This document shows, piece after piece, positions 1-64,000 of a stretch of 64,000 nucleotides of DNA. The first letter of the stretch is position 1. The number at the start of each line of letters is the position of its first letter. The position numbers were made by a program, and so were the translations under genes. Source of the stretch: Thermus neutrinimicus (lineage in GTDB: Bacteria > Deinococcota > Deinococci > Deinococcales > Thermaceae); the NCBI RefSeq assembly GCF_022760955.1, contig NZ_JAKTNU010000004.1, positions 1 through 64,000 on the forward strand, written 5' to 3'. The notes below the pieces were generated by a model. That model ran no database searches. It was not told the DNA's origin and saw only the letters and a program-made list of their open reading frames with translations.

Positions 1-102
1 CCACGTGGGCGCAGGTCCATCCTAAAGGGGTGGTCCCACGTTTTGACGTGTACTGAGCCTCTAGGGTAATCCCCTCCTCATGAAAGCAAAAGGGTGGTGT
101 GG

Positions 103-118
103 TAGACTTAAGGGCGTG
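103..118 (+). promoter_or_regulatory. Leaderless promoter -10 for the TetR gene
   Basis: TAGACT at 103-108 is followed by 7 nt and a GTG at 116. This fits the TANNNT-N6/7-start arrangement found before many genes of this window, and it picks GTG 116 over the in-frame ATGs at 80 and 125. No convincing Shine-Dalgarno sequence precedes any of the three candidate starts. Confidence 0.55.
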
Positions 119-685
119 GCCGCGATGCTATCCCCCCCGGGGGCGCTCTCCAAGGACAAAAAGAGGGCCATCCTCGAGGCCACCTTGGAGATCCTCCGGG
201 AGATGGGGCTTTCCGGGCTGAAAATGGAGGAGGTGGCCCGGCGGGCAGAGGTGGGTAAGGGCACCATCTACCTCTACTTCCGCGACAAGAAGGACCTCCT
301 GAAAAGCCTGGTGGAGGAACGCACCTGGGCCTTTTACCGGGAGGTGGAGGAGGTGGTGCGCCAAAAGGCGCCCTTTTTTGTGCGCCTCGAGGACCTGCTG
401 AAGAAGCGCCTGGCCTGGATCGCCGAGTGGCGGGGGCTGTGGGCGGCGGTAGCCCGGGAGGCCATGGAGGACCCCACCCCCTGGCTCAAGGGGCTCCACC
501 AGCACTACCTGGACCTCTTGGAGGAGCTGGTGCGAAGCGGACAGGAGGAGGGGGCCGTGCGCCCCGAGCTCTCCCCCAGGGCCACCGCCCACGTGATCGC
601 GGCCTTGGGATGTACTCCCCAGCTGGAGGTGGAGGCTTATTTGGAACACCTCATGGAGGTGTTCCGGAAAGGAGTCGCGCCGTGA
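116..685 (+). CDS. sbtR: TetR/AcrR family transcriptional regulator (probable SbtR orthologue)
   Basis: DNA-binding repressor of the TetR family, 189 aa from the GTG start. The N-terminal three-helix HTH domain is clear, with the turn and recognition helix at about residues 34-55 (VARRAEVGKGTIYLYF, the family signature). The C-terminal ligand-binding part is helical and divergent, so the effector cannot be read. It ends in a GTGA overlap with carD, so the two are probably translationally coupled. From memory, the TetR gene beside carD in T. thermophilus HB8 is SbtR (TTHA0167); I assign the symbol by position and family and have not checked it. The family call is sure, the symbol moderately so. 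Confidence 0.85.
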   Translation: MAAMLSPPGALSKDKKRAILEATLEILREMGLSGLKMEEVARRAEVGKGTIYLYFRDKKDLLKSLVEERTWAFYREVEEVVRQKAPFFVRLEDLLKKRLAWIAEWRGLWAAVAREAMEDPTPWLKGLHQHYLDLLEELVRSGQEEGAVRPELSPRATAHVIAALGCTPQLEVEAYLEHLMEVFRKGVAP

Positions 686-1176
686 AAGAGTTCCGTCCCG
701 GCGACAAGGTGGTCTTGCCCCCTTACGGGGTCGGCGTGGTGGCGGGCATAGCCCAAAGGAGCGTGAGCGGCATCAGCCGGGCCTATTACCAGGTGGACTT
801 TCCCGGTTCCCGCTCCAAGGCCTACGTACCCGTGGAGGCTCCCCAAAGTGTGGGCATGCGCAAGGCCCTTGCCCCGGAGGAGGTGCCGGTCATCCTGGAC
901 CTCCTAAAGAACGGGCGCATGCCCCTGCCCAAGCAGTGGGCCGCCCGGCACCGCAAGACCAGCGAGATCCTAGCGGACGGGAACCCCTACCGCATCGCCC
1001 AGATGGCGGGGCAGCTCCGGGCCTGGGAGCTGGAACGGGGCCTGCCGGACCTGGACCGCCAGGCCCTCAGGCGGGCCATCTATCTCCTGGCGGAAGAAGT
1101 GTCCCAGACCCTGGAGATCACCGTGCAGGAAGCCAAGCGCCTCTTTGAGGAGGCCTGGGGCGAAGAGCTGAACTGA
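682..1176 (+). CDS. carD: CarD/CdnL-type RNA polymerase-binding transcription factor
   Basis: CarD-family protein, 164 aa, the family's usual length. It binds the beta subunit of RNA polymerase and stabilises open promoter complexes. The N-terminal Tudor-like RNAP-interaction domain is about residues 1-65 (FRPGDKVVLPPYGVGVVAGI, then AYYQVDF). The C-terminal helical DNA-binding domain holds a conserved Trp near residue 85 in KQWAARHRK. The start is GTG at 682, whose last two bases belong to the TetR stop (GTGA). A longer reading frame upstream is only an open frame inside the TetR gene. Confidence 0.95.
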   Translation: MKEFRPGDKVVLPPYGVGVVAGIAQRSVSGISRAYYQVDFPGSRSKAYVPVEAPQSVGMRKALAPEEVPVILDLLKNGRMPLPKQWAARHRKTSEILADGNPYRIAQMAGQLRAWELERGLPDLDRQALRRAIYLLAEEVSQTLEITVQEAKRLFEEAWGEELN

Positions 1177-1192
1177 AACCCCTTGGGCCGAC

Positions 1193-1218
1193 CAGGGCCT
1201 CGAGCTCCCGGGGCCCTG
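1193..1218. terminator. Hairpin between convergent carD and the TenA-like gene
   Basis: A perfect 7-bp inverted repeat (CAGGGCC ... GGCCCTG) with a 12-nt loop lies 16 nt after the carD stop. There is no U-tract on either strand, so it would be a weak intrinsic terminator at best. Its position between two convergent genes is the main support. Confidence 0.35.
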
Positions 1219-1259
1219 TTCCCACTCATCCCGGCTTCCTCAAGCCGCCAAAACCTGGC

Positions 1260-1829
1260 CTAAAGCAACAGGCTCCAGGTTTTCTTCTCCATCTCCAGGA
1301 TGCGGGCCAAGTAGTGCTCCACCACCCCGGGATCCAGCCCCTCCACCTGGCCCTGGGCCATGACCTCCAGGTCGAAGAGCACCGCCTGGAACTCGGGGGC
1401 GGACCAGTGCTCGGCAAGTTCCCGCCAGGGCCCATCCCCCTCCACGTGGGCGTTCCAGGCCTCCAGGAAAAGCCGGTTCAGAAAGTAAAAGAACACCAGG
1501 CGGTAGGGGTAGGAAAAACCCTCCATCTCCTGGAGCAGGGCGATGTACTCCTGCCGCACCGGGTGCACCGGCTCCTTGGGGTCCGCCCCCTGGGAAAGAA
1601 GCCAGTCCAGCTCCTCCACCGTGGCCATGAGGGCCTGGACCAAGGGGGCCCGGTGGGGATGGGGGGCCTCCCTTAAAAGCCCCACCTGAAAGCGGTACAG
1701 GGCTTCCACGAAGGGAAAATCCTGCTTAAGCCAGAAGCCAAACCGCTCCTCGTCCCAGCGGAGGGGCAAGGACTTGATCTCCTCCAAGGCGTCCGGGCAA
1801 CACCCAAATAGATCCTTAAAACGCCCCAT
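1260..1829 (-). CDS. TenA/heme-oxygenase-like helical protein, function unassigned
   Basis: All-helical protein of 189 aa. Aromatic-rich stretches (FPFVEALYRFQVGLL near the middle, FSYPYRLVFFYFLNRLFLEAW later) and the C-terminal helices resemble the TenA/THI-4/PQQC (heme-oxygenase-like) fold. The catalytic Cys of true thiaminase II enzymes is not visible, so thiamin-salvage activity is doubtful. The chosen ATG at 1829 overlaps the end of ispE by 14 bp; an ATG at 1868 is possible but lies further inside ispE. It is the last gene of the ispD-ispE unit and could relate to isoprenoid or thiamin precursors, but that is only context. Confidence 0.6.
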   Translation of the reverse strand: MGRFKDLFGCCPDALEEIKSLPLRWDEERFGFWLKQDFPFVEALYRFQVGLLREAPHPHRAPLVQALMATVEELDWLLSQGADPKEPVHPVRQEYIALLQEMEGFSYPYRLVFFYFLNRLFLEAWNAHVEGDGPWRELAEHWSAPEFQAVLFDLEVMAQGQVEGLDPGVVEHYLARILEMEKKTWSLLL

Positions 1830-2634
1830 ACCCTCCCCCAAGAACCCCTTGCCGGACATAGCCGGCATGCCTCAGGGCCTCCACCGCCCTCTTGGCCTGG
1901 GCCTCGTCCTCCGCCAGGCCGAAGAAGGCGCTCCCCGAGCCCGACATCAAAACCCCCCTCAAGCCCAGGGCCTTAAGCCGGGCCTTCACCTCCCTTAGCT
2001 CCGGATGCAGGCGGAAGGCAGGGCCCTCGAGGCTGTTCCAATAGGGTGGCTCCTCCCCCCTCTCCAAGGCCTTAAGGATCTCCTCCACGGGAAGCTCGGG
2101 TCCGAAGTCGTGGGGCTTCACCTCCCCATACACCCTGGGGGTGGGGAGGCGCAGGCCCAAGGAAAAGACCACCACCGGCAAAGGGGAAAGGAAAAGGGGC
2201 CTAAGCCGCTCCCCCACCCCCCGGGCCTCCGCCACCCCCCCTTGGAGGAAGAAGGGGACATCGGCTCCCAGGGAAAGGGCCAGGGGGAAAAGGTCCACCT
2301 CCGCCGGGTAGAGCTCCTTCAGGCCCAAAAGCACCTGGGCGGCATCCGAACTCCCCCCGCCAAGGCCCGCCCCCTCGGGAAGGGCCTTCTCCAGGACGAT
2401 GCGCACCCCCCCGGGCCAGCCCGCCGCCTCCAGGTAGGCCGCCGCCGCCCGGTAGGCCAGGTTCCTCCGCCCGTACCGCCCGCGGAACTCGATTCCCTCG
2501 GGGATGGGCTCCAGGAAAAGCCGGTCCCCGAAGGAAAGGCCCGCGAAGAGGGTGTGGAGCTCATGGTAGCCGTCCGGCCTCCTCCCCAGGAGGGAGAGGC
2601 CCAGGTTCACCTTGGCCACCGCTAGGCGTTCCAT
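1816..2634 (-). CDS. ispE: 4-diphosphocytidyl-2-C-methyl-D-erythritol kinase
   Basis: GHMP-superfamily kinase of 272 aa that phosphorylates CDP-ME in the MEP isoprenoid pathway. The glycine/serine-rich phosphate loop LPEGAGLGGGSSDAAQ is at about residues 85-100. The catalytic pair corresponds to Lys8 (AVAKVNLGL) and Asp125 (LGADVPFF). It starts 13 bp inside the end of ispD and overlaps the TenA-like gene downstream, so all three are probably cotranscribed. Confidence 0.96.
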   Translation of the reverse strand: MERLAVAKVNLGLSLLGRRPDGYHELHTLFAGLSFGDRLFLEPIPEGIEFRGRYGRRNLAYRAAAAYLEAAGWPGGVRIVLEKALPEGAGLGGGSSDAAQVLLGLKELYPAEVDLFPLALSLGADVPFFLQGGVAEARGVGERLRPLFLSPLPVVVFSLGLRLPTPRVYGEVKPHDFGPELPVEEILKALERGEEPPYWNSLEGPAFRLHPELREVKARLKALGLRGVLMSGSGSAFFGLAEDEAQAKRAVEALRHAGYVRQGVLGGGYGAF

Positions 2635-3260
2635 ACCCTTGCCAAGGCCTCCGCCAAGGGAAGGTCCTCCGGATAGGTGATCTTGAAGGCAGCCCGCTCC
2701 CCCTCCACCAGGGCCACGGGATAGCCCAGGGCCCTCACCAACTGGGCATCGTCGGTGGCGGAAAGGCCCCGCTTCCTGGCATAGGCGTGGGCCTCCCGCA
2801 GGAGGGCGGTGAAGAAACCCTGGGGGGTCTGGACCAGGCGCAGGGCCTCCCGGGGCACCACCTCCCCGTACCCCTCCCCTTCCGGCCGGATGAGGGTGTC
2901 GGGAAGGGGCAAAACCGGCACCGCCGCCCCCGTGGTGCGGGTGGCCTCGAGGACCCGCGCCACAAGCCCTGGGCTCACGAAGGGCCGGGCCACGTCGTGG
3001 ACCAGGACTAAAGGGAGGCTTGCCGCTTCCAGGAGGCGGGAAACCGACTCCTGCCGGGTTCTTCCCCCCTCCAAAAAGGTGGCCCGAAGCCCCTTGGGAG
3101 CCTCAACCCCGGGGGGCAGGGCCACCAGGACCTCCGCCGCCTGCGGAAAGGCATCCAGGGCCCACTCCAAGAGGGTCTTCCCCCCCACCCGCACGAAGGC
3201 CTTGGGCCCCAGGCCCAGCCGTTCCCCGTTCCCGGCGGCGGGGATCAGCACGGAAACCAT
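2622..3260 (-). CDS. ispD: 2-C-methyl-D-erythritol 4-phosphate cytidylyltransferase
   Basis: Nucleotidyltransferase of 212 aa that makes CDP-ME from CTP and MEP, the step before IspE. The signature [11 protein letters not shown] is at residues 5-15, followed by [13 protein letters not shown] and TPQGF, all family landmarks. I use ATG 3260 because the family's conserved sequence begins two residues later. A GTG at 3290 lies 7 nt after a TACCAT box and could be a leaderless start adding 10 residues. Divergent from uppP. Confidence 0.94.
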
Positions 3261-3297
3261 GGAGTGTTCGCCCGTCGGCGAAGCAGCCACGATTCCC

Positions 3298-3314
3298 ATG
3301 GTAGCATGGGCGCC
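3298..3314. promoter_or_regulatory. Overlapping divergent -10 boxes of ispD and uppP
   Basis: TAGCAT (3302-3307, plus strand) is 7 nt before the uppP ATG at 3315. TACCAT on the minus strand (3303-3298) is 7 nt before a GTG in frame with ispD. The two boxes share the bases at 3302-3303, so polymerase could not occupy both at once. Confidence 0.45.
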
Positions 3315-4091
3315 ATGAGCCTTTGGGAAGCCCTTCTCTTAGGGGTGGTGGAGGGCCTCACGGAGTTTTTGCCCGTTTCCTCCACCGGCCACCTGACCCT
3401 CCTCTTCCACCTCCTGGGCCTGCCCATCGCCGAAGATCCCTTCCTAAAAACCTTCCTCATCGCCATCCAGCTGGGGGCGATCCTGGCCATCCTAATCCTC
3501 TACGGAAGGCGCTTCGCCGTGGACCGGGCCCTCTGGCTGAGAATCGGCATCGCCTTCCTGCCCACCGCGGCCATGGGCTTCCTCCTCTACCCCCTCATCA
3601 AGGGGAAAATCCTGGGGGATGACGGCATCGTGGTCTTCTTCCTGTTCTCCGTGGGCCTGGTCCTCCTCCTGGCCGACCGGCTGGCGGAACGGGCCCGCCA
3701 CGGGGACGTGCTGGAGCTTCCCCTAGCCCGGGTGGCCTGGATTGGGGTCTTCCAGGGCCTGGCGGCCCTCTTCCCCGGCACCAGCCGAAGCGGGGCCACC
3801 ATCCTGGGGGGCCTCCTTCTGGGGCTAAGGCGCAAGGCCGCGGCGGAGTTCAGCTTCCTTCTGGCCCTTCCCACCATGCTGGCCGCGGTGGGGTATGACC
3901 TCCTCAAAAGCGCACCCCAGATACCGAAAGGGGGCTGGGACCTCCTCTTTCTCGGCTTCCTCTCGGCCCTTGTCACCGCCCTCCTCACCGTGCGCTGGAT
4001 GCTTTCCTTTGTGGAGCGCCACGGCTTCAGGCCCTTCGCCTATTACCGCATGGCCCTGGCCCTGGTCTACGCCTACTTCTTCCTACGCTAG
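3315..4091 (+). CDS. uppP: Undecaprenyl-diphosphate phosphatase (UppP/BacA)
   Basis: Integral membrane enzyme of 258 aa that recycles undecaprenyl diphosphate to the lipid carrier used for peptidoglycan and surface polysaccharides. Both catalytic motifs are intact: [14 protein letters not shown] near the N-terminus and the arginine motif [10 protein letters not shown] in the middle. About eight hydrophobic segments follow the usual layout. It may be leaderless (TAGCAT, 7 nt, ATG 3315); ATG 3306 is in frame but lies in the -10. Its stop overlaps the end of the convergent aminotransferase gene by 9 bp. Confidence 0.95.
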
Positions 4092-5144
4092 GGCCAGAAC
4101 CCGGTCCAAGGCCCTCAGGAACTCCCCGTAGGGCTCCCGCCGGGCCCCCTCCCCCATGAGGCCCAGCCGCAAGACCTGCCCCCGGGTGGGCCCGATCCCC
4201 CCGGCCACCGCCACCCCCTGGGCGTAGAGGGCCTTGACCAGGCGGTCCGCCTCCACCCCCTCGGGGGGGCGCACCACCAGCACCGTGGGCAGGGGGCTGG
4301 CCTTGGGGTAAAGGCTAAATCCCCTGGCCTTTAGCTCCTCCAGCAACCAGGCGTAGACCTCCTTTGCCCGGCGTTCCCGGGCCTCCGTCCCCTCCTCCAG
4401 GACCAGGTCCAAGGCCTCCAAGAGGGCGTAGTGCAGGAGGACAGGGGTGGTGTGGTGGTAGCCGCCCCGCTCCCAGTGCTCCGCCACCCGGGCAAGGTCC
4501 AGGTACCAGCCCCGCCTGCCGGTGAAGGCCCGGCGGGCCTCGAGGCTCACGGCAATGGGGGCCAGGCCCGGGGGAGCGGAGAGGCACTTTTGGCTACCGG
4601 TGAAGGCGTAGTCCACCCCCATCCCCCGCATGGAAAAGGGGAGCATCCCCAGGGTGGTGACGGCATCCAGGAAGAAAAGGGCCCCGGCCTCCTTGGCCAG
4701 GGCCCCCACCTCCCGGGCCGGGTTCAGCACCCCGGTGGAGGTCTCCCCGTGCACCAGGGCCACCATGCGGTAGCGCCGGGCCCTTAGGGCCTTGGCCACC
4801 GCCTCCGGGTCCACGGGCTCGCCCGGAGGAAACTCCAAAACCGTGGGCTCCAGGCCGTGGACCTGGGCCATCTCCGCCACCCTCTGGGAGAAGGCCCCGT
4901 TCACCAGCACCAGGACTGGGCCCCGGTCCAGGTTGGCAAGGCCAGCCTCCATGCCTAGGCTTCCCGAGCCCGCCAAAGCCGCCAGCAAGGCCCCTTCCCC
5001 GGGGTCGAAAAGCCGGGCAAGCCTCTCCTGGATGGCCCGGTTTATCGCCAGCACCTCGGGGTCCAGGTGGCCCCGCATGGGACGGAGAAGAACCCTTTGC
5101 ACGCGCTCGGGGATGGGGGTAGGTCCAGGGGTCAGAAGCAGCAT
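4083..5144 (-). CDS. Class V pyridoxal-phosphate aminotransferase (alanine-glyoxylate/serine-pyruvate type)
   Basis: PLP enzyme of 353 aa in the alanine-glyoxylate/serine-pyruvate aminotransferase family. It has the N-terminal TPGPTPIPE motif, the HGETSTG substrate loop, the DAVTTLG aspartate site and the PLP lysine at about residue 186 in [12 protein letters not shown]. The substrate pair cannot be fixed from sequence; some relatives act as phosphoserine aminotransferases. ATG 5144 has a strong ribosome site (AGAGGAGGCG) just upstream. The leader between 5145 and 5266 looks like an attenuator, described separately. Confidence 0.85.
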
Positions 5145-5174
5145 CTCGCCTCCTCTACTCCCGCCGGAAGCGGG

Positions 5175-5232
5175 CATAAGAAAAGCCCCCGCGGCCAGAC
5201 CGGGGGGGCCCTTCCCGAAGGAAGGGGCCCCC
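5175..5232 (-). promoter_or_regulatory. Attenuator: mutually exclusive terminator and antiterminator hairpins
   Basis: Read on the minus strand, a strong hairpin at 5232-5204 (GGGGG-CCCTTCC arms, 4-nt loop, one bulge) shares its last six bases with a second hairpin at 5209-5185 (GCCCCC/GGGGGC plus an inner CGG/CCG). The second is followed at once by TTTTCTT, i.e. an intrinsic terminator, about 30 nt before the aminotransferase ATG. Formation of the first hairpin excludes the terminator. The signal controlling the switch is not visible; a short leader ORF sits just upstream. Confidence 0.6.
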
Positions 5233-5258
5233 TACCGGATAGCTCGCAGGAGCCTCAT
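5232..5258 (-). CDS. Candidate 8-codon attenuation leader peptide
   Basis: A tiny frame, MRLLRAIR then TAG, begins 8 nt after the -10 box (5272-5267), so it would be translated from an almost leaderless transcript. Its stop codon touches the first base of the antiterminator hairpin. A ribosome reaching the stop would cover the antiterminator arm and favour termination; one stalled on the Leu or Arg codons would leave it free. The frame is short enough to occur by chance, so this rests on geometry. Confidence 0.4.
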   Translation of the reverse strand: MRLLRAIR

Positions 5259-5266
5259 TGAAGCCC

Positions 5267-5296
5267 ACTTTAGCCCAAGGCCCCTTTCCTTGTAAA
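5267..5296 (-). promoter_or_regulatory. Promoter for the aminotransferase transcript
   Basis: On the minus strand TTTACA (5296-5291) and TAAAGT (5272-5267) are separated by 18 nt, giving a predicted transcript start near 5260. The -35 overlaps a plus-strand TAAAGT (5293-5298) that precedes the dnaJ gene, so the two divergent promoters interlock. Confidence 0.55.
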
Positions 5297-5307
5297 GTGC
5301 TACCTGG

Positions 5308-6357
5308 ATGAAGGACTACTACGCCATCCTGGGGGTGGGCCGGGAGGCCACCCAGGAGGAGATCAAAAAGGCCTACCGGAGGCTCGCCCTCCAATACCAC
5401 CCCGACCGCAACCCCGGGGACAAGGAGGCGGAGGAGCGCTTCAAGGAGATCAACGAGGCCTACGCCGTCCTCTCCGACCCCGAGAAACGGGCCCAGTACG
5501 ACCGGGGGCTATTAGGGGCGCCGGAACTCCGCACCGAGGACCTCTTTGACCTCTTCGCCCAGGTCTTCGGCTTCCGCACCGGGCGCACCGCCCCCAGGGG
5601 GGAGGACCTCGAGGCCCAGGTGGAGGTGGAGCTGGAAGACCTCCTCAAGGGGAAGGAGGCGGAGGTGGCCTACGCCCGCCTTGTCCCCTGCGAGGCCTGC
5701 GGGGGCCAGGGGGGTAGGCGGGTGGTCTGCCCCACCTGCGGGGGCAGGGGGGCAGTGGAGAGCTACCGCCAGGGCCTCTTCGGGGCCTTCGTCACCCGCT
5801 CCACCTGCCCCCACTGCAAGGGGCAGGGCCACCTCCTGGCGGAAACCTGCCCCGTGTGCCGGGGCCGGGGCCGGGTGGCGCGGGAGGAAAGGGTTCGGGT
5901 ACGAATCCCTCCGGGCATGGACGAGAACCACCTTTTGCGGGTGCCGGGCTACGGGAACCTAGGACCCGGCGGCCCCGGGGACCTCTACGTGCGCCTGAAG
6001 ATACGCCCCCACCCCCACCTGGAGCGGGAAGGCGCCGACCTCGTCTACCGCCTGAAAATCGGCCTAGCCCAGGCGGCCTTAGGCGCCCGGGTGGAGGTCC
6101 CCGGGGTTTCGGGCCCCATTCCCCTGGAGATCCCTCCGGGCACGGGGCACGGGGAGGTCTTTGAGCTTCCCGGGGAAGGCCTCCCCCACCCGGGGGAGGC
6201 CAGGCGGGGAGCCCTTCGGGTGGTGGTGGAGCTTTCCGTGCCCAAACACCTAAGCCCCAAGGCCAAGGAGCTCCTCAGGGCCTACGCCAAGGAGGTGGGA
6301 GAGGAGGTGGCCCCCGAGGGCTTCTTTGAAAGGCTAAGGGGGCTCTTCCGCAAGTAG
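5308..6357 (+). CDS. dnaJ: Chaperone DnaJ with zinc-finger region (DnaJ2)
   Basis: Hsp40 co-chaperone of 349 aa. The J domain is at residues 1-68 with the HPD triad at 31-33, which stimulates DnaK ATPase. Four zinc motifs follow (C128-C131, C141-C144, C167-C170, C181-C184), then the C-terminal substrate-binding beta domains. The segment after the J domain is short and not Gly/Phe-rich, unlike E. coli DnaJ. Thermus also has a Cys-free DnaJ in its dnaK operon; this is the Cys-rich paralogue (family knowledge). No Shine-Dalgarno is visible, and a TAAAGT box lies 9 nt before the ATG. Confidence 0.92.
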
Positions 6358-6374
6358 GCCCTTCGTGGTATAGT
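6346..6374 (+). promoter_or_regulatory. Promoter of the cold-shock gene, with a long 5' leader
   Basis: TATAGT at 6369-6374 with TTCCGC 17 nt upstream (6346-6351) gives a plausible promoter just inside the end of dnaJ. Transcription would start near 6381, leaving about 90 nt of untranslated leader before the csp ATG, as in other cold-shock mRNAs. Confidence 0.5.
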
Positions 6375-6471
6375 GAGGCATTCCGGGTGGCTATAGGGTG
6401 GCCCCTTGGGTCTAAAGCAACCCCTAAGGCCCCGGATACGAGCCCTGGGGGCTCGGAAGAGAAGGAGCGGT

Positions 6472-6693
6472 ATGCAGAAGGGTCGGGTCAAGTGGTTCAA
6501 TGCGGAGAAGGGCTACGGCTTCATCGAGCGCGAGGGCGACACGGATGTGTTCGTCCACTTCAGCGCCATCAACGCCAAGGGGTTCCGCACCCTGAACGAG
6601 GGGGACATCGTCACCTTTGACGTGGAGCCGGGCAAGAACGGCAAGGGCCCCCAGGCGGTGAACGTCACCGTGGTGGAGCCGGCCCGCAGGTAA
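6472..6693 (+). CDS. csp: Cold-shock protein (CspA family)
   Basis: Single OB-fold nucleic-acid chaperone of 73 aa. RNP1 (KGYGFIER) and RNP2 (VFVHFSAI) are both intact and the protein begins with the usual QKGRVKWFN. The ATG at 6472 follows GGAG at 6464-6467. An upstream in-frame extension to 6406 is rejected because it lacks Csp similarity and falls in the leader. The gene is monocistronic: own promoter upstream, strong terminator downstream. Confidence 0.95.
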
Positions 6694-6705
6694 AGGGAAA
6701 CCCGG

Positions 6706-6740
6706 ACCGCCGTGGGTCCTACCCACGGCGGTTACCTTTT
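6706..6740 (+). terminator. Intrinsic terminator of csp
   Basis: A perfect 10-bp stem (CCGCCGTGGG, 6707-6716; CCCACGGCGG, 6722-6731), extended by an A-T pair, with a 5-nt loop, followed by TTACCTTTT. It starts 13 nt after the csp stop. Confidence 0.8.
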
Positions 6741-6790
6741 GGGGAAACTTATCACCCCTTTCTCAGACCCTAGCCGGTAGCATGGGAGGG

Positions 6791-7255
6791 ATGCGGACCC
6801 TTAACCTCAGCTTACGTCCGGTGCTTCCAGAGGACGCCCCCCTCCTGCACGGGCTCTTCCTGCGAAGCCCCGGGTACTTCGCCCTAATCGGCATGGAACC
6901 CCCGGCCCTCGAGGACGTGGCCCGGGACCTGGCCACCCTGGAGAAGGACCAGCGCCGCCGGGCCTTCCTCCTCTTCCTGGAGAAGGAGGCGGTGGGGTAC
7001 CTGGACTACAAGCTCCACTACCCCGAGCCCGAGGACGCCACCCTAAGCCTCCTCCTCATCCGGGAAGACCGCCAAGGGCAGGGCCTGGGGCGAAGGGCCC
7101 TAGAGCACCTCCTAAACCACCTGACGGGGGCCGAGCGGCTCTATGCGGTGGTCTATGGCAACAATGCCCGGGCCAAGGCCTTCTTCCAGGCCCAGGGCTT
7201 CCGTCACGTGAAGGACGGAGGCCCCACCCTAAGCTGGTACGTGCGGGAACTATGA
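6791..7255 (+). CDS. GNAT family N-acetyltransferase
   Basis: Acetyl-CoA-dependent acyltransferase of 154 aa with unknown substrate. The conserved acetyl-CoA loop is RQGQGLGRRALEHLL, followed by YAVVYGNNARAKAFFQAQGF, the classic GNAT C-terminal signature. The start is chosen at ATG 6791 because TAGCAT (6778-6783) lies exactly 7 nt before it; ATG 6782 would sit inside that box. Monocistronic. Confidence 0.85.
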   Translation: MRTLNLSLRPVLPEDAPLLHGLFLRSPGYFALIGMEPPALEDVARDLATLEKDQRRRAFLLFLEKEAVGYLDYKLHYPEPEDATLSLLLIREDRQGQGLGRRALEHLLNHLTGAERLYAVVYGNNARAKAFFQAQGFRHVKDGGPTLSWYVREL

Positions 7256-7262
7256 ACCAACA

Positions 7263-7290
7263 CCCCACCCAGGCCTTCGCCCAGGTGGGG
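7263..7290. terminator. Hairpin between the GNAT and ferredoxin genes
   Basis: CCCCACC (7263-7269) pairs with GGTGGGG (7284-7290) across a loop that can itself fold. It lies between convergent genes and could serve both. No U-tract. Its arms resemble the hairpins at 8879-8904 and 45188-45214. Confidence 0.5.
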
Positions 7291-7326
7291 GGCACCGGTA
7301 CCCTAGGCCTGCTCGGGGCCTACGCC

Positions 7327-7566
7327 CTAACCTAGACCAGCCAGCTTGCGGTTCTTCTCAATGTAGGACTTCCACTGCTCGGGAACATCCTCCTCGGGGA
7401 AGATGGCGTTCACCGGGCAGGCGGGTACGCAGGCCCCGCAGTCGATGCACTCCTCGGGGTGGATGTAGAACTGGTCCCCCCCATCGTAGATGCACTCCAC
7501 AGGGCAGACCTCCACGCAGGACTGGTCCTTTACGCCGATGCAGGGTTCACAGATCACGTGCGGCAT
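7327..7566 (-). CDS. fdx: Seven-iron ferredoxin (3Fe-4S/4Fe-4S)
   Basis: Small electron carrier of 79 aa. The second cluster motif is complete (CIDCGACVPACP). The first motif is C-GVKDQS-C-VEV-CP: the second cluster cysteine is spaced out as in seven-iron ferredoxins, so one cluster is expected to be 3Fe-4S. Length and the IEKNRKLAG C-terminus match the Thermus ferredoxin type. ATG 7566 has a strong GGGAGGTGAAGG ribosome site and a promoter upstream at 7597-7623. Confidence 0.93.
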   Translation of the reverse strand: MPHVICEPCIGVKDQSCVEVCPVECIYDGGDQFYIHPEECIDCGACVPACPVNAIFPEEDVPEQWKSYIEKNRKLAGLG

Positions 7567-7596
7567 CCTTCACCTCCCGAGCTACCGCTCCCCCCT

Positions 7597-7623
7597 ATTT
7601 TAGGGCAGAAGGCCCTTTGTCAA
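7597..7623 (-). promoter_or_regulatory. Promoter for ferredoxin
   Basis: A consensus -35 TTGACA (7623-7618) is followed after 15 nt by TAAAAT (7602-7597) on the minus strand. The spacer is short, but both hexamers are good, and a Shine-Dalgarno-led gene follows 30 nt later. Confidence 0.6.
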
Positions 7624-7627
7624 CCGC

Positions 7628-8167
7628 CTAGGCCCCCAGGTGCCGGAAGAAGGCCTCCCGGGAGATGGCCCCCACCACCTCCTCCCCCTTGACCACCAGG
7701 ACCAAGGGTTGCCGCAGGAAGAGGGGGGAAAGCTCGCTCACCGCCATCTCCGTCTCCACGCTGGGCACCTCCTCCAAGGGCAGGATATGGTCGGAAAGGC
7801 CCAGTAGCCCCACCGGCCGCCCCTCTTGCACCAGCAAGGCCAGGCCCCGGCCCTCGTAGGCCTCGAGGGCCTCCACCCGGGGCAGGGGCCTCGCCAGGCG
7901 GCGGGCCGGGGTGGGCCAAAGGAGCCCGGCGGTGAGGAGGGTGGTGCAGGGCACCCGCACCGCCTTCTTGGCCACGTAGAGGGCGAAGGTGAAGAAGAGG
8001 AGGAACCCGAGCCCCTCCAAAAGCCCGGCAAGGTTAAAGCTCTCCCACCCCAGCCTGCCCCCACCCCCGAGGAGGGAGTGCAGAAGGTAGGAGAAGAGAA
8101 GGCCCAGCACCAAGGCGGCCAGATAGGCGAAAAGCCCGGCCAGGCGGAGTTCCTTCACCGTGCGCAT
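7628..8167 (-). CDS. Membrane protein with a CBS-like C-terminal domain
   Basis: 179 aa. Two hydrophobic helices at about residues 10-35 and 50-70 are followed by a soluble part (about 85-178) with the beta-alpha pattern of a CBS pair (LLVQEGRPVGLLGLSD and LVLVVKGEEVVGAISREAFF). CBS modules bind adenosine nucleotides, but the ligand and target here are unknown. The related architecture in membrane peptidases lacks a counterpart here: I see no HExxH. It starts 4 nt after the nucleotidyltransferase gene and is probably cotranscribed with it. Confidence 0.6.
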   Translation of the reverse strand: MRTVKELRLAGLFAYLAALVLGLLFSYLLHSLLGGGGRLGWESFNLAGLLEGLGFLLFFTFALYVAKKAVRVPCTTLLTAGLLWPTPARRLARPLPRVEALEAYEGRGLALLVQEGRPVGLLGLSDHILPLEEVPSVETEMAVSELSPLFLRQPLVLVVKGEEVVGAISREAFFRHLGA

Positions 8168-8171
8168 GGGC

Positions 8172-8864
8172 TTAGCTTACCAGTTCCTCCTCCCGGTCCA
8201 CGTCCACCCCCACCTCGGGGTAAGGGGTGATGAGGGCCCTGGCCTCCACCCCCAGGATCCTCCTTGCCCTCTCCTCCAGCTCGAGGAGGGAAAGCCGGCC
8301 CAGGAGAAGCTTGAAGAGGATATCCAACCCGATAAGCCGGGCCAGGGCCCAGGGCCTTTTCCTTAGGGCCACTACCCTCTTGGCCAGGGGCAGGGCCTGG
8401 TGGAAAAGCCCCTTGTCCAGTAGCAGCAGGTTCCCCCCGGTAAAGACCCCTTCCCGAAGCCGGGCGTAGGTGCGCCGGGTGTGGGGGAAACGAGCCTCCA
8501 CCGCCTCCTTGGGCACAATGGGGTAGACGAGGGCAGCCTCCGGGGCCTTTTCCAGCACATAGCGCACCGCCACCGGGGTAAGGTGGGGGATGTCGGCGGT
8601 GGCCACCAGGACCCGCCCTTCCACGTGCGCCAAGGCCGCCTCCAGGTTCCCAAGGAGGCTTCCCCCATCGGGCAGGGTCAGGCGGGGGGAGGGGCTTAGC
8701 CCCGGGTTCTCCCCCACGTAGACCACGGAAAGACCTGCCTCCTCTAAGGCGGAGAGCACCCACTCCGCCATGGGCCTTCCCCGGTAGGGCACCAGGGCCT
8801 TGCTCCGCACCCCGTACTTGCTGGCCCAAGCCTCCTCCCCGCCCCCTAAGACGATGGCCTCCAC
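8172..8864 (-). CDS. MobA-like/nucleotide-sugar nucleotidyltransferase family protein
   Basis: Rossmann-like NTP transferase of 230 aa. The N-terminal signature AIVLGGG with SKALVPYRGRPM is that of molybdenum-cofactor guanylyltransferases and sugar-phosphate nucleotidyltransferases, and ATADIPHLT supplies the metal-binding Asp. The C-terminal half carries an unusual helical, positively charged region. The substrate cannot be read. The start is GTG 8864, 6 nt after a TAGCAT box (8876-8871), i.e. probably leaderless. Operon with the CBS-like membrane protein. Confidence 0.7.
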   Translation of the reverse strand: MEAIVLGGGEEAWASKYGVRSKALVPYRGRPMAEWVLSALEEAGLSVVYVGENPGLSPSPRLTLPDGGSLLGNLEAALAHVEGRVLVATADIPHLTPVAVRYVLEKAPEAALVYPIVPKEAVEARFPHTRRTYARLREGVFTGGNLLLLDKGLFHQALPLAKRVVALRKRPWALARLIGLDILFKLLLGRLSLLELEERARRILGVEARALITPYPEVGVDVDREEELVS

Positions 8865-8878
8865 GCCCTTATGCTAAA

Positions 8879-8904
8879 CCCCACCCCGGCGACGCCGGGT
8901 GGGG
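8879..8904. terminator. Hairpin after the PEGA gene
   Basis: CCCCACCCCGGC (8879-8890) pairs with GCCGGGTGGGG (8894-8904) with one extra C. On the minus strand, after the PEGA gene, it runs into GTTTA, a minimal U-tract. That U-run also forms part of the next gene's -10 region. Confidence 0.6.
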
Positions 8905-8914
8905 TAGGGTGGCC

Positions 8915-10531
8915 TTAGAGGGGCCTCAGGGTAAACCTGAGCACCTGGTTTCCGGTGACGCGCACCGTCTCCACCAGGGTGCGGTACCCGGGGGCCACCA
9001 GGGTGAGCTCGTGCTCGCCGAAGGGCGCCTCCAGGCGCAGGTAGCCTCCCTTGGCCACCCCCACCTCCTCCCCATCCAGGAAGACCCGGGCCTCCACGTT
9101 CAGGTAAAGCTCCAACACCGCCCGCACCGGCACGAGCTCCACGTAAAGCCTCACGGACTCCCCGGGGCGCACCTCCACCTGGGCCCGGTACTCCCCGTAG
9201 CCGGGGGCCAGGACCCGCACCTCATGGAGACCGGCCTCGAGGGTCATCCGCAAGGGAGCCTGGCCCATCAGGCGGCCATCGATGTAGACCTCGGCTCCCT
9301 CGGGCCTGGCTTCCAAATAGAGCTCCCCCGTGCGGATGGGCCTCAAGGTGGCGGAAAGGCGGGTCTCCCGGCCCCGTTCCACCCGCACCGTGGCCCGGTA
9401 GGCCTCGTAACCCGGAGCCCTAAGCTCCACCTGGTAGGCTCCCTCGTCCAGGACCAGGCGCAAGGGGGTGCGGCCCCGCAGGGCACCGTTCACGTAGGCC
9501 TCGGCCCCCGTGGGGCTGGACTCCAGGAAAAGGGTGCCGGTGCGGGGAACAGGGTTAAGGCGCACGTCCAGCCGGGTGGTCTCTCCCCTTCGCACCTGGA
9601 CCGTGGCCCGGTAGGGCTCGTAGCCGGGGAGCCTGAGCTCCACCGCATACCGCCCCTCGGGCAGGGTTAGGGAAAGGGGCGTGCGGCCCCTCAGGGCTCC
9701 ATCCACGTACACCTCCGCCCCGGAGGGGCTGGAGGTCACGGCCAGGGTCCCCTGCCTGGCCTCCGGCACCAGCTGGGCAAAGACCTGGACCCTTTCCCCG
9801 GGCCTGGGGTTCACCGTGACCCGGTAGGTCTGGTAACCGGCAAGCCTGAGCTCCACCTCGTGCCGGCCTGGGTTCACCTGGAGGCTAACGGGGGTACGCC
9901 CGGAAAGCCGCCCATTCAGGTAGACCTCGGCGCCGGCGGGCCTCGAGTCCACCACCAGGGTGGCCGTGGCCGGGGTGGGAGGGGGGGCCGTGACCCGGCC
10001 CACATAGTAGCGGGCCACGTCGGTGACCCAGTCCTTGCTGGGGATGGGCTCAACCACGATGGAAAGCGCCCGGGCTAAGCCCTCCGCCCCCTGGACCCGC
10101 ACCTGGTTGCGCTCCACGTCCAGGATCTCCCCCAGGGAAAGGGGGCGTTTGCTGGCCACCGCCAGGATGCGGTCCTCTCCTTCCGGGCCGGTCACCGTGT
10201 AGCGGTAGCGGGCCCCTTCCGGGGGAAAGCGCCGGGTCTCCCCGGCCCGGAGGAAGTTGTCCCGCTCAAAGGCGTTGGGCAGGATGGGGTCGATCTTGCC
10301 GTCGGCGTTGATGTTGAAGAGGTAGACGTAGGCACCCTGGTTCACGTTCACGTAGATGAAGATGGGCTCACCGATCCGGTAGACGCTGTTTCCCCGCTTG
10401 CCCGGATCCTTATCCACCCAGACCTTTACCTGCAGGTCGGTGGGCACCGGGTTCACGATAATGCCCTGGGGGCTTATCTGCTGGGCTAAAGCCGCCCCCA
10501 AACCCAGGATGGCCAAAAGCAGTTTCCGCAT
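8915..10531 (-). CDS. Secreted DUF4384-like protein with five PEGA repeats
   Basis: 538 aa from ATG 10531, which has GGAGGTGA upstream. A signal peptide (RKLLLAILGLGAALA) is followed by a DUF4384-like domain (about 20-175; GEPIFIYVNVNQGAYVYLFNI), then five PEGA domains of about 68 residues. Each of the first four carries G-A-E-V/A-Y-[VIL]-[ND]-G and a G-Y-x-x-Y-R turn; the last is divergent (ARVFLDGEEVGVAKGG). PEGA domains occur in bacterial surface proteins. Likely periplasmic or S-layer-associated; the partner is unknown. Monocistronic. Confidence 0.8.
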   Translation of the reverse strand: MRKLLLAILGLGAALAQQISPQGIIVNPVPTDLQVKVWVDKDPGKRGNSVYRIGEPIFIYVNVNQGAYVYLFNINADGKIDPILPNAFERDNFLRAGETRRFPPEGARYRYTVTGPEGEDRILAVASKRPLSLGEILDVERNQVRVQGAEGLARALSIVVEPIPSKDWVTDVARYYVGRVTAPPPTPATATLVVDSRPAGAEVYLNGRLSGRTPVSLQVNPGRHEVELRLAGYQTYRVTVNPRPGERVQVFAQLVPEARQGTLAVTSSPSGAEVYVDGALRGRTPLSLTLPEGRYAVELRLPGYEPYRATVQVRRGETTRLDVRLNPVPRTGTLFLESSPTGAEAYVNGALRGRTPLRLVLDEGAYQVELRAPGYEAYRATVRVERGRETRLSATLRPIRTGELYLEARPEGAEVYIDGRLMGQAPLRMTLEAGLHEVRVLAPGYGEYRAQVEVRPGESVRLYVELVPVRAVLELYLNVEARVFLDGEEVGVAKGGYLRLEAPFGEHELTLVAPGYRTLVETVRVTGNQVLRFTLRPL

Positions 10532-10599
10532 AACCCTCACCTCCGCCCTCAGGCTAAGGCTTCCCTGTGAAAATCCTGAGGGAAAAGGGCCAAGGCCCC

Positions 10600-11550
10600 T
10601 TAAGGCTCGGCGTAGGCCCCCAGGGCGCGGAAGCGGCGGTACCGGTCCTGGTAAAGTTCCTCCGGGGAAAGCCCTTTAAGCTCCTCGAGGACCTTCAGGA
10701 GGGCTTCCTTGATGTTCTGGATGGCCCTAAGGGGGTCCTTATGGGCCCCACCCTCGGGCTCGGGGACGATGGCGTCCACCACCTTTTGGGCCAGGAGGTC
10801 CCTTGCGGTGAGCTTCAGGGCCTCGGCGGCCTTGGGAGCTTCCTTGGCATCCCGCCAGAGGATGGCGGCGCAGGACTCGGGGCTGATCACCGAGTACCAG
10901 GCGTTTTCCATGATGAGGACCCGGTTGGCCACCCCGATGGCCAAGGCCCCCCCGCTGCCCCCCTCCCCCAAGATGAGGGCGATGGCGGGCACCCTCAGGC
11001 GGCTCATGCGCTGGATGCTCTGGGCGATGACCCAGGCCTGGCCCCGCTCCTCCGCGGAAACCCCCGGGTAGGCCCCCGGGGTGTCGATGAAGGAGAGGAA
11101 GGGGTAGCCGAACCGGTCCGCCAGGTCCATGAGGCGCATGGCCTTGCGGTACCCCTCGGGGTGGGGCATGCCGAAGTTGCGGTGGAGGTTCTCCTTGGTG
11201 TCCCGCCCCTTCTGGTGGCCCACCACCACCACCTTCTGGCCCTCCAAATAGGCGAGCCCCCCCACGATGGCGGGATCGTCGGCGAAGGCCCGGTCCCCAT
11301 GGAGCTCCAAAAAGTCCTGGAAGGCCTTTTCCAGGACGTCCAAGGTGGTGGGGCGGCCCGGGGCCCGGGCCAGCTGCACCCTTTGCCAGGCGGTGAGGCT
11401 CCCGTAGACCTCCTCCTTGAGCCTGGCCAAACGTTCCTCCAGGAGGCGGATCTCCGCCTCGAGGTCCACCCCCGTGGTGCGGGCCGTCTCCCTTAGCTCG
11501 GCGATGCGTTTTTCCAACTCCAGGATGGGCTTTTCAAACTCCAAGGGCAT
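10600..11550 (-). CDS. accA: Acetyl-CoA carboxylase carboxyltransferase subunit alpha
   Basis: 316 aa, normal for AccA. It pairs with AccD to move CO2 from carboxybiotin to acetyl-CoA, the first committed step of fatty-acid synthesis. The N-terminal coiled segment ([17 protein letters not shown]) and the core [25 protein letters not shown] and [10 protein letters not shown] are all family landmarks. It overlaps accD by 17 bp and is the last gene of the M23-bactofilin-accD-accA unit. Confidence 0.97.
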
Positions 11551-12391
11551 AGGGAACTCCAGGGTGCAGGTGGCGAAGGGCCTGGACCAGCTCGGCCTTG
11601 AGCCTCCTGCGGTCCGTGACCCGGTCCACCATCCCGTGCTTCAGCAAAAACTCCGAGCGCTGAAAGCCCTCGGGAAGCTCCTGGCGGATGGTCTGGCGGA
11701 TGACCCTGGGCCCGGCGAAGCCGATCAGGGCCCCGGGCTCGGCGAAGATCACGTCGGCCAGGGCGGCGAAGCTGGCGGTGACCCCCCCGGTGGTGGGGTC
11801 GGTGAGGATGGAAACGTAGGGAAGGCGCCGCTCCCAAAGGCGGTCCAGGCTCATCACCGTCTTGGCCATCTGCATGAGGGAAAGGGCCGCCTCCTGCATC
11901 CTGGCCCCCCCCGAGGCGGCCACGATCACCAGGGCCCGGCCCTCCGCCGCCGCCCGTTCCGCCCCCCGGGCGATCTCCTCCCCCACCACGCTCCCCATGG
12001 ACCCCCCGGCAAAGGCGTAGTCCATGACCATCAGGACCGCGGGCACCCCGCCGATGGTGCAGGTGCCCCCCAGGATGGCGTCTTGGCGGCCGGTCTCCTC
12101 CTGGTAGGCCCTGAGCCTTTCCCCGTAGGGCTTGGTGTCCACAAAGCCCAAGGGGTCCAGGGGCCTAAGCCCGGTGATCTCCTGGAAGGTGCCGGGATCC
12201 GCCAGCATCTCCACCCGCTCGGAAGCGGGCACCCGGTGGTGGTGGCCGCACCTGGGGCAGACATAGAGGTTTTCCCGGAACTCCTTCTTGTAGAGCTGGG
12301 CCCCGCAGGCCTCGCACTTGGTCCAAAGCTCGGGGACATCCCGGTTCCCCCCGCTGGGCCTTTTTCTTCGGAAAAGCCGCTCTAGGGCCAC
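11534..12391 (-). CDS. accD: Acetyl-CoA carboxylase carboxyltransferase subunit beta
   Basis: 285 aa with the N-terminal four-Cys zinc ribbon characteristic of AccD (CEACGAQLY and CPRCGHHHR), followed by the crotonase-like carboxyltransferase domain ([44 protein letters not shown]). The start is GTG 12391, 2 nt after the bactofilin stop. Together with accA, the carboxyltransferase half of the enzyme; biotin carboxylase and carrier are not in this window. Confidence 0.97.
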
Positions 12392-12393
12392 GC

Positions 12394-12768
12394 TTATGCC
12401 TCCTTGGGAGCCTCGAGGGCCTTGGTCTCCCCCGCCAGGCTTTGGCCGATGAAGACCGCCCCCGCCTCCACGTCCAGGGCTTGGGCCCGCACGGTGCCGG
12501 TGAAGCGGGCCGTCTTGGAAAGGCTCACCTTCTGGGCCACCAGGTCCGCCTTCACCTCCCCGTGGATCTGGACGCTCCCCGCCTCTATCCTCTCCCCTTC
12601 CACCCGGCCTGTGCGGCCCACCTCCAGCTCCCCTTCCACGTAGACCGAACCCCTGACCAGACCGTCGATGCGCACCTGGCCCTTGGCCTTCAGGTCCCCT
12701 AGGACCTCGGTGTCGGGCCCCAGGTAGGTGAGGGCCCCCGCCTGCCTCCTCCCCAGCATCCGCCCCAT
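12394..12768 (-). CDS. bac: Bactofilin (polymer-forming cytoskeletal protein)
   Basis: Small beta-helical filament protein of 124 aa. The core (about residues 17-105) consists of short beta repeats ([52 protein letters not shown]) with unstructured ends, the bactofilin plan. Bactofilins polymerise without nucleotide on the inner membrane and often position M23 peptidases. Here it follows an M23 peptidase gene directly (its ATG lies next to that gene's TAA), which supports the same role. An alternative ATG lies at 12759. Confidence 0.92.
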
Positions 12769-12769
12769 T

Positions 12770-13705
12770 TTAACGGGAGGCCCAAAGGGGGTCTAGGTAG
12801 GGCCTGGGATCCCGGGGGGTACCGTGGCGGTAGACACTGTAGTGGAGGTGGGGGCCGGTGGAGCGGCCCGTGGAACCCACGTACCCCAGGACCTGCCCCT
12901 TCTCCACCCTCTGGCCGGGGCGCACCGCCAGGCGGGAAAGGTGGCCATAGAGGGTCTGGTACCCCTCGGCATGGTCCAGGAGGACGGCGAGGCCGTAGGC
13001 CCCCATCCAGCCGGCTTGGGCCACCACCCCGCTTCCCGTGGCGTAGACGGGGGCGCCGTAAGGGGCGGCGAGGTCCAGACCGTCGTGGAACTCGTACCCC
13101 GGGCCGAAGGGGTTTTTGCGCATGCCGAAAAAGGAGGTGATCCCCTCGTACCCCCTTAAGGGCAGGCCCCGGGGGAGGCTTCGCTCCACCTCCAGGGTCC
13201 TCTCCAAGGCCGGCACCACCTCCCTAAGCTGGTTCTTAAGGTCCAGGACCTCGGCCCGCACCTCCGCCCAGCCCGCCAGGGCATCCTCGGAGGGGGAAAC
13301 CGCCACGGCCCCACCCCCCTGGCCCCCTTCCCCGTAGCGCACCGGGAGGAGGTTCAAGGGGGAAAGCCCCGCCCGGCGGCGGAGCTCCTCTATGGCCTTT
13401 TTGATCTCCTCAAGCTCCCTTTGGGTGCGCCGGGCCTCCTCCGAGAGGGCCCCGTTCTTGGCCCGCTCCGCCTCCAGGGCCAAGGAAAGCCGCCTGGCCT
13501 CCTGGGAAAGGGCCTGGAGGCGAACCTCCAGGGTTCGGGCCTCCCGGCTCCTGTGCCAGAGGTAGAGGTTGGCCCCGGTCCAAAGGGTGAGGAGGGCCAG
13601 GAAAAGGGCCACGGCCCACCCCGGCAGGGACAGGGCCCGGCTTTCCCCGCCGCTTCGGGCGAGGAACAGGGTATAGCGCACGGGCCTCCTTGACCGCCGC
13701 TTCAT
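12770..13705 (-). CDS. M23 family (LytM) peptidase with membrane anchor and coiled coil
   Basis: 311 aa. A cytoplasmic basic N-terminus and one transmembrane helix (about 27-50) precede a coiled coil (about 54-112) and a C-terminal LytM domain. Zinc ligands are visible in HDGLDLAAP (HxxxD) and HLHY (HxH), so it should be an active peptidoglycan endopeptidase. It is encoded immediately before a bactofilin, the arrangement of LmdC-like/bactofilin pairs. A TATACT box (13719-13714) lies 8 nt before the ATG and would drive the four-gene unit. Confidence 0.9.
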   Translation of the reverse strand: MKRRSRRPVRYTLFLARSGGESRALSLPGWAVALFLALLTLWTGANLYLWHRSREARTLEVRLQALSQEARRLSLALEAERAKNGALSEEARRTQRELEEIKKAIEELRRRAGLSPLNLLPVRYGEGGQGGGAVAVSPSEDALAGWAEVRAEVLDLKNQLREVVPALERTLEVERSLPRGLPLRGYEGITSFFGMRKNPFGPGYEFHDGLDLAAPYGAPVYATGSGVVAQAGWMGAYGLAVLLDHAEGYQTLYGHLSRLAVRPGQRVEKGQVLGYVGSTGRSTGPHLHYSVYRHGTPRDPRPYLDPLWASR

Positions 13706-13758
13706 CCCCAGGAAGTATACCCTACCCCCACCCGCTCGGATCCCCTTGCCCCAAAAAC

Positions 13759-15033
13759 TCAGGGCAGGGCGTCCAGGACCAGGGGCAGGGGGTTTGCCGC
13801 AAACCCCAGCTGGAAGGCCTCCCCCAGATGGGCCAGGGCCTCCTCCAAGCCCTTGCCGCGGTGGTAGATCAGGGCCAGGGCCTCCCCCTTTGCCACCCGG
13901 TCCCCGGGCTTTTTTCGCAGGTAGACCCCAACCCCGTGGTCGATGGCCTCCCCCTTCCGCTTGCGCCCGCCCCCCAGGGCCAAGACCGCCAGGCCCACCC
14001 GGTAGGCATCCACCTCCTGCACCACGCCCTCCCCTTTCGAGAGGAAAGCCAGCTCCTCCCCCAGGGGAAGCAGGGAGAAATCCTCCACCACCCGGGGGTC
14101 TCCCCCCTGGGCCTCGAGGAAGGCCTGGAACTTCTCCAGCGCCTTGCCGCTCTCCCAGGCCCTATGGGCCAGGCCCGGATCCAGCCCCTCAAGCCTCAAG
14201 GCCTCCTCCGCAAGGCGCAGGGCCACCCCCAGGAGGTCTTCTGGGCCCCTCCCCTTCAGGGTCTCTATGGCCTCCCGGACCTCTAGGGCGTTTCCCACAG
14301 CCCGGCCCAGGGGGGCCTCCATGCTGGTGAGGAGGGCCCTTACCCTCCTGTTGGCTCCCTGGCCGATCCCCACCATGGTTTTGGCGAGAAGCCGGGCCTC
14401 CTCCAGGGTCTTCATGAAGGCCCCCTTGCCCACCTTCACGTCCAAGACGATGCTCCTGGCCCCCGCGGCCAGCTTCTTGCTCATGATGGAGCTGGCGATC
14501 AAGGGGATGCTCTCCACCGTGGCCGTGACATCCCTTAGGGCGTAAAGCCTCCCGTCCAAGGGGGCCAGGTCCGGGCTTTGGGCGGCGATGACCAGGCCGA
14601 TGCGCTCGGCCCTTTCCATAAACTCCCCCTCCGTCATCTCCCCCCGCCAGCCCGGCACCGACTCCAGCTTGTCGATGGTCCCCCCGGTGTGGGCCAGGCC
14701 CCGGCCCGACATCTTGGCGAAGGTGCAGCCCGCCGCCGCCAGGATGGGCCCCACCACCAGGCTCACCTTGTCCCCCACCCCCCCGGAGGAGTGCTTGTCC
14801 ACGGGATGGGGCAGGTGGGAGAGGTCCAGGACCTTCCCCGAATAGGCCAGGGTTTCCGTAAGCCAAAGGGTTTCCTCCGTGTCTAGGCCCCTTAAGAAGG
14901 CGGCCATGAGCCAGGCGGACACCTGGTAGTCCGCCACCTCTTCCCTGAGGTAGCCCTCGAGGAAGGCCTTCAGGTCCTCCCGCCTGTGCTTCAGGCCTTC
15001 CCGCTTCTCGCGGATGAACTGCACCGGGTTCAT
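13759..15033 (-). CDS. pdp: Pyrimidine-nucleoside/thymidine phosphorylase
   Basis: 424 aa. It cleaves pyrimidine (deoxy)nucleosides with phosphate in nucleoside salvage. The glycosyltransferase family 3 signature is clear: DKHSSGGVGDKVSL, then KMSGRGLAHTGGTIDKLES, and the phosphate/metal site LDVKVGKGAFM. The C-terminal domain holds the usual G-D-R-V-A-K-G-E-A motif. Starts at ATG 15033, 6 nt after TAGCAT (15045-15040), so probably leaderless. Thymidine versus uridine preference cannot be read. Confidence 0.94.
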   Translation of the reverse strand: MNPVQFIREKREGLKHRREDLKAFLEGYLREEVADYQVSAWLMAAFLRGLDTEETLWLTETLAYSGKVLDLSHLPHPVDKHSSGGVGDKVSLVVGPILAAAGCTFAKMSGRGLAHTGGTIDKLESVPGWRGEMTEGEFMERAERIGLVIAAQSPDLAPLDGRLYALRDVTATVESIPLIASSIMSKKLAAGARSIVLDVKVGKGAFMKTLEEARLLAKTMVGIGQGANRRVRALLTSMEAPLGRAVGNALEVREAIETLKGRGPEDLLGVALRLAEEALRLEGLDPGLAHRAWESGKALEKFQAFLEAQGGDPRVVEDFSLLPLGEELAFLSKGEGVVQEVDAYRVGLAVLALGGGRKRKGEAIDHGVGVYLRKKPGDRVAKGEALALIYHRGKGLEEALAHLGEAFQLGFAANPLPLVLDALP

Positions 15034-15055
15034 GCCCCCATGCTACGCTAGGGCT
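15034..15055. promoter_or_regulatory. Overlapping divergent leaderless promoters (phosphorylase / Uma2)
   Basis: Minus-strand TAGCAT (15045-15040) is 6 nt before the phosphorylase ATG at 15033. Plus-strand TACGCT (15044-15049) is 6 nt before the Uma2 ATG at 15056. The boxes overlap at 15044-15045, so only 22 bp separate the two start codons and initiation should be mutually exclusive. Confidence 0.6.
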
Positions 15056-15574
15056 ATGGCCCAGCGGTACCGGTTTGGGATAGAGGAGTTTGAGCGCCTC
15101 TTCCGGGGGGTCACGGGGGTGGAACTTCTGGATGGGGAGGTGTACCAGATGAGCCCTATCGGCCCTAGGCATGCCGAGGCGGTGGCCCGCTTGGTGACCC
15201 GGTTCGCCCAGGCCCTGGGGGATAAAGCCCGCATCTGGCCGCAAAACCCCGTGCGCCTGCCCCCGGGCTCCGAGCCCCAGCCCGACATCGCCCTCCTCAA
15301 GCCCAAGGACTACTGGGAAACCCTTCCCACCCCCGAGGACGTCCTGCTTTTGGTGGAGGTCTCGGAATCCAGCCTGGAGCATGACCGGGACGTAAAGCTT
15401 CCCCTTTACGCCCAGGCGGGCATCCCCGAGGTGTGGATTCTGGACCTCTTGGAAAACCGCCTCCACATCTTCCGCCACCCCAAGGAAGGCCTTTACACGG
15501 AACACCGGGTCCTCCTCCCCGGGGAGGAAGCCGAGCCTCTTCACTTCCCAGGGGTGCCCATCCCCTGGCCGTGA
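15056..15574 (+). CDS. Uma2-family (DUF820) putative endonuclease-fold protein
   Basis: 172 aa with the PD-(D/E)XK-like fold of the Uma2/DUF820 family, abundant in cyanobacteria and Thermus. The motif is visible: ELLDGEVYQMSPIGPRHAEA early, QPDIALL (Asp), LLLVEVSESSLEHDRDVKLPLYAQAGIPEVWILDL with the E-x-S and K-x-x-x-Y-A elements. Enzymatic activity of the family is unproven. Single gene with its own leaderless promoter. Confidence 0.88.
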   Translation: MAQRYRFGIEEFERLFRGVTGVELLDGEVYQMSPIGPRHAEAVARLVTRFAQALGDKARIWPQNPVRLPPGSEPQPDIALLKPKDYWETLPTPEDVLLLVEVSESSLEHDRDVKLPLYAQAGIPEVWILDLLENRLHIFRHPKEGLYTEHRVLLPGEEAEPLHFPGVPIPWP

Positions 15575-15755
15575 TGCCCCTTTCCCTCAGGCTCCCCAAG
15601 GTGCCGCCCAGCCGGGGCCCTCTAGTGTGCCCTCCCCTGGCAGGGGCCCGGATGGGGCGGTATCCCAGGGGGGTGGAAGGGCTATATGGGGAGGCGTACC
15701 CGGTGATCCCCACCGGTCCTGGGCGTGCGTGGGCGGTGATTCGGCGGGCTAAGGC

Positions 15756-15770
15756 TAATATGCGTTTTTG
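15756..15770 (+). promoter_or_regulatory. Residual -10 box of the antitoxin relic
   Basis: TAATAT (15756-15761) lies 6 nt before TTG 15768, in frame with the ribbon-helix-helix relic, matching the leaderless pattern of intact genes here. Confidence 0.4.
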
Positions 15771-15899
15771 CCCACCACCCTGGACCTCCCTGACCCCCTG
15801 TACCGCCACCCTTAGCTCCAGGCAGCCAAGGAGGGGAAAACCCTTGACCAGGGCTTTCTCCGTTTCCCGGGCCTTAACCTTGCCCCCCTGAAACCCTAG
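15768..15899 (+). pseudogene. Relic of a ribbon-helix-helix (CopG/VapB-type) antitoxin
   Basis: From TTG 15768 the frame reads PTTLDLPDPLYRHP, a TAG at 15813, then LQAAKEGKTLDQGF and on to TAG 15897-15899. The pattern T-L-D-L-P-D-x-L-Y-R-x-x-x-x-x-A-A-x-E-G-K-T-L is the N-terminal strand and first helix of RHH antitoxins. The internal stop and loss of the second helix make it non-functional. No toxin partner remains; pilT follows on the opposite strand. The rest of the gap (15575-15755) has only short inverted repeats and no gene I can support. Confidence 0.6.
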
Positions 15900-15906
15900 G
15901 CCCTCC

Positions 15907-17016
15907 TCAGTACGCCTGCCCCGTGGCCTTGGTGAGGAGGAGCCTGAACTCGTGGGGGCTGGTGGCGGCGGAAAGGGCGTCCTCGAGGGAGATGAGCCCC
16001 TGGGTGTAGAGCTCCACCAGATGCTGGTCGAAGGTGCGCATCCCGTGGATGGAGCCCTCCATCATGGCCTCCTTGATCTGGGGGGTCTTGTCCTCGTCCT
16101 TGATGAGCTCCCGCACGTAGGGGGTGGCGATGAGGACCTCGAGGGCCAAAACCCTCCCCTTGCCGTCCGCCCGGGGCAGAAGGCGCTGGGACAGGATACC
16201 GAGGAGGGACTCCGCCAGCAGGATGCGCACCTGCTGGTGCTCGTGCAAGGGGAAAAACTCGATGATGCGGTTGATGGTCCGCCCGGCGTCCAGGGTGTGC
16301 AGGGTGGAGAGCACCAGGTGCCCGGTCTGGGCCGCCATGAGGGCGGCCTCCACCGTCTCCCTGTCCCGCATCTCCCCGATGAGGATCACGTCCGGGTCCT
16401 GGCGCATGGCGTATTTGATCCCCGAGTAGAAGCTATCCGTGTCCAGCCCCACCTCCCGCTGGACCACCAGGCTCTTCTTGTGCTTGTGCAGGAACTCTAT
16501 GGGGTCCTCTATGGTGATGATGTTCTTGGCGTAGTGCAGGTTGATGTGGTCGATGAGGGCGGCCAAGGTGGTGCTCTTCCCCGAACCCGTGGGCCCGGTG
16601 ACCAGGATGAGCCCCCGCTCCTTGGCGGCCAGCCCCTCCATCACCTCCCGGGGCAGGCCCAGGGCCTCGAAGCTGGGAATGGCCTCGGAGACCACCCGCA
16701 TCACCAGGCCATAGCTTCCCCTCTGCTTTAACAGGTTGCAGCGGAAGCGGGCCACCCCAGGGATGGTGTAGGCGAAATCCAGCTCCTTGCGGTACTCCAC
16801 CTCCTCCCACTGCTCCGGGGTGAGGAGGACCCTGGCGATGGCCTCCGTGTCCTTGGGGGTCAGGGGCCGGTTGCCGAAGGGCTTCAGCTTCCCGTCCACC
16901 CGGATCACGGGCGGGGCCCCCGCCTGCAGGTGGATGTCCGAGGCCCGGGCTTGGACCATGGCCTTGAACATCTCCAAGAGGCTCTGCTTGCCCTCCGGGG
17001 GAGATGCCTCGCTCAT
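15907..17016 (-). CDS. pilT: Type IV pilus retraction ATPase PilT
   Basis: Hexameric ATPase of 369 aa that powers pilus retraction (twitching and DNA uptake in Thermus). The N-terminal PAS-like part (ASDIHLQAGAPPVIRVDG) is followed by Walker A (GPTGSGKSTT), the Asp box (ITIEDPIEF), Walker B (DPDVILIGEMRDRET) and the His box (TGHLVLSTLHT). The C-terminal ELIKDEDKTPQI sits where PilT has its AIRNLIRE motif but differs in sequence, so a PilT2/PilU-like paralogue is possible. Its ATG overlaps the panC stop (ATGA). Confidence 0.93.
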   Translation of the reverse strand: MSEASPPEGKQSLLEMFKAMVQARASDIHLQAGAPPVIRVDGKLKPFGNRPLTPKDTEAIARVLLTPEQWEEVEYRKELDFAYTIPGVARFRCNLLKQRGSYGLVMRVVSEAIPSFEALGLPREVMEGLAAKERGLILVTGPTGSGKSTTLAALIDHINLHYAKNIITIEDPIEFLHKHKKSLVVQREVGLDTDSFYSGIKYAMRQDPDVILIGEMRDRETVEAALMAAQTGHLVLSTLHTLDAGRTINRIIEFFPLHEHQQVRILLAESLLGILSQRLLPRADGKGRVLALEVLIATPYVRELIKDEDKTPQIKEAMMEGSIHGMRTFDQHLVELYTQGLISLEDALSAATSPHEFRLLLTKATGQAY

Positions 17017-17843
17017 GGGTACACCTCCAGGTTGTCAATCAGGCGCACCTCGGGGAAGCGGCCCGCCACCATCCCCCTGGCCCCGGGGACAAAGCGGGAA
17101 AGGGGAAGGAGGGTCTCGGGGTGGACGATGGCCAGGTAGTCAGGCTGAAACTGGGGAACCTCCCTAAGCACCTCCTCCCCCCTCCCCAGGGCCTCGGCCA
17201 CGCCCTCACCCTTTAGGGCCGCCTCCCGCATGGCCCATAGGGCCCGGTAAAGCACCGTGGCCTCCTTGCGCCTTTCCGGGGAAAGGTACACGTTGCGGCT
17301 GGAAAGGGCAAGCCCATCCTCCTCCCGCACCGTGGGCACCCCCACCACCTCCAGGGGAAAGCCCATGTCCCGGACCATCTTGCGGATCACGAGAAGCTGC
17401 TGGTAATCCTTCTCCCCGAAGTAGGCCCGGCTCGGCCCCACCAGGAGGAAAAGCCTGGCCACCACCGTGGCCACCCCCTGGAAGTGGCCAGGGCGCACCG
17501 CCCCCTCCCAAAGGGCGGTGAGGGGACCCTCCACGCTGACCCGGGTGGAAAACCCTACCGGGTACATCTCCTCCACGCTGGGGGCGAAGAGGAGGTCCAC
17601 CCCCGCCTCCTCCAAAAGGGCTCGGTCCCGCTCCAGGTCCCTGGGGTAGCGGTGGTAGTCCTCCCCAGGGCCAAACTGCAGGGGGTTCACGAAGATGGAG
17701 ACCACCACAAAGGGGTTCTCCTTCCGGGCCCTTTCCACCAAGGCCAGATGCCCCCGGTGGAGGTAGCCCATGGTGGGGACAAACCCCACCCCCTCCCGGG
17801 GGAGGGCCTGCCTTAGCTCGGCCACGGTGTGCGCCACCTTCAC
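17013..17843 (-). CDS. panC: Pantothenate synthetase (pantoate-beta-alanine ligase)
   Basis: 276 aa. ATP-dependent joining of pantoate and beta-alanine in pantothenate/CoA synthesis. PTMGYLHRGHLALVERAR carries the HxGH nucleotidyl-transfer signature; FVNPLQFGPGEDYHRYPRDLERD and FGEKDYQQLLVI are diagnostic. The start is GTG 17843, 7 nt after a TATACT box shared with the divergent gene. Overlap with pilT is an accident of packing rather than a functional link, as far as can be seen. Confidence 0.96.
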   Translation of the reverse strand: MKVAHTVAELRQALPREGVGFVPTMGYLHRGHLALVERARKENPFVVVSIFVNPLQFGPGEDYHRYPRDLERDRALLEEAGVDLLFAPSVEEMYPVGFSTRVSVEGPLTALWEGAVRPGHFQGVATVVARLFLLVGPSRAYFGEKDYQQLLVIRKMVRDMGFPLEVVGVPTVREEDGLALSSRNVYLSPERRKEATVLYRALWAMREAALKGEGVAEALGRGEEVLREVPQFQPDYLAIVHPETLLPLSRFVPGARGMVAGRFPEVRLIDNLEVYP

Positions 17844-17864
17844 GGGGCTCAGTATACTTTCCCC
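17844..17864. promoter_or_regulatory. One palindromic -10 (AGTATACT) serving two divergent leaderless genes
   Basis: AGTATACT at 17851-17858 is a perfect palindrome. Read on the plus strand TATACT (17853-17858) is 6 nt before GTG 17865; read on the minus strand TATACT (17856-17851) is 7 nt before GTG 17843 of panC. Only 21 bp separate the two start codons. Confidence 0.65.
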
Positions 17865-18146
17865 GTGGGCAAGAAGAAGCGCGAGGAAAAGCTGAAGAAA
17901 AAGGCCCTAAGGGAGTGGGAGGAAAGGCGGCCCAAGACCTTGCGGGAAGCCCTTAGGTACTTTCCCGGGGTCTTCCTCCGCACCAGCTTGGTCATGGTGG
18001 CGGCCACCCTCCTCCTCATCGCCGTGGCCGCCTTGGGCTTAACCTGGGCCCAAAGCTTCTGGTTCCAGCTCCTGGTCTACCTGGGGTTTTACCTCCTCTT
18101 CCAGCGCTTCATCATGGGGCCTTTAGCCCCACCCCGGATCAAATGA
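17865..18146 (+). CDS. Small membrane protein of unknown function
   Basis: 93 aa from GTG 17865. A very basic N-terminus (GKKKREEKLKKKALREWEERR) precedes two hydrophobic helices (about 40-62 and 66-86). The protein ends soon after (GPLAPPRIK). The topology suggests an inner-membrane protein with a charged cytoplasmic tail. I do not recognise the family. The longer frame from 17829 is unlikely because it would begin inside the promoter. Confidence 0.7.
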   Translation: MGKKKREEKLKKKALREWEERRPKTLREALRYFPGVFLRTSLVMVAATLLLIAVAALGLTWAQSFWFQLLVYLGFYLLFQRFIMGPLAPPRIK

Positions 18147-18539
18147 GGGCGGATGGCCGAGCCCGCGGAGGTCCGACCCTCGAGGCCTACCTGGAGGAAG
18201 CCCAAAGCCCCATGCGCCACACGCGGGTCCGGGGCTTTCCCAGGGCCATGGCCGGGGCCAGCCGCCGCCACAACCTCCCGCCGGTGGCCTTGGCCCGCAC
18301 CCCTTTCCCCCCGGGCCCGGGAAAAGGGGTGCTGGGTGCATGCGGAAACCCTGGGGCTAAAGGATGCGGGTCCATTTGGGCCTGGAAAGCCTCCAGGCCT
18401 ACCCCTTCCCTACCCGGAAGGGAAGGGCCCTGAAGGGTATTTCCGCGAGGGGAAAGGCCTTGGGCGCTACCCCGGCGGCCAGCTGCCCCTGCCAGGACAC
18501 CTCCTTGGACCTCGAGGCCACCCACCCGGCCCCGGACTA
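18147..18539. other. Intergenic stretch with no supportable gene
   Basis: About 390 bp between the small membrane protein and rsfS. Open frames exist on the plus strand (18143-18433 and 18153-18977) but their composition is Pro/Gly/Arg-rich shadow-like sequence without a recognisable motif, and none has a ribosome site or a -10 at the right distance. It may be a decayed gene; I cannot say which. Confidence 0.4.
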
Positions 18540-18556
18540 GGCCCATTGCCTGGGCC
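18540..18556 (-). terminator. Hairpin at the end of the rplU-rsfS operon
   Basis: GGCCCA (18556-18551 on the minus strand) pairs with TGGGCC after a 5-nt loop, starting 2 nt past the rsfS stop. There is no U-tract; position is the main argument. Confidence 0.4.
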
Positions 18557-18557
18557 C

Positions 18558-18899
18558 TCAAACCCTCTCGGCGTCCGCCCAGAACCCTTCCAGGTCGTAG
18601 TACTCCCGGGCCTCGGGGGTCATGAGGTGGACCACCACCTCCCCGTAGTCCAACACCACCCAGCGGGGGCTTTGCCCCTCCGTGGGCCTGGGGCGAAGCC
18701 CCTCCTCCTCCAGCTTCTCCTGCAGGTGGCGCTCCAGGGCCTGGAGGTGGGGGGTGCTGGTGGCGCTGGCCAGGACGAAGTAGTCCAGGCTCTCGGACAC
18801 CGCCCTCAGGTCCAGGGCCACCACCTTTTCCGCCTTCTTTTCCCAAAGGAGATCCTTGATCCTCGCCACCAGATCCAAAGCCTCGAGGGTCTTTACCAT
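18558..18899 (-). CDS. rsfS: Ribosomal silencing factor RsfS (YbeB/Iojap)
   Basis: 113 aa. Binds ribosomal protein L14 and blocks subunit joining when nutrients run short. Landmarks: KKAEKVVALDLRAVSESLDYFVLASATSTPHLQAL, then WVVLDYGEVVVHLMTPEAREYYDLEGFWADAE. It is the last gene of the obg-nadD-yqeK-lcp-rsfS run, an order conserved in many bacteria, which firms up the assignment. Confidence 0.95.
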   Translation of the reverse strand: MVKTLEALDLVARIKDLLWEKKAEKVVALDLRAVSESLDYFVLASATSTPHLQALERHLQEKLEEEGLRPRPTEGQSPRWVVLDYGEVVVHLMTPEAREYYDLEGFWADAERV

Positions 18900-18905
18900 C
18901 TACCC

Positions 18906-20003
18906 CTATTGTACCAGGTCCCGCCCCAGCTCCACCACCACTCCGGAAACTGGCCGGTGGGGGGCCAGGAGGGGTAGATGGAAGAGCTCCGCGTAGTAGG
19001 CCCCGGCCTCGAGGTCCTTGGCATAGACCGCGCTCTGCACCACCTCCGCCTCCTCCGCCTGGGCCTCGATCCCCTCCCGGGCAAGCACGGCCTGGCCCCA
19101 AAGGACCAGGCTCCTTTCCCCCCTAAGGCGCACGGGAACCTGGGGCGGGGAAGCGGGGAGGGCCATGCCCATCCACGCGGCCAGGAAGCGGGCCCGGGCC
19201 TCCTCGTCCACCAGGAGGAAGGTCCCCTTCCCCTCCCGGGTGGGCAGGGTGGCCAAGGAAAGCCTCAAGCCCTGGACCCCGGGCAGGTGGGCCAGGGCCT
19301 CCTCCAGGGAAAGGTCGGTGTCCAGCTCCCGCCAGGCCTCCCCTAGGGCCCGGGCCAAGGCGGGCCAGGTGCGGGGGTCCTGGGCCTTCTTGAGCACCTG
19401 GGAGACCACCCCCTTGATGCGGTCCAGGCGGGCGTAATCCCCCAGGGCATCGTGGCGGAAGCGCATGTACCTCACCGCCTCCTCCCCGTTTAGGTGAAGC
19501 CTTCCCGCGGGGAAGTCGATGAAAAGCCCCGCCGCCCGGTCGGTGTAGCGCATGGGGCGCTCCAGGTACACCTCCACCCCCCCCACGGTGTCCACCACCC
19601 GGGCCACGCTCTCCAGGGTGAGGATGAGGTGCCTCTCCGCCACCAAGCCCGTGGCCTCCGCCACCGCCTGCTTCAAAAGCTCCGCCCCGCCCCGGGCGTA
19701 GGCGGCGTTGATCTTGCCCCCCACCAGGGGGCTATAGAGGTCCCGGGGAATGGCCAGGGCCCTGGCCTCCCCTCCCCTCAGGCGCACGTAGAAGATGGTG
19801 TCCGTGCGGCTTCCCGGGCCGCATGGGGTGTGGTGGCCGCAGTACTCGATGTCCCGGCCCGCCACCACCACCCCCATCTCGGGCAAGGCCCCGGCCCTCC
19901 TGGGCCGCACCCCTTCCCCCTCCCCCGGCCGGGGCCAGGAAAGCACCCCCCCGAGGGCGAAAAGGGCCAGGGAAAGGAGGAGGAGGGAAAGCCTAGGGCG
20001 CAT
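18906..20003 (-). CDS. LytR-CpsA-Psr (LCP) family protein
   Basis: 365 aa from ATG 20003. An N-terminal membrane anchor (LSLLLLSLALFALGGVL) precedes the LCP domain: DTIFYVRL, IPRDLYSPL, KINAAYARGGAELL, DTVGGVEVYL and MRFRHDALGDYARLDR with conserved Arg/Asp residues that hold the polyprenyl-phosphate. In Gram-positives LCP enzymes attach glycopolymers to peptidoglycan. In Thermus they could attach the secondary polymer that anchors the S-layer; this is inference. A C-terminal domain of about 100 residues is unassigned. Confidence 0.88.
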   Translation of the reverse strand: MRPRLSLLLLSLALFALGGVLSWPRPGEGEGVRPRRAGALPEMGVVVAGRDIEYCGHHTPCGPGSRTDTIFYVRLRGGEARALAIPRDLYSPLVGGKINAAYARGGAELLKQAVAEATGLVAERHLILTLESVARVVDTVGGVEVYLERPMRYTDRAAGLFIDFPAGRLHLNGEEAVRYMRFRHDALGDYARLDRIKGVVSQVLKKAQDPRTWPALARALGEAWRELDTDLSLEEALAHLPGVQGLRLSLATLPTREGKGTFLLVDEEARARFLAAWMGMALPASPPQVPVRLRGERSLVLWGQAVLAREGIEAQAEEAEVVQSAVYAKDLEAGAYYAELFHLPLLAPHRPVSGVVVELGRDLVQ

Positions 20004-20550
20004 CCTCAAGGCTGCGGTACACGGCCAGGGTCCTGGGGTGCAGGGGGATGCCCTTGGCGGTGAGGTAGGCCACCTTGTTCCCCACCGCCCGGCGGTAGGC
20101 CTCCTGGAGCCTCCCCGAAAGGGCGAGCTCCCGGATCTCCCCGTTCACCCCCCGGCCGGGCTCGGAGATGTCGGCGATGTAGAGGGCCATGCCCAGGCCA
20201 TTCTGGGGGTCCACCCCGTACACGTGCCCCTCCACCGCCTCCAAGACCTCCTCGTCCCTTACCCCCCAGGCCTCGGCCAAAACCCGGGCCGCCCGGCCGT
20301 GGAGGGAAAGGGGGTGGGCCCTCTCCACCTCGTTCTCCGGGGGGGCCAGCCTGAGGAGCTCCTCCTCCCCCAGGTCCCGGGCGGCGTCGTGGAGAAGCCC
20401 CGCCAGGTAGGCCCGCTCCCCATCCAGGCCGTTGTTAAGCGCGATCTCCCGGGCCAAGGCGGCCACCCTCTGGATGTGCGCCCACCTTTCCGGTCGGACC
20501 AGGGCCTTTACCCTCTCCTCCAGCTCAGCGGTAGAGACCGTGCTTTTCAA
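19993..20550 (-). CDS. yqeK: HD-domain hydrolase YqeK (probable diadenosine tetraphosphatase)
   Basis: 185 aa from a TTG at 20550. HD-domain landmarks: AHIQRVAALAREIA, then AGLLHDAARDL (the HD pair), LSLHGRAARVLAE and ADISEPGRG. Relatives hydrolyse Ap4A. The TTG follows GGAGGTG at a good distance and overlaps the end of nadD by 26 bp; the longer open frame to 20799 is merely nadD read in another frame. Gene order nadD-yqeK is widely conserved. Confidence 0.87.
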   Translation of the reverse strand: MKSTVSTAELEERVKALVRPERWAHIQRVAALAREIALNNGLDGERAYLAGLLHDAARDLGEEELLRLAPPENEVERAHPLSLHGRAARVLAEAWGVRDEEVLEAVEGHVYGVDPQNGLGMALYIADISEPGRGVNGEIRELALSGRLQEAYRRAVGNKVAYLTAKGIPLHPRTLAVYRSLEDAP

Positions 20551-21085
20551 GGTACACCTCCACGGGCCTGGGCACCCAGAAGCGGATGCTCTGCCCTTCC
20601 CGGATCCGCCTGCGGATCTCCGTGCTGGAGATCCCCACCTCGGGGACCAGGAGGGGCACCACGGGCACCGGCATTCCCTCCAGAGGGTAACCGGGCCGGG
20701 CCACCGCCACCAGGGTGGCCAGCTCATGAAGCCGGTGCCCCTCCTTCCAGGTGAGGACATCCCGGTAGGCGTCGGCCCCGGTGATGAAGAAGAGCTCATC
20801 CTCTGGGAAAAGCCTCCTGGCCTCCCTTAGGGTGTCCACGGTGTAGCTGGGCCCGGGCCGGTCCAGCTCCAGCCTCGAGGCCAGGAACCCCCTCTCCTCC
20901 GCCGTGGCCAGAAGGACCATCTCGTAGCGGGCCTCCGCCTTGGCCACGGGGGTCTTGTGGGGGGGGCGGGCCGCCACCACGAAGAGGACCAGGTCCAGCC
21001 CCAAGGCCGCCCGGGCCTCCGCCGCCGCCAAAAGGTGCCCCAGGTGGATGGGGTCAAAGCTACCGCCAAATAGGCCGATCCGCAA
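20525..21085 (-). CDS. nadD: Nicotinate-nucleotide adenylyltransferase
   Basis: 186 aa; adenylylates nicotinate mononucleotide in NAD synthesis. GGSFDPIHLGHL carries the HxGH motif, RPPHK and ISSTEIRRRI (the ISSTxIR nucleotide site) are diagnostic. The start is TTG 21085, the only start in reach of the conserved RIGLFGGSFDP. Sits between obg and yqeK. Confidence 0.95.
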   Translation of the reverse strand: MRIGLFGGSFDPIHLGHLLAAAEARAALGLDLVLFVVAARPPHKTPVAKAEARYEMVLLATAEERGFLASRLELDRPGPSYTVDTLREARRLFPEDELFFITGADAYRDVLTWKEGHRLHELATLVAVARPGYPLEGMPVPVVPLLVPEVGISSTEIRRRIREGQSIRFWVPRPVEVYLEKHGLYR

Positions 21086-21097
21086 AGAAAACCCCCC

Positions 21098-22351
<1,254 letters not shown>

Positions 22352-22369
22352 CCAGCCCGCCCCTTGGGC

Positions 22370-22627
22370 CTACGCCAAGGGACGCACGTGCACGTAGCGG
22401 CCAAGCCGCCCCTTATCCTGGAACTCCACCACCCCGTCCACCAGGGCGAAGAGGGTGAAGTCCCGGCCCATGCCCACGTTCTTGCCGGGCTTGAACTGGG
22501 TGCCCCGCTGGCGCACCAGGATGTGCCCAGCCCTCACCACCTGGCCCCCGTACCGCTTCACCCCCAGGCGCTTGGCCTGGGAATCCCGGCCGTTTTTGGT
22601 GGAACCCAAACCCTTTTTATGTGCCAT
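22370..22627 (-). CDS. rpmA: 50S ribosomal protein L27
   Basis: 85 aa with the standard N-terminus [28 protein letters not shown], whose tail reaches the peptidyl-transferase centre, and the [24 protein letters not shown] core. ATG 22627 has GGGGTGAG upstream. No N-terminal extension of the kind cleaved in Firmicutes. Confidence 0.98.
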
Positions 22628-22630
22628 GGC

Positions 22631-22936
22631 TCACCCCTGAATCTCCTTGATGAGGATCTCCGTGTAGGGCTGGCGGTGGCCCTTCTTCCTGCGGTACTGC
22701 ACCTTGGCCTTGAAGCGGGAGACGGTGATCTTCTTGCCCTTGCCGTGGGCGAGCACCTCCGCCACCACCTTGGCCCCCTCCACGAAGGGAGCCCCCACCC
22801 TAGTCTTCTCGCCCCCCAGGAGGAGGACGGGAAGCGTGACCTCGCTTCCGGGCTCGGCCTCGAGCTTCTCCACCCTAAGCCTAAGCCCGGGCTCCACCCG
22901 GTACTGCTTTCCGCCGGTCTTCACGATCGCGAACAT
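22631..22936 (-). CDS. rplU: 50S ribosomal protein L21
   Basis: 101 aa, beginning [17 protein letters not shown] and ending with [21 protein letters not shown], both family signatures. ATG 22936 is chosen by similarity; nine extra residues upstream would run into the leader. First gene of the rplU-rpmA-obg-nadD-yqeK-lcp-rsfS operon. Confidence 0.98.
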
Positions 22937-22953
22937 GGCTACCCTTTCCCCAA

Positions 22954-23009
22954 AGCCCCCCAAGGGGCTACCGGCTTTCTACTATACCCAACCCCACCGC
23001 TTGCTTCAA
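22954..23009 (-). promoter_or_regulatory. rplU operon promoter and leader hairpin
   Basis: On the minus strand TTGAAG (23009-23004) and TATAGT (22986-22981) are exactly 17 nt apart, the best bipartite promoter in the window. The leader folds AGCCCC/GGGGCT (22969-22954) with a 4-nt loop followed by TTT, a possible r-protein leader attenuator. The -35 lies in an imperfect inverted repeat (CTTGCTTGAAGCAAG) that may also end the upstream wzz transcript. Confidence 0.7.
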
Positions 23010-23018
23010 GCAAGGGGC

Positions 23019-24308
23019 CTACCCAGCCGCCGCCTCGGGCCTAGGGGGCCTTAGGGCCTCGGCCATGAAGGCCGCCATCACCCCCAGCACAAGCCCCAAG
23101 AAGACCGCCAGGGCCAGGATCAAAGCCCGCTTGGGGGCCACCTTTTCGTAGATGGGGTAGGCGGGGGCGATGATCTGGGCCAGGGAGTTCTGGGAGCTGG
23201 CCAGCTCTATCTGGAGGTCCGTCCGCTTCTGGGAAAGGGCCAGGTAGGCATTCTTGGCCATCTCCAGGGTCTGGTTGATGCGGTCCTGCTCCACCTGGGC
23301 CTTGGCCACCCGCTCCTTGAGGAGGTTGATGCGGGCCTCCACCTGGGCCATGCGGGCCTGGAGGGCGGCCCTGCGGGCAAGGAGCTGAGCTTCTTCTGCC
23401 CTGGCGTCTAAAAGCAGATTCTCAAGACGCTGAGGAAGCTGTCCTAACTGTCCGGAGGATGAACTGGTCGGAAGGCCCTTAAGTTCCTGCTCCAGGAAGC
23501 GAATCTTGCCACGTATGGCAGCCAAATCCCTTTCTATCTTTGAAAGTTCCCGATCCAAGAGAATCCGTTCCCCCAACCGCGGCTCTAAGGCAATCTCGAT
23601 CCTCGAGGCGTAATCCGACCTTTCCCCCGTCAGAGCTTCCAATTCCGCCCGGTCCTGGGCCAAGGTGCTGGTGCGCCGGAAGGCCTCGAAGCGGGCTTGA
23701 GCCTCCCGGTAAACCTTTTCCGCCTTGGCAACCTCCTCCCCCAAAACCTGCAAACTGGTTTCTAGGTGAGCTGATGGAAAACGGCTAAGGCGCTTAACTA
23801 AGGCCTCTGCCCAAACATTAGCTGTTCTGGCTGCCACCTCCGGGCTTGGAGCCTCCACCGTCAGGGAGGCCACCACCGGGGGCACCTGCCCCTGGGGCAC
23901 CACCTGCTGACGAGGGGTTTCGTTTTTGATCCTGAAATCCTTCACCATCCGTTCCAAGCCCGGCCTTCCCCCCTGGTCCTGCCAGGCGGTGGGAAGCTTC
24001 CCCTCCTTCCGCAAGGCTTCCCACACCTCCCGGGTGACTTCCTCGGAAAAGGCCAAGGCCTTCAACCCCTCAAAGGTGAGGAGGCTTTGCCCCTGCACCT
24101 GGATGCGCTGCTCCAACTGGGCCTGCACTTGCACTGGGGCCACGTTCACGGTAGCGGTAGAAGCGTACCGCGGCTCAGCAATGAAAAAGCCGTAGATGAG
24201 GGCCAAAACGCCGAAGACCAAGGGTAAGGCCAGGATCCATACCCGCTGGCGCTTTAGGATCTCCAGGATGTCCCTAAGGGAAAGCTCGTCGCCAAACGTT
24301 TCCACCAT
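23019..24308 (-). CDS. wzz: Wzz-type polysaccharide chain-length/copolymerase protein
   Basis: 429 aa. Two transmembrane helices flank a long periplasmic helical domain: TM1 about 24-44 (VWILALPLVFGVLALIYGFF) and TM2 about 393-415 (RALILALAVFLGLVLGVMAAF). The coiled part spans about 190-370, and a Pro-rich segment precedes TM2, as in PCP proteins. No tyrosine-kinase domain is attached. It sets polymer length in Wzx/Wzy systems. Last gene of the polysaccharide locus. Confidence 0.88.
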   Translation of the reverse strand: MVETFGDELSLRDILEILKRQRVWILALPLVFGVLALIYGFFIAEPRYASTATVNVAPVQVQAQLEQRIQVQGQSLLTFEGLKALAFSEEVTREVWEALRKEGKLPTAWQDQGGRPGLERMVKDFRIKNETPRQQVVPQGQVPPVVASLTVEAPSPEVAARTANVWAEALVKRLSRFPSAHLETSLQVLGEEVAKAEKVYREAQARFEAFRRTSTLAQDRAELEALTGERSDYASRIEIALEPRLGERILLDRELSKIERDLAAIRGKIRFLEQELKGLPTSSSSGQLGQLPQRLENLLLDARAEEAQLLARRAALQARMAQVEARINLLKERVAKAQVEQDRINQTLEMAKNAYLALSQKRTDLQIELASSQNSLAQIIAPAYPIYEKVAPKRALILALAVFLGLVLGVMAAFMAEALRPPRPEAAAG

Positions 24309-24342
24309 ATCTGGTCCACCTTACCACAAAGCTACTACCCTG

Positions 24343-25590
24343 CTATTTTGCGCCAAAGCCCGTTAACACAACCCAAAGGGTTCTAACTAAAATTCTAAGG
24401 TCAAGCCAAAAGGAGAAGTACTTGATGTAATACAGGTCGTAACTTAACTTTTCCCATGCCCCCTCCCATCCTTCCGCGTACCCGTGATGCACTTGGGCCC
24501 AACCGGTTAGACCAGGCCTCACCACATGGCGCAGGGGGTAAAGGGGCATCTCCTGGGAATACTTCTCCGCCAATACCTTCTGCTCAGGCCTCGGGCCCAC
24601 CAAGCTCATATCCCCTGTGATCACATTCCACAACTGTGGCAATTCATCCAGCCGGTAACGCCTAAGAAAACGCCCCAAGGGCGTGATCCTGTCCACCTCG
24701 TTTCCCGCATACACCCCCTGCCTGGGCGAACCGCGCATGGTGCGGAACTTATAGGCTTTGAAAGGCCTGCCCCCCATTCCCACCCGCTCCTGGGCGAAAA
24801 TCACGGGTCTGCCCAACTCCAGGTAAACCAAAAGGGCCACCACTGACCCAAGGAGCAGAATCAAGGGAGCTAGGGACAGGATTAATGCTGTTTCCCAGAT
24901 CCGCTTGAAAAGCACGTAGGGCCCTCGATCCGCCTCGGCAAGAGCCCCTATCCCCTCTGGATTCGGGTACCCAGGAGAATCTTCCAACAGGACTCGTCCA
25001 GTGTACTGTTCGTACACCGTGGCCACATGCCATACAGATAAACCCCGTAGCAACGCTTCCCGTAGCAGGGGATAGACCTCGGGAGAGGGATTGCGTAAAT
25101 CCACCACCAGGCCTTCCACGTCAGCCCAATCTGCCACCACCCCCCCATTGGTCTCCACCAGGCCCTTGAGCCGCGATGCCTGACCACCAGGCACCAAAGC
25201 CAGGCGGGCATAGGGAGCAAAGCGCAGGTAAAGAAGGTGAAACACAAGGGCCAAACTGGTGGAGGCGGTAAGAAAACTTCCGCTGTAGGGAATGCGGCCC
25301 AGGGCTAACACCGCAATTAAACCAAGGGTAAAGAGCATGATGTTGAAGGCGGCAACCCCCCATACTTCCCGCCCGGGATACCGAACCATCCGATCGGTAA
25401 ACCCAAAGGCCCCGAAATGGGCCAAGAGGGTCAGTCCTAACAGGGGGAAATATTCACCGGGCCACGGAGGTAACCCGAAGAACCAGATGGCAGCCAAGGG
25501 AGTGGGCAAGGACGATAACACCGCTATAAGTCCCAGACCAGTGCGGGCTTTGACCAACCGGGAGGGGAGGCTGAATACCAGTGCGCCCAT
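24343..25590 (-). CDS. Undecaprenyl-phosphate sugar phosphotransferase (WcaJ/WbaP type)
   Basis: 415 aa polyprenyl glycosylphosphotransferase that starts repeat-unit synthesis by loading a sugar-1-phosphate onto undecaprenyl phosphate. Four to five N-terminal membrane helices precede a CoA-binding-like middle domain and the C-terminal catalytic domain (from about 215): ILSLAPLILLLGSVVALLVY, GRPVIFAQERVG, AYKFRTMR, LRRYRLDELPQLWNV, GDMSLVGPRPE and RPGLTGWAQV. A TACACT box lies 9 nt before the ATG, so an internal promoter is possible. Confidence 0.92.
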   Translation of the reverse strand: MGALVFSLPSRLVKARTGLGLIAVLSSLPTPLAAIWFFGLPPWPGEYFPLLGLTLLAHFGAFGFTDRMVRYPGREVWGVAAFNIMLFTLGLIAVLALGRIPYSGSFLTASTSLALVFHLLYLRFAPYARLALVPGGQASRLKGLVETNGGVVADWADVEGLVVDLRNPSPEVYPLLREALLRGLSVWHVATVYEQYTGRVLLEDSPGYPNPEGIGALAEADRGPYVLFKRIWETALILSLAPLILLLGSVVALLVYLELGRPVIFAQERVGMGGRPFKAYKFRTMRGSPRQGVYAGNEVDRITPLGRFLRRYRLDELPQLWNVITGDMSLVGPRPEQKVLAEKYSQEMPLYPLRHVVRPGLTGWAQVHHGYAEGWEGAWEKLSYDLYYIKYFSFWLDLRILVRTLWVVLTGFGAK

Positions 25591-25627
25591 ACCATAGCTA
25601 GTGTACCGTGTACCAACTCATTGGGTG

Positions 25628-26725
25628 CTAACCCTGACCAAGGACCCGGCTGTACACCTCCCAGACTCCTTCTACCATCCGCTCCACGGTAAAGTGCTCC
25701 TCATAACGCTTCCTTGCGGCAGCCCCCATCTGAACTCTCAAGCCAGGATCAGCAAGAAGCCGCCTGAGTCGATCCCTAAGAAGGGCCTGCTCTCCCCGAG
25801 GAACCAGGAATCCAGTATGACCATCCACCACCGCCTCGCCAACGCCTCCCACATCCGAAGCAACCACGGGAAGCCCAGCCCGCATGGCCTCGAGGATCGT
25901 CAGCGGCAACCCCTCCCAACGGGAGGTGAGAACAAAGACCTGCGCTTCCGCCAGAACCGAGTCTATATCTACCCTTCGTCCCAAGAACCTCACTCTGTTT
26001 CCCAATCCCAACTCCTGGGCCAGGGCTTTCACCTGCGGCAATAAGGGCCCATCCCCCACCAAATCAAGGGTCCAGCTTAGGTCTTGCAACTCGGCAAGGG
26101 ATTTCAACAAAGGCCCGTGATCCTTTTGCGGGGAAAACCGCGCCACCATTACCAGCCTTGGGGGTTCAAGGCCTGGCAGCGCACGCTGTGCTGTGTCCGG
26201 CACACCATTCCATACCACCGTCAAGCGGTCTTCTGGGGCTACGCGGTTCTCCAAAGCCAGCTTAAGGTCCTTGTGAGAAACGCAAATGACCCCATCGCCC
26301 AGCCTTCCAGCCAGCCTTTCCAGGACCACGGCCAAAGTTCTCCGGGCAGGATGCACGCCCTCGGTAAACGCCCAGCCATGGGCGGTAAACACACTTCTGA
26401 CCCCGGCAAGGCGGGCGGCCAAGCGTCCTACAAAGCCCGCCTTAGAGGAGTGGACGTGTAGGAGGTCTGGTTTTATGTCCCTGAGCAACATCAGCACCTC
26501 CCCCACGGCCGCCACATCCTTCAAAGGCGAGATGGGCCACACAAGGTGCCTAAGTGTGTGGACTTTTACCCCTAAGGCCCATGCCTCATCCACCAGGAAG
26601 CGGTCCTTATCCTCCCCAACTGCCAAATGGAGCTCCGCTCTAGGGCGGAAAGCCTTGAACAGATGGAGAAGGTGAACCTGGGCGCCGCCTGGTTCGGCGC
26701 GGGTGATTAGGTAAAGGATTCTCAC
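25628..26725 (-). CDS. Glycosyltransferase family 4
   Basis: 365 aa GT-B glycosyltransferase. N-terminal acceptor domain (LITRAEPGGAQVHLLHL) and C-terminal nucleotide-sugar domain with VARFSPQKDHGPLLKSL, LVGDGPLLPQV and the E-x7-E motif in SRWEGLPLTILEAMRAGLPVVAS. The linkage and sugar donor cannot be read. Starts with GTG 26725. Probably extends the lipid-linked repeat unit begun by the neighbouring phosphotransferase. Confidence 0.92.
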   Translation of the reverse strand: MRILYLITRAEPGGAQVHLLHLFKAFRPRAELHLAVGEDKDRFLVDEAWALGVKVHTLRHLVWPISPLKDVAAVGEVLMLLRDIKPDLLHVHSSKAGFVGRLAARLAGVRSVFTAHGWAFTEGVHPARRTLAVVLERLAGRLGDGVICVSHKDLKLALENRVAPEDRLTVVWNGVPDTAQRALPGLEPPRLVMVARFSPQKDHGPLLKSLAELQDLSWTLDLVGDGPLLPQVKALAQELGLGNRVRFLGRRVDIDSVLAEAQVFVLTSRWEGLPLTILEAMRAGLPVVASDVGGVGEAVVDGHTGFLVPRGEQALLRDRLRRLLADPGLRVQMGAAARKRYEEHFTVERMVEGVWEVYSRVLGQG

Positions 26726-26734
26726 GGCCTATCC

Positions 26735-27994
26735 CTATGCCTGGATCCTAGAGTGCCCACTCTTTAGATAACCTCGCGATTCCTCACGCAACACTTTGCC
26801 AACCGCCCACAAGATAGCAAGACCGAGCCAAAACATGCTGTTGCGCAAGTTATACGTTCCCAGACTGTACACAAGGGGCGCCAAAAGGAGTACCCGTAGC
26901 CACACTCGGGGAAGGGACACCCACACCTGCCGGATAAGTAGGACTATAAGCGCCACCCCTGGTACTCCGTAGTAAAATACAATGCCTGCCAGCGTCGAGT
27001 GAATCTCACCCAAAAATGTGGTCTCCTCCGCCCAGCGCTCATTAGCACCTTCCCCTGCCCCCAGGAACAGGTATTCCGGGAATTTCCATAGGCGATCATA
27101 TCCCCTTTCCTCCAAATTCTGCTCTCCTTTAGAAATTCCCTGTTTTACGCGATCCACGTAAAATAGAGTTTGCTGGGCCAACTTTTCCTGCAAACCAGAT
27201 GCCCTTTCATCCGAAGCCCCCAACAATGCTACCAACAAGCCAAGAGCCACAATAAAGACAGAGGTTGGTAGGGCCACCAAAAGTTTTTCTACCACTCTTC
27301 TCCGCAAGCGAATCCCATGAAAAACGTAATAAATACCGAATCCCAGAACAATGGTAGCAAATCCTAGGAGCCCCGACCGCGAAGCCGATGCTAACAAAGC
27401 CACAGCACCAAGTACGAGGGCAATCCACGACCACCAAGTAAGCTTAAATCGTAGAGAGTAATCACTCACAAGCACTATAATCACAGCCCAAAGAAGCCAG
27501 TGCGCCAGCTGGTTCGGATCGTTAAAGGTTCCCATGAAACGGCTTTCTCCAAAGAACCTACCCTTACCAAAAGCAAATACTGCCACCTGCAATCCTATCA
27601 ACGCAAGAAACACGACTCGTGTGAGATTCATGGCCCTTGTAGCATCGAGATAGAATATCTGTAGGACAGCCCAAAGGAGTCCAAAATTGTAGAGATAGTA
27701 TAAGGAACTGACCAAGGTGTGCCAATCTCCATAAAAGAGGTAAACGATAAGGTTAACTACCGATGCATAAACAGCGAACAGCGCCGCAGGGACCATAACC
27801 CTGCTTTGCCATAGAAACCTACGACGGAACAGCAATAAAAGGACCACAACAACCACGCCAAGCATGTGGCTTAGTTGCGGCAAACCACTTTCCCAAAGGT
27901 AAAACGGTGTTAGCCACAATTGTAGACCAAAAATTAGCATTATTAGGGCCCGTGAACCGCCGGTTGCAAAATTGCGCGTGTAGTCCCTTGCCAT
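26735..27994 (-). CDS. wzy: O-antigen polymerase/ligase-like membrane protein (Wzy)
   Basis: 419 aa with about 11 hydrophobic helices and one larger polar loop (about 275-310; SDERASGLQEKLAQQTLFYV then EQNLEERGYDRLWKFPEYLFLGAG), the layout of Wzy/WaaL proteins. The loop residues and GAGEGANERW match what is seen in O-antigen polymerases. Assigned as polymerase by its place among wzx, wzz and glycosyltransferases. The DNA is much richer in A/T than flanking genes. Confidence 0.75.
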   Translation of the reverse strand: MARDYTRNFATGGSRALIMLIFGLQLWLTPFYLWESGLPQLSHMLGVVVVVLLLLFRRRFLWQSRVMVPAALFAVYASVVNLIVYLFYGDWHTLVSSLYYLYNFGLLWAVLQIFYLDATRAMNLTRVVFLALIGLQVAVFAFGKGRFFGESRFMGTFNDPNQLAHWLLWAVIIVLVSDYSLRFKLTWWSWIALVLGAVALLASASRSGLLGFATIVLGFGIYYVFHGIRLRRRVVEKLLVALPTSVFIVALGLLVALLGASDERASGLQEKLAQQTLFYVDRVKQGISKGEQNLEERGYDRLWKFPEYLFLGAGEGANERWAEETTFLGEIHSTLAGIVFYYGVPGVALIVLLIRQVWVSLPRVWLRVLLLAPLVYSLGTYNLRNSMFWLGLAILWAVGKVLREESRGYLKSGHSRIQA

Positions 27995-28120
27995 TGTGAC
28001 CTGCCCACAGTAAGTATTTTGGGATCACAAACTCTGTGCCCCCAGACCTTACAGTGCGCCCCTAAAACTTACACAACCTAACTTGGGCTGAGAAGACCTC
28101 AAAAAGCCTCCACATAAATA

Positions 28121-29440
28121 CTAGCTGTGTCTTTCATTCAACGCGTCCAGGAGTTGCGAAAATCGACGCGCCATTTTTCGGTGACTGTATTCCTCGACCA
28201 CTTCCCACTTTCCTCTGTACACGACCTTACCCTCCCTTTTATATTCACTATACCACTCCAAGAGAATGCTCCGAAGCTCCTGAGGAGATCGCGCATAACG
28301 CCCCGCACCCGTTTCCTGAAGAAGTTTTGCAATCACGCCCCCCTTTCCACCAAAGGCCAAAATTGGTCGTTTAGCAGCGAGGTATTCAAAAAGTTTGCCC
28401 GTGTAAATGCCTTCTTCCCTTGGGTCTTTCCAATCCAAAAGAAGCAGAACTTGCGCCTGACGCTGCTTTGCCAAAACCTCTGCACGAGGCACAGATGGAA
28501 GCAGCCGGACTACATCCTGCAACTTGAGTTTCCTTATATGCGGAATGAGCCATCCGTGATCACTTCCATAAAAAGTAACTGTAACATCAGATGCATATAT
28601 ATGTCCCTCTGAAATGAGTTCGCTCAGAACATAAAAGAACGGTGTTGGGTCTCGCATACCGCCATAAAGGCTACCTGAGTAGAGAAAGCTCATGTCTGTA
28701 GTTAGAGGCTCACTTTCAAGGGCTACCTCTTCCGGGTCAAACCCATTCGTGATTACTTCAACGGCCTTTTCCTTATGAAGAAAACGGAGCTTCTCGGCGT
28801 AAGGCTCCGACACGGTAATTAAAGCATCGGCCTCCTCTAAGGTTTTTCGTTCGAGTCTCCTATCAAAAAATTTCCGCAGAGGGCTCGCAAAATAGTAATA
28901 GCCGTAGTAAGGATCTTGAGTCCATAAGTCCCTAAAATCAGCAATCCAGGGAAGCCCTGATTCTACTTTTAAAGTCCTAGCGATGAGGTGGCTCGTAGGC
29001 GGACCAAAGCTACTTATAATTGCGTGAAATTTCTCATGGGCCAGCAAGGAACGCCCAGCGGCAACCGCGTACGGATACCATGCTTTTTGATTATCGGGAA
29101 AAATGAACGTCCGGGTAGCCCGTTTTACTGTATCAACCAGCGTCCGGCTTAAAGGCGTCCGAATGGGCTCGTCAACTCGGAAAACGCCAGCCTTATCCCT
29201 GTATCCACGGATGCCCAACCAGCGAAGATTTCTCAGCAACAGCTCCCCCACATCCCCAGGATAGGGAGTCTCTACAACATTGAAGCGTGGGTCTGGTTGC
29301 CCTGGCAGCTTAGCGGTAAGAATAACGGGCTCCCATCCAAACTCAGGTAAGTATTTTGCTAAACCCCTCAACCGAAGCGAGGCAACACCCGGTCGTGGTG
29401 GGAAAAAGAAGCTTACCACTAAAACACGTTTTTGCTCCAT
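28121..29440 (-). CDS. Glycosyltransferase, GT4-like
   Basis: 439 aa from ATG 29440, which has GGAGGAATCC upstream. GT-B fold: N-terminal SFFFPPRPGVASLRLRGLAKYLPEFGWEPVILT, central LPWIADFRDLWT and VSEPYAEKL, and a C-terminal domain with LFEYLAAKRPILAFG. Differs from classical GT4 in the weak E-x7-E. The long leader-like extension to 29524 is rejected. AT-rich relative to Thermus genes, like wzx and wzy. Confidence 0.85.
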   Translation of the reverse strand: MEQKRVLVVSFFFPPRPGVASLRLRGLAKYLPEFGWEPVILTAKLPGQPDPRFNVVETPYPGDVGELLLRNLRWLGIRGYRDKAGVFRVDEPIRTPLSRTLVDTVKRATRTFIFPDNQKAWYPYAVAAGRSLLAHEKFHAIISSFGPPTSHLIARTLKVESGLPWIADFRDLWTQDPYYGYYYFASPLRKFFDRRLERKTLEEADALITVSEPYAEKLRFLHKEKAVEVITNGFDPEEVALESEPLTTDMSFLYSGSLYGGMRDPTPFFYVLSELISEGHIYASDVTVTFYGSDHGWLIPHIRKLKLQDVVRLLPSVPRAEVLAKQRQAQVLLLLDWKDPREEGIYTGKLFEYLAAKRPILAFGGKGGVIAKLLQETGAGRYARSPQELRSILLEWYSEYKREGKVVYRGKWEVVEEYSHRKMARRFSQLLDALNERHS

Positions 29441-30519
29441 AGGATTCCTCCCCCAGCCAAAAGCGTAGCCACTCCCGCAGCCGCGCGTCCATTCCCGTAG
29501 GGAAAAATCAGAGCACCATCCCAAACGTTAAGAAAACAACCCACTAGAGATTCCACATCTTTTGGCGGGCACAAACGATTCCATCCAGACTCCACCAGCT
29601 CCACCCACTCGGTCTCGTCCCTTAGGGTAGCGCACGGCACGCGATAGAAGAAGGCCTCCTTCTGCACCCCACCTGAGTCGGTGGCAATAAGTCGGGCATT
29701 CTTCTCCAGCATCACCATGTCCAGGTATCCCACGGGTTCAATGGTCAACATCCTGTCCAAGAGCTCCTCCAGGCCATAGGCTTCAGCCCGCTTGCGGGTA
29801 CGAGGGTGCACGGGGAAAACCACCGGCACCTCCCGGTGCACCTGGGCCAGGGCCTCCAAGATAACCCTTAGTCGTACGGGATCATCCGTGTTCTCGGCCC
29901 GGTGAACCGTGGCAAGGATATAGCCCTTCGGGGCCACATTCAAGCGCTGGAGTATCTGGCTTTCTCTCTCGGCCTTCTCTCCATAGTAAAGAGCGGCATC
30001 GTACATCACATCCCCCACCAAGTGCACCTTATCAGCAGGAATACCCTCCCGTAGGAGGTTTTGTACGGCCGTTTCCGTGGGAGCGAAAAGAAGGTCCGAT
30101 ACGTGGTCAGTGAGGACCCGATTGATTTCCTCTGGCATACGCCGGTTAAAGGAGCGTAGACCGGCCTCCACGTGGGCCACGGGAATGTGCAGCTTGGCCG
30201 CAGCCAGGGCCCCCGCCAGGGTACTGTCCGTGTCCCCGTAGACCAAGACCCAATCGGGCTTCTCTTTCAAGAGAACCCCCTCTATGGCCTCCAGCATGCG
30301 GCCCGTGTTTTGCCCATGGGTTCCCCCGCCTATACCCAGGTGGTAATCGGGTTCCGGAATCTCCAGCTCCTCAAAGAAAACCCGGCTCATGTTGTCGTCA
30401 TGGTGCTGGCCCGTATGGACCAACACTTCCCGAAGTCCAGGTGTAGCCCTAAGAACCCGCGACACCGCCGCCGCCTTGATGAACTGCGGCCGGGCACCCA
30501 CCACACTGACCACCGTCAT
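29419..30519 (-). CDS. wbpI: UDP-N-acetylglucosamine 2-epimerase family (WbpI-like)
   Basis: 366 aa non-hydrolysing UDP-GlcNAc 2-epimerase family member (VVGARPQFIKAAAVSRVLR, LVHTGQHHDDNMSRVFFEEL, VYGDTDSTLAGALAA, HVEAGLRSFNRRMPEEINRVLTDHVSD, TDSGGVQKEAFF). With wbpA, B, D and E next door, the likely substrate is UDP-GlcNAc3NAcA, giving UDP-ManNAc3NAcA (WbpI role); plain WecB activity cannot be excluded. Overlaps wzx by ATGA and the next glycosyltransferase by 22 bp. Confidence 0.85.
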   Translation of the reverse strand: MTVVSVVGARPQFIKAAAVSRVLRATPGLREVLVHTGQHHDDNMSRVFFEELEIPEPDYHLGIGGGTHGQNTGRMLEAIEGVLLKEKPDWVLVYGDTDSTLAGALAAAKLHIPVAHVEAGLRSFNRRMPEEINRVLTDHVSDLLFAPTETAVQNLLREGIPADKVHLVGDVMYDAALYYGEKAERESQILQRLNVAPKGYILATVHRAENTDDPVRLRVILEALAQVHREVPVVFPVHPRTRKRAEAYGLEELLDRMLTIEPVGYLDMVMLEKNARLIATDSGGVQKEAFFYRVPCATLRDETEWVELVESGWNRLCPPKDVESLVGCFLNVWDGALIFPYGNGRAAAGVATLLAGGGILWSKNVF

Positions 30520-31778
30520 GCTCCTCCCCCGCCCTCATACTGTAGCCGATGCACCAAGAAAAGCAAAATGACAAAATAGGCTCCATATGTCCCCGCCATC
30601 AGGAGGGATATACCCCATACCGCCTCTACCGGCCCAGAAAACCTGAGAAACCATAGGGGGCTTAGGACAGCCCCCAGGGAAAGAAAGTCGTACAAAAGCT
30701 TCAACCAAGACCAAGGGGAGAGAAACACCACCCGACTGACCGGGCTAACCGCTAACTGAAGGGTGACCCAGGGAGCCATAGCCCCCAGCATCTGGCCTGC
30801 CAACTCCCACTCGGGCCCAAATACCCAGGTTGCCACCTTGGGAGCAAAAAACCAAAGGACAAAACCCAACGCAAAACCCATAAGCCCTAGCCCAAAGGAA
30901 ACTCTCAGAAAAAACGCCAAAAGTCGTTTTGGCTCCTGGCGAAGCATTATAGAAGCGCGCCCATAAAACACATCGGCCACCGCGGTGCCAATCAAGCTTA
31001 CAGGGAGTCCAACCACCCTTTGTGCAAGGGCGAGAGCCCCCCCCGCAGAAGGCCCGTACAAGGACACGAAGAGGGGAACCGGGGCAACCAAAACCAATGT
31101 GTTTACAAAACTTGAAGGGAGCTGAATAACGGGATACGTCCAGTACGCCAAAAGAACGCGAGGGGCAAAGGCAGGTCTCAGGCAGGAGAGACCCCGGAAT
31201 AGCCATCCCAATGACACCAGCCTCCCCAGCGTCTCCCCAAGGAGCAGTCCCATGGAACCAAAAGGGCTCAAAACCAACTGCAAGAGCACCTTGGACCATG
31301 CCTGGGCAACGGTGAAACGGCCAATCACCCCAAATCTTTCCCTGCGCAGCGCAAAAAAACGCAATACAAGCCCAAAACCGGTGGAAGCCAAGGCGATAAA
31401 GGCCAAAAGTGTTGCCAAAGGAGAGAACACGCCATAACCCAGAGCACCCCCTTGCCGCAGGAACTCAAATGCGAAAGCTCCAAGCAGAGATGTCAGCAAA
31501 ACAAGAACAAGACCGCTGCAGCACAGCAACAAGGCATCTTCGTCCTTTCGGGCGGCCACGATCGCCACCTCATATCTCAGGGAGGTTAAAACCGAGGCCA
31601 AGCCAAGAAAACTGACAAAAAGCCCCCAGCTGCCCATATCATCCGGACCGTAAACCCGCGTTAAAATGGGGGAGGCCAGCACCGCGACAAGTTGGGCCAA
31701 AGCGGTACTCCCCCCGATAGCCAATACTCCACGGAAAAAATGGCTTTTTAGGGGAGACCAGAAAGATGGGTTCTTCAT
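30516..31778 (-). CDS. wzx: Polysaccharide flippase (Wzx, MATE/MOP superfamily)
   Basis: 420 aa, about 12 hydrophobic helices. The N-terminus GVLAIGGSTALAQLVAVLASPILTRVYGPDDMGSWGLF is typical of Wzx/RfbX flippases that move lipid-linked repeat units to the periplasm. Its ATG overlaps the TAA of the aminotransferase gene and its stop overlaps the epimerase start, so it sits firmly in the operon. AT-rich. Confidence 0.9.
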   Translation of the reverse strand: MKNPSFWSPLKSHFFRGVLAIGGSTALAQLVAVLASPILTRVYGPDDMGSWGLFVSFLGLASVLTSLRYEVAIVAARKDEDALLLCCSGLVLVLLTSLLGAFAFEFLRQGGALGYGVFSPLATLLAFIALASTGFGLVLRFFALRRERFGVIGRFTVAQAWSKVLLQLVLSPFGSMGLLLGETLGRLVSLGWLFRGLSCLRPAFAPRVLLAYWTYPVIQLPSSFVNTLVLVAPVPLFVSLYGPSAGGALALAQRVVGLPVSLIGTAVADVFYGRASIMLRQEPKRLLAFFLRVSFGLGLMGFALGFVLWFFAPKVATWVFGPEWELAGQMLGAMAPWVTLQLAVSPVSRVVFLSPWSWLKLLYDFLSLGAVLSPLWFLRFSGPVEAVWGISLLMAGTYGAYFVILLFLVHRLQYEGGGGA

Positions 31779-32887
31779 TACGACAAGAAGGTTACTAAAG
31801 GCCCAACTACTTTCTCCTGCGCGCCCCCTTCCAAAAAGGGTCCCATGGGCAAGGAAAGGACCTCGCCCGCCGCCCTCTCTGCCAGCGGTAAAGCTCCTTC
31901 CGGATAGCCATACACCGGCAACCGGTGGAGGGGAATGGGGTAATAGACCATGGTGCCGATAACCGCCTCTGCCAGGGCTTGTTGGACCATATCCCTTTTA
32001 CCCCCGAGAATCCGCACCGTGTACTGGTGGAAGACGTGCCCTTCGGAAACCTCGGGAAGGACCAGGTCAGGAATCCCGGAAAGAAGCTGGTTGTAGCGCC
32101 GGGCCACCTGACGCCGCTTTTCGTTCCACCGATCCACATGGGGCAGCTTGACCCGCAGGATAGCCGCCTGAAGGGCATCCAGGCGCGAGTTATACCCCAC
32201 CATCTCGTTAAAGTACTTGCGCCTCGAGCCGTGCGCCCTGAGCATCCGCGCCAGCTCAGCTACCCCGTCGTCGTCGGTGACCAGCAAACCCCCATCCCCA
32301 TAGGCCCCCAGGTTCTTGCTGGGGAAGAAGGAGAAAGCCCCCGCATGCCCCAAGGTCCCCACCTTTTTGCCCCGGTAGGTGGCCCCAAAGGCCTGGGCGC
32401 AGTCCTCCAGCACCTTAAGCCCATGCTCCTCCGCTATGGCCAGGATGGCATCCATCTCCGCCGGGCGGCCGTAAAGGTGCACGGGAAGGATGGCCTTGGT
32501 CCGAGGGGTGATGGCGGCCGGGATGAGGTCGGGATTGATGTTGAAGGTTTTGGGATCTATGTCCACAAAAACCGGCGTGGCCCCCACCAAACTTATCGCC
32601 TCGGCGGTGGCGAAGAAGGTAAAGGGCGTGGTGATCACCTCGTCCCCAGGGCCTACCCCCAGGGCCCTTAGCCCGATCACCAAGGCATCGGTGCCGGAGT
32701 TAAGCCCGATGGCATGCTTGACGCCCAAGTACTCCGCCACCTCCCTTTCAAAGGCCTCCACCTCGGGGCCGAGGATGAACTGCCCCGAGCGCAACACCCG
32801 GGTGATGGCCGCCATGAGGTCATCCCAGAGCGCCTCCACCTCCGGGGTGAGGTCCAGGATGGGGATGCGGTTCACTCCACCCGCCAT
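31778..32887 (-). CDS. wbpE: DegT/DnrJ/EryC1/StrS aminotransferase (WbpE-like)
   Basis: 369 aa PLP aminotransferase acting on a nucleotide-linked keto sugar. [52 protein letters not shown] and the PLP-lysine site [14 protein letters not shown] are diagnostic. In the Wbp pathway it aminates C3 of the UDP-3-keto-GlcNAcA made by WbpB, using glutamate. ATG 32887 has GGGGAGAGGG upstream and overlaps wbpD by 16 bp. Confidence 0.92.
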
Positions 32888-33453
32888 ACCCTCTCCCCTT
32901 CCTTGCGGTAGCGCCGGCCGCATTCCCTGCACTGTGCCTCCTCCCCCTCAGGGGCAAAGCGCAGGGGAAGACCGCACTCGCAAGCATACCCCACGATCCG
33001 GGCCGGCACCCCGGCCACCAAGGCATAAGGGGGCACATCCTTGGTAACCACAGCCCCGGCGGCCACAAAGGCCCATTCCCCAATGGTCACCCCACAGACA
33101 ATGGTGGCGTTGGCGCCAATGGTAGCCCCCCGCTTGACCAACGTCCGGAGGTAGTCCTCGCTGCGATTGCGGGGAAAGGCCGCCCTGGGGGTGCGCACGT
33201 TGGTGAAGACCGCGCTGGGGCCCACGAACACATGGTCCTCCAAGACGACCCCCTCGTACAGGGAGACGTTGTTCTGTATCTTGCACCCCCGGCCCATCCT
33301 CACCCCTTTGGCCACAAAGACGTTTTGGCCCAAGGTGCATTCCTCCCCGATCTCCGCCCCCGGCATGATATGGCAGAAATGCCATATTCGGGTACCACGG
33401 CCTATCTTGGCGCCCTCATCCACGTAGGCGCTTTCGTGCACGAAGTATTCCAT
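32872..33453 (-). CDS. wbpD: Hexapeptide N-acetyltransferase (WbpD-like) with C-terminal Cys4 motif
   Basis: 193 aa. Left-handed beta-helix repeats ([IV][62 protein letters not shown]) form the acetyl-CoA enzyme that acetylates the 3-amino group. The helix ends at about residue 155; residues 157-184 add CECGLPL and CRECGRRY, a zinc-ribbon-like tail that smaller WbpD/WlbB enzymes lack. ATG 33453 has GGAGTAGGG upstream. Confidence 0.9.
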
Positions 33454-33455
33454 CC

Positions 33456-34373
33456 CTACTCCAGGAAGGCATGCCGGACCCCAGGGCGGGGGACAACCAC
33501 CTCCGCCCGGCGCACCCGGGCGGTCACCTCAATACCCGGCCGGGCTTCCTCCAGGCCGAATCCCTCCCCAGCCAGGGTACGGCGGTAGACCTCGGTGTGC
33601 AGGTCGGTGAACCCCTCGGAAAACTCCACCTCCTCCCCCTCGATGCGAATGGAGCGGTAGGTGCGTTGGCCTCGAGCCTGAACCTCTTGGGGAAGAAAGC
33701 GGGGGTCTATGGAAAGAAACCAGCGCACCTGGGCCCTTTCCAGCTCTAGATACCCAGCCACCGTGGTGGGCGTGCGCAGGTGGACCTCGAGGACCTCCAC
33801 CCTCCCAAAGTACCAAAGGAGAAGGTCAAAGAAATGGATGCCGATATTGGTGGCCACACCGCCGCTCTTGGCCTCATCGGCCTTCCAGCTCTTCTGGTAC
33901 CAAGGCCCGCGGCTGGTGATGTAGGTGAGCACCACCTGCCTCTTCCCCCCTTCCCCTTGCAACCGTTCCCTCAAGGCCAAGAGGGCGGGATGAACCCGAA
34001 GCTGCAAAACCGTGTACACCCTTTTGCCCGTGCGGGCCTCCATGGCCGCCAGGCGGTCCAGGGACTCCGGTTCCACCACCAAGGGCTTCTCGCATAGCAC
34101 ATGGGCCCCCTGGCGTAAGCCCAAGCGGATATGGGCCTCGTGGAGATGGTTGGGGCTCACCACGGAAACCCAGTCCACAGGGTGGTCCTCCAGGTAGGCC
34201 TCAAACACCTCGGGCTCACGGAAGAACTCCGCGTTGGGGAAGTAGCTATCCAGTACGCCCACCGCATCGAAGGGATCCAAGGCCGCCACCAGATCCCCCC
34301 CCACCTCCTTGATGGCCTTGAGGTGGCGGGGAGCGATGTAGCCGGCGGCCCCGATCAAGGCAAAGCGCTTCAT
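33456..34373 (-). CDS. wbpB: Gfo/Idh/MocA oxidoreductase (WbpB/WlbA-like)
   Basis: 305 aa NAD-dependent dehydrogenase. N-terminal Rossmann motif ([22 protein letters not shown]), the family's catalytic ECP-type motif as CEKPLVV, and the C-terminal substrate domain with [20 protein letters not shown]. In the pathway it oxidises C3 of UDP-GlcNAcA. Starts in an ATGA overlap with the end of wbpA. Confidence 0.92.
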
Positions 34374-35695
34374 AACAAGGTCACCTTGGGATGCTTGAGA
34401 TGGCGGGTAGCCCCCCGGGTGTCCAAAACCCGCCTAGCGTGCTCCAGGATCCAAGGGTAGTCAAAGGCCGAGTGATCCGTGGTGATCAGGACCAGGTCCT
34501 GTTCCTCCAGCCGCTTTGGGGTTAGGTCCACGCTTTCCATCTCCAAGCCGTGCTCCTGGAACCGGGGCACGTGGGGGTCGTGGTACTGGACCTCGAGGCC
34601 CAGGCGCCTTAAGCCCTGAATCACCCGGATGGCCGGGCTTTCCCGGTAGTCGCCGATGTCCTTCTTGTAAGCCACCCCTAAGACCAAGACCTTGGCGCCC
34701 TTGATGGGAATCCCCTCCCCCGCCAAAAGGCGAAGGGTTCTCTCCACCACGAACTCCGGCATCTTGCGGTTGATCTCACCCGCCAAGGCGATGAAGTGGG
34801 TGTTGAAGTTGTACTCCTTGGCCTTCCACTCCAGGTAGTGGGGGTCTATGGGGATACAGTGCCCGCCCACTCCGGGGCCCGGGTAGAAGGGCATGATGCC
34901 GAAGGGCTTGGTGAAGGCGGCGTCCAGCACCTCCCACACGTTAAGCCCCATGCGGTCGCAAAGGAGGGCCAGTTCGTTCACCAAGGCGATGTTGACCGCA
35001 CGGAAGGTGTTCTCAAAGACCTTGACCAGCTCCGCCGCCTTGGCGCTGGAAACGGTGACCACCCGCTCTATGGTCTGGCCGTAAAAGAAGGCCCCCACCT
35101 CCAGGGAACGCGGGCCACACCCGCCCACCACCTTGGTGGTGTTCTTGGTGGTGTAGCGCTTGTTGCCGGGGTCCACCCGCTCGGGGGAGTGCACCAGGAA
35201 GAAGTCCTCCTCCACCTTGAGGCCCCGGGCCTCGAGGAGGGGGAGCATCACCTCCTCCGTGGTGCCCGGGTAGGTGGTGGACTCGAGGCTAATGAGCTGG
35301 CCTGGCCTCAGGTGCTCAGCGATGGCCTCCGTAACCCGCACCACGTACCGGAGGTCTGGGGTGAGGTTCTGGGTAAGGGGCGTGGGCACGGCAATGACGA
35401 TGACGTCCATCTCGGGTACCCGGCGGAAGTCGGTCTCCGCCCGGATCAACCCCCGGGCCACCAACTCCTTAAGGTCCTCATCCCGCACGTCAGGGATGTA
35501 GTTTTCCCCCCGGTTCACTTTCTCCGCCCGCCTGGGGTTTTGCTCCACCCCGATGACCCTGAACCCCACCTTGGCCTTCTCCACCGCAAAGGGAAGGCCC
35601 ACGTACCCCAGGCCCACCACCCCCACCACCGCCTCACGGGTGGCAATTTTCCGTTTGAGCTCTTCCAGCAGGGATGTCGTGGACAACTCCGGCAT
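34370..35695 (-). CDS. wbpA: UDP-N-acetylglucosamine 6-dehydrogenase (WbpA-like)
   Basis: 441 aa UDP-sugar dehydrogenase. N-terminal VVGLGYVGLPFAVEKAKVGF, the central SLESTTYPGTTEEV and the catalytic cysteine site PGPGVGGHCIPIDPHYL are intact. It oxidises UDP-GlcNAc to UDP-GlcNAcA. ATG 35695 follows GGAGGAGGGGGA; the ATG at 35722 lacks such a site. First gene of the leftward polysaccharide locus. Confidence 0.93.
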   Translation of the reverse strand: MPELSTTSLLEELKRKIATREAVVGVVGLGYVGLPFAVEKAKVGFRVIGVEQNPRRAEKVNRGENYIPDVRDEDLKELVARGLIRAETDFRRVPEMDVIVIAVPTPLTQNLTPDLRYVVRVTEAIAEHLRPGQLISLESTTYPGTTEEVMLPLLEARGLKVEEDFFLVHSPERVDPGNKRYTTKNTTKVVGGCGPRSLEVGAFFYGQTIERVVTVSSAKAAELVKVFENTFRAVNIALVNELALLCDRMGLNVWEVLDAAFTKPFGIMPFYPGPGVGGHCIPIDPHYLEWKAKEYNFNTHFIALAGEINRKMPEFVVERTLRLLAGEGIPIKGAKVLVLGVAYKKDIGDYRESPAIRVIQGLRRLGLEVQYHDPHVPRFQEHGLEMESVDLTPKRLEEQDLVLITTDHSAFDYPWILEHARRVLDTRGATRHLKHPKVTLL

Positions 35696-35766
35696 TCCCC
35701 CTCCTCCCAGGAAGGATACCATGCCCTTTACCCCATCTGCGTGTGGAGCTCCGGGTCCGATCCCGG

Positions 35767-35782
35767 TAGAATCCCAGGCATG
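35767..35782 (+). promoter_or_regulatory. Leaderless promoter -10 of the LptD-like gene
   Basis: TAGAAT at 35767-35772, 7 nt before ATG 35780. No ribosome-binding site is present in the 20 bases upstream of the ATG. Confidence 0.55.
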
Positions 35783-37399
35783 CGGCGGCTACTGGTTTTG
35801 GGGGCTTTCCTGGGCCTCGCCCTGGCAGGGCCCTGCAGGGAGAGGCCCTACACCCTGGAAACCGAGGACGGCCTCCTGGGGGGCCAGGAGATGAGCTACG
35901 ACGGAGAGGTCCTGGTCTTCGAGGGCCAGGCCTGCCTGGAGCGGGAAGGGCTTTACCTGGAAGCCCCCGCCATCCGCTACCTCGAGGAGGAGGGAAGCTT
36001 CCAGGCGGAAGGCCTAAAGGGGGAGGCCGAGGGCTGGCAGGTGGAGGCCCGGGAACTGGTGGGGAAGGAGCTAAAGGGGGTGCGCCTTGCCCGGGGAAGG
36101 CTTAAGGCGGAGGTCAGCCGGCTTCGCCTGGAAAAGCCCCTTAAGGGGGAGGGCATCTTCCTGGAAAGCCCCGCCTACCGGGTCAAGGCGGCGGAGGGAA
36201 GCTTCACCCGGGAGGAGGCCCGGCTCAAAGGCTTCCTCGCCACCCCTTGCCCCTGCGGGGAGGACGTGCGCTTGGGGATGGAGGAGGCCACCTTCCTGGT
36301 GGCCACGGGGGAGGTTAAGGGGGAGGCCACCCTTGGGCTGTGGGGCCTGGAAATCCCCTTGGGGGAAACCCGGGCGAACGCCAACCGCCGCCCGGACCTG
36401 AGAAGCCCCCTGGTCCTCTCCAGCTCGGAAGCGGGAGGCTGGACCTTGGGGCTACGGGACTTCCCCCTTCCCAGGCCCGGGGAGGAGCTCGGCAGGTGGG
36501 AGAGGAGGTTCACCCTCCTGGCCACGGGCCTAGGCACCCCTCAGGAAGCCCTGCGCCTGGGCCTAAGGGAAGGGGGGCGGGGGGCCGAGGTGCGGTTCGG
36601 CTATGCCCCCGGGGTACAGGCCTACTGGGACGACCTCTTCCTGGCCGCAAGCCCCAACCCTCCCGATGCCGATACTCCCCGGCTGGAGGCCCGCTACACC
36701 CCCACCCTTCGCCTAGGGAACCTCACCCTGAGGCCCTTCCTGCGGTATGCGGAGACCTCGAGGAGCCAGGGGGCCACGGTGGGCCTCGAGGGGGGGTACC
36801 GGGAAACCCTTAGGGAAGGGCCCTTTAGCCTGACCCTAAGCCCCAGCTTCCTCCTCGCCCTCTATCCCTTCACCCCCTACTCCCCTTACCTGGCCCTTGG
36901 GGGGGGCCTGGAGGGGGCCTTCCGGGAAGGGGACCTCGCCCTGAGGGCCGCCTATGCGGGGAGGCTGGAACCCCTTTCCCCCACCCCACCCTTCACCTTT
37001 GAGAACCGGGACGAGTTCCAACGCCTAACCCTGGAAGGGCGGTATGGCCCCTTTGGCCTCCGCTACACCCTGGATAACCCCTTGGGCCAGCGCCTGGACC
37101 GGCTGGAGGGGGAGGTCCAAGACCTAAGCCTCGGCACCTTCCGCCTGGGGTACGTGCGGGGAAGCCTGGAGGAGATCCGCCTGGGGTACGCCATGCCCCT
37201 TCCCGAGCGCACCTGTTGCCAGGCCTTTTGGCTTGCCCCCGAGGTGGGCCTAAACCGGGGAGGCCTCACCCGCCTCGGCCTCACCCTCCGCTACTACGAC
37301 GGCTGCTTCACCTACGAGGTGCGCTGGCAGAACGTCCTTAAGGGCCAGTACGCCGAGGCCTTGGGCCAGAGCCTTTCCTTTAGTCTTGCCCTGCGCTAG
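35780..37399 (+). CDS. LptD/OstA-like outer-membrane protein
   Basis: 539 aa. Signal peptide (RRLLVLGAFLGLALA), an N-terminal OstA-like beta-jellyroll (about 25-180; YTLETEDGLLGGQEMSYDGEVLVFEG), then a large C-terminal part rich in alternating, Gly/aromatic strands ending in SLSFSLALR, as in a beta barrel. This is the plan of LptD, which inserts LPS into the outer membrane, though the protein is shorter than proteobacterial LptD (about 780 aa) and the LptD disulfide cysteines are not conserved. The long upstream open frame is the antisense of wbpA. Confidence 0.75.
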   Translation: MRRLLVLGAFLGLALAGPCRERPYTLETEDGLLGGQEMSYDGEVLVFEGQACLEREGLYLEAPAIRYLEEEGSFQAEGLKGEAEGWQVEARELVGKELKGVRLARGRLKAEVSRLRLEKPLKGEGIFLESPAYRVKAAEGSFTREEARLKGFLATPCPCGEDVRLGMEEATFLVATGEVKGEATLGLWGLEIPLGETRANANRRPDLRSPLVLSSSEAGGWTLGLRDFPLPRPGEELGRWERRFTLLATGLGTPQEALRLGLREGGRGAEVRFGYAPGVQAYWDDLFLAASPNPPDADTPRLEARYTPTLRLGNLTLRPFLRYAETSRSQGATVGLEGGYRETLREGPFSLTLSPSFLLALYPFTPYSPYLALGGGLEGAFREGDLALRAAYAGRLEPLSPTPPFTFENRDEFQRLTLEGRYGPFGLRYTLDNPLGQRLDRLEGEVQDLSLGTFRLGYVRGSLEEIRLGYAMPLPERTCCQAFWLAPEVGLNRGGLTRLGLTLRYYDGCFTYEVRWQNVLKGQYAEALGQSLSFSLALR

Positions 37400-37411
37400 A
37401 CTGAGGCCATG
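37397..37411 (+). promoter_or_regulatory. -10 box built on the LptD-like stop codon
   Basis: TAGACT (37397-37402) starts with the TAG stop of the preceding gene and stands 6 nt before ATG 37409. Confidence 0.5.
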
Positions 37412-38347
37412 CCCGAGGTGGAAGGGCTGGGGGAGAGGCTGGAAAAGCTGGAAGGGGTGGTGGAGGCCACCCTCCAAGTCCTCCCCCCCTTGGTGCAAGA
37501 CCTTTCGCGGCGCATAGATACCCTGCGGGAAGAGGTCAAGGCCGAGCTGAGGGAAACCCGGACCCATACGGAAGGCCGGTTGGGGTCCTTGGAGAAGCGT
37601 CTGGGCGAGGTGGAAAACAAGCTGGAGGCCCGGCTTGCTTCCACGGAAAGGCGCTTGGCGGAGGGGGAAACCAGGCTGGAGTCCCGGATGGACCAGGTAC
37701 AGGTCCGTCTTGAAGGGCAGATCCAGCAGGTCCGCCAAGAGCTGGAAGGCCGGATTGCCCAAGTGGAAAGCAAGTTGGAAACCCGCATCGGCCAGGTCCA
37801 GAGGCACCTGGGTGAACAAATCCACCAGGTGGAAGGGAGACTGGAGGCCAGGATCGGCCAGGTCCAAAGCCAACTGGAAGGACAGATCCAGCAAATCCAA
37901 AAGGAGCTGGACACCCGAACGAAGCAGCTGGAAACCCACATCGGCCAGGTCCAGAGGCACCTGGGTGAACAAATCCACCAGGTGGAAGGGAGACTGGAAG
38001 CCAGGATCGGCCAGGTCCAAAGCCAACTGGAAGGACAGATCCAGCAAATCCAAAAGGAGCTGGACACCCGAACGAAGCAGCTGGAAACCCACATCGGCCA
38101 GGTCCAGAGCCACCTGGGTGAACAAATCCACCAGGTGGAAAGGAGACTGGAGGCCAGGATCGGCCAGGTCCAAAGCCAACTGGAAGGACAGATCCAGCAG
38201 CTGGAAAGCCGGATGGCAAAGCTGGAGACCAGGCTGGAAGCCCTGCGCCAGGAGGTCAAGGCGGATATCAACACCGCCTTCAACAAGGCCATGCTGGTCT
38301 TCACCGCCATCGGCGCGGTGTTGGCCCTGCTAACCCTTCTCCACTAA
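37409..38347 (+). CDS. Tail-anchored hendecad coiled-coil protein with internal repeats
   Basis: 312 aa, almost all coiled coil, with a single C-terminal hydrophobic helix (about 288-311; AMLVFTAIGAVLALLTLL), so probably membrane-tethered with a long soluble rod. The core repeats in 11-residue units (IGQVQRHLGEQ / IHQVEGRLEAR / IGQVQSQLEGQ / IQQIQKELDTR plus a 7-residue link), grouped as a 51-residue block present 2.6 times. Eleven-residue periodicity gives a right-handed coil as in apolipoproteins. Family not recognised. Its place between Lpt-like genes suggests an envelope-spanning or scaffold role, by context only. Confidence 0.8.
   Translation: MPEVEGLGERLEKLEGVVEATLQVLPPLVQDLSRRIDTLREEVKAELRETRTHTEGRLGSLEKRLGEVENKLEARLASTERRLAEGETRLESRMDQVQVRLEGQIQQVRQELEGRIAQVESKLETRIGQVQRHLGEQIHQVEGRLEARIGQVQSQLEGQIQQIQKELDTRTKQLETHIGQVQRHLGEQIHQVEGRLEARIGQVQSQLEGQIQQIQKELDTRTKQLETHIGQVQSHLGEQIHQVERRLEARIGQVQSQLEGQIQQLESRMAKLETRLEALRQEVKADINTAFNKAMLVFTAIGAVLALLTLLH
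37787..38200 (+). repeat. 153-bp tandem repeats inside the coiled-coil gene
   Basis: Three copies starting at 37787, 37940 and 38093, the last partial. The first two differ at only a few bases over 153 bp, so the duplication is recent or kept uniform by recombination. The repeat length is a multiple of three and preserves the frame. Confidence 0.9.
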
Positions 38348-38760
38348 GGCTCAACCCGCAAGGCCCGAAGGAAGAGGTTCCGGTCCTCAGGGGGCTGGTA
38401 GAGGTCGTTGGGGAAGACCAAGGCCAGGGTTCCCTTCCCCGTGGTGGTCACCCAGACCTCCACCACCCCCCGCACCTCCCCCTGCCAGAGCACCCGGCTT
38501 CCCTCCACCACCACCGCGTAAGGCCCTTTCCCGTGGGCCAGGGTGCCCTCGAGGACCAGCCCCACCCGCCCCTTCCGGCAAAGGGGGATCTCCACCACCC
38601 CGTTGCTCCATAGCTCCGCCCGCTCGGGAATGGACCCGGGAACGCAGGCTTCTTGGGTGAGGGGGGCCAGGCGGAAACCCTGGTCCAAGGACCAAAGGGC
38701 CAGGGAAACCCCGAGGGCAAAGGTCCCAAGGCCCAAAACCCAGGCCAAGACCCTCACCAC
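38344..38760 (-). CDS. Membrane-anchored beta-sandwich protein, possibly carbohydrate-binding
   Basis: 138 aa from GTG 38760 (a second GTG follows at once; GGAGGTGC precedes). An N-terminal hydrophobic helix (about 4-25) is followed by a beta-rich domain (GKGPYAVVVEGSRVLWQGEVRGVVEVWVTT, ending VFPNDLYQPPEDRNLFLRALRVEP) whose end resembles calcium-dependent carbohydrate-binding modules. No catalytic motif. It overlaps the O-antigen-ligase gene by a few bases, so the two are coupled. Confidence 0.6.
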   Translation of the reverse strand: MVRVLAWVLGLGTFALGVSLALWSLDQGFRLAPLTQEACVPGSIPERAELWSNGVVEIPLCRKGRVGLVLEGTLAHGKGPYAVVVEGSRVLWQGEVRGVVEVWVTTTGKGTLALVFPNDLYQPPEDRNLFLRALRVEP

Positions 38761-40193
38761 CGCACCTCCTTCTCCAGCACATAGCGGGGCCTTAGGGCCA
38801 GGCGGTGCTGGCTGAAGAGGAGGACCCTAAGCCGGTACTCCCCGGGAGGTAGACCCTCTGGTACCCGGAAAATAACCCGCTTGTCCCCCGGCCACTCCCA
38901 GCCCAGGCGCTGGCAGCCCTTTTGGCAAAGCCACACCTGGACCCTGTACCCCTCCCCTCCCACGAGGCGCAAGAAACCCACCCCCTCCGGGGGAAGGGCC
39001 AGGTAGGCCAGCCTGGGGGGAGGGGTGGGGGGGCGGGTGGCCAGGTAGAGGAAGGGCAAGGACCAAAGAAGGGCCACGGCCCCCGCCCAACCCAAGGTGG
39101 CGGGAAGCCTTACCCCCCGAGCCAGGGCCATCCCCCCCAGGAGGAAGAAGACCTCCCCCCGGAAGGGGCTCGGGACGCTAAAGGGGTTATCGCTCATCCC
39201 CATGGCCACAAAGGCCAGGAGGAGGGAGAAAAGGAGCCCCTCCCCCCAGGCGGCGGCCAAAAACCCCCCCACCAGGAGAAGAAGCCCCACCCCACCCAAC
39301 ACCCCGCCTTCCCCCAGGGCCTGGAGAAGGTGGTTGTGGGCAAAGCTCCACAAACCCCCAAGGGGCCTAAGCCCATCAGGGCAGGTGAGGCCCCGGGCCT
39401 CGAGGAGGGGGAAGAGAAAGCAGTCGCCAAAGAGGGTCCCCTTCAGGTAATCCCCCAGCACATAGGGCCCCACCCCCGTCCAGGGATGGGCCCGGTAGAC
39501 CTCATAGGCCCTGAGCCATAGCCCCTCGCGCCCCGAAAGGTGGGTCTGGAAGAAGCGCTCGGAAAGAGGGTTGTCGGAGGTGAAAGCGGCGAAGAGGACC
39601 AGCCCGGCTACCCCCAAGGCCCAAAACCCCCGCCCGCGGAAAAGAAGCCCAAAAGCCCCCCCAAGGAGCAGGGCCAGCATCCCCCCGCGGCTCGCGCTGA
39701 GGAGCAAAACCGCTCCCCCCAAAAGGCCCAGAAGGAGGCGGAAGGGCCAGGAATAACGGGTGTAGGCGGCAAGGAGGACCCCCACTGCCCCCATGAACCC
39801 CAGGCCCACCGGGCTATGGAAGGGGTGCATAAGCCTTTCCCCCACCACCCTGTCCCCGAAGGTCAGGTACGAGGCCAGGAAGGCCGTCAGGTAGAGGAGG
39901 AAAAGGCCATACCCCAAAGGCCTTAGGGCCCGGGATGGGGAAGGGGCCTGGAGGCCCAAGGCCACCCCCGCCCCCAAGAGGCCCAGCACGTAAAGAAGCC
40001 GGCCCAGGGCCAAGGGGAAGGCCCAGGCTTCCGGGGCCAGAAGGGCGGGAAGGAGAAGGAAAAGGGCGTAGATACCCAAAAGGCCCAGGGCCCAGGGGGA
40101 AAGCCGCCTCAGGTAACCCAAGAATAGGGGGGCTAAAAGGGCCAGGGGAGGGAAAAGGGGAGCCAAGCCCAGGGCCAGAGGCAGCCAGCGCAC
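38754..40193 (-). CDS. O-antigen ligase/polymerase-like protein with soluble C-terminal domain
   Basis: 479 aa from GTG 40193, which is 7 nt after TATATT (40206-40201). About 11 helices with a large periplasmic loop (about 190-265, RFFQTHLSGREGLWLRAYEVYRAHPWTGVGPYVLGDYL) form the Wzy_C/WaaL signature (the H-P-x-x-G-x-G element). Residues from about 378 on lie outside the membrane and look like a small beta domain (GYRVQVWLCQKGCQRLGWEW). It may transfer a polymer to a lipid or protein acceptor. Divergent from the LptA-like gene. Confidence 0.8.
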   Translation of the reverse strand: MRWLPLALGLAPLFPPLALLAPLFLGYLRRLSPWALGLLGIYALFLLLPALLAPEAWAFPLALGRLLYVLGLLGAGVALGLQAPSPSRALRPLGYGLFLLYLTAFLASYLTFGDRVVGERLMHPFHSPVGLGFMGAVGVLLAAYTRYSWPFRLLLGLLGGAVLLLSASRGGMLALLLGGAFGLLFRGRGFWALGVAGLVLFAAFTSDNPLSERFFQTHLSGREGLWLRAYEVYRAHPWTGVGPYVLGDYLKGTLFGDCFLFPLLEARGLTCPDGLRPLGGLWSFAHNHLLQALGEGGVLGGVGLLLLVGGFLAAAWGEGLLFSLLLAFVAMGMSDNPFSVPSPFRGEVFFLLGGMALARGVRLPATLGWAGAVALLWSLPFLYLATRPPTPPPRLAYLALPPEGVGFLRLVGGEGYRVQVWLCQKGCQRLGWEWPGDKRVIFRVPEGLPPGEYRLRVLLFSQHRLALRPRYVLEKEVRW

Positions 40194-40245
40194 CACGCCC
40201 AATATACGCCAAGGAGGCCCTAAGACGCTCCTCAAGATCCTCTGG

Positions 40246-40261
40246 TAAAGTGCCTCCCATG
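40246..40261 (+). promoter_or_regulatory. Leaderless promoter -10 of the LptA-like gene
   Basis: TAAAGT (40246-40251), then 7 nt, then ATG 40259. The divergent ligase gene has its own TATATT box at 40206-40201. Confidence 0.5.
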
Positions 40262-40894
40262 AGGGGACAAAGCCGCCTTCTTCTGGCCCTGGCCCTTTTT
40301 CTGGCCTCCTCCTTAGGAGCCCGCTTCGCCGCCTTCAGCGTGGAGCCCTTCGGCACCCAAAGGGTCAACCTGGACACGGGGGTAACCACCCTGCCCCAAG
40401 GGGGAATCCTCACCGACCACGAGAACGGCCTCCGCCTTAAGGCGGGCTACATCGAGTACAAGGAGGGGAGCTTCGTGCGGGCCAAGGGGGCCGAGCTCCT
40501 TTCGGAGAAGGAAACCTTCCTGGCCCAGACCCTCGAGCACGATATCCCCAAGCAGGAAGCCCGCTTTACCGGCCTCACCTTCAGCAACGCGGATTTCAAG
40601 GGGCTAAAGGCCGAGCGGGCCCTGGCCCTATTCTCCGAGGACCTCGTGATCCTGAAGGGCAGGGTGCAGGCGGAAAAGCCCAGGCTCCAGGCGGAAACCC
40701 TGGTGGTGAACCTAAAGGAGCGCGAAGCCCTGGCCCTGGGAAGCTTCACCTACCAGGAAGGAAAGGCCACCCTAAGGGGCCAAGGGCCAAGCGCCCGGCT
40801 TTACCTGCGCTTCGCCTCCGGTAAGGTGCAGGCCACCACCAAAATCCCTCCCGGGGCAGGTGCCCTGGCCCAGTACGCCAACCGCCTCCCATGA
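40259..40894 (+). CDS. LptA/LptC-like periplasmic protein (OstA N-terminal family)
   Basis: 211 aa. Signal peptide (SRLLLALALFLASSLG), then repeated beta strands of the OstA type (RLKAGYIEYKEGSFVRAKGAELLSEKE, ADFKGLKAERALALFSEDLVILKGRVQAEKPRLQAETLVVNLKEREAL). LptA-type proteins form the periplasmic bridge for lipopolysaccharide. Ends in an ATGA overlap with the LptF/G gene, which supports the assignment. Confidence 0.72.
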   Translation: MRGQSRLLLALALFLASSLGARFAAFSVEPFGTQRVNLDTGVTTLPQGGILTDHENGLRLKAGYIEYKEGSFVRAKGAELLSEKETFLAQTLEHDIPKQEARFTGLTFSNADFKGLKAERALALFSEDLVILKGRVQAEKPRLQAETLVVNLKEREALALGSFTYQEGKATLRGQGPSARLYLRFASGKVQATTKIPPGAGALAQYANRLP

Positions 40895-41997
40895 CCCTCT
40901 ACCGGCACATCCTCAAGGAAAGCCTCCCGCTTCTCCTCTTGGCCCTCCTTTTCCTCACCCTCGTCTACCTCTTCGGCTTCTTCTACGCCGGGGCCCGCTG
41001 GCTGGAAGGGGTGCCCTTGGTCAAGGTGGCGCGTTGGCTTTCCTACCACGTGCCCGGGGTCCTGGTCCAGGTTTTCCCCATCGCCTTGGTCACCACCACG
41101 GTCCTGGTCTTCGGCAGGCTTTCCGCGGAAGGGGCCCAGTTCGCCCTGCTCTCGGGGGGGATTCCCCTTTGGCGGGCGGCCCTGCCCCTGGTGGGAACAG
41201 GGGCTTTGCTGAGCGGCGCGGCCCTCTACCTGCAGGAAAAGCTGGTTCCCTACTACAACGAAAGGGTACGGGTGGCCTGGTGGGACGAGATCCATACGCA
41301 AGGGGCCGGGCTATTCCGCCTAAAGGGCCTACAGATCCCCATCGGCAAGGGACGAAGCCTCTACTTTGAGGACTTCGACATGGGGAAAAAGGAGATGGTG
41401 AAGGTGCGGATCACCTCCTTCCAGGGGGAGGAGGGCACCTTCCTCTTCGCCGAGCGGGGAAACTGGGAGGACCGGGTGATCACCCTGAAGGAGTACCGCT
41501 TCTACCGGGTGGATTTCGCCGAGGTTCCCCGGCTGGAAACCGCCAAGGACCTCTTGGCCCAGACCCGCAAGGTCTTCCGGGTGGTGAGCCAGGGGAAGGT
41601 CTTGGAGGTGGAGTCCGACCTCTCCCGGGCCCGGGCCATCGCCGACTACGCCGACACCTTCAGCTTTGGCCAGGATAGCCTCTCGGGGGCCTGGGCCAAG
41701 ATGCGGGACCCCTTTTTGGCCCCCCTGGAAAAGTGGCGGGCCCGGCTGGAGTTTCACTCCAAGCTGGCCCTGCCCCTGGCCAACCTGGTCCTGGTCCTCC
41801 TGGCCACGGCCATGGCCCTACGCTATGGCCGGAGCACGGGGCTCGCCCTGGGCCTAAGCGTGGTGCTGGCCCTGGGGTACTATGGGGCCTTCTTCCTGGG
41901 CCGCTCCTTGGCGGGGATCGGGGCCCTCCCCCCGGAGCTTGGGGCCTGGGGGGCCAACCTGCTCTTCCTCCTTTTGGGGATCAGGGCCTTACGGTAA
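40891..41997 (+). CDS. lptF: LptF/LptG family permease
   Basis: 368 aa. Three helices, a central beta-jellyroll (about 120-285), then three helices: the YjgP/YjgQ plan. Landmarks: LYRHILKESLPLLLLALLFLTLVYLF at the N-terminus, EGAQFALLSGGIPLWRAALPLV and GRSTGLALGLSVVLALGYYG. LptF and LptG are partners of ATPase LptB, which is not in the window. Only one permease is seen here; it may act as a homodimer or with a distant partner. Confidence 0.88.
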   Translation: MTLYRHILKESLPLLLLALLFLTLVYLFGFFYAGARWLEGVPLVKVARWLSYHVPGVLVQVFPIALVTTTVLVFGRLSAEGAQFALLSGGIPLWRAALPLVGTGALLSGAALYLQEKLVPYYNERVRVAWWDEIHTQGAGLFRLKGLQIPIGKGRSLYFEDFDMGKKEMVKVRITSFQGEEGTFLFAERGNWEDRVITLKEYRFYRVDFAEVPRLETAKDLLAQTRKVFRVVSQGKVLEVESDLSRARAIADYADTFSFGQDSLSGAWAKMRDPFLAPLEKWRARLEFHSKLALPLANLVLVLLATAMALRYGRSTGLALGLSVVLALGYYGAFFLGRSLAGIGALPPELGAWGANLLFLLLGIRALR

Positions 41998-42005
41998 ACG
42001 CCTTA

Positions 42006-42030
42006 CCCCCTGGGTTTCCCCAGGGGGTTT
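42006..42030 (+). terminator. Intrinsic terminator after lptF
   Basis: Perfect 9-bp stem CCCCCTGGG (42006-42014) / CCCAGGGGG (42019-42027), loop TTTC, followed by TTT. It lies between lptF and the convergent tRNA gene. Confidence 0.75.
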
Positions 42031-42031
42031 C

Positions 42032-42107
42032 TGGTGGAGCCGAGGGGATTCGAACCCCTGACCTCCTCAATGCCATTGAGGCGCGCTCCCAACTGCGCCA
42101 CGGCCCC
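42032..42107 (-). tRNA. tRNA-Ala (GGC)
   Basis: Folds as a complete cloverleaf on the minus strand: acceptor GGGGCCG/CGGCTCC with the alanine identity pair G3:U70, D arm GCGC, anticodon stem CCTCA/TGAGG around the loop ATGGCAT (anticodon GGC), T arm GGGGTTCGAATCCCC, discriminator A and an encoded CCA. It lies 37 nt after secG on the same strand and may share its transcript. Confidence 0.97.
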
Positions 42108-42143
42108 AGGCAACGCCTATGGTACCGAGGGGGAAGGGTTTTG

Positions 42144-42371
42144 TCAACGGGTCCAGAGGCCGATCAAAAGGGCCAGGGCCACGAAGACCACCCCCAGGAT
42201 GACGGTGAGCCGGTAAAGCCCCCCGGTGACCCCGCGGGCGGAAAAGAGGTCCGCGGAGGCCCCCATGAGGTCTCCGGCGCCCTGCTTGGGCTCCTGCACC
42301 AGGACCAGGTAGACCAAAAGCCCGGCCACGCCCAGGTAGAGGAGGATGACCAAGGTGTAAAGGAAGTCCAT
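42144..42371 (-). CDS. secG: Preprotein translocase subunit SecG
   Basis: 75 aa, two transmembrane helices (about 3-24 and 53-73) joined by the conserved loop VQEPKQGAGDLMGASADLFSARGVTGGLYR. SecG stabilises SecYE during export. ATG 42371 follows GGTAGGGG. Confidence 0.95.
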   Translation of the reverse strand: MDFLYTLVILLYLGVAGLLVYLVLVQEPKQGAGDLMGASADLFSARGVTGGLYRLTVILGVVFVALALLIGLWTR

Positions 42372-42380
42372 ACCCCTACC

Positions 42381-42409
42381 ACTTTAACGGGAAGCAAGGG
42401 CCGTGTCCA
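42381..42409 (-). promoter_or_regulatory. secG promoter
   Basis: TGGACA (42409-42404) and TAAAGT (42386-42381) are 17 nt apart on the minus strand, 9 nt before the ATG. Confidence 0.55.
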
Positions 42410-42438
42410 CACCGGACCCAGGGGCGGTATAAAGAGGT

Positions 42439-43377
42439 GTGGAACTGGAGGACATCTACGCCGCCCACCGGCGCATCCGCCCCTATATCCACCGCACCCC
42501 CCTCCTCACCTCGAGGCTCCTGGATGTACTCCTGGGAAAGCGCGTGCTTTTAAAAGCCGAGCACCTGCAGAAGACGGGAAGCTTCAAGGCCCGGGGGGCT
42601 CTTTCCAAGGCCCTGACCCTAGAAAGCCCCAAGGGGCTCCTGGCGGTGAGTAGCGGCAACCACGCCCAGGGTTTGGCCTACGCCGCCCGGATCCTGGGGG
42701 TCAAGGCCCTCATCGTGATGCCGGAGGAGGCAAGCCCCTACAAGAAGGAGGCGGCCCGGGCCTACGGGGCCCAGGTGGTGGACCAAGGGGTTAGGGTGGA
42801 AAACCGGGAGGAGGTGGCCAGGGCCCTTCTCCTGGAAACCGGGTACGCCTTCATCCATCCCTTCGATGATCCCCTGGTCATGGCCGGCCAGGGCACCGCC
42901 GGGCTGGAGCTCATGGCCCAGGCAGGGGAGCTAGGCCTTTTCCCGGAAGCGGTCCTGGTCCCGGTGGGGGGAGGGGGGCTCATCGCCGGGGTGGCCACGG
43001 CGGTAAAGGCCCTCTCCCCCAGCACCCTGGTCCTGGGGGTGGAGCCCGAAGGGGCGGACGACGCCAGGAGGAGCCTGGAGGAAGGCGGGATCGTGCGCCT
43101 GCCCCAGGCCCCCAAAACCCGGGCGGACGGGGTAAGGACCCTGGCCCTGGGCCAGCACACCTTCCCCATCCTGAAGGGGAAGGTGGACGCCATTCTCACC
43201 GTGAGCGAGGAGGCCATCCTGGAGGCCGAGGGGCTCCTCTTCACCCGCACCAAGCAGGTGGTGGAGCCCACCGGGGCCCTCCCCTTGGCCGCCGTGCTGG
43301 AGCATGGGAAAGGGCTTCCTGGGGTCCTGGCCCTCCTCCTTTCGGGGGGAAACCGGGGGTTTTGCCCCGCCCCCTAG
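42439..43377 (+). CDS. Threonine/serine dehydratase (PLP fold II)
   Basis: 312 aa. PLP-dependent deaminase of the threonine dehydratase / serine racemase type: PLP lysine in TGSFKARGA (about residue 52), SSGNHAQGLA loop, and the phosphate cradle VPVGGGGLIAGVA. It lacks the ACT-like regulatory domain of biosynthetic IlvA, so it is a short, catabolic-type enzyme. Starts with GTG 42439, 5 nt after TATAAA (42428-42433); no Shine-Dalgarno. Confidence 0.92.
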   Translation: MELEDIYAAHRRIRPYIHRTPLLTSRLLDVLLGKRVLLKAEHLQKTGSFKARGALSKALTLESPKGLLAVSSGNHAQGLAYAARILGVKALIVMPEEASPYKKEAARAYGAQVVDQGVRVENREEVARALLLETGYAFIHPFDDPLVMAGQGTAGLELMAQAGELGLFPEAVLVPVGGGGLIAGVATAVKALSPSTLVLGVEPEGADDARRSLEEGGIVRLPQAPKTRADGVRTLALGQHTFPILKGKVDAILTVSEEAILEAEGLLFTRTKQVVEPTGALPLAAVLEHGKGLPGVLALLLSGGNRGFCPAP

Positions 43378-43538
43378 GTCAGGTATCCTGGAAAATCCAG
43401 CATCGTGATGGGCTATTTTCAAGGGTCCTTGCCCGCTACTTGTCCCCAAGTGTCCTGGCCCTGCCTTTGCCCCAGCCGATGAGGAAGCTTTGGAACCCAA
43501 GCGCCCGAGGTGGGACTTCTTTCCCTGGGAAGGAGGAG

Positions 43539-43553
43539 TAAGCTTACCCCGTG
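43539..43553 (+). promoter_or_regulatory. Leaderless promoter -10 of fhs
   Basis: TAAGCT (43539-43544) is 6 nt before GTG 43551. The GGAGGAG just upstream (43532-43538) is too far from the GTG to act as a ribosome site. The rest of the 173-bp gap shows no other feature. Confidence 0.45.
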
Positions 43554-45182
43554 ATCGTCAAGGAAGCGCTCCTACCCATAGAGGAAGTGGCCGGCAAGCT
43601 GGGCTTAAGCCGGGATAGGCTCTACCTCTACGGCCCCCACATGGCCAAGGTCCTGGGGGAACCCCCTACGGCCAAAGGGAAGCTGATCCTGGTCACCGCC
43701 ATCACCCCCACTCCGGCCGGGGAGGGAAAGACCACCACCGCCATCGGCCTGGTGGATGCCCTATGGCGGCTTGGGAAAAGGGCCGCCTTGGCCCTGAGGG
43801 AGCCCTCCTTGGGCCCGGTTTTCGGGGTGAAGGGCGGGGCCACAGGGGGAGGCAGGGCACGGGTGGAGCCCCAACACGAGATCAACCTCCACTTCACCGG
43901 GGACTTCCATGCGGTGACCAGCGCGGTCAACCTCCTGAATGCCCTCCTGGACAACCACCTGCACCAGGCAAACGAGCTGGGAATCGACCCCAGGCGCATC
44001 GAGCTCAAGCGGGCCATCGACATGAACGACCGGTCCTTAAGGCACATCGTCCTGGGCCTTGGGGGCAAGGCCCATGGGGTGCCCCGGGAAGGAGGGTTTG
44101 AGCTCACCGTGGCCACCGAGGTCATGGCCCTCATGAGCCTGGCCCGGGACTTTAAAGACCTGCAAAAGCGCCTGGGAAGGATGCGGGTGGGCTTCACCTA
44201 CGAGGGAAAGCCCGTCTACGCTGAGGACCTGGGGGCGGTGGGGGCCATGGCCGCCCTCCTAAGGCAGGCCTTCCTCCCCAACCTGGTGCAGACGGCGGAG
44301 GGGAACCCCGCCTTCATCCACATGGGGCCCTTTGGCAACATCGCCCACGGCACCAACTCCCTAAGGGCAAGCCTCTTCGCCTTGGGGCTGGCGGACTACG
44401 TGGTGCAGGAAGCGGGGTTTGCCACGGATCTGGGCATGGAGAAGTTCATGAACGTGGTGGCCCGCACCGCGGGCCTGGTCCCCGAGGCGGTGGTGCTGGT
44501 GGTCACCCTCCGGGCCCTCCGCTACCACGGGGGGCAGGATGCCTACGGGATGCCGGACCCCCAGGCGGTGGCCAGGGGCCTGGCCAACCTGGAGAAGCAC
44601 GCGGAGAACGTGGAGCTATTCGGCTTCAAGCCGGTGATCGCCCTAAACCGCTTCCCCACGGACGCCCTGGAGGAGATCGCCCTGGTGCGGGAGTTTGCCC
44701 AAGAAAGGGGCCTACCCTTCGCCCTAAGCGAGGTCTACGCCAAAGGAGGGGAAGGGGGGTCGGAGCTGGCGGAAAAGGTCTTGGAGGCCCTCTCCCTGCC
44801 CCATGCCTACCGGCCCCTCTATCCCCTGGAGATGCCCCTCGAGGAGAAGGTGGAAACCATCGCCACCCGCATCTACGGGGCCGAGGGAGTGGAGTGGAGC
44901 GAGGAGGCCAGGAAGGCCCTTAAAGCCGCCAAGAGGGAGGGGTGCGAGGCCCTCCCCGTGGTCATGGCCAAGGCGGCCACCTCCCTTTCCGACAACCCCA
45001 AGCTCCGGGGAAGGCCCAGGGGCTTTAGGGTGCGGGTCACGGACCTGAGGTGCCGGTTTGGGGCAGGGTTCGTGGTGGTCTACATGGGGGGGATTGAGAC
45101 CCTGCCCGGCCTGCCCAAGGTACCCCAGGCCCTGGGAATCCACGTGGACGAGGAGGGTAACATCCGGGGGATGGACTACTGA
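43551..45182 (+). CDS. fhs: Formate-tetrahydrofolate ligase
   Basis: 543 aa. Makes 10-formyl-THF from formate, THF and ATP. The P-loop is ITPTPAGEGKTTTAIGL, followed by REPSLGPVFGVKGGATGGG and the monovalent-cation region; EINLHFTGDFHAVTSAVNLLNALLDNHLHQ and DLGMEKFMNVVARTAGL are strongly conserved. Slightly shorter than the usual 556 aa. Monocistronic, ended by the hairpin at 45188. Confidence 0.95.
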   Translation: MIVKEALLPIEEVAGKLGLSRDRLYLYGPHMAKVLGEPPTAKGKLILVTAITPTPAGEGKTTTAIGLVDALWRLGKRAALALREPSLGPVFGVKGGATGGGRARVEPQHEINLHFTGDFHAVTSAVNLLNALLDNHLHQANELGIDPRRIELKRAIDMNDRSLRHIVLGLGGKAHGVPREGGFELTVATEVMALMSLARDFKDLQKRLGRMRVGFTYEGKPVYAEDLGAVGAMAALLRQAFLPNLVQTAEGNPAFIHMGPFGNIAHGTNSLRASLFALGLADYVVQEAGFATDLGMEKFMNVVARTAGLVPEAVVLVVTLRALRYHGGQDAYGMPDPQAVARGLANLEKHAENVELFGFKPVIALNRFPTDALEEIALVREFAQERGLPFALSEVYAKGGEGGSELAEKVLEALSLPHAYRPLYPLEMPLEEKVETIATRIYGAEGVEWSEEARKALKAAKREGCEALPVVMAKAATSLSDNPKLRGRPRGFRVRVTDLRCRFGAGFVVVYMGGIETLPGLPKVPQALGIHVDEEGNIRGMDY

Positions 45183-45187
45183 GACCG

Positions 45188-45214
45188 CCCCACCCTGGCC
45201 TCGCCAGGGTGGGG
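45188..45214. terminator. Bidirectional hairpin between fhs and carA
   Basis: Perfect 12-bp stem: CCCCACCCTGGC (45188-45199), loop CTC, GCCAGGGTGGGG (45203-45214). Starts 6 nt after the fhs stop and ends 28 nt short of the carA stop. No U-tract on either strand. Confidence 0.7.
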
Positions 45215-45242
45215 GCCCCCGTCCGCAGGACCGAGGGCCGGG

Positions 45243-46418
45243 CTATACCCCGTGCCCGTCCGCCCGTTGCTTCTCCACGGGAAGCCCCGTGGCCCCGTGG
45301 AAGGCCTCCACCTCCTCCAGGAAGCGGCGGAAGAGGTAGAGGGCATCGTGGGGCCCGGGGGCGGCCTCGGGGTGGTACTGCACGGAGAAGACGGGGTAGC
45401 GGGCATGGGCCATGCCCTCGAGGGTCCCGTCGTTCAGGTTGATGTGGGTGGGCTTGAACTCCTTCAGGGAGTCGATGTCCACCGCATAGCCGTGGTTTTG
45501 GCTGGTGATCTCGATCTTCCCGGTGAGGAGGTTCTTCACCGGGTGGTTGGCCCCCCGGTGGCCGAACTTCATCTTGTAGGTGCGCCCCCCCGCCGCCAGG
45601 GCCAGGAGCTGGTGCCCCAGGCAGATGCCGAAGGTGGGAAGTAGCCCCATGAGCTTCCAGATGGTCTCGTGGGCGTAGCGGGGCATGGAGGGGTCCCCGG
45701 GGCCGTTGGAGATGAGAAGCCCGTGGGGCTCCAGGGCCATGATCTGGCTGGCCGGGGTCTTCCCGGGCACCACCAGGATCTCGAAGCCCAAAGCGGCCAG
45801 GTTCTCCACGATGGCGTGCTTGATGCCAAAGTCCATGACCACGATGCGCCGGCCCGACTTCAGGGTGGGCCAGGCGTAGGGCAGGGGGGTGGAGACCTCG
45901 GGGGTCATGTCCCGCCCGTCGATGTCCGTCCAGGCCTTGGCCTCCTGGCGGAGGGCCTCCAGCTCCTCCGGGGTGAAGGCGTGCTGGGGATCCCCGAAAA
46001 GGCTGGCGTGGGCGATGGTCCCTTTCAGCACCCCCCCTTCGCGGATCTTCCGCACCAGGGCCCGGGTGTCGATCCCCTCGATCCCCACCACCCCGTAGAA
46101 TTCCATGAACTCCTTCAGGGTCTGCTGGGCCCTGGGGTTAGAGGCCATGCGGCTAAACTCCTTGGCCACGAAGCCCTTCACCCAGGGGCGGTTGGACTGC
46201 ATGTCGTAGACGTTGACCCCGTAGTTGCCCTGGTGGGGGTAGGTCATGACCACGATCTGCCCGTGGTAGCTGGGGTCGGTCATGATCTCCTGGTAGCCGG
46301 TCTGGGCGGTGTTAAAGACCACCTCCCCCACCGTCTTCCCCCGGGCCCCGAAGGCGTAGCCGTGGTAGACGGTGCCGTCCTCCAGGACCAAAACCGCTCG
46401 CTCCTTCACTCCAGCCAT
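45243..46418 (-). CDS. carA: Carbamoyl-phosphate synthase small (glutaminase) subunit
   Basis: 391 aa. Releases ammonia from glutamine for carbamoyl-phosphate (arginine and pyrimidines). Class I amidotransferase triad: nucleophile Cys in [13 protein letters not shown] and the HPE in [14 protein letters not shown]-terminal domain [29 protein letters not shown] is typical. ATG 46418 follows AGGAGGAGGA; the open frame further upstream is the broken hicA. carB is not in the window. Last gene of the arginine cluster. Confidence 0.96.
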
Positions 46419-46616
46419 TCCTCCTCCTTTACCTCCTCTACCTCCTCTAGGCCCACCTGCTTCGGGAGATCCACGCCCATCTCCCCCCCATGGGGATTGA
46501 AAAGGACCAGGCGCACCCAGCCCCGCACCCGGAAGGGGTGCCGCCCCCCGCAAACCCCAAGGCCTTTGGCCTTGCCCCAGTTCCCTCCGGGAAACCGGCT
46601 TAAGCCGCTTCGCCAT
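46406..46616 (-). pseudogene. hicA: hicA toxin pseudogene (frameshifted)
   Basis: The N-terminus [13 protein letters not shown] reads from ATG 46616; after one extra base (46577) the homology continues in another frame as [20 protein letters not shown], then [13 protein letters not shown] and ends EEEWLE at 46406. This is the HicA mRNA-interferase plan (dsRBD-like fold, catalytic His in GGRHPF, N-P-H-G-x-E-x-G-V-D). Without frameshifting no complete protein is made. Its end runs into the carA start region, so it now serves as part of carA's leader. Confidence 0.75.
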
Positions 46617-46854
46617 GGGGTAGACCAAGGCGAACCTCGCCCAGGGGCGTAGGGGCCTGGCCCCGGGAGACCAAAAAGAGAGGCCCGTCCTCCAGGGCCG
46701 CCTGCAGGTTAGCCTCGCGCCCCCTTAAGCCCTTGCCCGTGGCCCAGACCCCGGGCAGGTCTGGAATCCCCCCGTGGTAGGGCTCCTCGCCCTCCATGAG
46801 CCCGTGGCGGGCCCGGGCCATGGCCTCCTCCAGGTGGCGGGTTAAGGTGCCCAT
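46600..46854 (-). CDS. hicB: HicB-family antitoxin (possibly decaying)
   Basis: 84 aa from ATG 46854, 7 nt after TAGAAT (46867-46862), whose TAG is the stop codon of the preceding gene. HicB landmarks: [38 protein letters not shown], then NLQAALED. The stretch GLRGREANL departs from the usual T-L-E-E-C-x-x-N-L, and GPLFLVSRG replaces the typical W-L, hinting at compensating frameshifts or decay. No C-terminal DNA-binding domain. It overlaps the hicA relic by 17 bp. Confidence 0.72.
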
Positions 46855-46864
46855 CCCATCCATT

Positions 46865-47404
46865 CTAGCCCCCGAAAGCCCCCGGGGAAAGGCTCTTGAT
46901 GACGGCGATCTCCCGGCAGTTCTCGTAGAAGGGGCAGGCGTTGCACTCGCTCCACACCTTGGGGGGCAGGGCTTCCCGGGTGGTGACCTGGTAGCCCAAG
47001 GAGCGGAAGAAGCCCACCTGAAGCGTCCAGGCGAAGACCCGGGGCAGGCCCAGGTCCCTTGCCTCCCGCTCCGCCCCCAGGACCAGCCAGCGCCCCAGGC
47101 CCTCCCCCTGCCGGTTGGGGTGCACCGCAAGGCCCCTGATCTCCGCCAAGTCCCGCCAGAGCACGTGCAGGGCCACGGTGCCCACGATGTGGCCGTCCTC
47201 GTCCACGAGGACCTGGAAGTCGCGGATGTTCTCGTAGAGGTGGCTGTGGCTCCTGACCAGCATCAGGCCCTTCTCCGCCCAGTAGCGGATAAGCCAGTAG
47301 ATGGCGTCCACGTCGCCGAGCCTGGCCTTCCTGAGCTCCACCGCCCTTCCCCTTTGCACCTGGGGCAGGGAAACCGTGGGGAGTTCTATTTTCGTATCAA
47401 GCAA
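46865..47404 (-). CDS. argA: N-acetylglutamate synthase, short GNAT form (ArgA-like)
   Basis: 179 aa from TTG 47404, preceded by GGAGGTG at good spacing; the start lies in the end of argH. GNAT landmarks: [63 protein letters not shown]. The C-terminal [17 protein letters not shown] with two C-x-x-C-like pairs is typical of short bacterial N-acetylglutamate synthases fused to or beside argH. First step of arginine synthesis. The long N-terminal extension to 47518 is argH in another frame. Confidence 0.85.
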
Positions 47405-48785
47405 GGCCCACCTCCTTTTTAGCCTCAAAAATCCTCTCCCGCACCGCCTCGGGGGCCGTGCCCCCGAAGGAGCGGCGCCTTTGGATGGCGGTTTCCAGCC
47501 GGAGTAGGGGCAGGGCATCCTCCGCGAAGAGGGGGTGGTGGGCCTTTAGCTCCTCCAGGGTGAGGTCCTTTAGGGCCCTTCCCTCCTCCACAAGCCGCCG
47601 CACCAGGCGCCCCACCACGTGGTGGGCCTCCCGGAAGGGAAGCCCCTTCTCCGCCAGGTAGTCGGCGAGCTCCGTGGCCAGGGCAAAGCCCTCCTCCGCC
47701 GCCCGCCACATCCTCTCCCGCCGCCACCTGAGCCCAGGGAGAAGGGTGGCGAGGAGCCTGAGGCTATCCCGGTAGGTGCCGAGGGCATCCAGAAGGGGTT
47801 CCTTGTCCTCCTGCAGGTCCTTGTTGTAGGCGAGGGGCAATCCCTTCACCACCGCGGAGAGGGCCACCAGGGCCCCCAAGACCCTTCCCGCCTTGGCCCG
47901 GATGAGCTCCAGGATGTCCGGGTTCTTCTTCTGGGGCATGATGGAGGAGCCGGTGGCGAAGGCATCCGGGACCTCCACGAAGGCGAACTCCTCGGTGCTA
48001 TAGAGGATGAGTTCCTCCGCCAAGCGGGAGAGGTGGAGCATGCCGATGTTGAAGGCAGAAAGCACCTCGAGGGCGAAGTCCCGGCTTGCCACCGCGTCCA
48101 AGGAGTTCCGCATGGGAGCGGAAAAGCCGAGCTCCCGCGCGGTGTAGTGGCGGTCTATGGGAAACCCCGTCCCCGCCAGGGCCGCAGCCCCCAGGGGGCT
48201 TTCGTTGAGGCGCTTCCTGGCGTCCTCCAGGCGACCAGCATCCCTTAGGAACATCTCGTAGTAGGCCAAAAACCAGTGGGAAAGCAAAATGGGCTGGGCC
48301 CGTTGCAGGTGGGTGTAGCCGGGAAGGACGTAAAGGGGCTCCAGGTGCCGCTCCGCCTCCCGCACCAGAACCCGGCGCAGGTCCAAAAGGAGGGCCAGGA
48401 GCTCCTCTATGGCCCCCCGGAGGAAAAGCCGGAGATCCGTGGCCACCTGGTCGTTGCGGCTTCTTGCCGTGTGGAGCTTGCCCCCAGGAGGGCCCACCAG
48501 CTCGATGAGGCGGGCCTCCAGGTTCATGTGCACGTCCTCAAGCTCCTCCCGCCAGGGGAAGGTGCCCGCCTGGATCTCCTTCTCGATCTGGTCCAGGCCC
48601 TTCAGAATGGCCTTTAGCTCCTCCTCGGTGAGAAGGCCCACCCGGTGGAGCATCTGGGCGTGCACCCGGTTCTGCCAAAGGTCCTCCCGCCAAAGGGCCC
48701 GATCGAAGGAAAGGGAGGCGTTAAAGCGGGCCGCCAGCTCGCTTGGGCCCTCGGCGAAGCGGCCACCCCAGGTCCTATGCCCCAT
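47397..48785 (-). CDS. argH: Argininosuccinate lyase
   Basis: 462 aa, fumarase/aspartase superfamily. Signature [24 protein letters not shown] intact, as are [16 protein letters not shown] and [15 protein letters not shown]. Splits argininosuccinate into arginine and fumarate. Overlaps argG upstream by 11 bp and NAGS downstream by 8 bp. Confidence 0.97.
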
Positions 48786-49998
48786 GGCCCTTCCCTTCCC
48801 CCTCTAAGGGAGACCCACCCACCATGGCCCTTACCCGAAGCCTCAGGGCGTTGATCTTGATGAAGCCCTCGGCATCCTTCTGGTGGTAGCCCCCAAGCTC
48901 GTCGAAGGAGACCAGGTCCTTCAGGTAGAGGCTTCTTGGGGCCTTCCTCCCCACCACTTGGACGTTTCCCTTGTAGAGCTTGAGCCGGGCCACCCCCGTG
49001 ACCGCCTGGGCCACGTGGTCGAAGTAGGCCTGAAGGGCCTCCCGCTCCGGAGCGTACCAGAAGCCGTAGTAGACGAGCTCCGCATACTTGGGGGCCAGCT
49101 GGTCCCTCTGGTGGAGCACCTCCCGGTCCAGGGTGAGGCTTTCCACCGCCCGGCGGGCGTGGTAGAGGATGGTCCCCCCGGGGGTTTCGTAGACCCCCCG
49201 GGACTTCATGCCCACGAAGCGGTTCTCCACCAGGTCCACCCGGCCCACCCCGTGGCGCCCGCCGATCTCGTTGAGCCTCTGCAGCAGGGCTGCCGGGGAA
49301 AGCCTTTCCCCGTTCACCGCCACCGGGTCCCCCCGCTCGAACTCCACCTCCACGTACTCCGGGGCGTCGGGGGCCTCCTCGGGGTCCACGGTCATGCGGA
49401 ACATCCCCTTGGGGGGCTCGGCCCAGGGGTCCTCGAGGACCCCCCCCTCGTAGGAAATATGCAAAAGGTTCCCGTCCATGGAGTAAGGCTTTTCCTGGGT
49501 CACGGGAACGGGGATGCCGTGGGCCTCCGCATAGGCGATCATCTCCTGCCGGCCCTTGAAGCCCCACTCCCGCCAGGGAGCGATCACCCGGATGTTGGGC
49601 TTCAGGGCGTAGGCGGTGAGCTCAAAGCGCACCTGGTCGTTGCCCTTGCCCGTAGCCCCGTGGGCGATGGCCTCGGCCCCCTCCTCCTCGGCGATCCGCA
49701 CCAGGTGCTTGGCGATGAGGGGCCGGGCGATGGAGGTGCCCAGGAGGTAGTACCCCTCGTACACCGCCCCCGCGCGGAACATGGGGAAGACGAAGTCCCG
49801 CACGAACTCCTCCCGCAGGTCCAGGGCGATGGCCTTGGAGGCCCCGGTCCTGAGGGCCTTCACCCGGGCCTCCTCCACCTCCTCCCCCTGGCCGATGTCC
49901 GCGGTGAAGGCGATGACCTCCGCCTTGTAGGTCTCCTTTAGCCACTTGAGGATGATGCTGGTGTCCAGCCCACCGGAGTATGCCAGGACGATCTTCAT
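48775..49998 (-). CDS. argG: Argininosuccinate synthase
   Basis: 407 aa. Joins citrulline and aspartate. N-terminal PP-loop [20 protein letters not shown], then [26 protein letters not shown] and [25 protein letters not shown]. First gene of argG-argH-argA-(hicBA)-carA. ATG 49998 follows AGGGG; the promoter holds an ARG-box match. Confidence 0.97.
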
Positions 49999-50008
49999 GC
50001 CAACCCCT

Positions 50009-50047
50009 AGTCTACCCCCTCGAGGGGGTTATGCATAAGTATACAAT
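50009..50047 (-). promoter_or_regulatory. argG promoter with candidate ARG box
   Basis: TTGTATACTTATGCATAA (minus strand, 50047-50030) matches the ArgR half-site pattern TGNATNNNNATNCA at all eight fixed positions. It abuts a perfect palindrome CCCCCTCGAGGGGG (50015-50028) and a -10 TAGACT (50014-50009) 10 nt from the argG ATG. A second possible -10, TATACT, lies inside the box. ArgR bound here would cover the -35 region. Confidence 0.6.
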
Positions 50048-50088
50048 CCCTGGCCAGGTGGGTCCTAACCAGGGGATTGGCGAAGAAA

Positions 50089-51462
50089 TCACAGGTGGAT
50101 GGGCTTCTCCCAAGCGGCCAAGGCGGCCTCCTTGAGGACCTCGGAAAGGGAGGGGTGGGCATGGGGGGCCCGGCCCAGGTCCTCGGCGCTGGCCTTGAAG
50201 AAGATGGCCAAGGCGGCCTCAGCCAGGACATCCCCCACCCGGGCCCCGATCCCGTGGACCCCCAGGATGCGGTCGGTCTTGGCGTGGGCCAGGACCTTGA
50301 CGAAGCCCTCCGTTTCCCCCATGGCCCGGGCCCGCCCCGAGGCGGAGTAGGGGAAGCGGCCCACCTTATAGGGCACCCCTTGCGCCTTCAGCTCCTCCTC
50401 CGTGTACCCCACCCCCGCCACCTCCGGGTGGGTGTAGACCACGCTGGGAATGGCCTGGTAGTCCACGTGGCCGTACCCCTTGGCCATGTGCTCCACGGCG
50501 GCGATCCCCTCCTCGCTGGCCTTGTGGGCCAGCATGGGCCCCCGCACCACGTCCCCAATGGCGTAGATGTGGGGTACGCGGGTCCTAAGGTGCTCGTCCA
50601 CGGGGATCCGCCCCTTTTCGTCGGTGGCGAGGCCCGCCCTTTCCAGGTCCAGGCCCTCGGTGTAGGGCCTGCGGCCCACGGCGAGAAGGACCCGGTCCGC
50701 CGCAAGGACCTCCCCCCCTTCCAGCTCCACCCGGGCACCCTTCCCCTCAGGGCGCACCGCCTGTACCTTCACCCCGGTGCGGATCCCAATCCCCTCCTTC
50801 CGGAAGACCTTCTCCGCCGCCCGGGATAGCTCCGCGTCCATGGTGGGGAGGATGCGGTCCAGGTACTCCAGGATCAGGACCTCCGCCCCCAGGCGGTGCC
50901 ATACCACCCCGAGCTCCAAGCCGATGACCCCGCCCCCCACCACGATGAGGCGGCCCGGCACCTCTGGGAAGGAAAGGGCCTCGGTGGAGGTCACCACCCG
51001 CTTTCCGTCCACCTCCGCCCATGGGGGGATGAGGGGGGCGCTCCCCGTGGCGATGAGGAGGTAGCGGGCGGAAAGCTCCTCCCCCGTTTCCTCCACCAAA
51101 ACCTTGCGGTCCGAGAGGAAGCGGGCCCTTCCCAGGTGGCGGGCGATGCCGTTTTTCTTAAAGAGGAACTCGATCCCCTGGGTGTTGGCCTGGACCACCT
51201 TGTCCTTGTGGGCCAGAAGGGCGGGGAGGTCCACCTCGAGGCCCCGCACCCTTGCCCCTATCAAGCCCTTTTTGGCCTCATGGATGCGCTCGGTGGTTTC
51301 CAAAAGGGCCTTGGAGGGAATGCACCCCACCCGCAAGCAGGTGCCCCCTAGGGCCTCCTCCTTCTCCACCACGCCCACCCGCATCCCCAGCTGGGCGGCC
51401 CGGATGGCGGCCACGTACCCCCCGGGTCCCGCCCCGATCACCAGCAGGTCGTAGGCGTCCAC
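50089..51462 (-). CDS. lpdA: Dihydrolipoamide dehydrogenase (E3)
   Basis: 457 aa FAD enzyme that reoxidises the lipoyl groups of E2. FAD motif VIGAGPGGYVAAIRAAQLG, redox pair GGTCLRVGCIPSK, NAD motif VVGGGVIGLELGVVW, and the C-terminal HAHPSLSE with the active-site His. Two nucleotides after the E2 gene: third gene of the 2-oxoglutarate dehydrogenase operon. Confidence 0.96.
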   Translation of the reverse strand: MDAYDLLVIGAGPGGYVAAIRAAQLGMRVGVVEKEEALGGTCLRVGCIPSKALLETTERIHEAKKGLIGARVRGLEVDLPALLAHKDKVVQANTQGIEFLFKKNGIARHLGRARFLSDRKVLVEETGEELSARYLLIATGSAPLIPPWAEVDGKRVVTSTEALSFPEVPGRLIVVGGGVIGLELGVVWHRLGAEVLILEYLDRILPTMDAELSRAAEKVFRKEGIGIRTGVKVQAVRPEGKGARVELEGGEVLAADRVLLAVGRRPYTEGLDLERAGLATDEKGRIPVDEHLRTRVPHIYAIGDVVRGPMLAHKASEEGIAAVEHMAKGYGHVDYQAIPSVVYTHPEVAGVGYTEEELKAQGVPYKVGRFPYSASGRARAMGETEGFVKVLAHAKTDRILGVHGIGARVGDVLAEAALAIFFKASAEDLGRAPHAHPSLSEVLKEAALAAWEKPIHL

Positions 51463-51463
51463 G

Positions 51464-52672
51464 CTAGACCTCCAACATGAGGCGCACGGGGTTTTCCACC
51501 AGCTCCTTGACCCGCCTCAAGAAGGTCACCGCCTCCCGGCCGTCCACGATGCGGTGGTCGTAGGAAAGGGCCAGGTACATCATGGGCCGGATCACCACCT
51601 GCCCCTCCCGGGCCACGGGCCTTTCCTGGATGGCGTGCATGCCCAGGATGCCCACCTGGGGCGGGTTGAGGAGGGGGGTGGAGTTGAGGGAGCCGTACAC
51701 CCCCCCGTTGGTGATGGTGAAGGTACCCCCCATGAGCTCCTCGGGCTTCAGCCTCTTGGTGCGGGCCCTTTCGGCGAAGTCGGCGATCTGGCGCTCGATC
51801 TCCGCGAAGGAGAGCCGGTCGGCATCCCGGATGACCGGCACCACCAGCCCCTCTCCCCCGCCCACCGCCACCCCGATGTCGTAGTAGCGGTGGTAGAGGA
51901 TGGCGTTGTCCCGGATCTCGGCGTTGAGCTCGGGGATCTCCTTCAGAGCCTGGACCACCGCCTTCACGAAAAAGCTCATGAGGCCCAGCTTCACCCCGTG
52001 CTTCTTCTGGAAGGCCTCCCCCAGCTCCTTCCTCAAGGCGAGGATGGCGGACATATCCGCCTCGTTGAAGGTGGTGAGCATGGCGGTGGTCTGCCGCACC
52101 ATTAGGAGCCTTTCCGCGATGCGCCGGCGCAAGGGGCTCATGGGCACCGCCTCGCTCACCCGCCAGGGGCGGTCGGCAGGGGGTTGGGTGGGAAGCGGTG
52201 CGGCCTCCTGCACCCGGGGAGGCTCCGCCTGGGGCGGGGCCTGCTGGGCCCTCTCCTCCAGGTGGCGCTCCACGTCCTCCTTGAGGATCCGCCCCCCCAG
52301 GCCCGTGCCCACCACCTCCCCTGGGGACACCCCCGCCTCCCTTAGGACCCGCTCCGCGGCGGGCATGACCAGGGGCTCCTGGGGCTCGGGTGCCTGGGGT
52401 GCCTGGGCCTCGAGCCCAGGCCGGGAAGGGGTCTCCCCCATGGCCTTAAGGAGGGCGATGGCCTCCCCCACCCTGGCGCTTTCCCCGGTACGCTTCAGGA
52501 TCCGCTCCAGGGTCCCCGCAAAGGGGGCGGGGAGCTCCAGGGTGGCCTTGTCGGTGATGAGCTCCACCAGGGGCTCATCCTGGGCAAAGCTTTCCCCTTC
52601 CCCCTTCAGCCAGGCGCCGATCTCCACTTCCACAATGGACTCGCCCACGGAGGGCACTTTCAGTTCCTGCAC
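51464..52672 (-). CDS. sucB: 2-oxoglutarate dehydrogenase E2 (dihydrolipoamide succinyltransferase)
   Basis: 402 aa. One lipoyl domain with the modified Lys at about residue 43 ([14 protein letters not shown]), a Pro/Ala/Gln-rich linker, an E1/E3-binding domain (about 103-138; [21 protein letters not shown]), a second linker and the catalytic domain ending in [16 protein letters not shown], where the His and Asp act. Between E1 and E3 genes, so succinyl transfer is the likely reaction. Confidence 0.95.
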
Positions 52673-52683
52673 CGTCTACCTCC

Positions 52684-55383
52684 TCACCTGAAGGCTTCTT
52701 CGAGAAGCGCTTCCTGCTCCTTCTTGTGCACCTTGGAGGAACCCACGGCGGGGCTTGGGGACTCGGGCCGGGCCACCACGCTGAAGGGATGGCCGTAGAT
52801 CTCCCCGCAGAAGCGGGCGGAGAGGTACCACCAGGCCCCCTGGTTCACCGGCTCCTCCTGGACGTAGACCACCGGGGTCTTCCTGGGGTAAAAGTCCAGG
52901 GCCTCCTTGAGCTCGGCCTCGGGGAAGGGATAGAGGAGCTCCAGCCGGATGAGGGCCACGTCCTCCGCCCCCACCTCCCTCCGCTTTTGCAAGAGATCGT
53001 AGTAGACCTTCCCCGAGGTGAGGAGGACCTTCCTGGCCCCCTTGACCCTTTCCGGGATCACCTTCTGGAAACGCCCTTGGGCGAGCTCCTCCAGGCGGGA
53101 GACCACCTCGGGGTGGCGGAGGAGGCTTTTGGGGGTGAGGACGATGAGGGGCTTGCGGATGGGGCGCTTCACCTGCCGGCGCAGGAGGTGGAAGAACTGG
53201 GCGGGGGTGGTGGGGTAGGCCACCTGCAGGTTGTCCTTGGCCCCCAGTTGCAAGAAGCGCTCCAGCCGGGCAGAGGAGTGCTCGGGGCCCTGGCCCTCGA
53301 GGCCGTGGGGCAGGAGGAGGACCAGGCCGGAAAGCCGGTTCCACTTGGCCTCGGCGCTGGCCAGGAACTGGTCGATGTAGACCTGGGCCACGTTGACGAA
53401 GTCCCCGAACTGGGCCTCCCAGAGGACCAGGGCCTCGGGGTAGTCCAGGCTGTACCCGTACTCAAACCCCAGCACCCCAGCCTCGGAGAGGGGGGAGTTG
53501 TGGATCTCCACCTCCGCCTGCCCCTCCGCCAGGTGCTGCAGGGGGATGTAGGGAGTGCCCGTCTGGTAGTCGTAAAGGGCGGCGTGGCGCTGGGTGAAGG
53601 TGCCCCTTAGGGCGTCCTGCCCTGTGAGGCGCACCCGGTGCCCCTCGGCGGCCAAGGAGGCGAAGGCCAAGGCCTCGGCCGCCGCCCAGTCCAGGGGGCG
53701 TTTGGCCTCGGCCATCTCCTTCCGGGCCTCGAGGAACCGCTTCAGCTTGGGATGCACCTGGAAGCCCTCGGGCACGGCGCTCAGGCGGAGCAGGAACTCC
53801 CTTAGCGCCTCCAGGGGCACCCCGGTCTCCACCTCGGGCGCCAGGTGGTCGGGCCCGCCCACGTACCCCTGCCAGATGCCGGAAAGCCCGTGGGGCACCA
53901 CGGGGCCCGGCTCCGCCTTGACCCGGGCGAACTCCCTTTCCAGCTCCGCCAGGTAGGCTTCCTCCTTGGCCCTAAGCTCCCCCTCCGCCACCACCCCCTC
54001 GGAGAGGAGCCTTTCCCCATACACCCTCCAGGGCTCGGGCCTTTTGGAGATGAGGGCGTACATGGGGGGCTGGGTGAAGGTGGGCTCGTCGGTTTCGTTA
54101 TGCCCCCGGCGGCGGTAGCCCACCAGGTCGATGACCACGTCCTTGGCGAAGCGCTTTCGGTACTCCAGGGCCAGGCCCAGCACGAACCACAGCTCGTCCA
54201 GGGCCTCGGCGTTCACGTGGAAGATGGGGGCCCCCACCATCTTGGCGATGTCCGTGGGGTAACGGCAGGAGGTGTACTCCTCGGGCAGGGTGGTGAAGCC
54301 CAGCTGGTTGTTGGCCACCAGGTGGAGGGTCCCCCCCACCCGGTAGCCGGGAAGCCGGGAGAGGTTAAGGGTTTCCTGGACGATGCCCTCCCCGATGAAG
54401 GCCGAGTCCCCGTGGACCAGGATGGCCAGGCCCCTTTTCCGCTCGCGGTCGCCGAAGCGGTCCTGCTTGGCCCTTAGCCTCCCCAGGGTCACGGGGTTCA
54501 CGAACTCCAGGTGGCTGGGGTTGAAGTTGAGGGAGACGTGCACCTTCCCATAGGGGGTGGTGAGGTCGTTGGAGAAGCCCAGGTGGTACTTCACATCCCC
54601 TGAGTAGCCCTCGGGGAAGATCTCCTCAAACTCGCGGAAGATGCGCTCAAAGGGCTTGCCCACCACGTGGGCCAGGACGTTGAGCCGCCCCCGGTGGGCC
54701 ATGCCCAGGACCACCTCCTTGACCCCGTGGCGGGCGGCCTCCTCCACCGCCAAAAGGAGAAGGGGGACCAGGCTTTCCAGGCCCTCGAGGCTGAAGGTCT
54801 TGGCCCCCAGGTACTTGCGTTGCAGGAAGGCCTCAAAGAGGCTGGCCTGCATGAGGCGCTCCAGCATGCGCCGGCGCACCTCGAGGGGAGGCTTGGGCCA
54901 GGGGGCCTCGATGCGGGAAAGAAGCCAGGCCCGCTCCTCGGGCTCGGTGTGGACCACCTCAAACCCCACCGGGCCCAGGTAGACCTCCTCCAGGCGGCCC
55001 AGGAGTTCCCCCAGGGTGGGGGCGCCGAGGAAGGGGGGGAGGGACCGGGCGAGATCCTCCCGGGAAAGGCCGTGGGCCTCGAGGGAAAGCTCCCTGGGCC
55101 TCGGCCGCTCCCGCCCCAAGGGATCGATGCGGGCCGCCAGGTGCCCAAGCTCCCTGTAGGCCTGGACCAGGCGCTCCACCTTGAGGAGGAAGGCCAGGTC
55201 CACCGCCTCGGCCAGGGGAAGGGGGGTGGCTCGTCGGCCGTCCCCTTGGGGTTCTCTTCGGGAACCCTCCAGGGTGAGGGCGGAAAAGTAGCGGCGCCAC
55301 TCCTCCGGCAAGGAAAAGGGATCCTCCAGATAGGCCCGGTAAAGGGCCTCCAGGTAGCCTTGGCTTTCCAACGTGAGCTCCAT
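52684..55383 (-). CDS. sucA: 2-oxoglutarate dehydrogenase E1
   Basis: 899 aa thiamin-diphosphate enzyme, the usual size. N-terminal YLEALYRAYLEDPFSLPEEWRRYF (E2-contact segment), then HRGRLNVLAHVVGKP, HGDSAFIGEGIVQETLN, YRRRGHNETDEPTFTQP and the C-terminal LLPHGLEGQGPEHSSARLERFLQL. ATG 55383 has GGGAGGCAGG upstream. First gene of the operon; promoter TTGGTG-N18-TATACG (55432-55403) overlaps a candidate operator. Confidence 0.96.
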   Translation of the reverse strand: MELTLESQGYLEALYRAYLEDPFSLPEEWRRYFSALTLEGSRREPQGDGRRATPLPLAEAVDLAFLLKVERLVQAYRELGHLAARIDPLGRERPRPRELSLEAHGLSREDLARSLPPFLGAPTLGELLGRLEEVYLGPVGFEVVHTEPEERAWLLSRIEAPWPKPPLEVRRRMLERLMQASLFEAFLQRKYLGAKTFSLEGLESLVPLLLLAVEEAARHGVKEVVLGMAHRGRLNVLAHVVGKPFERIFREFEEIFPEGYSGDVKYHLGFSNDLTTPYGKVHVSLNFNPSHLEFVNPVTLGRLRAKQDRFGDRERKRGLAILVHGDSAFIGEGIVQETLNLSRLPGYRVGGTLHLVANNQLGFTTLPEEYTSCRYPTDIAKMVGAPIFHVNAEALDELWFVLGLALEYRKRFAKDVVIDLVGYRRRGHNETDEPTFTQPPMYALISKRPEPWRVYGERLLSEGVVAEGELRAKEEAYLAELEREFARVKAEPGPVVPHGLSGIWQGYVGGPDHLAPEVETGVPLEALREFLLRLSAVPEGFQVHPKLKRFLEARKEMAEAKRPLDWAAAEALAFASLAAEGHRVRLTGQDALRGTFTQRHAALYDYQTGTPYIPLQHLAEGQAEVEIHNSPLSEAGVLGFEYGYSLDYPEALVLWEAQFGDFVNVAQVYIDQFLASAEAKWNRLSGLVLLLPHGLEGQGPEHSSARLERFLQLGAKDNLQVAYPTTPAQFFHLLRRQVKRPIRKPLIVLTPKSLLRHPEVVSRLEELAQGRFQKVIPERVKGARKVLLTSGKVYYDLLQKRREVGAEDVALIRLELLYPFPEAELKEALDFYPRKTPVVYVQEEPVNQGAWWYLSARFCGEIYGHPFSVVARPESPSPAVGSSKVHKKEQEALLEEAFR

Positions 55384-55423
55384 CCTGCCTCCCAAGAGGG
55401 GGCGTATACCCCCTTCATCTACG

Positions 55424-55444
55424 CTACACCAAAAGGCGGTGTAG
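55424..55444. promoter_or_regulatory. Candidate operator between sucA and the enoyl-CoA hydratase gene
   Basis: CTACACC (55424-55430) and GGTGTAG (55438-55444) form a perfect 7-bp inverted repeat with a 7-bp spacer. It covers the sucA -35 (55432-55427) and falls where the -35 of the divergent gene should be. The geometry suits a dimeric repressor acting on both. No regulator is identified. Confidence 0.45.
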
Positions 55445-55459
55445 GTGCTTTAGGATCGT

Positions 55460-55474
55460 TACAATAGGGCCATG
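55460..55474 (+). promoter_or_regulatory. Leaderless promoter -10 of the enoyl-CoA hydratase gene
   Basis: TACAAT (55460-55465), 6 nt, ATG 55472. Confidence 0.6.
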
Positions 55475-56236
55475 GTCCTGAAGGATAGGCAAGAAGGCGT
55501 CCTTCTCCTCACCCTCAACCGGCCGGAAAAGCTGAACGCCCTCACCGGCCCCCTGTTGGACGAGCTCTTCCAGGCCCTAAGGGAAGCCCAGGAGGACCCC
55601 GGGGTCCGGGCCCTCCTCCTCACGGGGGCGGGGCGGGCCTTCTCCGCGGGGCAGGACCTCGGGGAGTTCGGGGAGGGCAAGCCCGACTACCAGGCCCACC
55701 TCCGCCGCTACAACCGGGTGGTGGAGGCCCTGGCCGGGCTGGAAAAGCCCCTGGTGGTGGCGGTGAACGGGATAGCGGCGGGGGCGGGGATGAGCCTGGC
55801 CCTATGGGGCGACCTGCGCCTGGCGGCCCAGGAGGCCAGCTTCACCCCCGCCTTCGTGCGCATCGGCTTGGTGCCGGACTCGGGGATGAGCTTTATCCTT
55901 CCCCGGCTGGTGGGGCTCGCCAAGGCCCAGGAGCTCCTCCTCCTCTCCCCCAGGCTTTCCGCCGGGGAGGCCCAGGCCCTGGGCCTGGTGCACCGGGTGG
56001 TGCCGGGGGAAAGGCTTTTAGAGGAGGCCCTGGCCCTGGCCCAGGAGCTGGCCCAGGGGCCCACCCGGGCCTACGCCCTCACCAAGAAGCTCCTTCTGGA
56101 AACCCACCGGCTTTCCCTGACGGAGGCCCTGGCCCTCGAGGCCATCCTCCAGGGGGAGGCCGGGCGCACCCAGGACCACGAGGAGGGGGTAAGGGCCTTC
56201 AGGGAAAAGCGCCCGCCCCGGTTTATGGGCCGATGA
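55472..56236 (+). CDS. Enoyl-CoA hydratase/isomerase family protein
   Basis: 254 aa crotonase-fold enzyme. Oxyanion loop residues in GRAFSAGQDLGEF and NGIAAGAGMSLALWGDLRLAAQ. The usual catalytic Glu pair is not both present: the second site reads PDSGMSFILPRLVGLAKA, as in PaaG-type isomerases (ring 1,2-epoxyphenylacetyl-CoA isomerase) which keep an Asp. So isomerase is as likely as hydratase. Ends in ATGA overlap with ruvA. Confidence 0.88.
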   Translation: MVLKDRQEGVLLLTLNRPEKLNALTGPLLDELFQALREAQEDPGVRALLLTGAGRAFSAGQDLGEFGEGKPDYQAHLRRYNRVVEALAGLEKPLVVAVNGIAAGAGMSLALWGDLRLAAQEASFTPAFVRIGLVPDSGMSFILPRLVGLAKAQELLLLSPRLSAGEAQALGLVHRVVPGERLLEEALALAQELAQGPTRAYALTKKLLLETHRLSLTEALALEAILQGEAGRTQDHEEGVRAFREKRPPRFMGR

Positions 56237-56808
56237 TCCGCTACCTCGAGGGCACGGTCCTGAAAAAGGGGGAAGGGGGCTTCCTCCTCCTGGTGAAGGG
56301 GGTGGGCTTCCTGGTGCAAGCCCCCCAGGCCTTTCTGCAAAGCCTAAAGGAAGGCCAGGAGGTGGCGGTCCACACCCACCTGCAACTGAGGGAGGAGGGC
56401 CTAGCCCTCTTTGGCTTCCCCGACGAGGAAAGCCTCCTCCTCTTTGAGCTCCTCCTCTCGGTGAGCGGGGTGGGGCCCAAGGTGGCCCTCTCCCTCCTCT
56501 CCGCCCTCACCCCCAGGCTCCTGGCCCAAGCCCTGGCCCAGGGGGACCTGCGCCTCCTCACCGCGGCCAGCGGGGTGGGGAGAAGGCTTGCCGAGAGGAT
56601 CGCCCTGGAGCTCAAGGGGAAGGTGCCCCCAAGCCTCCTCACCGGGGAGAAAGTGGAAAGCCAAGGGGCGGAGGAGGCGATTCTGGCCCTCACCGCCTTG
56701 GGTTTCAAGGAGGGCCAGGCCCGGGGGGTGGTCTTGGACCTCTTGGCCAAGAACCCCTCGGCCACGGCCCAGGAGCTCATCAAGGAGGCCCTGAAGCGGT
56801 TGCGCTGA
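56233..56808 (+). CDS. ruvA: Holliday junction branch-migration protein RuvA
   Basis: 191 aa. Domain I (OB fold) MIRYLEGTVLKKGEGGFLLLVKGVGFLV; domain II with two helix-hairpin-helix motifs (LLSVSGVGPKVALSLLS and LTAASGVGRRLAERIALELKGK); domain III at the C-terminus (AEEAILALTALGFKEGQARGVV) contacts RuvB. ATG 56233 overlaps the previous stop. ruvB is elsewhere. Confidence 0.96.
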   Translation: MIRYLEGTVLKKGEGGFLLLVKGVGFLVQAPQAFLQSLKEGQEVAVHTHLQLREEGLALFGFPDEESLLLFELLLSVSGVGPKVALSLLSALTPRLLAQALAQGDLRLLTAASGVGRRLAERIALELKGKVPPSLLTGEKVESQGAEEAILALTALGFKEGQARGVVLDLLAKNPSATAQELIKEALKRLR

Positions 56809-56815
56809 GGTGCCC

Positions 56816-57307
56816 TTAAAGCTCGTCCAGAAGTTCCCCAGGGGTGCGGTGAGCAGCCAGGTACCCCCCTTGTCGCAGGGCCAGGGGAAAGAGCACCTCC
56901 CAGGGCCCCTCCAGGGCCAAAAGCCCCTCCCCCGGGAAGGCCCTCACCCCCTCGGGCAAGCCCCCCTCCAGGCCGAAGGGGAAAAGGGCCAAAAACCCCC
57001 CCGAGGGCTCCCCCTCCCCCCGGTCCAGGTGGAGGCCCGCCGGCTCCAGAAACCCCATGAGGCGGGTGCGGTGCATCTCCCGCCTCAGGGCCTGGAGGGC
57101 CCGGGGGTGCGAGGCCCCTTGCCAGAGGAGGAAGTCGGCCTCAGGGGAAAGCCCCACCAGGCTGTAAACCCGGAGGAAGCCCTCCCTTTCCTGCCAGCGG
57201 CTCAGGAACTGGGCGAACTCCTCCTTGAGGTGCTCCTGGTGCTCGGCCTCGAGGCGGCGGAACTCCGGCAAAAGCCTGTAGAGGCTGAACCCCCAAAGGC
57301 GTAGCAT
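56816..57307 (-). CDS. Chlorite-dismutase-like half protein downstream of hemQ
   Basis: 163 aa. FLRVYSLVGLSPEADFLLWQGASHPRALQALRREMHRTRLMGFLEP resembles the first ferredoxin-like domain of the neighbouring HemQ/Cld protein (VITHKADLLFLNLRENLDALLEVEARLNRS), but no second domain with the heme-ligand His is obvious. It begins 3 nt after the hemQ stop, so the two are expressed together. Possibly a non-heme-binding paralogue or subunit; I cannot name a function. Confidence 0.5.
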   Translation of the reverse strand: MLRLWGFSLYRLLPEFRRLEAEHQEHLKEEFAQFLSRWQEREGFLRVYSLVGLSPEADFLLWQGASHPRALQALRREMHRTRLMGFLEPAGLHLDRGEGEPSGGFLALFPFGLEGGLPEGVRAFPGEGLLALEGPWEVLFPLALRQGGYLAAHRTPGELLDEL

Positions 57308-57310
57308 GCC

Positions 57311-58063
57311 CTACCCCACCTCCAGGAAGCGGGCCAGGGCCTCTGGGCTGAGGCGCTTGCCCACGTAGAAGGGCCCGAACTCCCCAAAGCGGGCGGATAC
57401 CTCGTCAAAGCGCATCTCGTACACGATCTTCTTGAACTGGAGGGGATCCTCGCTGAAGAGGTCCACCCCCCACTCCCAGTCGTCCAGGCCCTGGGAGCCG
57501 CTGATCACCTGCAAGACCTTTCCCTGGTACTTCCTTCCCGTCTCCCCGTGGGCCTTCATGAGCTCCGCCCGCTCCTTGGCGGGGAGGAGGTACCAGTTGT
57601 CCTGGCCCTGGCGGCGCTTGTTCATGGGGTAGAAGCACACGTAGCCCGTCTTGGGCACCTTAGGGGTCAGGCGGGGCTTGACGTAGGGGGCCTCGGGGTC
57701 CAAGGGACCGGTCTGGCTTCCCAGCTCCACCACGGAGTAAAACCCGTAGGCGGGGCTTAGGTAGCGGGCGAAAAGGCTCCTGTTGAGCCGGGCCTCCACC
57801 TCCAGAAGGGCATCCAGGTTTTCCCTCAGGTTTAGGAAGAGGAGGTCAGCCTTGTGGGTGATCACCTGGTACACGCCGAAGGACCCCCTGCCCTCCGCCT
57901 CCACCTCCTCCCACTCCTCGAGGATCTCCTTAAGCTCCGCCCAGGCGGCCTGCCGTTCCTCCTGGGGGGCGGAGAACCAGGCGGGATAGTCCAAGCGGCG
58001 GAAGTCGTGGAGGATGTGCCAGCCCTCGAGGGTAAAGGTGGGCTCAGGTATGTAACCTCCCAT
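57311..58063 (-). CDS. hemQ: HemQ/chlorite dismutase-like protein (coproheme decarboxylase)
   Basis: 250 aa from ATG 58063, 6 nt after TATATT (58075-58070). Dimeric alpha-beta barrel: YPAWFSAPQEERQAAW, HKADLLFLNLR, YVCFYPMNKRRQGQDNWYLLPAKERAELMKAHGETGRKYQGKVLQVISGSQGLDDWEWGVDLF. The proximal heme His is in KAHGETGR; the distal site has Gln (SGSQGLDDWEW) rather than the Arg of chlorite-degrading enzymes, so it should be the heme-synthesis enzyme HemQ, making heme b from coproheme. Confidence 0.9.
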   Translation of the reverse strand: MGGYIPEPTFTLEGWHILHDFRRLDYPAWFSAPQEERQAAWAELKEILEEWEEVEAEGRGSFGVYQVITHKADLLFLNLRENLDALLEVEARLNRSLFARYLSPAYGFYSVVELGSQTGPLDPEAPYVKPRLTPKVPKTGYVCFYPMNKRRQGQDNWYLLPAKERAELMKAHGETGRKYQGKVLQVISGSQGLDDWEWGVDLFSEDPLQFKKIVYEMRFDEVSARFGEFGPFYVGKRLSPEALARFLEVG

Positions 58064-58094
58064 GCCCCCAATATACCCGGGATATACTCCCACC
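58064..58094. promoter_or_regulatory. Divergent leaderless promoters of hemQ and mscS
   Basis: Minus-strand TATATT (58075-58070) is 6 nt before ATG 58063; plus-strand TATACT (58083-58088) is 6 nt before ATG 58095. The boxes are 7 bp apart and the start codons only 31 bp apart, so polymerases would collide. Confidence 0.65.
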
Positions 58095-59150
58095 ATGGTG
58101 GCCCTACACGTAGCCCTTGCCCTTCTCCTGGCCTGGCTCTTGGGCCGCTACGGAGCCAGGGCCCTGAACGCCCTAGGGCGCCTCACCCCCACGGAGGGGG
58201 ACGACCGCTTCTTCCGGGCCCTGGGCCTCCTCTGGTGGGGGGTGGTGGCCCTCCTGGCCCTCAGCTACCTGGCCCACGCCCTCGCCTGGCCCCTCGAGCC
58301 CCTGGCCACCTGGGGAAAGGCCCTCGCCCAGTGGCTGGGAAGCCGGGGCCTGGCCGTTTTGGCGGTGTTGGGCCTCACCTTCCTGGCCTACCGCCTCATG
58401 CCCCTCCTCCTGGCCCGGCTTCCCGAGCCCGAAGGGGAGCTCACCCGGGAGGCGGTGCGGCGCAAAACCCTTAGGGCGGTGGCGGATTCCGTGCTTAAGG
58501 TGGCCATCCTCACCCTGGGGGGGCTCTTCCTCCTTTCCAACCTGGGCTTCAACGTCACCGCCCTCCTGGCGGGGGCCGGGGTGGTGGGCCTGGCGGTGAG
58601 CTTCGCCGCCCAGAACCTGATCCGGGACTTCATTAACGGGTTTTTCATCCTTCTGGAGGACCAGTATGGGGTGGGGGATATCGTGCTCCTCAACGGGGTG
58701 GGGGGGCAGGTGGAGCGCTTCAACCTGCGCCTCACCGTGCTCCGGGACCTGGAGGGCCGGGTCCACTTCATCCCCAACTCCGAGGTCCGCCAGGTGACGG
58801 TCCTCACCCAGGAGTGGAGCCGGGCGGTGGTGGACGTGGGGGTGGCCTACAAGGAGGACGTGGACCGGGTCCTAAGGGTCTTCCAGGACGAGGTGGAGCG
58901 CTTCTATGGGGATCCCCAGTGGCAGGACCGGTTCACCGCTCCCCCCGAGGTCCTGGGGGTGCAGGACCTGGGGCAAAGCGCCGTGGTCATCCGGGTCCTC
59001 TTCAGCACCAAGCCCGCCCAGCAGTGGGCGGTGGCCCGGGAGTTCCGCCGCCGCATCAAAAACCGCCTGGACCAGGAAGGGATCGAGATCCCCTTCCCCC
59101 ACCAGAAGCTTTACTTCGGCGAACCCCTTAGGCTGGAAAAAGGAGCGTGA
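58095..59150 (+). CDS. mscS: Small-conductance mechanosensitive channel (MscS family)
   Basis: 351 aa. Hydrophobic segments at about 1-18, 45-65, 85-105 and 135-155 lead into the pore helix and beta domain: ALLAGAGVVGLAVSFAAQNLIRDFINGFFILLEDQYGVGDIVLLNG is the MscS TM3 with its Ala/Gly packing, followed by GQVERFNLRLTVLRDLEGRVHFIPNSEV. Releases solutes on hypo-osmotic shock. GTGA junction with the coiled-coil gene. Confidence 0.9.
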   Translation: MVALHVALALLLAWLLGRYGARALNALGRLTPTEGDDRFFRALGLLWWGVVALLALSYLAHALAWPLEPLATWGKALAQWLGSRGLAVLAVLGLTFLAYRLMPLLLARLPEPEGELTREAVRRKTLRAVADSVLKVAILTLGGLFLLSNLGFNVTALLAGAGVVGLAVSFAAQNLIRDFINGFFILLEDQYGVGDIVLLNGVGGQVERFNLRLTVLRDLEGRVHFIPNSEVRQVTVLTQEWSRAVVDVGVAYKEDVDRVLRVFQDEVERFYGDPQWQDRFTAPPEVLGVQDLGQSAVVIRVLFSTKPAQQWAVAREFRRRIKNRLDQEGIEIPFPHQKLYFGEPLRLEKGA

Positions 59151-59152
59151 GG

Positions 59153-61471
59153 ATGCCGGACGTGTACAAAACCATCCTGGAGGCCATCCGCCCCCACCTG
59201 GGCGCCAGGGCCGAGGCGGTGCTGGAGGAGGGGCTAAAGCGCCTGGGCAAACGGCCCTCCGAGCTGGCACCGGCGGATGGGGCCCAGCTCCTGAAGGGCC
59301 TGGTCTACCGCGAGCTTCAGGCCCGCATGCGCCCGGAGGAGGCCAGGCGGCTTGTGGAGGGGGTCCTGGCCCAGATGGAAGGCCAAGGGACCAGGCTGGC
59401 CAAACTGGAACAGGGCTTGAAGCGCTTCGGGATCTACGTGGACTGGCCGGAGGTGGCCCGTCTCCGGGCCCTGGTCAACCGCCTGCGCCAGACCCCGGAC
59501 CCCGGGCTTTTGGCGGAGGGGGAGGAGCTTTTAGAGGCCCTGGAGGAGCGGCTGGAAGAGGCCCTGCTGCGCCAGGCCAAGGATCTGGCCCACCTGGAGG
59601 AGGCCCTGGAGAGGGTGCGCCACCTGGGAGGGCCCAAGGTGCGAAGGCTGGAGAGCCTGGTGGAGACCATCCGCCAGGCCCAGGGAGAGGGAATCCTGGC
59701 CCAGGCAGAGGTGGAGCGGGCCCGGAGCCTGGCCCTGGAGCTCCGGAAGTTCCTGGAGTCCAGCGCCGTCAAGGCCCCCACCCTGCCGGAGATCGTCTTT
59801 GAAACCCAGGAAGCCCCCCCGGAAACCCCCTCCTCCCACCCCACCGACGTCTTCCTCACCGTGGAGGACGCCTCCGAGCTGGAAGGGGAGCTATGGGTGG
59901 ACCTCGAGGCCCTTTCCCAGGAGGCCAGCCAGAGGATCCTAGCCCTGGAGGTGGAGGAGGAGAGGCGCAGGCTGGAGGAGCTTTTAAGCCGCTATGCCCC
60001 CCTGGTGGAGCGGGCCACGGTCAGCCCCCTTCTCGCCGAGGTTCAGGCCCTTTTGGACGCGGGCACCCCCGTGGGGGAGAAGCTCAAGGCCCTGGAGGAA
60101 GCCTTCCAGGAGGCCGAGAAAAACCTTCGGGCGGAGAAGCGGGCCCGCCTGATCCAGCTGGAGGAGGCCTTGCGCCTCCTCCCCCTGCCCGAGGAGGCCA
60201 AGCTCCCCCTAAAACGGGCCTTAGGGCTGGCGGAGGAAACCCTGGAGGAGGGGGGCTACCCTGACCTCCTTCCCCTGGAGGAGGAGCTTTGGCGCCTGGA
60301 GGAGGAGGCCCGGCGCAAGGCGGAGGAGGAAAGGCGCCTCCTCCAGGAAATGGAAGCCCTGGTGGCGGAGCTGGAGGGAAAGGGCGAGGCCTTCCACCCC
60401 CTTCGGGAAGAGCTGAAGGCCCTCCCCCTGGAAGCCCTTCCCCAAAGGCTTCCCGAGGTGCGGGCCCGGTATGCCGAGCTCCTCAAGGCCCAAGGGGAGG
60501 AGGCCGCCCTAAGGGCCAAGTTCGCCGAGGCGGCCAAGGCCCTGGAGGCCCTCAAGCCCGAGGCCCAGGCCCTGGGCCTCGAGGAGAGGGTGGCCGAGGC
60601 GGAAACCCTCCTGGCCCAGGGGAGCCTCCCCGACCTTGGGTCCTTACGGAAAAGCCTGGAGGACGCCAAGGCCCAGGCCCGGCAGAAAGCCCTTTTGGAG
60701 CTCTCCCGCCTCCAGGCCCTAGCGGAGCGGTTCCGCGGCTTCGGGGGGGAGGGGGTCTTGCGGGCCATCGCCGAGGAAAAGGGCAAGCCCCTCCCCGACC
60801 CCACCCCCATCGCCCGGGCCCTGGAGGCCCTAAAGCGCCGCATGGAGGCAAAGCGGGAGGAGCTCACCACCCGCCTCACCGGTTTCTTCGGGGCATACGC
60901 CCGCCTCGAAGGGTTCCAAAGCGAAACGAGCCGCCGCCTGAGGCCCCTCTTGCCGGTGCTCCAAAGCGCCCAGGAAAAACTTCCCCGCCTGGGACCCCAA
61001 GGCCTCCTCCAGGTGGAGAAGACCCTGGGCCAGGCGGAGGCCCTCCTACGGGAGCTGGAACGGGAACGGGAAGCCGCCAAGGCCGTGCTCCAGGAGATCA
61101 GGGGCGAGGAGCTGGAGGCCCTCCTGGGGGTCTTGGACCAGGGAAGGACCCCGGCCCAGGCCAGGCCACCGGAGGCGCCCTCCGGGGCGACCCCCCCCGG
61201 GGAGATGGAGGGGGATCTCGCCCCCTTGCGCCTTCCCGGGGTGGAGGTCTTGGGCTACCTGGGGGAGGCTTTGCCCTTGCCCAAGGAACCCCTGGAGGCT
61301 TTGGTCCAGGCCCTGGAGCAGCTGGATAGAAGCCTGGGCCAGACCCGGGGACCCGCGGCCATCCTCCTGGGGGAGAAGGCCTTGGTCCTGGCCCCCCGCA
61401 AGGGCCGCACCCTGGTGGCCCTGCTGGAAAGGGCCAGCCTGTCCGCCTTCCTCCTGGAGCTCGCCCCCTAG
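59153..61471 (+). CDS. Large coiled-coil protein of unknown function
   Basis: 772 aa from ATG 59153 (AAGGAG lies 7-8 nt upstream; GTG 59147 would be too close). The N-terminal 90 residues are compact and helical (VYKTILEAIRPHLGARAEAVLEEGLKR). Most of the rest is Glu/Leu/Arg-rich coiled coil with no signal peptide, so it is cytoplasmic. The last 75 residues (LGEALPLPKEPLEALVQAL, then GEKALVLAPRKGRTLVALLERA) form a beta-alpha unit vaguely like Roadblock/LC7 domains. Cotranscribed with mscS. I do not recognise the family. Confidence 0.75.
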   Translation: MPDVYKTILEAIRPHLGARAEAVLEEGLKRLGKRPSELAPADGAQLLKGLVYRELQARMRPEEARRLVEGVLAQMEGQGTRLAKLEQGLKRFGIYVDWPEVARLRALVNRLRQTPDPGLLAEGEELLEALEERLEEALLRQAKDLAHLEEALERVRHLGGPKVRRLESLVETIRQAQGEGILAQAEVERARSLALELRKFLESSAVKAPTLPEIVFETQEAPPETPSSHPTDVFLTVEDASELEGELWVDLEALSQEASQRILALEVEEERRRLEELLSRYAPLVERATVSPLLAEVQALLDAGTPVGEKLKALEEAFQEAEKNLRAEKRARLIQLEEALRLLPLPEEAKLPLKRALGLAEETLEEGGYPDLLPLEEELWRLEEEARRKAEEERRLLQEMEALVAELEGKGEAFHPLREELKALPLEALPQRLPEVRARYAELLKAQGEEAALRAKFAEAAKALEALKPEAQALGLEERVAEAETLLAQGSLPDLGSLRKSLEDAKAQARQKALLELSRLQALAERFRGFGGEGVLRAIAEEKGKPLPDPTPIARALEALKRRMEAKREELTTRLTGFFGAYARLEGFQSETSRRLRPLLPVLQSAQEKLPRLGPQGLLQVEKTLGQAEALLRELEREREAAKAVLQEIRGEELEALLGVLDQGRTPAQARPPEAPSGATPPGEMEGDLAPLRLPGVEVLGYLGEALPLPKEPLEALVQALEQLDRSLGQTRGPAAILLGEKALVLAPRKGRTLVALLERASLSAFLLELAP

Positions 61472-61488
61472 GGGTGGTACACTGGAAA

Positions 61489-63672
61489 ATGGTGGTATCC
61501 GTCCCGGCCCTTTGGGAAAAGCTTGCGCCCCTTCTAGATTACCTCCCGGCAGGGGAGCGGGAAAAGGTGCGGGAGGCCTACCTCTTCGCCGAAGAGGCCC
61601 ACCGGGGCCAAGTGCGGAAAAGCGGGGAGCCCTACATCACCCATCCGGTGGCGGTGGCGGAGATCCTGGCCTCCTTGCGCATGGATGCGGATACGGTGAT
61701 GGCGGGCCTCCTCCACGACACCCTGGAGGACTGCGGGGTGGCCCCCGAGGAGCTGGAAAGGCGCTTTGGCCCTGGGGTGCGCAGGCTGGTGGAGGGGGAG
61801 ACCAAGGTCAGCAAGCTCTACAAGCTGGCCAACCTCGAGGGGGAGGAAAAGCGGGCCGAGGACCTCCGCCAGATGTTCATCGCCATGGCGGAGGACGTGC
61901 GCATCATCATCGTGAAGCTGGCGGACCGCCTCCACAACCTCCGCACCCTGGAGCACATGCCTCCCGAGAAAAAACGGCGCATCGCCCAGGAAACCCTGGA
62001 GATCTACGCCCCCCTGGCCCACCGCCTGGGGATGGGGCAGCTTAAGTGGGAGCTGGAGGACCTCTCCTTCCGCTACCTGCACCCCGAGGCCTACCACGCC
62101 CTCCTCTCCCGCATCCAGGAAACCCAGGAGGCCCGGGAAGAGATCATCCGCAAGGCCATGGCGGCCCTGGAGGAAGCCCTAAGGCGGGACGAACTACTCC
62201 AGGCCCAGCTCCAAGGCTTTGAGGTGACGGGCCGCCCCAAGCATCTCTACTCCATCTGGAAGAAGATGGAGCGGGAGGGGAAGGCCCTGGAGCAGATCTA
62301 CGACCTGCTGGCGGTCCGGGTCATCCTGGACCCCAAGCCCGCCCCCACAGAGGAGGGCAAGGCCCTGAGGGAAAAGCAGGTCTGCTACCACGTGCTGGGC
62401 CTGGTCCACGCCCTGTGGCAACCCATCCCCGGAAGGGTCAAGGACTACATCGCCGTCCCCAAGCCCAACGGCTACCAGTCCCTCCACACCACGGTCATCG
62501 CCCTGGAAGGGCTTCCCCTGGAGGTGCAGATCCGCACCCAGAAGATGCACCGCATCGCCGAGTACGGGATCGCCGCCCACTGGCTTTACAAGGAGGGCCT
62601 CACCGACCCTGAGGAGCTAAAACGGCGGGTTTCCTGGCTTAAAAGCATCCAGGAGTGGCAGCAGGAGTTTTCCAGTTCCCGGGAGTTCGTGGAGGCGGTG
62701 ACCCGGGACCTATTGGGCGGGAGGGTCTTCGTCTTCACCCCCAAGGGGCGGATCATCAACCTGCCCAAGGGGGCTACCCCCGTGGACTTCGCCTACCACA
62801 TCCACACGGAGGTGGGGCACCACATGGTGGGGGCCAAGGTGAACGGGCGCATCGTTCCCCTCTCCTACGAGTTGCAAAACGGGGAGATCGTGGAGATCCT
62901 CACCAGCAAAAACGCCCACCCCTCCAAGGACTGGCTGGAGTTCGCCAAGACCCGGAGCGCCAAGAGCAAGATCCGCCAGTACTTCCGCACCCAGGAGCGC
63001 CAGGAAACCCTGGAACGGGGGCAGAACCTCCTGGAGCGCTACCTGAAGCGCCGCGGCCTCCCCAAGCCCAGCGACAGCCAGCTGGAGGAGGCCGCCAGGA
63101 GGCTGGGCCTCACCCCTTCCCCTGAGGAGCTTTACCTGGCCCTGGTCCTAAACCGCCTCACCCCCAAGCAGGTGGCGGAAAAGCTTTACCCCAAGGCCCT
63201 CCTCAAGCCGGAGAAGCCCAAGCCACCCCCCAGGAACGAGTGGGGGATCCGCCTGGAGCAGGACCTGCAGGCCCCCATCCGCCTGGCCTCCTGTTGCGAG
63301 CCCATGAAGGGGGACGCCATCCTGGGCTTCGTTACCCGGGGCCGGGGGGTTACCATCCACCGGGCGGACTGCCCCAACCTGCGCCGCATCCTCCAGGGGC
63401 CGGAGGCCGACCGGGTCATGGGGGCCTACTGGGAGGGGGTGGGGGGGAAGGTGGCCACCCTCGAGGTCCTGGCCCAGGACCGCGCCGGCCTCCTGCGGGA
63501 CGTGATGCAGGTGGTGGCCGAGGCGGGGAAGAGCGCCTTGGGCTCGGAAACCCGGATCCTTGGCCCCTTGGCCCGCATCCGCCTCCGCCTCATCCTTCAG
63601 GATGGGGAGCGGGAATCCCTGGTCCAGGCCATAAAGGGCGTGAAAAGCGTGCAGGAGGTGCGCTGGGTCTAG
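61489..63672 (+). CDS. rel: Bifunctional (p)ppGpp synthetase/hydrolase (Rel/SpoT)
   Basis: 727 aa. HD hydrolase domain (HPVAVAEIL, LLHDTLEDC, LADRLHNLRTL), synthetase domain (RPKHLYSIWKKM, AVRVIL, YIAVPKPNGYQSLHT), TGS (VFVFTPKGRIINLPKGATPVDFAYHIHTEVGHH), a Cys-containing conserved domain (ASCCEPMKGDAILGFVTRGRGVTIHRADCPNL) and a C-terminal ACT domain. Both active sites look intact, so it should make and degrade the alarmone. TACACT (61478-61483) is 5 nt before ATG 61489. Confidence 0.95.
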   Translation: MVVSVPALWEKLAPLLDYLPAGEREKVREAYLFAEEAHRGQVRKSGEPYITHPVAVAEILASLRMDADTVMAGLLHDTLEDCGVAPEELERRFGPGVRRLVEGETKVSKLYKLANLEGEEKRAEDLRQMFIAMAEDVRIIIVKLADRLHNLRTLEHMPPEKKRRIAQETLEIYAPLAHRLGMGQLKWELEDLSFRYLHPEAYHALLSRIQETQEAREEIIRKAMAALEEALRRDELLQAQLQGFEVTGRPKHLYSIWKKMEREGKALEQIYDLLAVRVILDPKPAPTEEGKALREKQVCYHVLGLVHALWQPIPGRVKDYIAVPKPNGYQSLHTTVIALEGLPLEVQIRTQKMHRIAEYGIAAHWLYKEGLTDPEELKRRVSWLKSIQEWQQEFSSSREFVEAVTRDLLGGRVFVFTPKGRIINLPKGATPVDFAYHIHTEVGHHMVGAKVNGRIVPLSYELQNGEIVEILTSKNAHPSKDWLEFAKTRSAKSKIRQYFRTQERQETLERGQNLLERYLKRRGLPKPSDSQLEEAARRLGLTPSPEELYLALVLNRLTPKQVAEKLYPKALLKPEKPKPPPRNEWGIRLEQDLQAPIRLASCCEPMKGDAILGFVTRGRGVTIHRADCPNLRRILQGPEADRVMGAYWEGVGGKVATLEVLAQDRAGLLRDVMQVVAEAGKSALGSETRILGPLARIRLRLILQDGERESLVQAIKGVKSVQEVRWV

Positions 63673-63677
63673 GTCGG

Positions 63678-64000
63678 CTAGAGGAGCTTTAGCCAAACCT
63701 CCCGCATCCTCGGCCCGTCGAACTCCGCCAGGAACACCTGCTGCCAGCGGCCAAGCCGAAGCCTTCCTCCCTCCGCAGGGAGGAGGAGGTGCACCCCGGT
63801 GAGGAGGCTTTTCAGGTGGGCGTGGGAGTTCCCCTCCGCATGCCGGTCCTTGGGATGCACCCTGGGGGCCAGCTCCTCCAGGCGGGCCATGAGGTCGTGG
63901 GCCACATGGGGGTCCGCCCCCTCCTGTACGGTCAGGCCACAGGTGGTGTGGGGAACGAAGAGGTAGACCAAGCCGGTGTGTCCGGCCAAAGCCTCCTCCA
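63678..64000 (-). CDS. YjbQ/UPF0047 family protein (partial at the window edge)
   Basis: About 107 codons are visible; the N-terminal 25-30 residues lie outside the window. Family landmarks: VYLFVPHTTCGLTVQEGADPHVAHDLMARLEELAPR, HAEGNSHAHLKSLLTG, and LGRWQQVFLAEFDGPRMREVWLKLL. The conserved His, Asn-Ser and Glu residues are in place. Members complement thiamin-phosphate synthase mutants weakly; the true role is uncertain. Convergent with rel, 5 nt apart. Confidence 0.88.
   Translation of the reverse strand, partial: EEALAGHTGLVYLFVPHTTCGLTVQEGADPHVAHDLMARLEELAPRVHPKDRHAEGNSHAHLKSLLTGVHLLLPAEGGRLRLGRWQQVFLAEFDGPRMREVWLKLL

Follow-up and report, generated by a model that had tools for sequence, protein, structure and literature searches.

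A putative second Lpt-type export set with a WaaL-family ligase in Thermus, a genus in which LpxC was not found

A locus of Thermus neutrinimicus very probably encodes a second Lpt-type trans-envelope bridge. The locus lies in a 64-kb stretch of DNA (the window), and all positions given below are window positions. On balance, we favor the explanation that this second bridge took over from LPS export, its present cargo being a ligase-modified glycolipid. The question that it addresses is how a diderm bacterium without LPS builds the outer leaflet of its outer membrane (OM), for which named genes and a prediction of the cargo are now available.

The locus and the adjoining polysaccharide genes

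All six open reading frames that the original prediction placed between positions 35780 and 41997 are present. The first, lptD2 (35780-37399, plus strand), encodes a 539-residue LptD-like OM protein with a signal peptide, a beta-taco domain at about residues 24-160 and a C-terminal beta-barrel. The gene for a 312-residue coiled-coil protein (37409-38347, plus strand) starts 9 bp past lptD2, and its product has one transmembrane segment at the C-terminus (residues 294-312), in agreement with the tail anchor first proposed for it. On the minus strand, a gene for a 138-residue protein with an N-terminal transmembrane segment followed by an extracytoplasmic domain (38344-38760) overlaps the gene for a 493-residue polysaccharide ligase of the WaaL/Wzy_C (O-antigen-ligase) family (38754-40235). 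Divergent from the ligase gene is lptA2 (40259-40894, plus strand), whose 211-residue product has an N-terminal hydrophobic segment and, by its predicted fold, is an LptA/LptC-like beta-taco protein; lptA2 overlaps by 4 bp a gene for a 368-residue LptF/LptG-family permease (40891-41997, plus strand). With the ligase and the small protein encoded on the opposite strand, the six genes are not a single operon, and a comparison with other Thermus genomes likewise led us to reject their conservation as one operon. Apart from many generic matches of the coiled-coil protein, the Pfam matches above the cut-off were those of the permease (PF03739, 3.2e-57) and the ligase (PF04932, 5.4e-9), both as originally assigned.

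The small protein had been described as membrane-anchored and possibly carbohydrate-binding; the N-terminal transmembrane segment agrees with the former, while the similarity to CBM60 is weak and below the cut-off. It adjoins the ligase in every examined Thermus locus with an intact ligase. PF04932 takes in polymerases (Wzy) and protein O-glycosyltransferases as well as ligases, and within this family the window protein appears to be WaaL-type, as judged by its Wzy_C domain and its similarity to a WaaL structure. The sole PDB match of the ligase-family profile is a polysaccharide polymerase/ligase entry (7tpg/7tpj, which we take to be WaaL; 6e-5 over 207 positions). The coiled-coil gene contains 153-bp tandem repeats (2.8 copies, 97% match), and in Thermus relatives the coiled coil is highly variable in length or its gene is missing. 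The rod is not a constant part of the module, and is therefore weak evidence for the new Lpt component that it had been suggested to be.

Pfam matches between 23.0 and 35.7 kb bear out the presence of a full polysaccharide locus alongside the module. Its genes, all on the minus strand, encode a Wzz chain-length regulator (23019-24308, PF02706), an initiating sugar-phosphate transferase (24343-25590, PF02397, 6.8e-58), a glycosyltransferase (25628-26725, PF00534, 2.6e-40), a hydrophobic multi-transmembrane candidate Wzy polymerase recognized by sequence inspection and without a Pfam match (26735-27994), another glycosyltransferase (28121-29524, PF13579, 1.3e-14), a WbpI-like UDP-sugar 2-epimerase (29419-30519, PF02350, 6.7e-111), a Wzx-type flippase (30516-31778, PF13440), a WbpE-like DegT aminotransferase (31778-32932, PF01041, 2.6e-132), a WbpD-like hexapeptide acetyltransferase (32872-33453, PF00132), a WbpB/WlbA-like Gfo/Idh/MocA 3-dehydrogenase (33456-34373, PF01408) and a WbpA-like UDP-sugar 6-dehydrogenase (34370-35722, PF03721/PF00984/PF03720). 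This Wzx/Wzy locus is predicted to make a polymer that contains ManNAc3NAcA.

Folds of LptD2 and LptA2 and the main Lpt set

Structure prediction was run on the two proteins that had been called LptD-like and LptA-like, and the matches were LptD and Lpt proteins, respectively. LptD2 was predicted to have an LptD fold (AlphaFold pLDDT 84.2); the best 28 PDB matches of the model are all LptD, with E-values of 7e-16 to 1e-5, at about 10% identity and with modest Foldseek TM-scores of 0.3-0.4. For LptA2 (pLDDT 84.8), 29 of 29 PDB matches at E<=1e-3 are Lpt proteins. The models indicate that LptD2 is an LptD-type protein, with an N-terminal beta-taco and an OM beta-barrel, and that LptA2 is a beta-taco protein of the LptA/LptC kind. 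Searches of Pfam and NCBIfam with either protein gave no match (PF04453 was unmatched by LptD2), PDB sequence searches with LptD2, LptA2 and the LptD of the main set (LptD1) gave chance matches only, and hhalign comparisons of LptD2 and LptA2 with E. coli LptD, LptA and LptC gave at most 7%, which is not significant. It is therefore the fold, the synteny and a single motif that support homology to Lpt.

The motif is a C-terminal Cys-Cys pair (...VQYSSCCYAIRVGYER... in E. coli LptD versus ...LRYADCCFIWRLGYQ... in Meiothermus LptD2), and the region around it was the best segment when the Thermaceae/f4 profile was aligned with E. coli LptD by hhalign. An N-terminal Cys together with CC near the C-terminus is found in the LptD2 orthologues of Meiothermus, Calidithermus and family f5; in Thermus LptD2, GC replaces the CC of the C-terminal pair, so that one Cys is lost, and another CC is at residues 479-480. 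In profile comparison, LptD2 matches the proteins encoded at the corresponding position in other families (99.5%, E 6e-23), LptA2 homologues occur in 98 of 111 Deinococcota genomes, and the adjacency of lptA and lptD is kept across families. LptD has been reported missing from Deinococcus-Thermus, and its absence has been used in arguments on the origin of the OM (PMC8871954). That LptD2 and LptA2 match neither Pfam nor NCBIfam may be the reason for this report; Deinococcota appear to have two families of LptD-like proteins, which probably escaped sequence models.

The window module is a second Lpt set beside a fuller main set that has its own LptD. Encoded elsewhere in the genome are LptB, a tandem LptG-LptF, an 830-residue LptD and LptC/A proteins. 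The 830-residue LptD adjoins the tandem LptG/LptF and has relatives in 106 of the 111 genomes; with this protein found, the idea that LptD2 is the only LptD of the cell was rejected. One LptB equivalog in the genome exceeds the NCBI cut-off (327 versus 240 bits), and it is encoded at another locus. The window LptF/G scores below the curated cut-offs of the LptF and LptG equivalogs (TIGR04407/TIGR04408) and matches LptG in the PDB (8frl) at 1.5e-6. In the tree it joins the LptF/G proteins of LpxC-negative clades (96/95), apart from the lptA-lptD-lptFG type, and orthology to the LptF/G of the Meiothermus lptA-lptD-lptFG arrangement was thereby rejected.

Distribution in Deinococcota and alternative explanations

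LpxC (lipid A synthesis) is present in 61 of the 111 genomes of the phylum, and it was found neither in the window genome nor in any Thermus genome of this comparison. Glycolipids have been reported in Thermus instead of LPS (PMC10622841). For these two reasons the window set is described here as an Lpt-type bridge and not as an LPS transporter. The original prediction, that a lineage lacking lipid A genes has an Lpt-like set for export, is upheld by the LptD and LptA folds and PF03739, and a cargo other than lipid A stays the natural inference. The ligase family is present in 38 genomes, none of which has LpxC (Fisher p 1.6e-19, without phylogenetic correction), a pattern seen in at least three lineages.

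The original interpretation is supported in part. Lipid-A-making Thermaceae and Marinithermus-type relatives also carry the orthologous lptA-lptD pair, there accompanied by an LptF/G of another kind and by a DegT aminotransferase, whereas matching pairs of the window LptF/G and ligase are restricted to LpxC-negative lineages. The hallmark of LPS-less lineages is the window type of LptF/G with the ligase and not the lptA-lptD pair. The genes for this LptF/G and the ligase are close together in genus g7 of family f2, in family f4 and in Thermus, and in LpxC-less lineages this LptF/G type is linked to fabZ and the ligase. Four LpxC-negative loci (L218, L221, L224 and L227) have the order mreB-(fabZ)-LptFG-MGDG-synthase-type transferase, followed in the first three by a polysaccharide deacetylase; at the corresponding spot lipid A makers have mreB-lpxD-lpxC-oxidoreductase-fabZ-lpxA-lpxB-like-ABC. 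A search for the MGDG-synthase-type (diacylglycerol) glycosyltransferase gave no match in Thermus, so the link to glycolipid is borrowed from other families.

Within Thermus, LptD2, LptA2 and the ligase are all present in 21 of 27 genomes and all lost in five, through at least four separate events, and in one genome a fragment from the 3' end of lptD2 persists. These five species can do without the module. Several genomes have lptD2 far from the unit formed by the ligase, the small protein, lptA and lptFG, and the ligase reading frame is interrupted in a few. The original prediction would have been refuted by folds unrelated to LptD or by genes not kept together, and it withstood this check, although lptD is sometimes unlinked and the coiled coil inconstant.

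An alternative that we regard as unlikely is that the second set exports a short glycolipid alone, with the WaaL-family protein acting as a polymerase or on another acceptor (a protein or a cell-wall anchor) and its proximity to LptA and LptF/G being regulatory. The breadth of PF04932 would allow this, as would the fact that Thermus glycolipids and ManNAc3NAcA enzymes are both known with no link reported between them (PMC9636437, PMC10622841). Yet the ligase lies close to the window LptF/G type in three groups, both occur in LpxC-negative genomes only, the ligase has been lost along with LptA and LptD, its sole solved relative is the polymerase/ligase entry, and the polysaccharide locus has a candidate Wzy of its own.

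The losses, the lptD2 remnant, the interrupted ligase frames and the altered Cys pair of Thermus LptD2 would also fit decay, with lptA and lptD as a relic of an ancestral LPS exporter that has no cargo of its own and backs up or bypasses the main Lpt set. This is improbable, given that most Thermus genomes keep the module complete and that LptF/G has been swapped for a ligase-joined type, a sign that a new role was selected for. Beta-taco grooves carry phospholipids in other families, and the main Lpt set could already serve the glycolipid; nevertheless, the LptF/G and LptD folds and the linked genes for a sugar transferase, a deacetylase, a ligase and polysaccharide synthesis make it very unlikely that the set moves phospholipids or lipoprotein-like cargo in the manner of other beta-taco bridges (TamB/YhdP).

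Proposed function and comparison with known systems

In this proposal of a second bridge with a ligase-modified glycolipid as cargo, what we observed are the computed folds, the families and the synteny, the mutual exclusion with LpxC and the losses of the whole module, and what we infer are the assembly with LptB, the direction, the ligation step and the cargo. LptF/G, possibly as a homodimer, would act with the single LptB of the cell to extract the lipid from the inner membrane, the LptA2 beta-taco would carry it through the periplasm, and the small LptD2 would insert it in the outer leaflet of the OM. Beforehand, at the periplasmic face, the WaaL-type ligase would join a glycan to the lipid, with the adjoining Wzx/Wzy locus as the likely donor. 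LptA2 and LptD2 descend from genes that sit beside a sugar aminotransferase in lipid-A-making relatives and there most likely serve LPS, while the window LptF/G and ligase belong to a module confined to lineages without lipid A synthesis. It seems probable that the second set replaced LPS export in the LPS-less lineages. Because the LptF/G-ligase module is limited to lineages that have lost lipid A synthesis, the cargo is most likely a glycolipid that lacks lipid A, for example N-acylglucosaminyl glycosyl-diacylglycerol, which is known from Thermus, or this lipid after ligation; our specific proposal of a ligase-modified glycosyl-diacylglycerol is tentative.

It is possible, though we would not yet call it probable, that in Deinococcota a glycolipid with a diacylglycerol anchor took the place of lipid A on at least three occasions, with a WaaL-like ligase to cap it and an Lpt bridge of its own to export it, in several lineages at the mreB-fabZ spot where lipid A makers have their lpx genes. 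If so, these bacteria would use LPS machinery to make and export an alternative "LPS" that lacks lipid A. Because ligase and lpxC are mutually exclusive, what replaces LPS can be tested directly by lipidomics. Thermus is transformable and therefore a tractable host, and the species that naturally lack the module are ready controls.

Parts of the system resemble well-characterized ones. The ligase shares the Wzy_C family and the 207-position profile match with the WaaL O-antigen ligase (7tpg/7tpj) but has an extra C-terminal domain and a small partner protein, and a lipid A-core acceptor is not expected in Thermus. With E. coli LptB2FG-C-A-DE, the Thermus set has in common the LptF/G family, a beta-taco bridge, an LptD fold with an N-terminal taco and a barrel, an LptB equivalog in the genome and, in the LptD2 of Thermus relatives, the C-terminal CC motif. 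It differs from the E. coli system in having one LptF/G gene rather than two and no recognized LptE, a lipoprotein that is short and little conserved, in including a ligase gene, and in being a dispensable second copy beside a main set, with no lipid A pathway. The reduced Lpt systems of diderm Firmicutes (Negativicutes and Halanaerobiales; PMC5007114) likewise have a single LptF/G, OstA-type proteins and an LptD missed by sequence, but those bacteria make LPS, whereas lpxC is gone in Thermus. Borrelia burgdorferi, like Thermus, is an LPS-less diderm with an Lpt set for which glycolipids are the proposed cargo and in which LptD was found by structure (PMC10353723). The single Borrelia set includes LptF as well as LptG, whereas the Thermus set is a second one that combines one LptF/G with a ligase, and in Deinococcota relatives that still make lipid A reveal the switch.

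The second Lpt-like set and the main set

All six genes that the original prediction placed at 35780-41997 are present where it put them. The coiled-coil gene (37409-38347, plus strand) starts 9 bp past the LptD-like gene (lptD2, 35780-37399, plus strand). The small-protein gene (38344-38760) and the ligase gene of the WaaL/Wzy_C family (38754-40235) overlap on the minus strand, reading divergently from the LptA/LptC-like gene (lptA2, 40259-40894, plus strand), which in turn overlaps lptFG2 (40891-41997, plus strand) by 4 bp. Only LptF/G and the ligase have Pfam matches among the six. The coiled-coil gene, whose length differs from species to species, contains a 153-bp tandem repeat at 37768-38199 (2.8 copies, 97% match).

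AlphaFold models, for which relatives in Thermus, Meiothermus, Calidithermus and Thermaceae MAGs were aligned, are all-beta, being LptD-like for LptD2 (pLDDT 84.2) and LptA-like for LptA2 (pLDDT 84.8). In structure searches the first 28 matches to the LptD2 model were all LptD chains (E 7e-16 to 1e-5), with pilus ushers and porins ranking after them, and the LptA2 model matched only Lpt proteins at E<=1e-3. TM-scores were modest, probably owing to differing domain angles and barrel size. At the sequence level identity is near 10%, and none of the sequence methods tried gave LptD2 or LptA2 a significant link to the E. coli proteins. Near its C-terminus, E. coli LptD carries the motif ...VQYSSCCYAIRVGYER..., which has a counterpart in Meiothermus LptD2 (...LRYADCCFIWRLGYQ...); the main Thermus LptD has ...LDRCCWAMRF... 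near its C-terminus.

The window set is an addition, since a main set is present elsewhere in the genome: a tandem LptG/LptF pair and an 830-aa LptD-like protein on one contig (C1), an LptC/LptA/LptA-like trio on another (C6), and one LptB equivalog above the NCBI cut-off. The 830-aa protein (L145:6412-8904), previously unrecognised, lies directly after the tandem pair and has a DRCCW motif near its C-terminus. LptF/G occurs in all Deinococcota genomes but one, usually in three copies; in the genomes examined two of the copies form a tandem pair, followed by the large LptD-like protein, which has relatives in 106 of 111 genomes. A 2022 survey of atypical diderms including Deinococcus-Thermus reported lptA, B, C, F and G, with no lptD or lptE (PMC8871954). 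The results here suggest that LptD was overlooked because it is so divergent, though an earlier description may exist in the subscription literature.

LptD2, LptA2 and the ligase are jointly absent from five Thermus genomes at 99% completeness, four of which have the LptF/G pair only. In the module-less chromosomes the sequence runs on beyond the adjoining threonine-deaminase-type gene with no cassette present. Placed on a main-set protein tree, the absences amount to at least four separate losses, and one genome has a 92-residue lptD2 remnant beside a gene that flanks lptD2 elsewhere. Thus, the module is functionally linked and dispensable. Genome G057 has three LptF/G stretches despite missing the second set.

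Probable origin of the set and change of LptF/G type

LPS genes have been proposed to be ancestral in the phylum and lost in some members (PMC5007114). With LpxC as the single marker of lipid A synthesis, 61 of 111 Deinococcota genomes were positive; LpxC was absent from all 27 Thermus genomes, family f2, and genera g13 and g14 of family f4. In lipid-A-making loci of Meiothermus, Calidithermus and Marinithermus type (genus names rest on named loci with identical sequence or on closest relatives), lptA-lptD-lptFG is followed by a DegT aminotransferase, and the lpx cluster of these organisms holds a Gfo/Idh/MocA dehydrogenase resembling UDP-GlcNAc 3-dehydrogenase. The pair could make the diamino sugar found in lipid A of the GnnA/GnnB type, which would tie the ancestral operon to LPS. 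The aminotransferase, possibly GnnB, is found at L091, L092, L093, L095 and L251-L255.

LptA2 has relatives in 98 of 111 genomes. LptD2 relatives are detectable in Thermaceae and f4. Family f5 has a positional orthologue placed between lptA2 and lptFG, and in f2 one comes after lptA2; profiles of the two groups align at 99.5% probability. In several genera a secreted N-acetylmuramoyl-L-alanine amidase adjoins lptA2 (L092:6952-8052, identified by PF01520; L095, L096, L252, L254, L255 and L229, by sequence similarity). A secreted protein some 160 aa long, with no Pfam match, adjoins lptD2 or its remnant in several Thermus (L159:7144-7644, L157:6955-7440, L106:8539-9027).

Membership of the window LptF/G in the lptA-lptD-lptFG type was considered; in the LptF/G tree it falls outside that type. 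It groups (support 96/95) with copies from LpxC-negative clades. In two f2 genomes (L218, L221) and f4 (L224-L227), window-type LptF/G follows mreB, and also fabZ in those loci where the gene call reveals it. Downstream of LptF/G comes a diacylglycerol glycosyltransferase (PF06925), joined in several loci by a polysaccharide deacetylase. The corresponding spot in lipid A makers reads mreB-lpxD-lpxC-oxidoreductase-fabZ-lpxA-lpxB-like-ABC transporter. At LpxC-negative L218, L221, L224 and L227, the MGDG-synthase-type glycosyltransferase, often with the deacetylase, sits after LptF/G at the place of these lpx genes. The PF06925 enzyme has no detectable homologue in Thermus. In genus g14 of f4 both types of LptF/G are present, as expected of an intermediate.

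A homologous ligase lies near window-type LptF/G in f4, and directly upstream of LptF/G in two other f2 genomes. With best joined matches scoring 130 bits or more as the criterion (split fragments aside, the next class stays under 45), the family was found in 38 genomes, all of them lacking LpxC, and none of the 61 LpxC genomes has it (Fisher p 1.6e-19, shared ancestry ignored). Ligase-bearing, LpxC-negative lineages number at least three (Thermus and its sister genus; f4 g13/g14; f2). Twelve genomes, some incomplete, have neither. The ligase frame is split or interrupted in G051, G052, G060, G062, G010 and G015, through true decay or assembly error.

Proposed pathway and cargo

The expected polysaccharide locus beside the Lpt-like genes was borne out at 23.0-35.7 kb, which encodes Wzz, an initiating transferase, glycosyltransferases, a flippase and a hydrophobic Wzy candidate, together with WbpA/B/E/D/I-type enzymes for 2,3-diacetamido uronic acid, a pathway described in Thermus thermophilus HB27 (PMC10622841). 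In the probable mechanism, the ligase, acting at the periplasmic face, would link a glycan to a lipid, LptF/G with LptB would extract the product from the inner membrane, and LptA2 and LptD2 would relay it to the surface.

Thermus outer membranes have glycolipids in place of LPS (PMC10622841). The glycolipids known from Thermus are built on a glycosyl-diacylglycerol and have three acyl chains, one of which sits on a glucosamine (PMC9636437); alone or ligated to polymer, they are the leading cargo candidates. Like lipid A, they contain N-acylglucosamine. In Borrelia, another diderm that lacks LPS, an Lpt set has already been described, with glycolipids as the proposed cargo (PMC10353723).
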